DNA of 34,860 nt from Antarctobacter heliothermus (lineage in GTDB: Bacteria; Pseudomonadota; Alphaproteobacteria; Rhodobacterales; Rhodobacteraceae). Below, in pieces: positions 1 through 34,860 of this stretch (position 1 is the first letter of the stretch; the number at the start of each line of letters is the position of its first letter). Where the stretch lies: NCBI RefSeq assembly GCF_900188425.1, contig NZ_FZON01000051.1, forward strand, positions 1-34,860, written 5' to 3'. The translations under genes were made by a program, and so were the position numbers. Under the pieces are notes generated by a model that was not told the origin of the DNA, searched no databases, and saw only the letters and a program-made list of their open reading frames with translations.

Positions 1-241
1 CCGGCACTCCGGACGCGACCGGAATATCCAACGGGTAGAAAAGTGCCCCGGCATCGGGCGACCACAAACCTTTCTTCTTCAACTCATGCCGCCAGGCGTA
101 AATCTGTTGCCGCGTAATCTCGTGGCGCTGCGCCACTTGCGTCACCGTTTCCCCACCAACACCAGCCGACATGACAATTTCGAGCTTGTCCTCATCGCGC
201 CAGAAACGCCGCCGCTCCACCCCAAGAATTTCACCACGCAT
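1..241 (-). CDS. IS66-type transposase accessory protein TnpA (OrfA), 5' part
   Basis: The reading frame starts at an ATG at 241 and runs off the left edge, giving about 80 residues. The N-terminus reads MRGEILGVERRRFWRDEDK, followed by a helix-turn-helix segment (VTQVAQRHEITRQQIYAWR) ending in a basic patch (HELKKKGLW). This is the arrangement of the small DNA-binding OrfA of IS66/IS3-type elements, whose HTH lies near residues 15-60. The tail (SPDAGALFYPLDIPVAS) is more like IS66 TnpA than IS3 OrfA. The partner genes tnpB and tnpC would lie to the left, outside the window. No frameshift or stop is seen in the visible part, so the gene may be intact. The exact IS family is inferred from pattern only. 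Confidence 0.75.
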   Translation of the reverse strand, partial: MRGEILGVERRRFWRDEDKLEIVMSAGVGGETVTQVAQRHEITRQQIYAWRHELKKKGLWSPDAGALFYPLDIPVASGVP

Positions 242-257
242 CGATGACCCCGCATAA

Positions 258-291
258 GACACGTCGTTAACGACGTCGTTAAACACGTGTC
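258..291. repeat. 34-bp imperfect palindrome just upstream of tnpA
   Basis: A perfect 16-bp palindrome (TTAACGACGTCGTTAA, 267-282) lies inside outer arms GACACGT (258-264) and ACGTGTC (285-291). The arms share the same centre and are separated from the core by two mismatched pairs on each side. It lies 17 bp upstream of the minus-strand tnpA start. It could be an operator, a hairpin in the transposase leader limiting expression, or part of the element's end. It has no T-tract. Confidence 0.7.
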
Positions 292-531
292 CTAGATGAT
301 CGCACCAGCGTCAGGCAGGCGGTGCCAATGGCGCGGTTACGGCCGATTCCGCTGAATCCATTCAGCGGATGGGTACAATGGTCTTTGAGGACATCCAGAC
401 ATTGGCACGCGGACAGTGGCCAGACCGCGCAGTCAACAAACCAGGTATGGACTAGGCGTCTGGCGTCGTTGTTTGACCTGCGGACAGGTGCGCCACGGGC
501 CTGCGGTTGCGCCACCCCTGCCCGTCCCCGG
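292..531. other. gene-free stretch with nested inverted repeats
   Basis: No convincing gene is seen here. Short frames exist on both strands but show no recognisable protein pattern. The stretch does hold a near-continuous hairpin, TCCGCTGAAT (348-357) with ATTCAGCGGA (360-369), and around it a wider 9-bp inverted repeat, GTGCCAATG (322-330) with CATTGGCAC (400-408). The inner hairpin lies about 160 bp past the minus-strand rhaK stop and could end that transcript, although no run of T follows on that strand. A decayed IS end is another possibility. Confidence 0.45.
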
Positions 532-1920
532 TCAGGTTGACGCGTTCCCGATATGGCGCGCCCACGCTTGCGCATAGGCTTGCATACCAGGATAAAACGC
601 CTCTTCCGACGGGGGTATCACATCAGCCGCAAGAGGCTGCGGGATGGCCCCGCAAGTTGCCAAGGCGGCGCCCTGGCTGGTTCCCGTCGCACTGTGCGAA
701 GCAACGATCGTCGAGTTTGTGGCAACGGCCAACATGCGCAAGTAGAACCGATTTGCCGCGAATGGTCCCTCGACGATGATCACGCCCTGATGGCCAATGC
801 TGTCCAGGCAGGTCGCCGTGACAAGCGCAAGGTACAGCGCAACCGCCGCGCTGCGCAGCGCGGTTCCCGGTGCCGGTTCCGCGCCGATCCAGCGCGCAGT
901 GCATCCGCGAAACGGACCAGAGTCCGCCACCATCGCGGGCAATAGCATCCGCAGTTCGGTCAGAATACGCGACAAGTCATGATCGGCAGGTTCGGGACAG
1001 GTCCCTTGTGTCGCCAGATCGTGTTCGCGTCCGCCCATGAACCGGGCCGAGGGGACCGGATCGCCAAAGGCATTCACGTTGATCAGCACATCCTTGTCCG
1101 GATCCAGCACCACGTCCCGCCCGCCGACGGCCATGGCGACCACCCACGTCCCGGTGGACACCACACTGAACGGCTGCGCATTGCCAATGATATGCGGCAG
1201 CAGCGAGGCGTTGGAATCGTGAATGCCGCAATAGACAGGCGTCTCCGGTGGCAGCCCCGTTTGCGCAACAATGTCTGGCAGAATGGTCCCCAGAACATCA
1301 CCGGACTTTCGCGCGGGCGCGATCTTGTTCCCGATTTCCAGGGTATCGGCCAACGACGACAAACATCCCTCATGCGGGTTCCACAGGTCCGTGTGACAGC
1401 CCAATGAGGTGACATCGGTGGCCGCAACCCCGGTCAGCCGGTGGCCCCAGTATTGCGGATAGGTGACAATCCGGTGCGTGCGCGCGGCCAGACCGGGATC
1501 GGTGGCGAATTGCCAGAACAGCTGCGCCCCGATGTTCAGCCCTCTCCCCAACCGGGGCGATCCCGTTTCAACAAACGGCGGACGGATCGCATCGTATTCG
1601 GCGGCCACCGCATCCGGGCCGGGGTGTTCATAGTCAAGGATCGGTGCCGCCAACGCGCCGTCCCGCGCCAGTAATGCCGCACAGGCGCCATGTGTGGTGA
1701 TCGAAATCGCGCTGATGCCGTGGCGCGCGTGGAATTCGCGCAATCCGTTCAGCAGAAAGGCCCAGTGGCCTTCGATATCGAAATGCGGCCAGGGGGGACC
1801 GGGCAGCACCCGGTTCGGCCGGGTGATGACCGCCAATTCAGACAGATCGGTCAGGTCAACCAGCGCCAGTTTGGCGTTTGTCTTGCCGATGTCGATGACC
1901 GCGACATGCCCTGTGGTCAT
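532..1920 (-). CDS. rhaK: FGGY-family sugar kinase, rhamnulokinase type (RhaK)
   Basis: 462 residues. It is expected to phosphorylate L-rhamnulose with ATP to L-rhamnulose-1-phosphate in the cytoplasm. The N-terminus has the actin-fold phosphate-binding motif ([16 protein letters not shown], residues 6-21). A central [13 protein letters not shown] segment and the C-terminal [15 protein letters not shown] segment are the other FGGY nucleotide-binding landmarks. The ATG at 1920 overlaps the upstream rhaU stop (ATGA), which fixes the start; an in-frame extension upstream would lie inside rhaU. It is the last gene of the rhaRSTPQUK-like operon, the same order as described in Rhizobium leguminosarum, where RhaK is also needed for ABC-mediated uptake. 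The sequence alone does not exclude another deoxysugar, but the neighbours (mutarotase, isomerase, aldolase) make rhamnulose by far the best call. Confidence 0.88.
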
Positions 1921-2231
1921 GGCATGTGAAAGACGCAGGCAAGCTCCGTCACCATGGGCGCGTTGTCGGGGTGTGTGACCATGATGTCCGCCATATGGGC
2001 CCACCACTTTCGCATGCCCTCTGAGTCCGGCAATACGGCCATCGTGTGATCCTGCCGCCGCCAGAGAACCCCGAACAGAGTATCTGTCTCACGATCAAGG
2101 TGGATCGAATAATCCGACACTCCCACCTCTTTCAACAAGGCGACCAATTCCGGCCAGATCTCGTCATGGCGCTTGCGGTACTCCTCCTCACAGCCCGGAT
2201 TCAGCTGCATCTTGAAGGCGTATTTTTCCAT
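1917..2231 (-). CDS. rhaU: L-rhamnose mutarotase
   Basis: 104 residues, the same length as E. coli RhaM. It interconverts the alpha and beta anomers of L-rhamnose in the cytoplasm, feeding the isomerase. The residues known to line the RhaM active site fall at the same numbers here: Tyr18, His22 ([14 protein letters not shown]), Tyr41, and the Trp76-Trp77 pair (RKWWAHM). The ending [18 protein letters not shown] is also typical of the family. The chosen ATG at 2231 shares its A with the rhaQ stop (TGATG). A start five codons upstream is possible but would lie further inside rhaQ and would break the alignment with the family N-terminus. Translation is probably coupled to both neighbours. Confidence 0.96.
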
Positions 2232-3217
2232 CAGCGCGCCCTCCACATGGACCAGAGCCGCGGCAGGGCGATGACACCGATCAGCAGCGCGCCGATGACG
2301 ATGGACATGACAATGCCCGGAACGTTCAACAGGCCCAGCCCGAAGGTCACCAGCCCCATGACAAACGCGGCGATGACAACGCCCGGAATGGTGCCCGATC
2401 CGCCGAGGATGTTGATGCCGCCAAGAACAACCATGGTCACCACCTCCAGTTCCCAGCCAAAGGCGATGGAGGGCCGGGTCGAGCCAAGCCGCGATGTCAG
2501 GCAGATCGCCGCGATACCGGACATCAACCCGGTCAGCAGGAACAGGATGAACTTGACGCGCGCGACCCGGATGCCGGAAAACAGCGCACCTGTCGGGTTG
2601 TTGCCGATGGCGTAGACGGCGCGGCCAAAATTGGTCTTGTGCAACAGGATGCCGTAGATCCCCGCAAGAATGGCAAACAGCACCAGTTCAAACGAAATCA
2701 CCCAGAACACATACCCCTGCCCAAAGAACGCAAAGTCAGACGGATAGCCCTTGTAGACCTGATCCCCCAAGACGATGTAGCTGATGCCGCGAAACAGGCT
2801 CATCGTGCCGATGGTGACCACGATGGACGGCAGGCCCATCCTGGTGACCAGAAAACCGTTGAACGCGCCGCAGAGCAGGCCTGTGCCAAGACCCACGAGG
2901 ATCAGCACCGGCGTACCCGCCCCGGCCTCAACCGCAGCCCCCATGGCCGTCGAGGCCAGTGCGATGATCGCCGCCACCGACAGGTCGATCTCGCCCGAGA
3001 TGATCAGCAGCGCCATGGCAAAGGCGATCATCGCTTTTTCGGTAAAATTGAAGGTCGCGTCGCTGAGACTCCAGGCATTCAGGAAATACGGCGAGGCAAA
3101 GCTGTTAGCCATGAAGATGGCCACGGCAACCAACAGTAGCAGGGTTTCCCAGCTTTTCAGCCGCTTCTGAAGCGGCGATTGCAGCCGGTCGGGGATGAAA
3201 CGGGTTGTGTCGGTCAT
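2231..3217 (-). CDS. rhaQ: rhamnose ABC transporter permease RhaQ
   Basis: 328 residues of a strongly hydrophobic protein with about eight to ten membrane segments, of the ribose/xylose (BPD_transp_2) permease family. Recognisable family segments are the early [26 protein letters not shown] stretch, the [21 protein letters not shown] stretch and the late [19 protein letters not shown] segment, where the permease touches the ATPase. It should form the inner-membrane channel together with RhaP. The ATG at 3217 overlaps the rhaP stop by four bases (ATGA). The substrate is assigned from context, since permeases of this family look alike for many sugars. Confidence 0.92.
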
Positions 3218-4197
3218 ACCGCGTGCTCCGCTGACTTGAGGATGATCCGGCCCTTGGTCCGTGACGCGCGGGCATTGACGGCAACCGCGATGATGATCGC
3301 CGCCCCTGAAATGGCCAGTTGCCAGAACGGCGAGACATTGACGACCGGCAAGGCATTCTTGATCACGCCCAGGAACAACGCCCCCAGAACCGCGCCACCG
3401 ACAGACCCGATGCCGCCCGCAATGGATATGCCGCCAATCACGCAGGCCGCCACCACGTCCAGTTCAAACCCGCTGGCGATGTCCACATAGGCCACGGCAT
3501 AGCGCGACACCCAGAGATACCCGGTCAGCCCGGCCAGCGCGCCAGAGATGGTAAAGGCCCAGAACTGGGTACGCCCTACGTTTATGCCGGTATAGGTAGC
3601 GGCGTGCGGGTTGCCGCCCACCGCATAGGCAGCGCGGCCCAAGGTGGTCCGCGACATGACGATGGTCAGGACAATGACAGCAAGGATCGCGGTCCAGCTC
3701 AGCATCGGCAGGCCCAGAAACTCGGCACGCGGGAACGCCTTGAACGCCGGGCTCATTTCATGGCTGTTGACCCATTTTCCGTCAGAAATCAGAAAGATGA
3801 TACCGCGAAAGATGATCATGGTGCCCAGCGTGACCACGATGGGAGGAATGCCCAGCTTCCACACCAGCAGGCCGTTGGCCATTCCCATGACGGTGCCCAA
3901 GGCAATGGCAGCCGCAACGACGACACCAACCGGCATCCCCGGAAAGGCGACGTTGATCATGGCCACAACCATGCCTGTCAGCGCCAGATTGGCGGCAACC
4001 GACAGGTCGATGCACTTGGTCAGGATCACCACCATCTGGCCGATCGCCAACAGGATCAGCGGCGAGGTATCGTTGAACACCGCCACAAGGTTCGACGGTG
4101 CGACAAACGCCGGAAAGCGGGAGGCGATCAGGGCCAGCAACACGGCGATGGCCCCCAGCAACAGGACTTCGCGTGAGGTGATAAGGCGTTGAAGCAT
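3214..4197 (-). CDS. rhaP: rhamnose ABC transporter permease RhaP
   Basis: 327 residues, a second permease of the same family, partner of RhaQ. It contains the matching landmarks: ILTKCIDLSVAANLALTGM near residue 60, GIPPIVVTLGTMIIFRGIIFL in the middle, and CVIGGISIAGGIGSVGGAVLGALFLGVIKN near the end. The start at 4197 lies nine bases after the rhaT stop. A paired set of two different permeases with a double-domain ATPase is the usual CUT2 sugar importer architecture. It acts in the inner membrane. The assignment to rhamnose rests on the locus. Confidence 0.92.
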   Translation of the reverse strand: MLQRLITSREVLLLGAIAVLLALIASRFPAFVAPSNLVAVFNDTSPLILLAIGQMVVILTKCIDLSVAANLALTGMVVAMINVAFPGMPVGVVVAAAIALGTVMGMANGLLVWKLGIPPIVVTLGTMIIFRGIIFLISDGKWVNSHEMSPAFKAFPRAEFLGLPMLSWTAILAVIVLTIVMSRTTLGRAAYAVGGNPHAATYTGINVGRTQFWAFTISGALAGLTGYLWVSRYAVAYVDIASGFELDVVAACVIGGISIAGGIGSVGGAVLGALFLGVIKNALPVVNVSPFWQLAISGAAIIIAVAVNARASRTKGRIILKSAEHAV

Positions 4198-4206
4198 GAC
4201 GGGTCC

Positions 4207-5727
4207 TCAGATTCCGGCCGCGTGGCGGACAAGGGTTTCGGGGGTCAGGTCTTCGCCCGCCAGTTCGGTAGCAATCCGGCCTTCGCGCATGACGATCACC
4301 CGGTCCGACATGCCCAGGATCTCGGGGATCTCAGAGCTGACCATGATGACGGCAAGACCCTGCGCGGCCAATTCGGCCATGAATTCATGCACCGCTGCCT
4401 TGGACCCGATGTCGATGCCCTTTGTCGGCTCATCCAGAATGATCACCTTGGGCTGGGTCGCCAGCCATTTGGCGATGACCACTTTCTGCTGATTGCCGCC
4501 GGACAGGTTGCCGACATCGGTATCCAAGGACGCCGCGCGCAGGTCCAGCCGTTGGGTGTATTCCCGCGCAAGGCTGAACTCTTCCGCCAGCCGCAAAAAT
4601 CCCCGGTGCGATGTGCGCCCCAGTGAGGGCAACGTGACGTTCTGAAAGATCGGCAGCGCGGTGATCGCCCCCTGTTTGCCACGGTCCTCGGGGACATAGA
4701 CAACGCCGTGGATGATGGCGTCAGCGGGGGAACGGATGATGCGGATCATCCCGTCGATCTTGGTCACCCCCTTGGACGGTTTGGTGATCCCGAACAGGGC
4801 CTGCATGAATTCAGATCGGCCCGCACCGACAAGGCCATAAAAGCCAAGGATTTCGCCTCGGCGCAGGGTAAAGCCGATGTCGGCAAATTCTGTGGGGTGA
4901 TCGTATCCGACCACCTGCAGCACCTCATCCCCGATATGGCTTTCGCGCTGCGGAAAGACCTGAGACACGTCGCGCCCGACCATCATCTTGACCAGTTCGG
5001 ACTCGGTCACATCGTCGATCAACCCGTCGCCGACAAACTGCCCGTCCCGAAAAACGGTGTATCGGTCGGCAATGCGAAAGATCTCATCGAATTTATGGCT
5101 GATGAACAGGATCGCCTTGCCCTGTGCCTTCAGCGTCTCGACCAGCTCATAGAGTTCCTGAATTTCCTTGTGAGACAGGGCCGCTGTCGGTTCGTCCATG
5201 ATCACCACCCGGGCGTCGATGGACAGGGCGCGGGCAATGGCAACCAGATGTTTGTTGGCAATGCCCAGATCGCGCAGCTTGTGCCCTGGATCAATCTGGG
5301 CGCCGATGCTGCGCAGGATCTCTGTTGCGCGCCGCTGCATGGTGGTCCAGTCGATCAGACCGAACTTGCCGCGCGGGGCGTGGCCGATAAAGATGTTCTC
5401 GGCCACGGACAGTTCGTCGAACAGCACGGTTTCCTGGTGGATCGCCGTGATACCGACCTTGGCCGCGTCCTGCGGGGTCGCAAATCGCGTGGCCGCGCCA
5501 TCCAGCAGGATGTCACCGCCATCCGGTTGGTAGATCCCGGTCAATGTCTTGACCACGGTGGACTTGCCCGCGCCATTCTCACCGACCAGCGCTGTCACCT
5601 GACCGGGAAACAGCCGCAAGGACACGCCGTCCAGCGCCTTGACCCCCGGAAAGGTCTTGGTGATCCCGTCGAGTGCAAGAATGGGGGCCGTCGCTGCCGC
5701 GGCATCGGTCTGGGTGTGCATGAGCAT
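4207..5727 (-). CDS. rhaT: rhamnose ABC transporter, double-domain ATPase RhaT
   Basis: 506 residues with two fused nucleotide-binding domains, as is standard for CUT2 sugar importers. The first domain has an intact Walker A (GENGAGKST, about residue 50) and Walker B (VVIMDEPTAAL, about 175), but a degenerate signature (GIANKHLVAIARAL). The second domain has a degenerate Walker A (GLVGAGRSE), the signature LSGGNQQK and Walker B VIILDEPTKGID. This split of intact and degenerate motifs is normal in the family. The product powers RhaP/RhaQ from the cytoplasmic face. The ATG at 5727 gives MLMHTQTD; an ATG two codons later is equally possible, and neither has a strong ribosome-binding site. A 68-bp gap with a strong hairpin separates it from rhaS. 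Confidence 0.93.
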   Translation of the reverse strand: MLMHTQTDAAAATAPILALDGITKTFPGVKALDGVSLRLFPGQVTALVGENGAGKSTVVKTLTGIYQPDGGDILLDGAATRFATPQDAAKVGITAIHQETVLFDELSVAENIFIGHAPRGKFGLIDWTTMQRRATEILRSIGAQIDPGHKLRDLGIANKHLVAIARALSIDARVVIMDEPTAALSHKEIQELYELVETLKAQGKAILFISHKFDEIFRIADRYTVFRDGQFVGDGLIDDVTESELVKMMVGRDVSQVFPQRESHIGDEVLQVVGYDHPTEFADIGFTLRRGEILGFYGLVGAGRSEFMQALFGITKPSKGVTKIDGMIRIIRSPADAIIHGVVYVPEDRGKQGAITALPIFQNVTLPSLGRTSHRGFLRLAEEFSLAREYTQRLDLRAASLDTDVGNLSGGNQQKVVIAKWLATQPKVIILDEPTKGIDIGSKAAVHEFMAELAAQGLAVIMVSSEIPEILGMSDRVIVMREGRIATELAGEDLTPETLVRHAAGI

Positions 5728-5748
5728 GTCGGCAATCTGTTTTAGGGA

Positions 5749-5772
5749 CCCCGGCGCGTCACAGCGCCGAGG
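5749..5772 (-). repeat. intercistronic stem-loop between rhaS and rhaT
   Basis: In the minus-strand RNA, CCTCGGCGC and GCGCCGGGG form a 9-bp stem (one G-U pair) around a 6-nt loop (plus-strand arms 5749-5757 and 5764-5772). No T-run follows, so it is not a classic terminator. Hairpins directly after a binding-protein gene commonly stabilise that part of the mRNA so that the binding protein outnumbers the membrane subunits. That role is inferred here. Confidence 0.65.
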
Positions 5773-5795
5773 CCGAAGGACATCGGATCAGGCGA

Positions 5796-6797
5796 TCAGA
5801 AGATCGATTTGAAATCGTCGATGTTTGAGCTGTCGTAGACAAAGGGATCCGCCATCGCGCCTTCGTTGTTTTCGTCCAGAGTCAGGGTGCCCATGCGACC
5901 CATGGGGATTTCTGCGCCCGGTTCGGCCGTGGCCTCACCCGTGGCAAGCGCGTGGGCGATCATCGTCGCCGAATACCCCAGGTCAATCGGGTTCCAGATC
6001 GCAAAGGACTTGGACGCGCCGCTGTCGATGGCACCCGCCATTTCCGACGGCAGTCCAAGGCCGGTCACGTTCACCTCACCCACCTTGCCAGCGTCCACAA
6101 CCGCCTGCGCGGCGGCCACGATGCCGACGCTGGTCGGTGCGATGATTGCGTCGAGGTCGGGGAATTTCTGCATCAGCCCCTGCGCCTCACGGTAGGATTT
6201 GTCGGCCAGATCGTCTCCGTAAACAGTGCCGACCACCTCGATGCCGGGATAGTTGCCCATGACCTTTTCCATCTCGGCGATCCAGACGTTCTGGTTGGTC
6301 GAGGTGGTGGTGGCCGACAGCAACGCCACCTTGCCGCCCTCGGGCAGCTGATCCGCGGCCAGCTTGATGATCATGTTGCCGATCAGCGGGTTGGACGACG
6401 GGTTGAGATGCATCTGGCGGCCTTCAGGTGCCACACCGGAATCCCACGAAATCACGGTGATGCCGCGCTGCATGGCCTTTTTCAGAACCGGGACAAGCGC
6501 ATCCGTGTCATTGGCAGACACCGCGATCGCATCGACCCGCTGGGCGATCAGCGCATTGATGACTTCGATCTGCTCCTCGGCGGTTGTTCCGGTCGGGCCG
6601 GTGTAGATGATCTCGACATTGCCCAGATCGGCGGCGGCCTCTTCGGCACCTTTGGCGGCAGCTTCGAAAAAGCCGATGCCAAGCGCCTTGACCACCAGCG
6701 CAATGCGCATGTTGTCCTGCGCCATGGCGCTGGTGCCCATGAGGCTGGCGACAAGACTGGCACCGGCCAGCAGTTTGGTAAAGTTGCGACGGATCAT
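5796..6797 (-). CDS. rhaS: rhamnose ABC transporter periplasmic binding protein
   Basis: 333 residues. A signal peptide is clear: basic MIRRNFTK, a hydrophobic core, and a likely cleavage after TSAMA before QDN, so the protein is periplasmic. The rest is a ribose-binding-protein-like (Peripla_BP_4) fold with segments such as RIALVVKALGIGFFEAAAKGAEEA, INALIAQRVDAIAVSANDTDALVPVLKKA and ITVISWDSGV. It should capture L-rhamnose and deliver it to RhaP/RhaQ/RhaT. A good ribosome-binding site (GGGAGGAAACC) precedes the ATG at 6797. It lies 38 bp after the rhaR stop on the same strand, with no obvious separate promoter in the gap. Sugar specificity is taken from the locus. Confidence 0.93.
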   Translation of the reverse strand: MIRRNFTKLLAGASLVASLMGTSAMAQDNMRIALVVKALGIGFFEAAAKGAEEAAADLGNVEIIYTGPTGTTAEEQIEVINALIAQRVDAIAVSANDTDALVPVLKKAMQRGITVISWDSGVAPEGRQMHLNPSSNPLIGNMIIKLAADQLPEGGKVALLSATTTSTNQNVWIAEMEKVMGNYPGIEVVGTVYGDDLADKSYREAQGLMQKFPDLDAIIAPTSVGIVAAAQAVVDAGKVGEVNVTGLGLPSEMAGAIDSGASKSFAIWNPIDLGYSATMIAHALATGEATAEPGAEIPMGRMGTLTLDENNEGAMADPFVYDSSNIDDFKSIF

Positions 6798-6835
6798 GGT
6801 TTCCTCCCTGAGATCACGTTTTCTGTTGAGGTCGG

Positions 6836-7642
6836 CTACGAGGCCGCCCCGCCGACTTGTTGGACCGCGCCCGATTGGGCGACGATCAGCGTCACATCCG
6901 CAGCCTCAAGCATGGCGGCGACCTTATCCGGGATTCCCTCATCGGTGATCACCGTGTCGATGCGGTCCAGCGGGCAAAGCACCAGGCTCGACCGGTTTTC
7001 GAATTTCGAACTGTCGACCAGAACCACCAGCTCATCCGCCTGACCGATCAGCTTTTGTTCGGCCTGGATCAGCAGCGGGTCGGCCTCCATCAATCCGATC
7101 GGGCCCAGACCCTGCGCCCCCATGAACATGCGGCGCGCGTAAAAATTGCGGGTCACGTCATTGTCGAAGGGCGACAGGATGATGTTCTGTTCGCGGTAGA
7201 TCACCCCACCCGACAGCATGACCGTATTCTTGGAATGCTTCAGCAGGTGTTCGGCAATCGGGAACGAATTGGTAAAGACCTGACAGCGGCGCGAGGCCAG
7301 TGGATGCACCATCTGAAAGGTGGTTGTGCCGCCGTTGATGATGATGGAATCGCCGTCCGAACACAGATCGACAGCCGCGCGGGCAATCGCCTGCTTTTCA
7401 CGGCTGTGCATGGTTTCGCTGACCGAAAACGGCCGCCCGGCCAGCCCCACGAACTGCGGCGGGCTGATCGCCTCTGCCCCGCCCCGCACCCGGCGCAGTT
7501 TTTTCTGCGCGTCGAGCGCGGCAATGTCGCGGCGGATCGTGGCCTCGGACGCGTCCGTCAGATTGCACAAATCAATCACGGTCACGACCGGCCTGTCCTG
7601 AACGGCAGACAGAATGATCCTGTGGCGCTCTTTTTCGTGCAT
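6836..7642 (-). CDS. rhaR: DeoR-family repressor of the rhamnose operon
   Basis: 268 residues. The N-terminal winged helix-turn-helix carries the DeoR signature (VTVIDLCNLTDASEATIRRDIAALDAQKKLRRVRGGA, about residues 17-53). The C-terminal DeoRC sugar-phosphate-binding domain shows the family's DGDSIIINGGTTTFQMV and GGVIYREQNIILSP stretches. The ATG at 7642 is chosen because a strong ribosome-binding site (AAGGGAGGACGTG) sits directly before it; a longer in-frame start at 7684 would put the ribosome-binding site inside the gene. It is the first gene of the import operon and probably represses both that operon and the divergent rhaD-rhaA, from the inverted repeat at 7697-7747. The inducer is likely a rhamnose pathway intermediate, not shown by the sequence. 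Confidence 0.92.
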   Translation of the reverse strand: MHEKERHRIILSAVQDRPVVTVIDLCNLTDASEATIRRDIAALDAQKKLRRVRGGAEAISPPQFVGLAGRPFSVSETMHSREKQAIARAAVDLCSDGDSIIINGGTTTFQMVHPLASRRCQVFTNSFPIAEHLLKHSKNTVMLSGGVIYREQNIILSPFDNDVTRNFYARRMFMGAQGLGPIGLMEADPLLIQAEQKLIGQADELVVLVDSSKFENRSSLVLCPLDRIDTVITDEGIPDKVAAMLEAADVTLIVAQSGAVQQVGGAAS

Positions 7643-7662
7643 CACGTCCTCCCTTGTCGCTG

Positions 7663-7691
7663 ACACTGGCCAGATTCGCCGCACCTGTCAA
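7663..7691 (-). promoter_or_regulatory. candidate promoter of the rhaRSTPQUK operon
   Basis: On the minus strand a consensus -35 hexamer TTGACA (7691-7686) is followed after 17 bases by CAGTGT (7668-7663), a weak -10. It lies just outside the large inverted repeat, mirroring the plus-strand TTGACA at 7753. Start-site mapping is not possible from sequence alone. Confidence 0.4.
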
Positions 7692-7696
7692 TCATT

Positions 7697-7747
7697 ATTA
7701 ATCACAATCAGTCATTCTGCGCCGCAGCATGATTGATTGTGATTGTT
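7697..7747. promoter_or_regulatory. candidate RhaR operator, divergent inverted repeat
   Basis: A perfect 11-bp inverted repeat, AATCACAATCA (7700-7710) and TGATTGTGATT (7734-7744), extends to 19-bp arms with 16 matches (7697-7715 and 7729-7747), centred at 7722 between the two divergent transcription units. Extra GATTG units lie within and beside the right arm. Multiple spaced repeats of this kind are typical of DeoR-family operators. Candidate -35 hexamers flank it on both sides, so one bound repressor could shut both promoters. Confidence 0.75.
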
Positions 7748-7752
7748 TTAGA

Positions 7753-7781
7753 TTGACATTGCGTCACACCCAACGCAGTTT
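7753..7781 (+). promoter_or_regulatory. candidate promoter of rhaD-rhaA
   Basis: TTGACA at 7753-7758 immediately follows the right arm of the RhaR inverted repeat. The hexamer 17 bases later (CAGTTT, 7776-7781) is a poor -10. The placement suits repression by a factor bound at 7697-7747. Confidence 0.35.
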
Positions 7782-7829
7782 CGCCGCAACATTCTATCGC
7801 GGGCGCAGGGCGCCAAATGGGAGGACGCC

Positions 7830-9932
7830 ATGTTGAAAACTACCGAAAATCAGCTTCTTGAGAACCGTTGGGATCAGACCAAAGCGCAAGACATGTCCGA
7901 GTCGGACCTGCTGTTGTATCGCTCCAACATCCTGGGATCGGACAAGCGGGTGACCAACTACGGTGGCGGCAACACCTCTGCCAAGGTGATGGAAACCGAC
8001 CCGCTGACCGGCGAACAGGTCGAGGTGTTGTGGGTCAAGGGATCAGGCGGCGACATTGGCTCTATCAAGATGGATGGTTTTGCCACGCTCTACATGGACA
8101 AGCTGACCGCGCTGAAGGGCCTGTATCGCGGCGTCGCGTTCGAGGACGAAATGGTCGGCTACCTGCCGCATTGCACCTTTCGCCTGAACCCGCGCGCGGC
8201 CTCTATCGACACGCCTTTGCACGCCTATGTGCCGCGCAAACATGTGGACCACGTCCATGCAGACGCCATCATTGCCATCGCGGCATCGAAAAACTCCCGT
8301 GACCTGACGCAAGAGATCTTTGGCGACAAGATCGGCTGGTTGCCGTGGAAAAAGCCGGGGTATGAACTGGGCCTTTGGCTGGAAAACTTCTGCCTTGAGA
8401 ACCCCGACGCTGACGGTGTCGTGTTGGAAAGCCACGGGCTGTTCACATGGGGCGACACCGCCCGCGCCTGCTATGACATGACCATCGAGGTGATCAACAC
8501 GGCCACCCAATGGCTGGCGGACAAAACGGCCAATGTCCCGGCCTTTGGTGGCGCGAAACACATCAGCCTTGCCGCACGGGATCGACGTGCCGTCGCCGCC
8601 CGCCTGATGCCTGCCATCCGTGGCTTTGTCTCCGGCAACCAGCACATGGTCGGCCATTTCAACGACAGCGACGCGGTGCTGGAATTTGTCAATGCGCACG
8701 ACATGGCGCCGCTGGCCGCGCTGGGAACCTCCTGTCCCGACCATTTCCTGCGGACCAAGATCCGACCGCTGGTTGTCGACTATGACCCCGCCACGGGCAA
8801 CATTGATGAGGTTCTGACCGGGTTGCCCACGCAGATTGCGGCCTACCGCGACGACTACGCCGCCTACTACAACCGCTGCAAACACGACAACTCTCCTGCA
8901 CTGCGCGACCCCAACGCCGTGGTCTACCTTGTCCCCGGCGTCGGCATGATCACCTTTGCCAAGGACAAGGCGACAGCCCGGATTTCGGGTGAGTTCTACG
9001 TCAATGCGATCAACGTCATGCGCGGGGCCTCTTCGGTCAGCGAATACACCGGGCTGCCGGAACAGGAGGCGTTCGACATCGAATACTGGTTGCTCGAAGA
9101 GGCCAAGCTTCAACGAATGCCAAAACCGAAATCGCTGGCGGGCCGGGTGGCGCTGATCACCGGCGGCGCGGGCGGCATCGGCGCGGCCACGGCGGAACGC
9201 TATCTGGCAGAGGGTGCCTGCGTGATGCTGGCCGACATTGCGCAGGACAGCCTCAAAGCCGCCCTTGACGACATGACTCGGCGATACGGCAAGGACGTAG
9301 TACGCACCGCGGTGATGGACGTCACGGATGAGGTCGCCGTTGCCGCAGCCTATGCCGAAATGGCCGTCGAATTTGGTGGCGTGGACATCCTTGTGTCCAA
9401 TGCCGGTATCGCCTCGTCGGCGCCGGTCGAGGAAACCACCTTGGCGCTGTGGAACAAGAACATGGAGATTCTGAGCACGGGGTATTTCCTGGTCTCGCGT
9501 GAAGCGTTCAGGTTGATGCGGGTGCAGGACATGGGCGGGTCCATCGTCTTTGTCGCCTCCAAGAACGGCCTTGCCGCCAGCCCCAACGCATCGGCCTATT
9601 GCACCGCAAAGGCGTCTGAAATCCATCTTGCTCGGTGTCTTGCCCTTGAGGGGGCAGAGGCGGGCATTCGGGTGAACGTGGTGAACCCGGACGCGGTTCT
9701 GCGCGGGTCCAAGATCTGGGAAGGGGAGTGGCTGGAACAGCGCGCCGGAACCTATGGCACCGACAAGGACGGGCTGGAAGAAATGTACCGCAAGCGGTCG
9801 TTGCTGAAACGCTCTGTTCTGCCCGAGGACATTGCCGAAGCGGCCTATTTCTTTGCCGCCGACACGTCGGCCAAGTCGACCGGAAATATCCTGAATGTGG
9901 ATGCCGGCAATGTGCAATCGTTTACGCGCTGA
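7830..9932 (+). CDS. rhaD: bifunctional rhamnulose-1-phosphate aldolase / short-chain alcohol dehydrogenase
   Basis: 700 residues with two fused enzymes. The N-terminal half (about 30-280) is a class II aldolase domain with the zinc-binding His-x-His of VDHVHADAIIAIAA and a third His in LESHGLFTWGD. It should split L-rhamnulose-1-phosphate to dihydroxyacetone phosphate and L-lactaldehyde. The C-terminal part (about 435-695) is a short-chain dehydrogenase with the NAD-binding VALITGGAGGIGAAT, the NAG motif (LVSNAGIA) and the catalytic Tyr and Lys of SAYCTAK. It should oxidise or reduce the lactaldehyde. The ribosome-binding site GGGAGGACGCC precedes the ATG at 7830. This fusion is the common alphaproteobacterial form, and couples aldol cleavage to removal of the reactive aldehyde. 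The isomerase gene follows after 25 bp. Confidence 0.94.
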   Translation: MLKTTENQLLENRWDQTKAQDMSESDLLLYRSNILGSDKRVTNYGGGNTSAKVMETDPLTGEQVEVLWVKGSGGDIGSIKMDGFATLYMDKLTALKGLYRGVAFEDEMVGYLPHCTFRLNPRAASIDTPLHAYVPRKHVDHVHADAIIAIAASKNSRDLTQEIFGDKIGWLPWKKPGYELGLWLENFCLENPDADGVVLESHGLFTWGDTARACYDMTIEVINTATQWLADKTANVPAFGGAKHISLAARDRRAVAARLMPAIRGFVSGNQHMVGHFNDSDAVLEFVNAHDMAPLAALGTSCPDHFLRTKIRPLVVDYDPATGNIDEVLTGLPTQIAAYRDDYAAYYNRCKHDNSPALRDPNAVVYLVPGVGMITFAKDKATARISGEFYVNAINVMRGASSVSEYTGLPEQEAFDIEYWLLEEAKLQRMPKPKSLAGRVALITGGAGGIGAATAERYLAEGACVMLADIAQDSLKAALDDMTRRYGKDVVRTAVMDVTDEVAVAAAYAEMAVEFGGVDILVSNAGIASSAPVEETTLALWNKNMEILSTGYFLVSREAFRLMRVQDMGGSIVFVASKNGLAASPNASAYCTAKASEIHLARCLALEGAEAGIRVNVVNPDAVLRGSKIWEGEWLEQRAGTYGTDKDGLEEMYRKRSLLKRSVLPEDIAEAAYFFAADTSAKSTGNILNVDAGNVQSFTR

Positions 9933-9957
9933 CAGACTGCCTGTGGGAGGAAACAGC

Positions 9958-11199
9958 ATGAGCCAATATGACAGCGCCCGCGCGCAATTCGCTGACTGGG
10001 GCGTCGACACCGAAACCGCGATAGATGCCCTGAAATCCATCCCGATTTCCATGCACTGCTGGCAGGGCGATGACGTGGTGGGATTTGAGGCATCAACCGG
10101 CACCTCTGGGGGGGGCATTCAGGCAACGGGCAACCATCCGGGCCGCGCCCGTACCCCGGACGAATTGCGCGCCGATCTGGACTTTGCCTATGGCATGATT
10201 CCCGGCACTCACCGTCTGAACCTGCACGCCATCTATCTGGACACGGATGAAACACCGGGGCGCGATGAGATCGAGTTTCGGCATTTCACCCCTTGGGTGG
10301 ACTGGGCGCGCGACGCGGGCATCGCGTTGGATTTCAACCCGACGTTTTTTGCGCACGCCAAGGCGGACGACAACCTGACCCTGGCGCACCCGGACAAGGG
10401 CATCCGCGACTTCTGGATCGAACACGGGCGTCGCTGCCGGGACATCGCGGCACAGATGGGCGCGGCGCAGGGCAGTCCCTGCATCAACAACATCTGGGTG
10501 CCCGACGGGTTCAAGGACACGCCGGTGGATCGCATGGCGGCGCGCACCCGGCTGGAGGCGTCACTAAACGACATGTTTGCCGCCCCTCAGGACAAGGTGC
10601 AGATGCGCGATGCGGTCGAAAGTAAGCTGTTCGGCATCGGGGTCGAGGCCTGCACCGTCGGCAGCCATGAATTCTATCTGGGTTATGCGATCCGCAAGGG
10701 CACGCTGTTGTGTCTCGACATGGGGCATTTCCACCCGACCGAGAACATCGCGGACAAGCTGTCCGCCTGCGCCTTGTCGCTGGATGAGATCCTGCTGCAT
10801 GTCTCGCGGCCCATGCGTTGGGACAGTGATCACGTGATCCTGCTGAACGACGACATTCAGGCCATGGCCAATGAGTTGGTCAGCGGGGATCTGCTGGGTC
10901 GCACCCACATCGGGCTGGACTTTTTCGACGCCACCATCAGCCGGACGGCGGCCTGGGTGATCGGCACGCGCAACATGCAAAAGTCGTTGCTGCGGGCCAT
11001 GTTGCTGCCGCTGTACCGTCTCAGGCAGGCGGAAACGTCGCTGGACCACACAACCCGGTTTGTCGTGACTGAAGAGTTCAAGGACATGCCCTTTGGCGCC
11101 ATCTGGGAAGAGTTCTGTACGCGGATGGGCACGCCGGTCGGTCAGGGTCTCATCCGCGAACTGGACGGCTATCAGGCCAAGGTTGCCGGGCGCGGCTAA
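9958..11199 (+). CDS. rhaA: L-rhamnose isomerase
   Basis: 413 residues, close to the 419 of E. coli RhaA. It isomerises L-rhamnose to L-rhamnulose in the cytoplasm with divalent metal. Family blocks line up in order: PISMHCWQGDDVVGFE near the start, SGGGIQATGNHPG, RLNLHAIYLD, LDFNPTFFAHAKADD, INNIWVPDGFKD, the metal-site region AVESKLFGIGVEACTVGSHEFYLGYA, CLDMGHFHPTENI, LLHVSRPMRWDSDHV, and HIGLDFFDATISRTAAWVIGTRNMQKSLLRA. The ATG at 9958 has a strong ribosome-binding site (TGGGAGGAAACAGC); a longer in-frame start at 9895 would overlap rhaD and is rejected. It forms a two-gene operon with rhaD. The orthologue is called rhaI in rhizobia. Confidence 0.95.
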   Translation: MSQYDSARAQFADWGVDTETAIDALKSIPISMHCWQGDDVVGFEASTGTSGGGIQATGNHPGRARTPDELRADLDFAYGMIPGTHRLNLHAIYLDTDETPGRDEIEFRHFTPWVDWARDAGIALDFNPTFFAHAKADDNLTLAHPDKGIRDFWIEHGRRCRDIAAQMGAAQGSPCINNIWVPDGFKDTPVDRMAARTRLEASLNDMFAAPQDKVQMRDAVESKLFGIGVEACTVGSHEFYLGYAIRKGTLLCLDMGHFHPTENIADKLSACALSLDEILLHVSRPMRWDSDHVILLNDDIQAMANELVSGDLLGRTHIGLDFFDATISRTAAWVIGTRNMQKSLLRAMLLPLYRLRQAETSLDHTTRFVVTEEFKDMPFGAIWEEFCTRMGTPVGQGLIRELDGYQAKVAGRG

Positions 11200-11206
11200 G
11201 CTGCAT

Positions 11207-11242
11207 GGCCAGCCCGTCTACGGCGCGATGATCGGGCTGGCC
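11207..11242. terminator. hairpin between convergent rhaA and hpaD
   Basis: GGCCAGCCCG (11207-11216) pairs perfectly with CGGGCTGGCC (11233-11242) around a 16-nt loop. It starts 8 bp after the rhaA stop and includes the last codons and stop of hpaD. It can fold in RNA from either strand, so it may end or slow both converging transcripts. No T-run follows on either side, so it is not a textbook intrinsic terminator. Confidence 0.55.
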
Positions 11243-12201
11243 TGAATGTCCGAATCCCTGGTGTCCACCCCGACAAAGCGGGTGCCGTGCTTGAACCAGC
11301 TTTCCGGCGCGGGCGCGCCCCACAGGGTCTGCCGCTGCGGGTCTTTCAGATCCCATTTGATCGGTTCCAGATCGGGGTCGACGGTCTGGTAGTCCGAACA
11401 GTAGATTTCTATCCGATGGCCATCGGGATCAAGGATGTAGAGGAAGAAGGCATTGGAAATGCCATGCCGCCCCGGACCGCGTTCGATGTTCGAGACGTAG
11501 CCCGTTGTGGACATCAGATCCAGCAGGTCGATGATGTTCAGCGGCGTCGGCACCCAGAACGCAACGTGGTGCATGCGCGGCCCGGTGCCATTGGTAAACG
11601 CCATGTCATGCACTCCGCCCTTGCGGTGCATCCATGCGGCCCACAGCCGCTTGCTGTCTTCGTCCTCGGTGTATTCCGTCACGCGAAAGCCGAAGTCGCT
11701 GTAGAACGCCACGGAGGCATCCACGTTAGGACTGAAACAGTTGAAATGGTCGATCCGTAGCGGTTTGACCCCGCGATACAGCGCGTATTTCTGATGGATC
11801 GGCTCCAGCCGGTCCATCTTGTGATAGAATTCCAGGGGAATGCCCATGTTGTCCGAGGTCAGCAGCGTACGGCCCTGATAGGCGCGCTGCACCCATTCTG
11901 TCGGGCGGCCTTTGCCCCGGAAATAGACCTCTGCCCGGTCAAGATCGTCCTCGTCGAAGGTCTTGAACCCCATGACCCCGACTGTGCCGGGCTGATCGGA
12001 CTGTTGCAGGATCACGCAGTGGTGGCCGCGTTCCTCCATCGCGCGCAGATAGACATGGGCGTCGTCCTCATCCGTGACCTGCAGGCCCAGAATGTCGGTG
12101 TAAAACCGTTTCGACGCAGCAAGGTCTTTGACGTTCAGGCAGACATGGCTCAACCGAATGGTGTTGAAGTCGGGGTAGAGGTTCGGGGCAGGAACGGGCA
12201 T
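11218..12201 (-). CDS. hpaD: 3,4-dihydroxyphenylacetate 2,3-dioxygenase (homoprotocatechuate extradiol dioxygenase)
   Basis: 327 residues of the vicinal-oxygen-chelate (glyoxalase/bleomycin-resistance) type I extradiol family, with two repeated domains. It should open the ring of homoprotocatechuate between carbons 2 and 3, giving 5-carboxymethyl-2-hydroxymuconate semialdehyde. The C-terminal domain carries the 2-His-1-carboxylate metal site: His152 (LRIDHFNC), His211 or His212 (MHHVAFWV) and Glu265 (GHRIEIYCSDY). The Brevibacterium/Arthrobacter homoprotocatechuate dioxygenases use His155, His214 and Glu267, so the spacing fits. AGGATCCGCC precedes the ATG at 12201. It is the last gene of the hpaF-hpaE-HD-hpaD operon. 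Fe(II) or Mn(II) use cannot be told from sequence. Confidence 0.9.
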   Translation of the reverse strand: MPVPAPNLYPDFNTIRLSHVCLNVKDLAASKRFYTDILGLQVTDEDDAHVYLRAMEERGHHCVILQQSDQPGTVGVMGFKTFDEDDLDRAEVYFRGKGRPTEWVQRAYQGRTLLTSDNMGIPLEFYHKMDRLEPIHQKYALYRGVKPLRIDHFNCFSPNVDASVAFYSDFGFRVTEYTEDEDSKRLWAAWMHRKGGVHDMAFTNGTGPRMHHVAFWVPTPLNIIDLLDLMSTTGYVSNIERGPGRHGISNAFFLYILDPDGHRIEIYCSDYQTVDPDLEPIKWDLKDPQRQTLWGAPAPESWFKHGTRFVGVDTRDSDIQASPIIAP

Positions 12202-12212
12202 GGCGGATCCTC

Positions 12213-12629
12213 TCAGTGCGTGTTCAGGGCCGCGCGGGCCTTGGTGTATTTCCGGGCCAGACGGTCGCGCGTGGCGGCATCCAGCAGCGCAAGCCGGTCC
12301 GGATGGGCGTTGTCGGCAATGTCTGACAGCTTGACCGCAAGAGCGAGCGGATTGGCGCGGACGCGGGCATAGTAGCTATCGGCCTCCTCGCCCTCCCGGC
12401 GGGTGATCGCATCGACGGCGGCGGCGATCTCTTCGCCGAATTGCGCGGCCACCTGCGACAGCGGCACATCGCAATCCTCGACCACGTCATGCAGCAGCGC
12501 GACAACGATCTCGCGTTCCTCCTCGACACCTGCGGCAACGCGCGCAACATGGCCGATATAGGCCATGCCCGCCTGATCCGTCTGGCCGCGGTGCGCGGTC
12601 AGGGCCATCTCAAACGCCGCGCCGATCAC
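12213..12629 (-). CDS. small HD-domain protein, (p)ppGpp hydrolase (SpoT/MESH1)-like
   Basis: 138 residues. The metal-binding HD-domain pattern is clear: His in AYIGHVARVA (about residue 27), His-Asp in VALLHDVVEDCDV (about 47), and a distal Asp in LAVKLSDIADNAHP. The opening EMALTAHRGQTDQAGMAYIGHVARVA resembles the hydrolase part of SpoT and the stand-alone MESH1/SAH enzymes. No synthetase domain is present. The start is a GTG at 12629 overlapping the hpaE stop (GTGA); an ATG at 12608 is a shorter option. Hydrolysis of a nucleotide pyrophosphate is inferred from the family. No known step of homoprotocatechuate breakdown needs such an enzyme, so its place between hpaE and hpaD is unexplained. 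Confidence 0.8.
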   Translation of the reverse strand: MIGAAFEMALTAHRGQTDQAGMAYIGHVARVAAGVEEEREIVVALLHDVVEDCDVPLSQVAAQFGEEIAAAVDAITRREGEEADSYYARVRANPLALAVKLSDIADNAHPDRLALLDAATRDRLARKYTKARAALNTH

Positions 12630-14140
12630 TTTCCTGTCCCCAGTCTGGTGATCTTGTGCGGACCAAGGGCAAAGCCGATGTGCTTTTGCTCCATGTAGAA
12701 TTCGAACGACCAGTCGCCGCCGTCGCGCCCAATGCCGCTGGCCTTGACCCCGCCAAAGGGCGTGGGAAGGTGCCGGACGTTTTCCGAATTCACCCAGATC
12801 ATCCCCGCCTCCAGCCTGTCGGTAAAGCGCAGCGCGCGGGTCAGGTCATTGGTCCAGACATAGCCGGTCAGGCCGTAGGGCACGTCATTGGCGATCTGCA
12901 GCGCCTCCTCCTCTGTGCTGAACGGGATAGAGGTCAGCACCGGGCCAAAAATTTCCTCCTGCGCGATGCGCATCTGGTTGGTCGCGTTGGTGAACAGCGT
13001 GGGGCGGACGAAATATCCCTCATCGCCCGCCTTTACGCCACCCGCCGCAACGGTTGCGCCGTCCTCGCGCGCGATTTCGAAATAGCTGGTGACCTTGTTG
13101 TAATGTTCCTCGGTGACCAGCGGGCCGATTTCCGTGGCCGGATCCAGCGGATGACCGACCTTGATGGCGTTCACTCGTTCGACCAGCCGTGCCTCGAACT
13201 CTGCGCGGATCGTGTCCTGCACCAGTAGGCGCGAGGATGAGGTGCAACGCTCGCCATTAATGGAGTAGATCATGAAGATCACGGCATCCAAGGCACGGTC
13301 CAGATCGGCGTCGTCAAACACAATGACGGGGTTCTTGCCTCCCAGTTCAAGGTGATTGCGCTTGAGCGTATCGGCCCCCTGCTTCGTGATTAGGCTGCCG
13401 GTGCGCGATTCCCCGACAAAGGCGATGGCCTTGATCCGGGGATGTTCACACAGCGCCTTGCCCGCGCCGTCGCCAAAGCCGTTCACGGTGTTGAGCACAC
13501 CGGGGGGCAAGCCCGCCTCTTCGGCGATCTCGACCAGCAAGCGCGCCGTCAGGGGGGACGCCTCGGCCGGTTTGTGGACCACCGTACATCCAGCGGCCAG
13601 CGCTGGTGCGATCTTCCATGTGGACAGCATGAACGGCGTATTCCACGGCGTGATCACCCCCACAGGACCAATTGGCACGCGGGTTGTGACGTTCATCAGG
13701 GTTGGTGATTTCAGATGCTGACCGTCACGCGCCTGCACCACCTGATCGGCAAAATAGCGAAAGTTCTCTGCCCCGCGCAGGGCCGCCTTGGACATGAATT
13801 TCAGCGCCTGGCCCGTGTCCCAGCATTCGCACAGCGCGATTTCCTCGGCGCGCGCCTCGATCCCTTCGGCAATGCGGATCAGGATTTTCTTGCGTTCCAA
13901 CGCGGGCATGTCGCGCCATGCGGCAAAGGCATCATGGGCGGCATTGGCGGCCGCGTCGATGTCGTCCGCCGTGCCATGCGCCACGTCGCAGATCACACTC
14001 TTGTCCACCGGCGAGATCGTCTGGAACACCCCTGCCCCACCTGCCACATCCGCCCCGCCGATCCGGTTGCGGATGCCGGCCATGCGGAACCGTTCCAGAT
14101 AGCCGTTCAGTTTGCTGATATTGTCGTCGAGCACCGTCAT
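12626..14140 (-). CDS. hpaE: 5-carboxymethyl-2-hydroxymuconate semialdehyde dehydrogenase
   Basis: 504 residues of the aldehyde dehydrogenase superfamily. It should oxidise the HpaD ring-cleavage product to 5-carboxymethyl-2-hydroxymuconate using NAD. Visible landmarks are the catalytic Asn region VGVITPWNTPFML, the cofactor loop AFVGESRTGSLI, the general-base Glu in HLELGGKNPVIVFDDADLD, the nucleophile Cys in YSINGERCTSSSRLL, and EEIFGPVLTSIPFSTEEEA. The ATG at 14140 overlaps the hpaF stop by four bases. The assignment to this substrate among the many aldehyde dehydrogenases follows from its position between hpaF and hpaD. The length is typical for HpaE. Confidence 0.9.
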   Translation of the reverse strand: MTVLDDNISKLNGYLERFRMAGIRNRIGGADVAGGAGVFQTISPVDKSVICDVAHGTADDIDAAANAAHDAFAAWRDMPALERKKILIRIAEGIEARAEEIALCECWDTGQALKFMSKAALRGAENFRYFADQVVQARDGQHLKSPTLMNVTTRVPIGPVGVITPWNTPFMLSTWKIAPALAAGCTVVHKPAEASPLTARLLVEIAEEAGLPPGVLNTVNGFGDGAGKALCEHPRIKAIAFVGESRTGSLITKQGADTLKRNHLELGGKNPVIVFDDADLDRALDAVIFMIYSINGERCTSSSRLLVQDTIRAEFEARLVERVNAIKVGHPLDPATEIGPLVTEEHYNKVTSYFEIAREDGATVAAGGVKAGDEGYFVRPTLFTNATNQMRIAQEEIFGPVLTSIPFSTEEEALQIANDVPYGLTGYVWTNDLTRALRFTDRLEAGMIWVNSENVRHLPTPFGGVKASGIGRDGGDWSFEFYMEQKHIGFALGPHKITRLGTGK

Positions 14141-14526
14141 GCGGTATCCTCCAGATGGTCGCGGACCGTCCCGAACTTTAGAGAAAGATCGGCATCAATG
14201 TCCCGCATCTCTACCGAAAGCGCGACAGAGCGGGTTGCCATCGCCGGGCCGACAAAACCCTTGAGAGCCGCGAATATGCGGTCAATGGCGTTCTTCTTGA
14301 CGTCGGCGGGGCGGCCTTCGCGCAGTCGGATGGTGAGGTCGATGAACCCGTGCTTTGGATTGCCATCGGCCATCGCCACATGATCCACCCGTGTTGCGCG
14401 GACCCGAATGCCCGCCATGGGAAAGGTCTCGATCTCTGCCGCCGCTGCGCGGATTGTTTCGCACAGCGCCCCCATGTCCACGACGCCCTCAAGGTTGGCG
14501 GAATAGTCGATATGGAAGTGTGGCAT
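14137..14526 (-). CDS. hpaF: 5-carboxymethyl-2-hydroxymuconate delta-isomerase
   Basis: 129 residues, the usual size for this tautomerase-superfamily enzyme. It should shift the double bond of 5-carboxymethyl-2-hydroxymuconate in the homoprotocatechuate pathway. Proline directly follows the initiator Met (MPHFHIDYSANLE), giving the N-terminal catalytic Pro after Met removal. Other family-like segments are HVAMADGNPKHGFIDLTIRLREGRPADVKK and LSVEMRDIDADLSLKFGTVRDHL. The ribosome-binding site GGAG sits seven bases before the ATG at 14526. It is the first gene of the operon, directly downstream of the candidate HpaR operator. Confidence is high because length, N-terminus and neighbours all agree. 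Confidence 0.93.
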   Translation of the reverse strand: MPHFHIDYSANLEGVVDMGALCETIRAAAAEIETFPMAGIRVRATRVDHVAMADGNPKHGFIDLTIRLREGRPADVKKNAIDRIFAALKGFVGPAMATRSVALSVEMRDIDADLSLKFGTVRDHLEDTA

Positions 14527-14535
14527 GCCATCTCC

Positions 14536-14547
14536 TTAACATGTTAA
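14536..14547. promoter_or_regulatory. candidate HpaR operator
   Basis: A perfect 12-bp palindrome TTAACATGTTAA lies just before the hpaF ribosome-binding site and just past the predicted transcription start. A related half-site (GGTTAAAT, 14557-14564) overlaps the promoter's -10. MarR-family repressors such as HpaR bind short palindromes of this size, and the position would block hpaF transcription. Confidence 0.65.
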
Positions 14548-14555
14548 TTATTGTC

Positions 14556-14585
14556 AGGTTAAATATTCTCCTGTTGCGTTGTCAA
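14556..14585 (-). promoter_or_regulatory. candidate promoter of hpaF-hpaE-HD-hpaD
   Basis: Minus-strand TTGACA (14585-14580) and TAACCT (14561-14556) are separated by 18 bases. The start site would fall near 14550, so the TTAACATGTTAA palindrome would sit at about +3 to +14. This is the best-formed sigma-70-like promoter in the hpa region. Confidence 0.5.
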
Positions 14586-14634
14586 GAACAAGTTCACAGT
14601 GCATGTGACGTTTCAGACAACTTCCGAGGCCCCC

Positions 14635-15072
14635 ATGACGTCCAAACTGCCGTCGACATCCCGTTCCCTGCCCATCGCGCTGATCCGCGCGCGTGAGGGT
14701 GTCATGTCACCGATCCGCGACATGCTGTCCGAAACCGGGATCACCGAACAGCAATGGCGCGTGCTGCGGGTACTTGCCGAATACGGCGTGATGGACGCCA
14801 AGACGCTTGCAGACCGGTCCAGCCTGCTGTTCCCCAGCTTGACCCGGATCGCCGCTACCTTGCGCGAAAAGGGGCTGGTGACCCAGACCCGCGACGATCA
14901 GGATCGGAGGCGGCAAATCATCCAGATCACCCCCGAGGGGCAACAGATCATCGACGACCGCGCAGATCAGGCCGCGCAGATCGTGGAGGGATTCAAGACC
15001 ACCCTCGGTGTCGAAAACTACGAAACGCTGCTGGACTTTCTGGCATTGCTTGATCCCGGTTCTCGGGGCTAG
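14635..15072 (+). CDS. hpaR: MarR-family regulator of homoprotocatechuate degradation
   Basis: 145 residues from the ATG at 14635. The winged helix-turn-helix is visible as EQQWRVLRVLAEYGVMDAKTLADRSSLLFPSLTRIAATLREKGLVTQTRDDQDRRRQIIQITPEG, with the MarR wing Asp-x-Arg (DDQDRR). The ordering (LPIALIRAREGVMSP at the start, DQQWR-like recognition entry) parallels E. coli HpaR. A longer start at 14599 exists, but the extra residues (MHVTFQTTSEAP) do not fit the family, and neither start has a strong ribosome-binding site. It is divergent from the operon it should repress until homoprotocatechuate or a related aromatic releases it. Its stop overlaps that of the convergent gene. Confidence 0.87.
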   Translation: MTSKLPSTSRSLPIALIRAREGVMSPIRDMLSETGITEQQWRVLRVLAEYGVMDAKTLADRSSLLFPSLTRIAATLREKGLVTQTRDDQDRRRQIIQITPEGQQIIDDRADQAAQIVEGFKTTLGVENYETLLDFLALLDPGSRG

Positions 15073-16301
15073 GGCGCAACGACGCCCGCCGCGCACCAGG
15101 CATCGAAGATCTCCAGCGCCTTGTCCGCAAACACGGCATCGTTGATGTGACAGTCGATCCGGTGGCGCGTGACATTGGAGGGCAAGCTCGCCTCCAGCTC
15201 TGTCAGAAACGCACGCAGACCCTCCTTGTCGTGCAGATCCGCGCCTTCGCGGTCCCACTCGCCCAGTCCGCGTTCGGGCAGGATCATCGCAACGGGGCCT
15301 TTGGCCGTCGCCAGTTGATCCGAATGGGCACGCGCAACCTGCTTGCGTTCTTCGGCCCCAAGAACGACAGAGGTCAGCAACCTGTTGTGTGCATGCGCCG
15401 GATGGCCTTTCCATTTGTCGGGCAGCGGCTGCCAGCCGACAATATCGACCAGATCATAGCATCCGGGCGCAACGATCTGCGGTATCCCCACCGCGCCCGC
15501 ATTGGTCAGCCGGTCCGCCCCGGCAGAGATGTTCGACCCGTGCACATGATTGCCCAGTTCCTGCGTGCAAAAGTCGAACACACAGGCAAACGCACCTTGC
15601 GCGGCAAGGCTTTCGAACGCCCGCCCGCCCATGCCTGTGGCGTGAAACACCGCAACCTCAAAACCACGCGCCTCCAGCGCGGGCTTCAACGGGATCACAT
15701 ATTTCAACGCCGAGGTTCCCAACGACATCATTCCGATCAAGGGCTTGCCGGTCTTTGGGCGCTCCACAGCGCGGGCTGCGCCCAGAACGGCCCCCGCCGC
15801 CTGTGACAAGGACGCCTTGCAGACAGAATTGAGCCCGTACAGCCCTCCGGCCCAAAGGATCATCTGCGTGTCCGCCGCCAGCCGATCTGGCGGAATCAGC
15901 GGAGAAAAGGACACCGTCGAGACAATGTATTTCGGCACGCCCAGCGGCAGGGCCGAACACACATCCAGCGCCAGATCTGTGCCCATCGTCCCGCCCAGAA
16001 CGATCATCCCGTCAAACACGCCCTCCGTACACAGGCGCGCCGCCAGCAGGCTGGCCCCCTTGGCCATGATCTGCATGGCGTTGTTTTCGTCGCCGCTGTC
16101 GGTCGCCGCCCGGATGGAACTGCCGCCTTCTGCGGCAACGTCGTGTTTTGAATAATCGGTGGGCGTCGATGGATCGCCAAGGACCGACACGTCCATGGTG
16201 ACAACCTTGCCGCCCTGCGCGCGGATCACCCCGGCCAGATAGCCCAACTCATCGTCCTTGGTGTCGTAGGTGCCGATCACCAGAATGGTCTTGTCGGTCA
16301 T
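15069..16301 (-). CDS. Tm-1-like ATP-binding domain protein (UPF0261)
   Basis: 410 residues, about the usual length for UPF0261. The N-terminal half opens ILVIGTYDTKDDELGYLAGVIRAQGGKVVTMDVSV and continues with DGMIVLGGTMGTDLALDVCSALPLGVPKYIVSTVSFSP. The C-terminal half has MSLGTSALKYVIPLKPALEARGFEVAVFHATGMGGRAFE and HAHNRLLTSVVLGAEERKQVA. These are hallmark stretches of proteins related to the N-terminal domain of tomato Tm-1, which binds ATP and inhibits tomato mosaic virus replication. The bacterial role is not established. In many genomes a TIM-barrel phosphoenolpyruvate-hydrolase-family partner is next door; none is visible here. It is the last gene of a unit with the aldehyde dehydrogenase (9-bp gap) and the tct transporter, which suggests a catabolic role. 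Confidence 0.88.
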   Translation of the reverse strand: MTDKTILVIGTYDTKDDELGYLAGVIRAQGGKVVTMDVSVLGDPSTPTDYSKHDVAAEGGSSIRAATDSGDENNAMQIMAKGASLLAARLCTEGVFDGMIVLGGTMGTDLALDVCSALPLGVPKYIVSTVSFSPLIPPDRLAADTQMILWAGGLYGLNSVCKASLSQAAGAVLGAARAVERPKTGKPLIGMMSLGTSALKYVIPLKPALEARGFEVAVFHATGMGGRAFESLAAQGAFACVFDFCTQELGNHVHGSNISAGADRLTNAGAVGIPQIVAPGCYDLVDIVGWQPLPDKWKGHPAHAHNRLLTSVVLGAEERKQVARAHSDQLATAKGPVAMILPERGLGEWDREGADLHDKEGLRAFLTELEASLPSNVTRHRIDCHINDAVFADKALEIFDAWCAAGVVAP

Positions 16302-16310
16302 GTCGCCCCC

Positions 16311-17795
16311 TTACAGCTTGATCCAGGCTGTCTTCAGGTTGATGTATTTGTCGATGGCGTGCAGCGATTTGTCGGACCCATTGCCGGACTGCCCGACTCC
16401 GCCCAGCGGCACTGTCCCGTCCGCCCCGCCGTAGGTGTTCACATGCATCACGCCGGTGCGCACATCGCGGATCATCCGGTGGGCCCGGCCCAGCGTCGAA
16501 GTCCAGACCGCACCCGCCAGCCCGTAAACCGTGGCGTTGGCGATGCGTACCGCCTCATCATCGGTTGCAAACGGTGTCACGGCCAGTACCGGGCCGAACA
16601 CCTCGTTTTGCGCCAGCGTTGCGTCGGGCGTGACGCCGGTCACGATGGTGGGCGCCATGTAGTAGCCGCCCGTTTCGGCAAGGATGCGGTGCCCACCGAT
16701 GACAACCTGCCCACCCTCGGCCTGCGCGGTGTCGACGAACCGCAGGTTCTGCGCCAGCTGCACGTCAGAGTTCACCGCACCGATCTGCGTATCCACCTGC
16801 AGCGGGTCGCCCACCCGCATGGCCTGCGCCGCCTTGGCGACCTCGGCCACGAATTCGTCATGGATTGCGGCCTCAACCAGCAACCGCGACCCGGCAACGC
16901 AGACCTGCCCGGCATTGCGAAAGATCCCTGCGGCGGAGACCTTGGCGGCCTCTGCCAGATCGGGGGCGTCGGCAAAGACGATGTTGGGGGATTTGCCACC
17001 CAGTTCCAGATAGACGCGTTTCATGTTGGAGCGGGCGGCGTATTCCATCAGCCGCCGCCCCGTGGCACCCGACCCGGTGAACACCAGAACGTCCACATCC
17101 ATCGACAAGCCCAGCGCCTGACCGACCACCGCGCCCTCACCCGTCACAACATTCAGCACCCCCGGCGGCAGCCCGGCCTCCAGCGCCAGTTCGGCCAGAC
17201 GCAGCAACGTCAAAGACGCGGTTTCCGCCGGTTTCAGCACAACGGAATTGCCCATCGCCAGCGCCGGACCCAGCTTCCACGCGCCGATCATCATGGGAAA
17301 GTTCCACGGAACAATCGCGCCGACAACGCCGACCGGCTCTTTGTGGATCAGGCCCAGAATATCGCCCGCCGTCGGGGCGATTTCGCCATAGATCTTGTCC
17401 AGCGCCTCGGCGTAGTATCGGATCGTGGCAGCGGCAGACCCCGGTTCCGCCTTGAGCGCCATGCCGATTTCGGTGCCGTTGTCACGCACCCCAAGCACCG
17501 CAAGCTCCAGCGCGTTGGCCTCTATCAGGTCGGCCCATTTCATCAGAACCTTCTTGCGCGCGGCAGGCGGTTGCCCGGCCCAGCGCCGATCCTCAAAGGC
17601 CGCGCGGGCCGACGCAATCGCCGTGTCCATATCGGCCGCCGTGCCCCGCGCAACGGTCGTCAACACCTGCCCGTCAATGGGCGAGACAACATCCAGTGTC
17701 GCGCCATCAGAGGCAGCAACATGCTGGCCCTCGATCAGATGCGAAAAGGCGGGAACGGGCCGCGCCCGCAGGATATCTATCTTGCCTTGGTCCAT
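16311..17795 (-). CDS. aldehyde dehydrogenase, PuuC/gamma-aminobutyraldehyde-type
   Basis: 494 residues. The aldehyde dehydrogenase landmarks are all present: VGAIVPWNFPMMIGAWKLGPALAMGNSVVLKPAE with the catalytic Asn, FTGSGATGRRLME, the general base in VYLELGGKSPNIVFADAPDL, the nucleophile Cys in NAGQVCVAGSRLL, NEVFGPVLAVTPF, and the ending GGVGQSGNGSDKSLHAIDKYINLKTAWIKL. The last segment and FADAPDL closely resemble E. coli PuuC, which oxidises gamma-glutamyl-aminobutyraldehyde. The true substrate is not shown. The ATG at 17795, with GAGGTGACCCCG before it, is preferred over a much longer frame running back into tctA. It sits just after tctA, and a class III aminotransferase in the divergent arm could supply its aldehyde. 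Confidence 0.88.
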   Translation of the reverse strand: MDQGKIDILRARPVPAFSHLIEGQHVAASDGATLDVVSPIDGQVLTTVARGTAADMDTAIASARAAFEDRRWAGQPPAARKKVLMKWADLIEANALELAVLGVRDNGTEIGMALKAEPGSAAATIRYYAEALDKIYGEIAPTAGDILGLIHKEPVGVVGAIVPWNFPMMIGAWKLGPALAMGNSVVLKPAETASLTLLRLAELALEAGLPPGVLNVVTGEGAVVGQALGLSMDVDVLVFTGSGATGRRLMEYAARSNMKRVYLELGGKSPNIVFADAPDLAEAAKVSAAGIFRNAGQVCVAGSRLLVEAAIHDEFVAEVAKAAQAMRVGDPLQVDTQIGAVNSDVQLAQNLRFVDTAQAEGGQVVIGGHRILAETGGYYMAPTIVTGVTPDATLAQNEVFGPVLAVTPFATDDEAVRIANATVYGLAGAVWTSTLGRAHRMIRDVRTGVMHVNTYGGADGTVPLGGVGQSGNGSDKSLHAIDKYINLKTAWIKL

Positions 17796-17800
17796 CGGGG

Positions 17801-19318
17801 TCACCTCATCTGGCTGTCGTGCATGTCGTGGTCTTCCTCTGGCTGATGGGCGCGCCACTCTTTGACCAGCGTCCGGATGTGCAGCGCCAGAACCAGCAGG
17901 ATCAGCAGAAAGAGGATGAAGGAAATCGGCCGATCGATCATGTCGAACGGCGTCTTGAGCCGGGGCAGCGCCGAGCGCAGCTTGACCTCCATGATGCCGC
18001 CCAGAACCATGCCAAGGATGATCGGCACAATCGGCAGGTTCAGCCGTTTGAGGATCAGGCCAAGTACACCAAACCCGGCTGAGATCATGCAATCCGTCAG
18101 TGAATTGCGCAGCGAATAGACCCCCACAAACGACAGCAGCAGGATCATCACCCCCAGAAACCGGGTCGGCACGCGGATGATTTTTGTCAGCAGGTTGGTG
18201 GAGAACAGCAGGAACACCATCACGATGACGTTCAACGCGATCAGCGCAAAGTAGAGCCCGTAGACAAGGTCGATATTGTTCTGGAACAGCTGCGGACCGG
18301 GGATGACGTTGTGGACGTAGAACACCGACAGCATCATCGCGGTCAGCGCCTCACCCGGAATGCCCAGCGCCAACAGCGGGATCATCGCGGCGGCGGGGAC
18401 CGCGTTGTTGGCCGCCTCCGAGGCAATCAACCCTTCGGGAGAGCCTTTGCCGAATTCCTCTGGCGTTTTCGAGGTCTTCTGCGCGTAGGTGTAGCTCATG
18501 AATTGCGCGGTGAATTCGCCGGTTCCGGGGATCATCCCAAGGATCACGCCAAAGCCCGAGGCGACGGTGGCGACGCGCTTGTGTTTTAGCAGCTCCTTGA
18601 ACCCGGCGGACATCTTGCCTTTGACCGGCTTGGCGTCCGGGCTGCTGTCTGGCGCGGTCAAAAGGAAAAACGCCTGACTGAGCGCAAAGAGGCCCAACAC
18701 CACGACAATCAGATTAATGCCGGAACTGAGGAACGAATACCCGAAGGTATACCGTTGCGAATATGTCACGGCGTCCAGCCCGACGGTCTGCAAGAAGATG
18801 CCGAACATCGCCAGCAACCCGGCGGCAAAGATCTGCCCCCGGTGCGCAAGGATCACCAGCAGGATGCCCAGCAGGGCCGCCAGAAAGATCTCGCGGCTGC
18901 CGAACATCGGAGCAACAATCGCCAGCACCGGCGACAGAATGATCAGGCACCCGATCCCGAACAGCCCGCCCCAAAACGACGCGCTATAGGCAAGCGATAC
19001 CGCGCGGTGCGCCTCTCCGCGTTGCGTCATGGGATAGCCGTCGTAAGAGGTCAACGCGTTCACCGCCGTGCCGGGCGTGTTGATCAGCACCGCCGGGATT
19101 GCGCCGCCGTACATGGACGATCCGTATATGCCGAGCAACATGGTCAAACCCACAATCGGGTCCAGGGAAAAGGTGGCGGGCAACAGGATGGCAATCGCCA
19201 CAGCAGGGCCGACCCCCGGAATGGCCCCGATGATCACACCGCCGACAGAGCCCACCAGCAACGCCAGCATCACATCCCACCGAGCGAGCATTTCCAGTCC
19301 TGAAAGCAGGTTTTCCAT
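17801..19318 (-). CDS. tctA: tripartite tricarboxylate transporter, large permease TctA
   Basis: 505 residues, about 12 membrane segments, the normal size of TctA. Family blocks are VGGVIIGAIPGVGPAVAIAILLPATFSLDP near the start, GSSMYGGAIPAVLINTPGTAVNALTSYDGYPMTQRGEA (the conserved loop), GFGVILGMIPGTGEFTAQFMSYTYAQKTSKTPEEFGKGSPEGLIASEAANNAV in the second repeat, and IPLLALGIPGEALTAMMLSVF. It is the channel subunit for a carboxylate captured by TctC in the periplasm, driven by an ion gradient. The C-terminus ends EEDHDMHDSQMR. It is in an operon tctC-tctB-tctA and the aldehyde dehydrogenase start lies six bases after its stop. The substrate is not known. Confidence 0.94.
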   Translation of the reverse strand: MENLLSGLEMLARWDVMLALLVGSVGGVIIGAIPGVGPAVAIAILLPATFSLDPIVGLTMLLGIYGSSMYGGAIPAVLINTPGTAVNALTSYDGYPMTQRGEAHRAVSLAYSASFWGGLFGIGCLIILSPVLAIVAPMFGSREIFLAALLGILLVILAHRGQIFAAGLLAMFGIFLQTVGLDAVTYSQRYTFGYSFLSSGINLIVVVLGLFALSQAFFLLTAPDSSPDAKPVKGKMSAGFKELLKHKRVATVASGFGVILGMIPGTGEFTAQFMSYTYAQKTSKTPEEFGKGSPEGLIASEAANNAVPAAAMIPLLALGIPGEALTAMMLSVFYVHNVIPGPQLFQNNIDLVYGLYFALIALNVIVMVFLLFSTNLLTKIIRVPTRFLGVMILLLSFVGVYSLRNSLTDCMISAGFGVLGLILKRLNLPIVPIILGMVLGGIMEVKLRSALPRLKTPFDMIDRPISFILFLLILLVLALHIRTLVKEWRAHQPEEDHDMHDSQMR

Positions 19319-19330
19319 TGGTCGGTCCGA

Positions 19331-19870
19331 TCAGAAGTATGTCAGCATGATCTGGCGCAGCCCGTCCGGCAGTGCCTCGTAGACCATGCCTGCGGGCAGG
19401 TTCACCTTCAGCAACGTTTTGAACAGCAGCACGATCACGACGCCAGACACGGCTGCGGCGATCAATATGAACGGGCGCCGATAGCCGACGCGCAAGGCAA
19501 GAAGGACGGCGAAAACAACGGTGGTCGGCAGGTACCCGGCATAGGGCACGGCAATCGCATACAAAATGAACCAACCCGCATATTCCAGCGAACACACCCA
19601 CAGCCAGACCTCTTGCCAGCGACCGGCAATACGCTCTGACAGGGCCGATCCCAGCAGGTGAAACCCCGCGAACACCGCCATGCCTCCCAATGAAACCGCA
19701 GGCCAGAACCTGGGTTGCGCGAACAGCTTGCCACCGTTTTTCCATGTAGTCTGATCGGCCAGTTGCGACAACAACAGAACGCTGACGATCAGGGCAAACC
19801 ATGCAAAGGCAATGTCACCCGGTCGCCGATACCGCTTGAACAAGGATTGCAGCGTCTTGACGCGCGACAT
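19331..19870 (-). CDS. tctB: tripartite tricarboxylate transporter, small subunit TctB
   Basis: 179 residues with about four hydrophobic membrane segments, including IAFAWFALIVSVLLLSQLAD, FWPAVSLGGMAVFAGFHLLG, YAGWFILYAIAVPYAGYLPTTVVFAVLLALRVG and FILIAAAVSGVVIVLLFKTLLKVNLPAG. TctB proteins are poorly conserved, and the call rests on size, topology, the typical GYLPTT motif and position between tctC and tctA. The protein accompanies TctA in the inner membrane. The ATG at 19870 gives a basic N-terminus (MSRVKTLQSLFKRYRR). Twelve bases separate it from tctA. A strong hairpin lies in the gap upstream toward tctC. Confidence 0.9.
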   Translation of the reverse strand: MSRVKTLQSLFKRYRRPGDIAFAWFALIVSVLLLSQLADQTTWKNGGKLFAQPRFWPAVSLGGMAVFAGFHLLGSALSERIAGRWQEVWLWVCSLEYAGWFILYAIAVPYAGYLPTTVVFAVLLALRVGYRRPFILIAAAVSGVVIVLLFKTLLKVNLPAGMVYEALPDGLRQIMLTYF

Positions 19871-19901
19871 GACCAGCCCCCGCTTGATCTGAAAAGTTGG
19901 A

Positions 19902-19926
19902 GGCCGGGCAGTGTTCCCGCCCGGCC
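19902..19926 (-). repeat. intercistronic stem-loop between tctC and tctB
   Basis: GGCCGGGC (19902-19909) and GCCCGGCC (19919-19926) form a perfect 8-bp GC stem with a 9-nt loop. In the minus-strand transcript it lies 14 bases after the tctC stop and is followed by TCCAACTTTTC. It probably protects the tctC mRNA or partly ends transcription, so that the binding protein is made in excess. It parallels the rhaS-rhaT hairpin. Confidence 0.65.
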
Positions 19927-19940
19927 CCGTTGGCCCGGTG

Positions 19941-20885
19941 TTATTCGGCCAGCATGGCCTCTATGCGGGCCATCGTTTCGATATCCTTGGCGATCTGATC
20001 GACGACCTCTGCGGCAGGCTGCCAATAGACCGATGCGCCGGTTTCGGCGGCCAGCGCCTGAGCCCGTTCGGACATCACTGTCTCTTGCGCGACGGCGATG
20101 ATCTTGTCCTGAACATCCTGCGGCGTGTCCTTGTGAACAAACAGGCCATTCCACAGCGCGACGTCCAGATCGGGGGCCAGTTCGGCCACCGTCGGGGCAT
20201 CCGGGGTCAGCGGGATACGTTCCGAGCCAATCGAGGCAAGCACCTTGACCTCATCCAGACAGGGCAGGATCTGCTGCAAGGTCGTGTTCATCACGTCAAC
20301 ATCGCCCGACGCCAGCGTGTTGCAATCCAGCGCATCAAATGCAGCATCCGCCGCGAACGAAAACCCCATCTCCTTGGCCAGACCAAACGTCACCTGCGTC
20401 GGCACAAGGGGCGCACCAAAGTGGCCCAGCACCACGTCGTTTTCCTTGGCGTAGGCAGCCAGACCCTCAACGTCGTCATAGGGTGCGTCGCCGCCCGTCG
20501 CGATCACAAAGGGATAGGTCAGAAAGTTGCCCAGCGGCACAAACGGATCGGGGTTCAGGTCGGGGATGCCGATCTGCGGCCCCACCACCGGAATCGCGAT
20601 GATGAAAGAGCCGATTGTATACCCGTCGGCAGGCGCATTCGCGACCTCGATCGCGCCGGGGAACGGGCCGCCGCCGCCACCCGGTTTGTTCACCACGGCC
20701 GTGGGCACGTCATAAGCCGCCGAAAAGTCCTCGGCGATCATACGCGTCAAGACGTCTTCCAGGTCACCCGGGGGCCACGGCACGACAAACTGGACAGGCT
20801 TCTCGGGATACTCGGCCTGCGCCACGCCGGTCACAGCCGCCATCGCCAGTGCCATTGCGGTCACGGATTTCAGAACCTTGGACAT
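19941..20885 (-). CDS. tctC: tripartite tricarboxylate transporter, periplasmic binding protein TctC
   Basis: 314 residues. A signal peptide is evident (MSKVLKSVTAMALAMAAVTGVAQA, cleavage before EYPEKPVQ). The mature part begins with the family's YPEKPVQFVVPWPPGDLEDVLTRMIAEDFSAAYDVPTAVVNKPGGGG, the segment that contacts the carboxylate ligand in Bug/TctC proteins. Later LTPDAPTVAELAPDLDVALWNGLFVHKDTPQDVQDKI is also typical. PPGDLED replaces the more common PPGGxxD, so ligand choice may differ. The ribosome-binding site GGGAG precedes the ATG at 20885. It is the first gene of tctCBA-ALDH-UPF0261, divergent from the IclR gene. Confidence 0.93.
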   Translation of the reverse strand: MSKVLKSVTAMALAMAAVTGVAQAEYPEKPVQFVVPWPPGDLEDVLTRMIAEDFSAAYDVPTAVVNKPGGGGGPFPGAIEVANAPADGYTIGSFIIAIPVVGPQIGIPDLNPDPFVPLGNFLTYPFVIATGGDAPYDDVEGLAAYAKENDVVLGHFGAPLVPTQVTFGLAKEMGFSFAADAAFDALDCNTLASGDVDVMNTTLQQILPCLDEVKVLASIGSERIPLTPDAPTVAELAPDLDVALWNGLFVHKDTPQDVQDKIIAVAQETVMSERAQALAAETGASVYWQPAAEVVDQIAKDIETMARIEAMLAE

Positions 20886-20903
20886 TTCTTTCTCCCTGCG
20901 GTG

Positions 20904-20920
20904 GGTTCATATGCTGAACC
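20904..20920. promoter_or_regulatory. candidate IclR-type operator in the tctC leader
   Basis: GGTTCA (20904-20909) and TGAACC (20915-20920) form an inverted repeat with a 5-bp spacer. It lies between the tctC promoter and its ribosome-binding site, within the 115-bp region shared with the divergent IclR gene. The position fits control by that regulator, but the match to a known IclR consensus is not exact. Confidence 0.45.
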
Positions 20921-20935
20921 GCTGTTTCGGAAAAA

Positions 20936-20964
20936 AGGTTGCCTTGTTAATTTTGGTGTGTCAA
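20936..20964 (-). promoter_or_regulatory. candidate promoter of the tctCBA operon
   Basis: Minus-strand TTGACA (20964-20959), then 17 bases, then CAACCT (20941-20936). The -35 is perfect and the -10 is weak, which would fit an activated or tightly controlled promoter. The predicted start near 20930 leaves a leader of about 45 nt containing the GGTTCA/TGAACC repeat. Confidence 0.4.
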
Positions 20965-21000
20965 ACTTTTTTTGATTTCCGATGGAAGGCAACGACACAA

Positions 21001-21810
21001 ATGTCCTCTGCAACCAAAACGCTGGAGCTGCTGTCATTCTTCTCGGCCTCCCGGCCGGAGATCGGGCTGTCCCAGTTGTGCCGCATCGCGGGGCGGGACA
21101 AGGCAACGACCTATCGCCACTTGCAGGCACTTGAATACGCGGGGTTTGTCGAGAAAAACCCGACCACCAGACATTACCGGCTCGGCCCGGCTGTCCTGCA
21201 TTTGGCACAGGTGCGCGAAGCAACCGTGCCCCGCAAGGCAGCTGTGCAATTGTCCCTGTCACAGCTAGCGGACGCGACGGGGGAAACCGCGCATGTTTCG
21301 GTGCTGTCCGGGACCGTGGTCTATTCTCTGGCGTCCTGCGAATCGCCCAGACACGGAACACGGGCCGTCATCGACATCACGACCTTTCCGTTGCACGCGA
21401 CCGCAACGGGCATCTGCGCGCTGGCCTTTGGCCCTGCTGACCTGTTCGACGTCGCCGCAGCACATCTGGACAGGTTTACCGCCAATACGCCCACCACCCC
21501 GCAGGCGGTCTCCAACCTGGTGGACAACGCGCGGACGACCGGCTTTGGCAGTTCGAACGGCAACTATGAATCCGAGGTCTACAGCCTGTCCGCGCCACTG
21601 TTCGACCAGACAGAGCTGTTCGTCGGGGCCGTCACCGTGGCCAGTGTCGCGTCGCGGTTCACGCCGGATCTGGAACGCAAGATCAAGAGGGAACTTGCCA
21701 AGGCAAGCCGTGAGATCACCCACAATTGGGGCGGCACGCTGCCCACCGGAGTCGAGGCCGCCTGGGCCGAGACCCTGTCACCTTTGCACGCAATGGACAC
21801 CACATCATGA
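21001..21810 (+). CDS. IclR-family transcriptional regulator
   Basis: 269 residues. The N-terminal winged helix-turn-helix is SATKTLELLSFFSASRPEIGLSQLCRIAGRDKATTYRHLQALEYAGFVEKNPTTRHYRLGPAVLHLAQ, the standard IclR layout. The C-terminal effector domain shows ETAHVSVLSGTVVYSLASCESPRHGTR, FPLHATATGICALAF (family form: LHxTAxGKAxLAF, with Lys replaced) and DNARTTGFGSSNGNYESEVYSLSAPLFD. The ATG at 21001, with GGAAGG before it, is preferred to an in-frame start at 20878 that would cross the whole divergent promoter. Its stop overlaps the aminotransferase start (ATGA), so the two are one operon. It probably controls both this pair and the divergent tct arm. Confidence 0.9.
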   Translation: MSSATKTLELLSFFSASRPEIGLSQLCRIAGRDKATTYRHLQALEYAGFVEKNPTTRHYRLGPAVLHLAQVREATVPRKAAVQLSLSQLADATGETAHVSVLSGTVVYSLASCESPRHGTRAVIDITTFPLHATATGICALAFGPADLFDVAAAHLDRFTANTPTTPQAVSNLVDNARTTGFGSSNGNYESEVYSLSAPLFDQTELFVGAVTVASVASRFTPDLERKIKRELAKASREITHNWGGTLPTGVEAAWAETLSPLHAMDTTS

Positions 21811-23153
21811 AAGACTCCAACTTCCTCAAGGAACACAATGGCCGCCTGATGTGGCACCCCATGACCTCGCCGCAGGACAGCCTCCAAAACCCGCCCAAGA
21901 TCATCACCGGGTCGGGCGGTGTCACCATCACGGACATCGACGGGCATTCGGTCGTCGATGCGGTAGGTGGTCTGTGGAACGTGAATCTTGGCTATTCCTG
22001 CCAGCCGATCAAGGACGCGATGGCGGCGCAACTGGACACCCTGCCCTATTATTCCACCTTTCGCGGCACCTCGAACGATGTGGCGATTGAGCTGTCGTTT
22101 GAGCTGAGCCAGTTCTTTGCCCCCGATGGCCTGTCACGCGCCTTTTTCACCTCTGGCGGGTCGGATTCCGTGGAAACCGCGCTGCGCCTGGCGCGGCAAT
22201 ACCACAAGCTGCGCGGCGAGGCGGGCCGAACCAAATACCTGAGCCTCAAGAAAGGCTACCACGGCACTCATTTCGGCGGCGCGTCCGTCAATGGCAACGC
22301 CAACTTCCGCACCGCGTATGAGCCGCTCTTGCCCGGATGTTTCCACATCCCCGCGCCGTACACCTACCGCAATCCGTTTAATGAATCCGATCCAGAGCGG
22401 CTGGCGCAACTCTGCGCCGCTGCCCTTGAGGACGAGATCGCCTTTCAGGGGGCGAACACAATCGCCGCCATGATCATGGAACCGATCCTGGGCGCGGGCG
22501 GTGTCATTCCTCCGCATAAATCCTTTGCGCCCATGGTGCAGGAGATTTGCAACCGCAACGGCATTCTGTTGATCACCGATGAGGTCATCACTGCCTATGG
22601 GCGCACCGGCGCGTGGTCTGGCGCCCGCCTTTGGGGCATCAAGCCCGACATGATGTGTACAGCCAAGGCCATCACCAACGGCTATTTCCCCTTTGGCGCG
22701 GTCATGTTGGGCGACCGGATGATCGACGCATTCGAGGACAACCCCTCAGCCAAGATTGGCCATGGCTATACCTATTCCGGTCATCCAGTCGGGGCAGCAG
22801 CGGCGCTGGCCTGTCTGGCCGAAACAAAACGCCTGAACGTGGTCGAAAACGCCACAGCGCGGGGCACACAACTATATGAAGGCTGTCAGAAACTGATGGA
22901 GAAACACGGTATCATCGGCGACGTGCGCGGGGGCCACGGGTTGATGACCGCCCTTGAACTGGTCAGCGACCGGGCCACGAAAAAGCCCATCGACGCAGCC
23001 ACAGCCGCGACAGTCCAGGAAATCGCTTACCAGAACGGTGCCATGGTCCGGGTGTCCGGTCCCAATGTCATCCTGTCGCCACCGCTGATCCTGACCAAAG
23101 CGGACGTCGACACAATTCTGTCGGCGCTGGATTCCGGGTTCGCAGCGGCCTGA
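21807..23153 (+). CDS. class III pyridoxal-phosphate aminotransferase (omega-transaminase type)
   Basis: 448 residues. The fold-type I class III pattern is complete: LMWHPMTSP and the N-terminal VVDAVGGLWNVNLGYSCQPI, the phosphate-binding FFTSGGSDSVETALRLARQYH, KKGYHGTHFGGASVNGN, the acidic IMEPILGAGGVIPPH, LLITDEVITAYGRTG with the Asp for the cofactor ring nitrogen, and the Schiff-base Lys in MMCTAKAITNGYFPFGAVML. These enzymes move an amino group from an amine or omega-amino acid to pyruvate or 2-oxoglutarate, leaving an aldehyde. Beta-alanine, taurine and diamine aminotransferases look alike, so the substrate is left open. The overlap with the IclR gene implies coupled expression. The divergent aldehyde dehydrogenase could oxidise its product. 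Confidence 0.9.
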   Translation: MKDSNFLKEHNGRLMWHPMTSPQDSLQNPPKIITGSGGVTITDIDGHSVVDAVGGLWNVNLGYSCQPIKDAMAAQLDTLPYYSTFRGTSNDVAIELSFELSQFFAPDGLSRAFFTSGGSDSVETALRLARQYHKLRGEAGRTKYLSLKKGYHGTHFGGASVNGNANFRTAYEPLLPGCFHIPAPYTYRNPFNESDPERLAQLCAAALEDEIAFQGANTIAAMIMEPILGAGGVIPPHKSFAPMVQEICNRNGILLITDEVITAYGRTGAWSGARLWGIKPDMMCTAKAITNGYFPFGAVMLGDRMIDAFEDNPSAKIGHGYTYSGHPVGAAAALACLAETKRLNVVENATARGTQLYEGCQKLMEKHGIIGDVRGGHGLMTALELVSDRATKKPIDAATAATVQEIAYQNGAMVRVSGPNVILSPPLILTKADVDTILSALDSGFAAA

Positions 23154-23169
23154 GGCGTCGCATCTCCAG

Positions 23170-23194
23170 GGCAGTCCGGTGTTCCGGACCTGCC
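23170..23194 (+). terminator. hairpin after the aminotransferase gene
   Basis: GGCAGTCCGG (23170-23179) folds onto CCGGACCTGCC (23184-23194) with a TGTT loop and one bulged C. It begins 17 bp after the stop codon. It has no following T-run, so if it ends transcription it does so weakly or with Rho. The rest of 23195-23429 shows no gene or clear signal. Confidence 0.45.
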
Positions 23195-23429
23195 GTGGGA
23201 CGACGCGTGGGTGGTCGGGCGGCCCGCTTTTCGTCGCGGAGCGGCAAAGGGCAGACCCAAGTGAACGCGCAGCATTGCCAAATTAAGGACTGACCATAGC
23301 GGCATTCTCGGGCCGCCTGTGATGCCTTTATGACAACCCGCTAGGACAGATGTCCAAGGGTCTTCCTTTCGGCATGCGCCCTAGCCGGGCTCGACATGGA
23401 CTGGCTTTGAGTCTTGACCCCAAGGGAAT

Positions 23430-24227
23430 GTTGACAAAAGACGGACCCAGAGTCGGATTGAGGTGATGCCTATGAAGCCCAGGTAGCCCTCGGCGGTCTT
23501 GTCTTAGCGGGCTGCGACACGACGAGCATTTTTCAGTCTATTGAAGCAGCGCTCGACAAGGGTGCGCGATGAATACAGCGAATGATCCGCGCCGATGTGC
23601 AACTTTCGTGACTTGCGAATAGGAATTTGGGTGAGCACGTCCCGTGCCTCCATCCTTTTCCGACTGCTTTCAGCATTATAGCCTCGGCCCTCCAACAGGA
23701 CGCTCGGCTCAGACAGGTTGTCGGTCAGAACCCGATCGAACCTCAGGAAATCGGAAGTCTGGCCCGGCTTGATCTCAGTCCTCACCGGCAGGCCTTCTGC
23801 ATCGAAGAGGAGGCTGATCTTGGTTATGAAGCCACCTCTTGAACGGCCAAAACCCTGCCACGTGGTCCTCTTTTTTGCGAACGCTGCCGCCGCTCTCATT
23901 GATTGCTGTGCAGTCAACTACCGGGCGGAGGATGGTGCGCGCGGACAACGGTGCTGTCGATCATTTGAAGGGCGTCCGGCACGGCCCCACTTTGGTTCAG
24001 GGCGCCTATGATGTCTTACCACAGCCCGCCGGCGTCCAGCGCCGAAACTGACGGTAGACGCCCGACCATTTGCCAAACTCACCGGGCTGGTCACGCTATG
24101 GCGATCCTGTGCTTGCGTTCCAGAAAATTCCGTCAAGAACTAGATCGTGAATGGTAGGCTTGCGACCGTTCGGGGCGCAATCAGGCAGGACGAAACGCTC
24201 AAAGAACGCCTACTCTTCGTCCGACAT
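23430..24227 (-). pseudogene. IS5-family (DDE) transposase, disrupted
   Basis: Reading the minus strand from the ATG at 24227 gives MSDEE, a stop (TAG, probably for Trp), then AFFERFVLPDCAPNGRKPTI, DLVLDGIFWNASTGSP, another stop, EFGKWSGVYRQFRRWTPAGCGKTS and a stop. In other frames follow DALQMIDSTVVRAHH (containing the first catalytic Asp) and then FGRSRGGFITKISLLFD, LLEGRGYNAESSRKRME, SLYSSRTLVERCFNRLKNARRVAAR, a TAA where Tyr or similar is expected, and DKTAEGYLGFIGITSIRLWVRLLST. The order matches a full IS5-type transposase of about 260 residues, with at least four nonsense changes and frameshifts. The copy is dead unless rescued in trans. The longest open piece is 23504-23917. Confidence 0.85.
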
Positions 24228-24310
24228 CAACTCTCGTGCCAAGCTGGTCTCAATTCCAGATACCAGCTGGAATCCCCCCCTATGCCTCCCTGCAAATCCC
24301 TTTTGTCAAC
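23430..24310 (-). mobile_element. IS5-family insertion sequence remnant, about 881 bp
   Basis: Both ends carry the same 11-bp terminal inverted repeat: GTTGACAAAAG reading inward from 23430-23440, and CTTTTGTCAAC at 24300-24310. Between them lies a single decayed transposase gene on the minus strand. The length fits the short IS5/IS427-like elements. The 3-bp flanks (AAT on the left, TCG on the right) do not form a target duplication, so either the element has lost it or the true ends differ slightly. The right end lies in the 3' end of the sulfotransferase gene. Confidence 0.7.
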
Positions 24311-25097
24311 TCGACCTGGTTGCCTCATAAAGAGCAAAATCGTCAGAATAGATATCGCGAATTGTGTCGGCTTCTTCAGCGGTTGGCTCGGAGTCGTCAC
24401 TTGGGCGCGCCGTGGTGTTTTTTCGAGTGGTTGCAAGAACGCTGCATACCTTTGACACCTCTTCATCAGGCATGCCCGCCCATAACAATGCCTTGGCAGT
24501 ATCGGCTGCAAGATTTTCGGTGCGAATAAGCCTAAGGTTCTCAGTACCTGCGGCCCACGTTGGAACCCATTTGATCTGCGGTTGCGAAGGTAGCAAATTT
24601 AAGGTGCGTTCGTCTGAGATGAATTCCGAGAAACTGATTGGCTCCGAGCCTTTCAGTAGATAGTCATAGTGACGATTTCTTTTCCCAGCCGCTTGCAAAT
24701 GCAGTGCGTCCTTGATTGCGAAGCGATAAGCGGAATGGGTACGAGAAATTGGATCTCGTATCGGGACGATATATTTGCAACTTTCGAGGAACTCTGAAGT
24801 GAAAAAGCCCACAACATCCTGAGGTGTCGAGTGCTTTTTCAAAAAGGGCGATTTGGGATGAGGCAATACGAAAGGACTAATCCAACTAACATCCTCCGCA
24901 GAGCCCAAGGGCTGCCCTGCCTGATGTTTCTGCAGTACAATTTCTCCCCGATCGTTTCGTTGCAAACGCGTAATAGGGAGGATGAGTAGTGCACGTTCAG
25001 GTCGATCAAACAAAGGCCTGAGCGCAGCGCTAAGGCTAGTCCCGCCGGTCTTTGGAGTATGAAATATTATTGTTCTATTCTCTAAAGAGATCAACAT
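24306..25097 (-). CDS. sulfotransferase family 2-like protein, 3' end altered by an IS
   Basis: 263 residues. The N-terminal LISLENRTIIFHTPKTGGTSLSAAL carries the 5'-phosphosulfate-binding loop (HTPKTGGTSL) of PAPS-dependent sulfotransferases. YIVPIRDPISRTHSAYRFA in the middle is the 3'-phosphate-binding motif. Such enzymes add sulfate to sugars in exopolysaccharide or to other acceptors, but no glycosyltransferase or polysaccharide genes are near. The gene is clearly richer in A and T than its neighbours, suggesting transfer. The last codons (TCG AGT TGA) run into the IS5 terminal repeat, so the stop codon comes from the IS and the native C-terminus is probably lost. Function after that loss is uncertain. 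Confidence 0.75.
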   Translation of the reverse strand: MLISLENRTIIFHTPKTGGTSLSAALRPLFDRPERALLILPITRLQRNDRGEIVLQKHQAGQPLGSAEDVSWISPFVLPHPKSPFLKKHSTPQDVVGFFTSEFLESCKYIVPIRDPISRTHSAYRFAIKDALHLQAAGKRNRHYDYLLKGSEPISFSEFISDERTLNLLPSQPQIKWVPTWAAGTENLRLIRTENLAADTAKALLWAGMPDEEVSKVCSVLATTRKNTTARPSDDSEPTAEEADTIRDIYSDDFALYEATRSS

Positions 25098-25404
25098 GGC
25101 CTTGTGCCTTTCATGTACCGTACAATCGGTTTTCGCTGTGTAAGATGTGCTGCTCTCGATGTCGATGGAGTTTCATGGCCTTCCTGTCGGCTTGTGCTCT
25201 GGCCGCGCTCGTCATGTTTTGGCGAAGTGTCCTGACCATTGCAACTAACTGGACTCAGGGCTGATTTCCAATAGACACCGCGTGCGGCGAGAGGGCGATT
25301 GCCGCGGTCCGATACTGTGGCGGACCCACCCGGTGGTCAAGAACAGTTCGATTGGCCAACATTGGCTATCGCAGATGGGCTTGGAGCTTGGTCCATTTAT
25401 CACG
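25098..25404. other. no gene recognised
   Basis: Short frames on both strands show no protein pattern I recognise. The stretch around 25205-25290 (AGTGTCCTGACCATTGCAAC and onward) looks like IS-end or decayed DNA, but I cannot name it. No clear promoter or terminator was found. Confidence 0.4.
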
Positions 25405-25845
25405 CCCCTGCTGGTCGCGGTCTGCGCCGTGGATCGGGTTGATCCGGCGCGTACCGGGCCATCGACAGGAAGTCACCCATGTCCGAGACATAGCCCGGCG
25501 GCACGATCACCGTTGACAGCAGGACGGATGCGCGCAGCGCGTACACAGAATCCGCCCTGGCGGCGACAAGCGGGACGGGGCGCATGACATCCGCTTTCAG
25601 TACATGGACCATAGGCGAAACGGTCCACCCCCGCACGTTCGGCCTCGCGCAGAAGGTTCAGGTTTGCCTGATAGTCCACGTCGCGACAGGTCAACCCATC
25701 GGCTTACCGGGTGATCCCGAGGGCGGAGACGATGATGTCCGCGCCGTCCAGAAAGCCGCATAGGGCAGACTGAGAGGCATAGCGCCGCCCCGAACCAGCA
25801 TTGCAAAGACCATTGCCACCAGGAAAGGCGATGGCGCTACCGAAC
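25405..25845 (-). pseudogene. NAD(P)-binding NmrA/SDR-like oxidoreductase, decayed fragment
   Basis: Minus-strand pieces in different frames join into one protein: a possible nucleotide-binding start (VFGSAIAFPGG, weak), then LCGFLDGADIIVSALGITR, an in-frame TAA at 25704-25706, ADGLTCRDVDYQANLNLLREAERAGVDRFAY, a one-base insertion near 25610, VHVLKADVMRPVPLVAARADSVYALRASVLLSTVIVPPGYVSDMGDFLSMAR, a frameshift near 25455, and GTRRINPIHGAD. This series is characteristic of the NAD(P)H-binding atypical SDR proteins that read ...VDIVVSALGITRQ...VDYQAN.NLL.EA...FAYVHV. With three or more breaks the gene is dead. It is unrelated to either neighbour in function and supports the view that 23-26 kb is decaying. 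Confidence 0.7.
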
Positions 25846-26281
25846 ACCCCCGACGACAAAGGGCTTTCGCGATACCGGGTCGCGCATCCGGACGCCGAAG
25901 TGCCGGAGATCGCAGGCGACGCCTCATTTGTCAGCCACCTTGGGCGACGACACCCGTCTGTATAGCGAATTGCGGACCCCTGCGGCAGCCCTTGCCACAA
26001 ACGGCGTTATCTTGCTTCTCAGAATCGCGCAAAGCGCCTTTGGCCAATTCGGCGCAGTGGCACCACTAATCCTGTTCCTTGCGTTCCTCCACCGGGCGGC
26101 TTGTCGGGCTTTTGGTCCTTGGCATACCGTTGGTCCTGGCCGAACGGCATGCCGTACTTTGCGGAAGCTGGATTCTTCCGCGCACGCGAACCGTCGCGAC
26201 ATGTGCGACAGTATTCCGCGATGGAACTGTGCAAGTGTAGAAAGGCAAGGTGGCCAGACTCTCAGGCCAGCCACCCGCCTC
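25846..26281. other. no gene recognised
   Basis: Several frames stay open, but none shows a domain pattern. They include minus-strand pieces with scattered Cys and basic residues near 26019-26248. The stretch lies downstream of the operon ending at 26282 and contains no obvious intrinsic terminator. It is probably decayed DNA. Confidence 0.4.
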
Positions 26282-28063
26282 TCACCAATCGTTCGCGACG
26301 AGATGACCATCCCCGATGTCCTGCAGAGGCAGGCGGTTTGGTGCGTTGCCGATCCGATGAATAGGCGAAGGGATGTCGGACACTGGCCGCGCATGCGCGC
26401 GCGCTCTGCGCAAAGGGTCCGGGATCGGCACCGCGTCCAGCAGCCGTTTGGTATAGTTGTGCCGGGGATTGCCAAAGACCTGATCGCGCGTGCCCATCTC
26501 GACAATCTGGCCGAGATACATGACCGCCAGCCGGTCAACCACGTTTTCGACAACAGCCATGTCGTGACTGATAAAGAGATAGGAGACTCCCGTTTCTCTC
26601 TGCAACTCTTCCAGCAACTCCAACACCTGCGCCTGCACCGACACGTCCAGCGCAGAAACGCTTTCATCGCAGATGATCAGCTTTGGCTTCAAGGCGAGTG
26701 CGCGCGCAACGCAGATGCGCTGTCGTTGCCCGCCGGAAAACTCATGCGGATAACGTGTCATCTGTTCGAGCGTCAGGCCAACACGCTCAAAGAGTTCAGC
26801 GGCGCGGGTATGGCGCTCTTTGGGCGTGCCGATCCCGTGGATCAGCAACGGTTCGGCCACGGCCTCACCCACGGTCATGCGCGGGTCTAGCGCCGCCATG
26901 GGATCTTGGAACACCATCTGGATGTGGCGGCAGATGTCCCGCCTGCCCTGCGCCGTCAATCCTGCCAGCGCCTGACCGTCAACCTCGACATGCCCCTGAT
27001 GCGGTACCAGACCGGCAAGCGATTTGGCGATGGTGGACTTACCACAGCCGGACTCGCCGACCAGACCAAAGGTTTCGCCCGGGCGAATGTCAAAGCTGAC
27101 GCCCTCGACCGCGTGCACACGGTGCGTGGGACGGCCAAGGAAACTGGCGCCGATGTCGAAATGCACCTGAGCATCCACCAGGCGGGCCACCGGGACGGGC
27201 GCCGCCGGCGGCAGCGGTTTGGCGCGTTCGGCGCCAGTGCCAAGGCGTGGCACCGCAGCCAGCAGGGCGCGGGTGTAATCCTGTGTAGGCGCTGCGAAAA
27301 GCTGCTCTACCGGGGCGCTTTCGACCATGCGGCCGTGCCGCATCACCACGACGCGGTCAGCGGTTTCCGCGACGACGCCCATGTCGTGGGTGATCAGGAT
27401 AATGGCCGTGCCGGTCTCTTTTTGCAGGTCTCGAAGGAGTTCCAGAACCTCACGCTGGACCGTTACATCCAGCGCCGTCGTCGGCTCGTCCGCAATCAGT
27501 AGGACAGGCCGAAGAACCAGCGCCATCGCAATCATCACACGCTGACGCATACCGCCCGACAACTCATGCGGATATTGTTTCATCCGCCGTTCGGGTTCAG
27601 GAATGCGCACCTTGCGCAACGCCTCGATGGCGGCGGTGCGGGCCGCGCTGGCCGAGACTGGTTCATGGGCGCGGATCACTTCTGTCATCTGGCTGCCGAT
27701 GGTATGAACCGGGTTCAGAGACGTCATCGGCTCTTGGAAAATCATCGCCACGCGGGCACCGCGCCATGCGCGCATCCGGGCCTCTGGCAGGCTGGGAAGG
27801 TCTGTGCCCTCCAGCAGCGCCTGACCCGAGGTGACAGAGACGTTGTTGGGCAATAGCCCCATCAACGCCAGCGAGGTGATAGACTTGCCCGATCCACTCT
27901 CACCCGCGATGGCCAACGTTTCGCCCGCGGCGAGGTCAAAGCTCAGACCCGCCACCAAGGGACGGACGACACCCCGGTCCTTTACGGATACGGTGAGATC
28001 CCTCACGGAAAGCAGGGCGGCTTCCGCCCCCGAAGGGGCGGTCGCAATTTGTGTCATGGTCAT
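26282..28063 (-). CDS. peptide-type ABC transporter ATPase, two domains fused (DppD-DppF)
   Basis: 593 residues with two complete nucleotide-binding domains. Domain one has Walker A GESGSGKS, signature LSGGMRQR and Walker [13 protein letters not shown]. Domain two has Walker A GESGCGKS, signature FSGGQRQR and Walker [13 protein letters not shown], where Ser replaces Pro and Thr of the usual EPT; the ESVSALD form is common in DppF/OppF proteins. Each domain ends with the oligopeptide-transporter C-terminal region ([22 protein letters not shown]). The ATG at 28063 overlaps the formamidase stop (ATGA); an ATG two codons later is possible. It should power the DppB/DppC permeases encoded upstream in the same operon. 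It is the last gene of the operon. Confidence 0.92.
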
Positions 28064-29019
28064 TCCAACACCAGTCTGGGGAAGTAGAAGGAAACGACCC
28101 AATTCGGCATGTCCACGATTTCCGAGATGCGCAGATCACCGCAGGTAGAGATCAGCATATAGGCATCCACGTCCGACATGCCGTAGCGCGCGGTCAGCAA
28201 ATCGATCATGCCGGACACCGCGTCGCGTGCACCGCTCATCAGGTCGGGGCCAACACCCGTCGTGACCTCATAGCCCTTTGCATCCAGATGCCGTGTAACC
28301 GGCCCCGGCGTTGTAAAGCGCGGCATCTTGAGGTTCGCGCCCTTTACCAGGTCCAGCGTCAGGGTCACGTCCATCGGGCTTTCGATGGCCGTGCCGCAGA
28401 CCTCGCCGTCGCCCTGCGCCGCATGGGTGTCCCCCACGGAGAACAGCGCCCCCGCCACCTCGACCGGAAGATAGAGTTCCGTACCCGCCGAGAGATCGCG
28501 GATATCAAGGTTGCCGCCCGTCCGGCGCGGCGGGACGATGGAATGCAGTCCCGGCTCTGCCTGCGCGACGCCGATCGTGCCGGTAAACGGCTTTAGCGGC
28601 ACGCGGCCCATGTCGCCCCAAAGCGCGGGTTCCATGGTTTCGGCGTCATATTTCCAGATCGTCAACGCCGGGTCTTCGAATTGGTCCGCAAGCAGGCCAA
28701 AGCCCGGAATGTTCGCGGTCCAGCCCCAGGCGCTGCCCTCCTGCTTGCGGGGGGCAAAACCGTCAAGTGTGATCTTCAGCGAATCTCCGGGCTCTGCGCC
28801 GTCGATGTAGATCGGCCCCGAGACCGGGTTGATCTTGCCAAAGTCGAGCGCCTTGACGTCGTCGACGGTGCTCGACGGGCCAAGCTGGCCCGCCGAAGAA
28901 TCCATGCAGTTGAAACAGATCGTCGTCCCTGGCGCGACCGTCTCGACCGGGGCAATGGAATTGTCCCAGCCGAAATGGTGCTGCGCGCCGTGAATCGTGT
29001 AATCACAGGCTTTGCACAT
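28060..29019 (-). CDS. acetamidase/formamidase family amidohydrolase (FmdA-like)
   Basis: 319 residues, no signal peptide, cytoplasmic. The FmdA_AmdA family pattern is visible: an early HFGWDNSIAPVETVAPGTTICFNCMDSSAGQL, then NPVSGPIYIDGAEPGDSLKITLDGF, PLKPFTGTIGVAQAEPG, the central GGNLDIRDLSAGTELYLPVEVAGALFSVGDTHAAQGDGEVCGTAIESPMDVTLTL, and a late MIDLLTARYGMSDVDAYMLISTCGDLRISEIVD. The family hydrolyses formamide, acetamide or related short amides to ammonia and the acid. It lies between the binding protein and the ATPase of one importer operon, with gaps of four bases and an overlap, so the importer probably carries its substrate. The precise amide is unknown. Confidence 0.92.
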   Translation of the reverse strand: MCKACDYTIHGAQHHFGWDNSIAPVETVAPGTTICFNCMDSSAGQLGPSSTVDDVKALDFGKINPVSGPIYIDGAEPGDSLKITLDGFAPRKQEGSAWGWTANIPGFGLLADQFEDPALTIWKYDAETMEPALWGDMGRVPLKPFTGTIGVAQAEPGLHSIVPPRRTGGNLDIRDLSAGTELYLPVEVAGALFSVGDTHAAQGDGEVCGTAIESPMDVTLTLDLVKGANLKMPRFTTPGPVTRHLDAKGYEVTTGVGPDLMSGARDAVSGMIDLLTARYGMSDVDAYMLISTCGDLRISEIVDMPNWVVSFYFPRLVLE

Positions 29020-29023
29020 GCGC

Positions 29024-30643
29024 TTACTCGGTCACGTAGACGTAGTCGTAGTTGACCGGGATAGACACCGGATCGACGTAGAGCGAGTCATCGCCGCCCA
29101 TGCGCTCGGACTTCATCGTGTAGCGCTGTTCGTTGAAGACGGGGACCCAGGGGGCCTGCTCCATCACCTTCATGTAGGTGTCGGACCACATCTGCAGCCG
29201 CTCCGGCGCTGCCGGGTCGGTCATACTGTCGGCTTCGACCGCCATGGCGTCGATGCTTTCATCGCAGAACTTGGACCAGTTCCAACCGCCGTCTCCAGCA
29301 CCAGCACAGCCCAGGATCGGACCGTAAAAGTTGGACGGATCCGGGAAGTCCGCGATCCACGCCATGCCACCGGACCAGATCATCGGCGCGGCACCCGCGC
29401 CGCCGGCCTCGATCACGTTGGCCTGCGCGAGAGAGCGGATTTCCACGTTCACGCCGATCGCCTTGAGATCCTGCTGGATCGCCTGCGCGATACGCGGATT
29501 CGGGTCGGTGTTCATGACGTAGAGCTCGGTCGTGAACCCGTCCGCCAATCCTGCTTCGGCCAGTTTGGCCTTGGCGGCCTCGACGTCGAAGGCAAAGCCC
29601 TCAAAGCCCTCGGTGTAGCCCGGCATCGACGGCGGCAGCGGCTGCGTGGCAGGCACGGCGCGGCCGTTGATGATCTGGGTGATCCGCTCTTTGTTGATGG
29701 CCATGTTGATGGCCTCACGCACCGGCAGCTTGTCCAGCGGTTCGATGCCGACGTTCAGCGTGATGTAGCCGGTGTGCAGCTGGCCGCCTTCGACGACGCG
29801 CTCTGCCTGGGCGGGGTCGCCCATGACTTCCTGGAACTTGGCGGGCGGGATGCCATCGCCGGGCACGTCCACCTCACCCTGTTGCAGGCGCAGCAGCGCC
29901 ACGATGGGTTCCTGTCCGACTTCGAAGGTCACAGCATCCAGGTAGGGAATACCTTCGCGCCAGAAGTCTTCGTTCTTGGCGAACACGAGGCGCTGACCGA
30001 TGGTCCATTCATCCAGCTTGAAGGCACCTGTGCCAACGGGATGTTTACCAAAGTCGGTGCCATGCTCATCCACGGCCTCTTTTGGCACGATGGAAGCAAA
30101 GTTCAGCGCCATGACGTGCAGGAATGTGGCGTCGGGGCGCGACAGGGTGATTTTCACGGTCATCGGGTCGACGACCTCGACCCCGGAAAGCGTATCCGCC
30201 TCACCTGCAGAAATCGCGTCGAAGCCCGCGATGGAGGCAAAGAAACCGGCGCCGGGCGACTGCGTTGCCGGGGTGGTCACGCGGTCGAGCGAGTATTTCA
30301 CGTCCTCGGCGGTCATCTCGCGGCCATTGTGGAATTTCACGCCCTCGCGCAGGGTAAAGGTGAAGACGATGCCGTCCTCGGAGATATCGTAGCTTTCGGC
30401 CAGACCGGGGCGCAGTTCAGTGGTGCCGGGGACATAGTCCATCAGACCGTCGAACAGCGATTTGATCATTGACCAGTTCTGCCAATCGTAACCGATGGCG
30501 GGGTCCAGCGTTGCGACGTCGTCCTTGTAGGTGATGGTGATCTCCCCACCGGACTTGGCGTTCGGATCGGGCGTATAGTCCTGTGCAAAGCCGGGCAGCG
30601 CCGTGGCGGCCAGCAGCGTGGTAGAAAGGAGCAGATTTTTCAT
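29024..30643 (-). CDS. peptide-type ABC transporter, periplasmic binding protein (SBP_bac_5)
   Basis: 539 residues. A signal peptide (MKNLLLSTTLLAATALPGFA, cleavage before QDYTPDP) sends it to the periplasm; no lipobox Cys is seen. Family-5 binding protein segments are DVATLDPAIGYDWQNWSMIKSLFDGLMDY, LRPGLAESYDISEDGIVFTFTLREGVKFHNGREMTAEDVKYSLDRV, GTGAFKLDEWTIGQRLVFAKNEDFWREGIPYLDAVTFE and LPVREAINMAINKERI. Members carry peptides, nickel, opines or other amidated compounds, so the ligand is not readable. The 70-bp gap before it holds a short GC hairpin (30680-30692) and a GGGAAGAAAAAC ribosome-binding site. Its position after both permeases is unusual for the family. Confidence 0.93.
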   Translation of the reverse strand: MKNLLLSTTLLAATALPGFAQDYTPDPNAKSGGEITITYKDDVATLDPAIGYDWQNWSMIKSLFDGLMDYVPGTTELRPGLAESYDISEDGIVFTFTLREGVKFHNGREMTAEDVKYSLDRVTTPATQSPGAGFFASIAGFDAISAGEADTLSGVEVVDPMTVKITLSRPDATFLHVMALNFASIVPKEAVDEHGTDFGKHPVGTGAFKLDEWTIGQRLVFAKNEDFWREGIPYLDAVTFEVGQEPIVALLRLQQGEVDVPGDGIPPAKFQEVMGDPAQAERVVEGGQLHTGYITLNVGIEPLDKLPVREAINMAINKERITQIINGRAVPATQPLPPSMPGYTEGFEGFAFDVEAAKAKLAEAGLADGFTTELYVMNTDPNPRIAQAIQQDLKAIGVNVEIRSLAQANVIEAGGAGAAPMIWSGGMAWIADFPDPSNFYGPILGCAGAGDGGWNWSKFCDESIDAMAVEADSMTDPAAPERLQMWSDTYMKVMEQAPWVPVFNEQRYTMKSERMGGDDSLYVDPVSIPVNYDYVYVTE

Positions 30644-30713
30644 GTTTTTCTTCCCTGTTGGTGGTTGATAGATGGCAAAGCGGCAGGGCCGCGACGCCGG
30701 CGGTAATTCCTGT

Positions 30714-31634
30714 TCAGCGCAGCTTGATGCGCGGATCGATCATCGGGGTGACGAAGTCAGCCAGCAGATTGCCCAGCACGATGGCGCTGGCGGACACCAT
30801 CGTGACGCCCATGATGATGGGGATGTCGACGCGCTGGATCGCTTGCCACGCTAGCTGTCCGATGCCGGGCCAGCCAAAGACGCTTTCGACGACGACGATG
30901 CCACCCATGAAGATGCCGATGTCGATCCCGATCATGGCGATGATGGGTAGAATGGCGTTGGGCAACGCGTGATGGATCAGGACGCGCGCACGGGTCAGTC
31001 CCTTGGCGCGGGCAGTGCGGATGTAGTCCTGTCGCAGCACCTCTACCATGCTCGACCGCATCATCCGGCTATACCAACCCGATCCCATGATCCCCAGCGT
31101 CACGGCAGGCAGCACAAGATGCGAGGCCGTGCCGTATCCCCCGATCGGGAACCAGCCCAGCTGCACCGCAAAGACGTAGAGCAGCAGCAGGCCCACCACG
31201 AACTGCGGGGCAGAGACGGCAACGAAAGAGGTGACCATCAGCCCCTGATCCAACGGGCGACCCCGAAAGACCGCGGCCACAATGCCCAGCGTCAGGCCGA
31301 TCATCAGCTCGCAGCCGATGCCCCCGGCCATCAGCAGCAAGGACGCAGGCAGACGTGCGGCAATCAGCGTGGAGACCTCGGTCTTTTGCAGATAGCTGCG
31401 GCCCATGTCGCCCTGCACCAGCCCGCTGAGGTAGCGCCAATACTGCACCAGCATCGGCTGATCGAGGCCAAGCTGCTGGCGAATGTTCTCCACCGTCTGT
31501 GCGGTGGCAGAACGACCCGCGATCTGACGCACAGGGTCGGCAGGCAGAACATACAAAAGAACGAAGGTGATAAAGCTCACGCCCAGAAGGATCAGCGCCG
31601 ATTGCACCAGACGTCGAAAGAGATAGCCGGCCAT
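30714..31634 (-). CDS. peptide-type ABC transporter permease, DppB-like
   Basis: 306 residues with six membrane segments. The N-terminus (YLFRRLVQSALILLGVSFITFVLLYVLPADPVRQIAG) and LGLDQPMLVQYWRYLSGLVQGDMGRSYLQKTEV are the standard DppB opening. The ATPase-contact loop follows as MMRSSMVEVLRQDYIRTARAKGLTRARVLIHHALPNAILP (the EAA motif), and the end GGIVVVESVFGWPGIGQLAWQAIQRVDIPIIMG is also typical. The ATG at 31634 shares a base with the stop of the preceding permease (TGATG). It pairs with the DppC-like protein in the inner membrane. Here DppB follows DppC, the reverse of the common dppBC order. Confidence 0.93.
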   Translation of the reverse strand: MAGYLFRRLVQSALILLGVSFITFVLLYVLPADPVRQIAGRSATAQTVENIRQQLGLDQPMLVQYWRYLSGLVQGDMGRSYLQKTEVSTLIAARLPASLLLMAGGIGCELMIGLTLGIVAAVFRGRPLDQGLMVTSFVAVSAPQFVVGLLLLYVFAVQLGWFPIGGYGTASHLVLPAVTLGIMGSGWYSRMMRSSMVEVLRQDYIRTARAKGLTRARVLIHHALPNAILPIIAMIGIDIGIFMGGIVVVESVFGWPGIGQLAWQAIQRVDIPIIMGVTMVSASAIVLGNLLADFVTPMIDPRIKLR

Positions 31635-32563
31635 CAGTCATTTCCCCTTTGGGTCGGGTCGAGAACGTCGCGCAGCGCGTCTCCAACAAGGTTGAAGGCC
31701 AGTGCCAGCAGCAGGATCGCGGCGCCGGGAATGAAGACCAGCCAGGGCGCGGCCTGAAAATAGGTCTGGTTTTCGAAGATGATGTTGCCCCAGCTAGGCG
31801 TCGGCGGTTGTACCCCAACACCGAGGAACGACAGCGTCGCCTCCAGCAGCACAGTGACCGAAATCCCAAGGGTGCCCCAGACGATCAGTGTCGGCACGAG
31901 ATGCGGCAGGATATGTTTGAACAGGATGCGCGCCCCAGAAGCGCCCAGCGTCTTTTCCGCGGCGATGAACTCGCGTTCAGCAAGCGACGTGGTTTCCGTA
32001 TAGACCACGCGCGCTGTCTGCACCCAGTTTACCAAAGCGATGACCATGGCCACGATCCACAAGGACGGCTGAAAGATCGCTGCAAGGCAAATCGCCAGCA
32101 GCAGCGCCGGAAAGGCCATCATCAGGTCGGTGAAGCGCATGAGAACCGCGCCGATCCAGCCACGCAAGTACCCGGCAAGCACGCCGACAATTGTGCCAAT
32201 CAGCAGCGCAACACCATTGGCCACCACCCCGATGAGCAATGACGTCTGGGCACCATAGAGCATGCGACTGAAGAGATCGCGGCCCAATAGATCCGTGCCC
32301 ATCAGGAACCCTCCTCCCGGCGGCATCGGCTCACCGAACAGGGTAAGCCCCTCGAAAAGCTGTTCATCCGGCGCATATGGCGCGATCAATGGGGCAAAGA
32401 CCGCGCCTCCCACGACCAGAGCGATGATCGCAAAGCCGAAGAGGGCAAGTTTGCGGCGCAGAAGACGTCGTAGTGCCCCTGCGGGCGCGACAGGCGCGTT
32501 TGGGCGTTGTGTCAATTCAGCCAAGATCGCCTCCTCCGGTTGTTCGGGTGTCACGCGGGCCAT
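31634..32563 (-). CDS. peptide-type ABC transporter permease, DppC-like
   Basis: 309 residues from the ATG at 32563. The DppC pattern is present: RRLLRRKLALFGFAIIALVVGGAVFAPLIAPYAPDEQ, FLMGTDLLGRDLFSRMLYGAQTSLLIGVVANGVALLIGTIVGVLAGYLRGWIGAVLMRFTDLMMAFPALLLAI, the EAA loop EREFIAAEKTLGASGARILFKHILPHLVPT, and LSFLGVGVQPPTPSWGNII. The ATG start overlaps the end of amiR by 47 bases. A TTG at 32524, with GGAGGAGGC directly before it, would give 296 residues and almost no overlap, and is a serious alternative. It forms the channel with the DppB-like protein. Confidence 0.88.
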   Translation of the reverse strand: MARVTPEQPEEAILAELTQRPNAPVAPAGALRRLLRRKLALFGFAIIALVVGGAVFAPLIAPYAPDEQLFEGLTLFGEPMPPGGGFLMGTDLLGRDLFSRMLYGAQTSLLIGVVANGVALLIGTIVGVLAGYLRGWIGAVLMRFTDLMMAFPALLLAICLAAIFQPSLWIVAMVIALVNWVQTARVVYTETTSLAEREFIAAEKTLGASGARILFKHILPHLVPTLIVWGTLGISVTVLLEATLSFLGVGVQPPTPSWGNIIFENQTYFQAAPWLVFIPGAAILLLALAFNLVGDALRDVLDPTQRGND

Positions 32564-33131
32564 TGACCGAAGAGACGATGCGCGTTGCGGCCTCCTCGAA
32601 GCTGACGCGCCACGCCATGGCCATGCCGCGCAGTTGTTCGTAGGCCTCATCCTCGGTCTTGCCCCGCGCGGCGAGCAGCGCCACCGCCTGAACAACAGTT
32701 TGTCTTTGCCCGAGGCGACGGCGCAGGCTGTCGATTTCACCCGCCAGGCCGATCCGTGCGTCAAAGGTCGCCCGCGCGATCAGCAGCGCGGAATAGACAC
32801 CGTTGTCTCCTACGGGTTTCAGGATCTGCGCATCAGCGCCAAAATTCATCAGCCACTCGATCCGGCCAGGCGCCTCCGATCCGATGAGCGCTATGGTTGG
32901 CAGCGGCGCCTCACCCAGCTCCCAAGGGAACTGATCGTCGTGGGCGCTGTCGACGTCAATGAACAAGTAGTCGGCAGCCCGGGTCGCGGCGGGAAGCTCC
33001 GGCCAGTGACATTCGGCTTGCAGCCCCACGGCCTGCAACTGGCGCGTCAGTGCCGTCACCGTGACGTGGGGACGATGCAGGATCACCGCGCGCGCACCGC
33101 CAAGATCAGGAATGCTGAGGCGGCGTTTCAT
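32517..33131 (-). CDS. amiR: AmiR-like ANTAR-domain antiterminator
   Basis: 204 residues. The N-terminal part is a receiver-like fold (AVILHRPHVTVTALTRQLQ, DYLFIDVDSAHDD, PTIALIGSEAPGRIEWLMNFGADAQILKPV), followed by a coiled-coil linker (AGEIDSLRRRLGQRQ). The C-terminal ANTAR three-helix domain is QTVVQAVALLAARGKTEDEAYEQLRGMAMAWRVSFEEAATRIV. In Pseudomonas, AmiR is held inactive by AmiC and, once released, binds leader RNA and prevents termination upstream of the amidase genes. The gene overlaps amiC (ATGA) and precedes the transporter genes. Its target is probably the operon's own leader upstream of amiC. Confidence 0.87.
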   Translation of the reverse strand: MKRRLSIPDLGGARAVILHRPHVTVTALTRQLQAVGLQAECHWPELPAATRAADYLFIDVDSAHDDQFPWELGEAPLPTIALIGSEAPGRIEWLMNFGADAQILKPVGDNGVYSALLIARATFDARIGLAGEIDSLRRRLGQRQTVVQAVALLAARGKTEDEAYEQLRGMAMAWRVSFEEAATRIVSSVNGPRDTRTTGGGDLG

Positions 33132-34231
33132 GTGACCGCCTTTATCATCGGCCGGACCTGAATTGTGTGGGTCTGCGTCAGGTACGGGTCTCCCTCGATG
33201 GGCGCATAGGTCCGCAGCGGTACAAAAACGCCGTCTCGCACCTGAGCGATGGCCACCGGCAGGGTGAGGTGATGGGTTCGGGCGCTGATCCCCACGGCTT
33301 CGGAACCCGGCAAGGCCAGCAATTCCGGCAGGGACAAGGACTCTGCGTCAGGGGTGCCCGCCAGCAGTTGTGCCAGCATCATGACCGACGCATGCGCTGC
33401 CGCCTCAAAGGACGACCCGAAATCCTCTCTGCCACCGTTGCCGGGCAGCGCCGGTGACAGACCCCGAAACCACGGCCCGGCAGAGATAACCCCCTCGGCC
33501 GAGGCACCGATCACGGGCAATTCCGCCTCTGTCATGTTACACGACAATACCGGGCAACGGCGTCCGGCAAATGCGGGATCACGCGCCCGCAGCGCGGCCA
33601 TGGCGTCCAGAAAGGCGTATTGCGACGGCCCGATCAACTGGTTCAGCACGAAGTCAGGCTTCAACGCTTCGATCTCGTCCACCAATCGCGCGATATCTGT
33701 GGAACCGATGGGCACATAGCGTTCTCCCAGCACGTCGCCACCCGTACGCGCGCTGAGTTCCCGCGCAATGCGGTTCATTTCCCAACCCCAAATGTAATTC
33801 GATCCCGTGAGATAGACCTGCTTGCCATACGCGGCAAAGCAATGGTCCAACAGCGGGAGCAGGTGCTGGTTGGGGCAAGCATGGGCATACACCACGCGGT
33901 CTGACGCCTCGAACCCCTCGTAGGGCGTAGGATACCACAGAACCCCGCCCATGCGCTCAAGACTGGGAATGACTTCTTTGCGGCTCCACGACGTGGTGCA
34001 CCCGATCACATGGCGCGCGGCGCTGGATTTCAGGATCTCTTCGCAAAAGGGCGCATAGGCATCGATGTCTCCGCCCGGATCCCGCTCCACCGCGCTGAAG
34101 GCCAGATCCAGCGTCGGGTCGGCATTCACCTGAGCGATGGCTTTCAGCGCCCCTGCACGGCTGGCGCGGCCCATGAGTTTGTAGGGACCGGTGGTCGAGA
34201 AGAGTAGTCCAAGATCGATGGTGCGGGTCAC
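33128..34231 (-). CDS. amiC: AmiC-like amide sensor / periplasmic-binding-protein-fold negative regulator
   Basis: 367 residues from the GTG at 34231, close to the 385 of Pseudomonas AmiC. There is no signal peptide, so it should be cytoplasmic, unlike transporter binding proteins of the same fold. The start TIDLGLLFSTTGPYKLMGRASRAGALKAIAQVNAD, then CTTSWSRKEVIPSLERMGGVLWYPTPYEGFEASDRVVYAHACPNQHLLPLLDH and KQVYLTGSNYIWGWEMNRIAREL are typical of AmiC and the related UrtA family. The GTG is chosen for the CTGGAG ribosome-binding site; another GTG lies 13 codons upstream. A urea or short-chain amide ligand is likely but not proved. UrtA-type transport is excluded by the missing signal peptide and the amiR neighbour. 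Confidence 0.87.
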   Translation of the reverse strand: MTRTIDLGLLFSTTGPYKLMGRASRAGALKAIAQVNADPTLDLAFSAVERDPGGDIDAYAPFCEEILKSSAARHVIGCTTSWSRKEVIPSLERMGGVLWYPTPYEGFEASDRVVYAHACPNQHLLPLLDHCFAAYGKQVYLTGSNYIWGWEMNRIARELSARTGGDVLGERYVPIGSTDIARLVDEIEALKPDFVLNQLIGPSQYAFLDAMAALRARDPAFAGRRCPVLSCNMTEAELPVIGASAEGVISAGPWFRGLSPALPGNGGREDFGSSFEAAAHASVMMLAQLLAGTPDAESLSLPELLALPGSEAVGISARTHHLTLPVAIAQVRDGVFVPLRTYAPIEGDPYLTQTHTIQVRPMIKAVT

Positions 34232-34248
34232 GCGATACTCCAGAAACG

Positions 34249-34308
34249 AAAAGCGCCCCGCACCCAGCACCCGTCACGAGGACGAGCAAAGGGATACGAG
34301 GCGCTTTT
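34249..34308 (-). promoter_or_regulatory. amiC leader hairpin, candidate attenuator for AmiR
   Basis: In the minus-strand RNA, AAAAGCGCC (34308-34300, read 5'-3') can pair with GGCGCTTTT (34257-34249) across 42 nt. The second arm is followed by CGTTTCT and then the amiC ribosome-binding site. A GC stem running into TTTTCGTTT resembles an intrinsic terminator that an ANTAR protein could prevent. I could not find a clean pair of the six-base loops that ANTAR proteins bind. A perfect -35 (TTGACA, 34355-34350) lies upstream but its -10 is weak (CACCTT, 34332-34327). Confidence 0.5.
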
Positions 34309-34386
34309 GCCGACTATGTTGTAGCCAAGGTGACCCAAGCAACCCGACTTGTCAAAACATTCACCGCTTCGCCCATCGGCCCCAAA

Positions 34387-34406
34387 AGGCAACGCCTGTT
34401 TTTTTT
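34387..34406. terminator. small intrinsic-terminator-like hairpin with T8
   Basis: AGGC-AAC-GCCT (34387-34397) is followed by GTTTTTTTT on the plus strand and preceded by three further A residues. The stem is short. On the minus strand the hairpin ends in TTTTGG. No intact gene points into it from the left on the plus strand. It may insulate the amiC promoter from transcription in either direction. Confidence 0.4.
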
Positions 34407-34559
34407 GCGTTGATCGTTGATTGGCAGGGGCATGACGCGGTGATCTGCCCTTCCACCGACCAGCGGTTCGCTTTTCGGGCTTGGGGGCAAAGGGGCGCTT
34501 CAGTTGAAGTCAAGATTTGGGCGAGTATCTGGGCAAGGCCGTTTGCGGTTTCTTTTGTC

Positions 34560-34727
34560 GCCACACAGCAAGAGCCATCGCGGTTCGCTGACGCCTCCTG
34601 CGACATCGGCGACTGGATCAAACTCCATAACCCCAAGCGGCCCCACGTCGCTCGTAACGGACAGCCGCCGGCCGTGGTCTGCTTTTACCAGATCGAAACC
34701 AATCAGCAGGGCCGGAGAGCAGCCTAA
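34560..34727 (+). pseudogene. IS3-type transposase (OrfB) C-terminal remnant
   Basis: The plus-strand frame reads SRFADASCDIGDWIKLHNPKRPHVARNGQPPAVVCFYQIETNQQGRRAA and then a stop at 34725-34727. IS3-family OrfB proteins end with a pattern of the form IGxWxxFYNxxRPHxALxGxTPAxxYxx, here IGDWIKLHNPKRPHVARNGQPPAVVCFY, often followed by a QQ..RVA tail. The N-terminal and catalytic parts (DDE core) are missing to the left, where the frame stays open but shows no integrase motif. It is a fragment, so inactive. Confidence 0.6.
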
Positions 34728-34860
34728 ATCATCCCGGAAAATGTCCGGCCAATGGGGCGAATCTCAAGTATCCGTCCGTTGTGACCGCTCTGACGGTGAG
34801 CCTCTGCTGTCGATAATGTCCATGATCGATAATGGACATCTTGAGGCACTCCATGACGGG
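34728..34860. repeat. short direct and inverted repeats at the right edge
   Basis: No gene is recognised. TCGATAATG occurs twice (34810-34818 and 34826-34834), and ATGTCCAT (34816-34823) is inverted as ATGGACAT (34832-34839) around GATCGATA. The cluster may be an operator or a mobile-element end, and lies close to the IS3 remnant. Confidence 0.5.

Follow-up and report, generated by a model that had tools for sequence, protein, structure and literature searches.

In the ami operon of Pseudomonas aeruginosa, the sensor AmiC and the antiterminator AmiR accompany a nitrilase-type amidase (AmiE) and a small channel, where the cassette described here has an ABC importer. Leader attenuation governs that operon, a logic that the cassette appears to share (available sections of PMC3369931). 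In the accessible text of the pertinent reports, RNA targets of ANTAR proteins of the EutV, NasR and AmiR type are hexaloop hairpins with a C:G closing pair and an A at loop position 1 (A1), placed at the 5′ base of an intrinsic terminator (PMC3369931, PMC7496416, PMC8934654), and a lysine of EutV contacts the G at loop position 4 (G4; PMC8934654). On a plasmid of Klebsiella sp. KOS9, an operon published in 2026 combines amiC, amiR, a four-gene cluster-5 ABC importer and an acetamidase gene within about 8 kb and occurs on Enterobacteriaceae plasmids (PMC13209695). A lysate of acetamide-grown KOS9 hydrolyzed acetamide, and this gene set makes up the only acetamidase operon of the strain; the medium of the activity assay is given as LB in section 3.3 and as M9 with casamino acids in section 2.5 (PMC13209695). 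The available portions of that paper contain neither a knock-out nor a growth test for KOS9 and make no mention of an RNA leader or of occurrence in Alphaproteobacteria (PMC13209695). Our literature search, which covered few subscription journals, found the gene set in this paper only.

The window analyzed here, a stretch of 34,860 nucleotides from Antarctobacter heliothermus, carries seven genes on its minus strand in the order amiC, amiR, permease C, permease B, binding protein, hydrolase and ATPase (Table 1). Pfam identities and gene coordinates, the latter refined from the sequence, bear out the co-directed set and order read by the earlier note, as well as its tight spacing: of six junctions, four are overlaps and one is a gap of 4 bases, and 70 bases precede the binding-protein gene. 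The upper limit that it gave for the genes, 34355, does not mark a gene start but the position where a TTGACA box upstream of amiC begins. Start codons are probable for amiC (GTG) and permease C (TTG, within the 3′ end of amiR after GGAGGAGG).

Table 1 Features of the cassette and its leader in the window.
Feature	Positions	Strand	Basis or family
TTGACA, −35-like box	34350..34355	−	Conservation in aligned leaders
Possible P1 hairpin, GGCTA-CAACA-TAGTC, weak	34312..34326	−	Window sequence
P2 hexaloop hairpin, GGC-AAAAGC-GCC, putative AmiR target	34300..34311	−	Leader alignment
Intrinsic terminator with T tract, before amiC	34249..34304	−	5′ arm has GCC in common with P2
amiC, probable GTG start	33128..34231	−	Peripla_BP_5, PF13433; cytoplasmic-type amide sensor
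amiR, AmiR_N and ANTAR antiterminator	32517..33131	−	Pfam; structure-chain matches
Permease C, OppC/DppC-type	31634..32524	−	OppC_N/BPD_transp_1 (Pfam, NCBIfam)
Permease B, OppB/DppB-type	30714..31634	−	BPD_transp_1_N/BPD_transp_1 (Pfam, NCBIfam)
Family-5 (peptide-type) binding protein	29024..30643	−	SBP_bac_5; close homolog of 8UPI
Hydrolase, FmdA_AmdA (acetamidase/formamidase family)	28060..29019	−	Pfam
Fused OppD/OppF-type ATPase, two ABC domains	26282..28063	−	Two ABC_tran stretches (Pfam)

The AmiC-type Peripla_BP_5 protein adjoins a protein with AmiR_N and ANTAR domains, all three models scoring above their Pfam cut-offs. The nearest solved chains to AmiC were those of P. aeruginosa AmiC (1pea/1qo0), and AmiR matched the AmiR chain 1qo0_D and, weakly, EutV (6wsh). 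Inspection by eye revealed no signal peptide on AmiC or the hydrolase and a signal peptide-like N terminus on the binding protein. According to Pfam and NCBIfam, the transporter has the composition of a family-5 ABC importer (SBP_bac_5, OppB/OppC-type permeases and OppD/F-type ATPase). Among the NCBIfam matches listed, the permeases and the binding protein fell below every cut-off, with hits to peptide and nickel families, and the ATPase exceeded the cut-off for six of 25 models (dipeptide, nickel, staphylopine). The hydrolase scored 208.5 bits against Pfam FmdA_AmdA (PF03069; gathering cut-off, 27) and 135.4 bits against the NCBI formamidase equivalog NF045496, far under the curated cut-off of 500, so the name ‘formamidase’ used in the earlier note holds as a family label only.

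Searching for this gene order across Rhodobacterales had been proposed before; the order recurs there and also in Hyphomicrobiales and Enterobacterales. It was kept in 38 of 44 loci fetched by AmiC or plasmid similarity and, when loci of named genomes were retrieved with the binding protein, in 71 of 80; the two sets have at least ten contigs in common. Eight of the nine named loci without the full order lie on short contigs or begin at a contig end. At one locus with room on its contig (L108), neither amiC nor amiR was matched even at E < 1. Each of the four plasmids inspected from Enterobacterales, including one from Klebsiella, carried the whole cassette in the same order, and a homolog of the binding protein is present on 729 Klebsiella plasmid records. 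Pairwise distances of amiC and amiR correlated at r 0.93 and those of all other pairs at 0.75–0.88 (five genes, 37 loci). Two loci (L064 and L065) retained leader, amiC, amiR and fmdA together with a different peptide-type ABC set. On this comparative evidence, the seven genes are a fixed cassette, co-inherited as one unit. For the 80 named loci, we also surveyed neighboring open reading frames of at least 120 residues, up to six per side. ABC ATPases were the commonest flanking family (near 21 loci), followed by a family near six; as no other family lay near more than six loci, no specific partner gene is apparent, and thiamine salvage was dropped as a function. The idea of thiamine salvage had come from Rhizobium, where thiM-thiE-thiD adjoin the cassette.

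A copy on a K. pneumoniae plasmid (L158, 7.8 kb) has the gene order of the window; its importer genes and its hydrolase gene are 55–68% identical to those of the window and its amiC is 36% identical, whereas the amiR match spans 49 residues only (29%). The KOS9 operon, compared by the gene content that the available text gives, agrees with the cassette in that content, differs in its gammaproteobacterial host and in an enzyme named amiE, and is almost certainly the same operon (PMC13209695). Judged by gene content, 8-kb length and host list, its ‘amiE’ would be the FmdA_AmdA gene. The novelty of the cassette type is limited accordingly: the union of AmiC/AmiR with an ABC importer, set against the Pseudomonas model in the earlier note, is already present in the accessible part of the KOS9 paper, on Enterobacterales plasmids, at a Skermanella locus (L160) and in a module of the host genome itself (C71, L077). 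The last two likewise join AmiC/AmiR to an ABC importer and an amide hydrolase but use an importer of the Urt (branched-chain/urea) type, and the host module further differs in its CN_hydrolase and its AmiC motif, DYIFPRE.

What seems unreported is a conserved leader before amiC, consisting of a TTGAC box, a GGC-A-N5-GCC hairpin (P2) and an intrinsic terminator that shares the GCC; within the same literature search, largely outside subscription journals, no report of it was found. It was detected by alignment after a scan for canonical dual hexaloops had been negative. That scan, covering 600 bases upstream of amiC, gave no tandem A1/G4 hexaloops in the window and one weak match (L038) among 45 sequences, versus 3% of 200 shuffled sequences. 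At the −35-like position, 31 of 34 aligned leaders have TTGAC, two TTGTC and one TTGAT; a scan of the window with the sigma-70 consensus called no minus-strand promoter, so it is conservation that marks the box. The outer helix of the terminator covaries across the 34 leaders. A consensus terminator scan, which admits short loops only, called a shorter hairpin at 34272-34251, and Rfam returned no match at gathering score for the whole window. By sequence and predicted folding, P2 sits at the 5′ base of the terminator and is mutually exclusive with it, the predicted minimum free energy being −44.9 kcal/mol and −31.6 kcal/mol with P2 enforced.

GGCA-N5-GCC was present in 43 of 45 upstream regions, and the two lacking it (L074 and L077) belong to other gene sets than the cassette. 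Of the 71 loci in the named set, 55 matched a stricter pattern and 67 a looser one, the remaining four being recognized by eye. Across 1.67 Mb of strand-bases (44 loci plus the window), the full leader motif matched 31 times, 30 of these in amiC leaders. All 34 aligned leaders have GGCA 5′ of the terminator arm, and A1 of the P2 loop is likewise kept in 34 of 34 in an unforced alignment; the paired bases of P2 are invariant, and no covariation was seen. A second candidate hairpin, P1, has loops of 4–8 bases and occurred in 48 of 71 named loci, compared to 11.6 expected from shuffles and 18.6 from upstream windows, and in 26 of 41 leaders of the other set (expected, 6.8 and 12.4). By kinship, it was found in one of 11 close relatives of the window and in 47 of the 60 other named loci, and it was not seen in the six closest kin of the window among the 41 leaders. 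Applied to 30 genomes, the full pattern matched in 27 and, by coordinates, hit the amiC leader itself in 23, missing it in G242, G182, G279, G202, G068, G055 and G291. Most genomes also had matches away from amiC, the host genome among them with one (C85:142408). A reversed control pattern gave 13 matches in ten of the 30. We claim no wider regulon.

The leader thus described shares with known ANTAR targets the hexaloop, its closing pair, A1 and its place at the terminator, and it fits ANTAR antitermination, but with differences in the loop and in AmiR. Canonical G4 was found in none of 67 named loci and in two of 41 leaders of the other set, the cassette loop having mostly C at position 4 and a purine at position 5; P1, moreover, is poorly conserved and irregular as a hexaloop compared to dual-hexaloop targets. 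In 39 of 41 cassette AmiR proteins, the position of the G4-contacting EutV lysine is occupied by valine, which suggests that loss of G4 was matched by loss of the lysine. The coupling is only suggestive, because Klebsiella AmiR has leucine at this position next to a leader that, by eye, reads GGT-AATGAA-GCC with G4 present (it has no match to the strict GGC pattern), and the AmiR paralog of the host genome has isoleucine.

We consider it probable that the cassette is a self-contained amide-utilization operon in which AmiC and AmiR control uptake and hydrolysis of an amide through leader antitermination. To the gene content, order, co-inheritance, leader and terminator read from the sequences, this adds a sense for the switch and a contact between AmiR and the leader that we infer. 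Without ligand, AmiC would hold AmiR inactive and the terminator before amiC would stop transcription, so that only basal expression remained. An amide bound by AmiC in the cytoplasm would release AmiR, and free AmiR would bind the hairpin or hairpins overlapping the 5′ arm of the terminator, so that RNA polymerase could pass on into the whole cassette, including the two regulatory genes themselves. Uptake of the amide would then fall to the peptide-type importer, made up of the binding protein, the fused ATPase and the two permeases. In the cytoplasm, the FmdA_AmdA hydrolase would split the amide, yielding ammonia as a nitrogen source and a carboxylic acid for central metabolism. The description of the system as ligand-sensed and antitermination-controlled, made in the earlier note, gains credibility from the AmiC/AmiR pair and the terminator-type attenuator directly before amiC. 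Of the uptake and hydrolysis that it also proposed, hydrolysis is backed by the Klebsiella acetamidase activity in the available text (PMC13209695), and import would follow from the transporter genes. Weighing against the proposed operon function are P2 without G4 and without covariation, P1 missing in ten of 11 close kin, the negative canonical scan, leader-pattern matches elsewhere in most genomes searched, an AmiC pocket motif unlike that of acetamide-binding AmiC and a peptide-type binding protein that would be odd for acetamide.

The last two points concern the substrate, probably a small amide that may be either acetamide-like or amine-bearing. The suggestion in the earlier note of an amide too large or too scarce to diffuse in goes beyond what the sequence shows. 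An amine-bearing amide, such as an amino-acid amide, would explain the peptide-type importer and leave the regulation unchanged. The window AmiC keeps SxxRK and YPTPYEGFE, with NYIWGWE standing for the DYIYPRE of P. aeruginosa AmiC. NY(I/V)WGWE occurs in all 41 cassette AmiC sequences, as opposed to DYI(Y/F)PRE at the same place in P. aeruginosa AmiC and the AmiC paralog of the host genome, and Klebsiella AmiC retains NYVWGWE at 36% identity; this putative pocket motif and loop G4 both set the P. aeruginosa operon apart. Residues 24–538 of the binding protein matched PDB 8UPI at 898 bits, an entry titled ‘Structure of a periplasmic peptide binding protein from Mesorhizobium sp. AP09 bound to aminoserine’. 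This title leaves ‘aminoserine’ undefined, and our literature search found no paper on 8UPI. Since AlphaFold modeled the binding protein poorly (mean pLDDT 64.3, pTM 0.46; r.m.s.d. 17.0 versus 8UPI), the sequence match carries this kinship. Asp432, invariant in 38 of 38 sequences, aligns with the Asp of DppA WTGDNGDP and OppA WCADYNEP, which we take to be the anchor of the ligand α-amine. Together, the aminoserine of 8UPI and the AmiC motif make an amine-bearing amide a serious alternative to acetamide, if on balance a doubtful one: the 8UPI ligand may have been carried over from expression, the Asp is common to other peptide-binding proteins, though absent from GsiB, and need not fix the ligand, and acetamide was hydrolyzed by KOS9 lysate in the published sections available (PMC13209695).

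Other readings part from the proposed operon more sharply. The conserved hairpin could be an ordinary terminator or processing site, with AmiC and AmiR acting elsewhere, as the loop without G4 and the absence of P1 from most of the window’s clade might suggest. We regard this as quite improbable, since the TTGAC box that precedes the hairpin in 31 of 34 aligned leaders places it inside the operon’s own leader, upstream genes vary between loci and the GGCA before the terminator arm is invariant, though needless for a terminator. Very improbable, and disfavored, is a peptide or metal-ligand importer sitting by chance beside an amidase and a sensor pair. The NCBIfam hits of the transporter point that way, but order and co-inheritance extend over Rhodobacterales, Hyphomicrobiales and Enterobacterales, and at L160 a Urt-type importer is found with this sensor pair and hydrolase family.

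With the amide-utilization operon as the preferred reading, what was a guess at family level becomes a module of defined make-up and wide distribution that carries a predicted RNA switch and in which an importer homolog with a solved ligand-bound structure is linked to a sensor and an enzyme. In its loop, the leader seems to break with the rule accepted for ANTAR targets, and the metabolic cassette also travels on Enterobacterales plasmids. A bolder combination, which we think unlikely, is that the cassette handles an amine-bearing amide, for example an amino-acid amide, and that its AmiR subfamily recognizes an altered hexaloop code, A-N-N-C-R-N, matched to the lysine loss. If true, the substrate would be one that no known AmiC/AmiR operon handles, and the cassette would be a natural case of co-evolved ANTAR specificity and a new nitrogen-scavenging route common to Rhodobacterales, Rhizobium and clinical Klebsiella plasmids.

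Sequence and Pfam matches confirmed the seven minus-strand genes of the cassette in the order that the earlier note had stated; four of the six junctions overlap, and 70 bases lie ahead of the binding-protein gene. A Pfam scan of 19 other ORFs of the window left four without a match and pointed to functions unrelated to the cassette (sugar ABC and rhamnose genes, aldehyde dehydrogenases, a tripartite tricarboxylate transporter and an aminotransferase). The stretch at 532-11199 has the look of a cluster for rhamnose utilisation, with a sugar ABC importer, a DeoR-type regulator, an aldolase/dehydrogenase fusion and RhaA.

Genes of the cassette in the window
Gene	Position	Strand	Basis
amiC	34231-33128	minus	placed from sequence
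amiR	33131-32517	minus	placed from sequence
permease C (permC)	32524-31634	minus	placed from sequence
permease B (permB)	31634-30714	minus	placed from sequence
binding protein (SBP)	30643-29024	minus	placed from sequence
hydrolase (fmdA)	29019-28060	minus	placed from sequence
ATPase (ATP)	28063-26282	minus	placed from sequence

The amiC-amiR-dppCB-dppA-fmdA order, for which the earlier note had suggested a search, recurs across genomes. Near full-length AmiC at ≥53% identity occurs in at least 33 of the family's 394 genomes, the window's own included; G216, where such identity came only in pieces, stands outside the 33. In a first set of 44 loci, of which five came from plasmid hits, 38 from stretches in other genomes and one from the own genome, the full order amiC-amiR-permC-permB-SBP-fmdA-ATP was present in 38. 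Among the remainder, L067 is truncated where its contig ends; in L074 and L076 the AmiC/AmiR pair goes with a different, distant fmdA; and L077 is a second AmiC/AmiR module of the own genome. L064 (9397-14213) and L065 (1342-9844) retain leader-amiC-amiR-fmdA, after which a peptide-type ABC set that is not orthologous stands in place of the importer, a natural transporter swap. Scanning named genomes with a binding-protein alignment and keeping the best 80 of at least 557 relatives gave the full gene set in order in 71 of the 80 loci, mostly Rhodobacterales as judged by titles; the two sets share at least 10 contigs as judged by length, and their counts are not independent. One locus (L108, 8175-14339) has permC-permB-SBP-fmdA-ATP without amiC-amiR, despite 8.1 kb of upstream sequence. 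Pairwise distances among five cassette genes (37 loci) correlated at 0.75 to 0.93, with amiC and amiR at the maximum; the cassette is therefore inherited largely as one unit. The sensor pair is about twofold more diverged (mean distance 0.43-0.44) than the binding protein, permease B and hydrolase (0.20-0.25).

Binding-protein homologues were also found in 867 plasmid records, 729 of them from Klebsiella. All four Enterobacterales plasmids inspected, from K. pneumoniae (L158), E. coli (L165), Citrobacter (L166) and Raoultella (L167), carry the seven gene types ordered as in the window. Insertion-sequence or Tn3-type transposase genes lie several kb or less from the cassette in each of these stretches, and in L158, fec genes lie to one side of the cassette, opposite a chloramphenicol resistance gene. 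In the Rhizobium plasmids L035, L038 and L159, thiM-thiE-thiD follows the cassette on the same strand. A May 2026 report on Klebsiella sp. KOS9 describes a single plasmid acetamidase operon of ~8 kb, in which amiC and amiR accompany an acetamidase gene and four genes for a cluster-5 ABC importer; plasmids of Enterobacteriaceae carry it at >99% similarity (PMC13209695). Lysate of acetamide-grown KOS9 cells released ammonia from acetamide, and the authors proposed acetamide uptake; the accessible text describes no mutant, and KOS9 growth on acetamide proved untestable (PMC13209695). Because of its size (7.8 kb) and these same seven gene types, we take the L158 cassette to be the KOS9 operon.

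Upstream of amiC, 34 aligned leaders comprise a TTGAC box (present in 31), an invariant GGCA, five variable bases, an invariant GCC, a variable stem and a GGGG-T tract. A GGC-N6-GCC hairpin with a six-base loop (P2) is possible; its GCC also opens the 5' arm of an intrinsic terminator, which makes the two mutually exclusive. The pattern was present in 43 of 45 upstream regions, the other two not belonging to this cassette. Among the named-set leaders, 55 of 71 matched a first strict pattern and 67 a looser one, the last four showing GGCA-N5-GCC by eye. Within 1.67 Mb of strand-bases from the 44 loci and the window, the full motif occurred 31 times, in 30 cases in an amiC leader; a search of 30 whole genomes also turned up matches outside amiC leaders. 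The outer terminator helix covaries across the 34 Rhodobacteraceae leaders: 94.5% of cells are paired, neither this percentage nor the covariation score was reached in 500 shuffles, and both-side changes affect four of seven pairs (equalled in 8 of 500 shuffles). Shifting the partner by one base lowered pairing to about half; the outermost position is unpaired in eight leaders. P2 covariation was not seen in these leaders and cannot appear, because the paired bases are invariant. For the window leader, the predicted terminator fold (-44.9 kcal/mol) compares with -31.6 kcal/mol for the best fold with P2 enforced; in a nascent transcript stopping short of the 3' arm, P2 is predicted to fold.

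The accepted ANTAR target is a pair of hairpins, each with a hexaloop that carries A1 and G4, the second of which overlaps the terminator (PMC3369931, PMC7496416). P2 resembles these in position, C:G closing pair and A1 but lacks G4 in all 67 named loci, where position 4 is C in 53 and position 5 is always a purine. In the first set, counted over 41 of the 45 upstream regions (leaving out L038, a near-duplicate of L035, and L074, L076 and L077), G4 occurred in two and a purine at position 5 in 39. A1 was demanded by the search patterns behind these counts, yet it is also invariant in an unforced alignment. An upstream hairpin (P1) was detected in 48 of 71 named loci, with 30 different stems, where shuffles predict 11.6 and regions farther upstream 18.6; it occurs in only one of the window's 11 close kin versus 47 of 60 others. 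The EutV-RNA structure shows G4 stacked on Tyr164, with contacts from Arg142, Lys149 and Glu160 (PMC8934654). The lysine is present in P. aeruginosa AmiR, Rv1626 and EutV; in cassette AmiRs its site is Val in 39 of 41, with Arg142 kept in all and an aromatic residue at 164 in 36. This fits an altered loop code in RNA that we infer AmiR to contact, but the Klebsiella member departs from a simple correlation between loop G4 and lysine.

The sensor's nearest solved chain is P. aeruginosa AmiC, and no signal peptide was seen by eye. The motif N145-Y146-(I/V)-W148-G149-W150-E151 is common to all 41 cassette AmiCs aligned and is retained in Klebsiella AmiC at 36% identity, whereas P. aeruginosa AmiC and the own genome's paralogue have DYI(Y/F)PRE at this site; the ligand may therefore differ. 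The paralogue, with DYIFPRE, belongs to the second module (G000:C71, L077 8516-15919), arranged amiC-amiR-CN_hydrolase-UrtA-like binding protein-permeases-ATPases. A third ANTAR protein (G000:C104:71717-71875, L001) is the genome's strongest ANTAR match (78.1 bits).

Asp432 of the binding protein is invariant, and the alignment pairs it with the aspartate through which DppA and OppA anchor the amine of their ligands. The binding protein matches PDB 8UPI (898 bits), titled 'Structure of a periplasmic peptide binding protein from Mesorhizobium sp. AP09 bound to aminoserine', for which literature searches found no paper. The hydrolase, called a formamidase in the earlier note, does belong to the FmdA_AmdA family (208.5 bits, Pfam); for the curated formamidase model, however, it stays far short of the cut-off, with 135.4 against 500. 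Its nearest four solved relatives are named acetamidase or acetamidase/formamidase, and the fifth formamidase.

As a system, the cassette is of a kind already in print; its leader with the changed loop seems to lack an earlier report, as far as the literature searches reached. The Klebsiella activity supports acetamide as substrate; the type of importer, the 8UPI match and the changed motif in AmiC suggest an amine-bearing amide. Comparison among loci shows the gene content, the co-inheritance and the leader, and the ligand, the AmiR-RNA contact and transport are inferred; the best account of the cassette is an amide-sensing, attenuation-controlled uptake-and-hydrolysis operon serving nitrogen supply.
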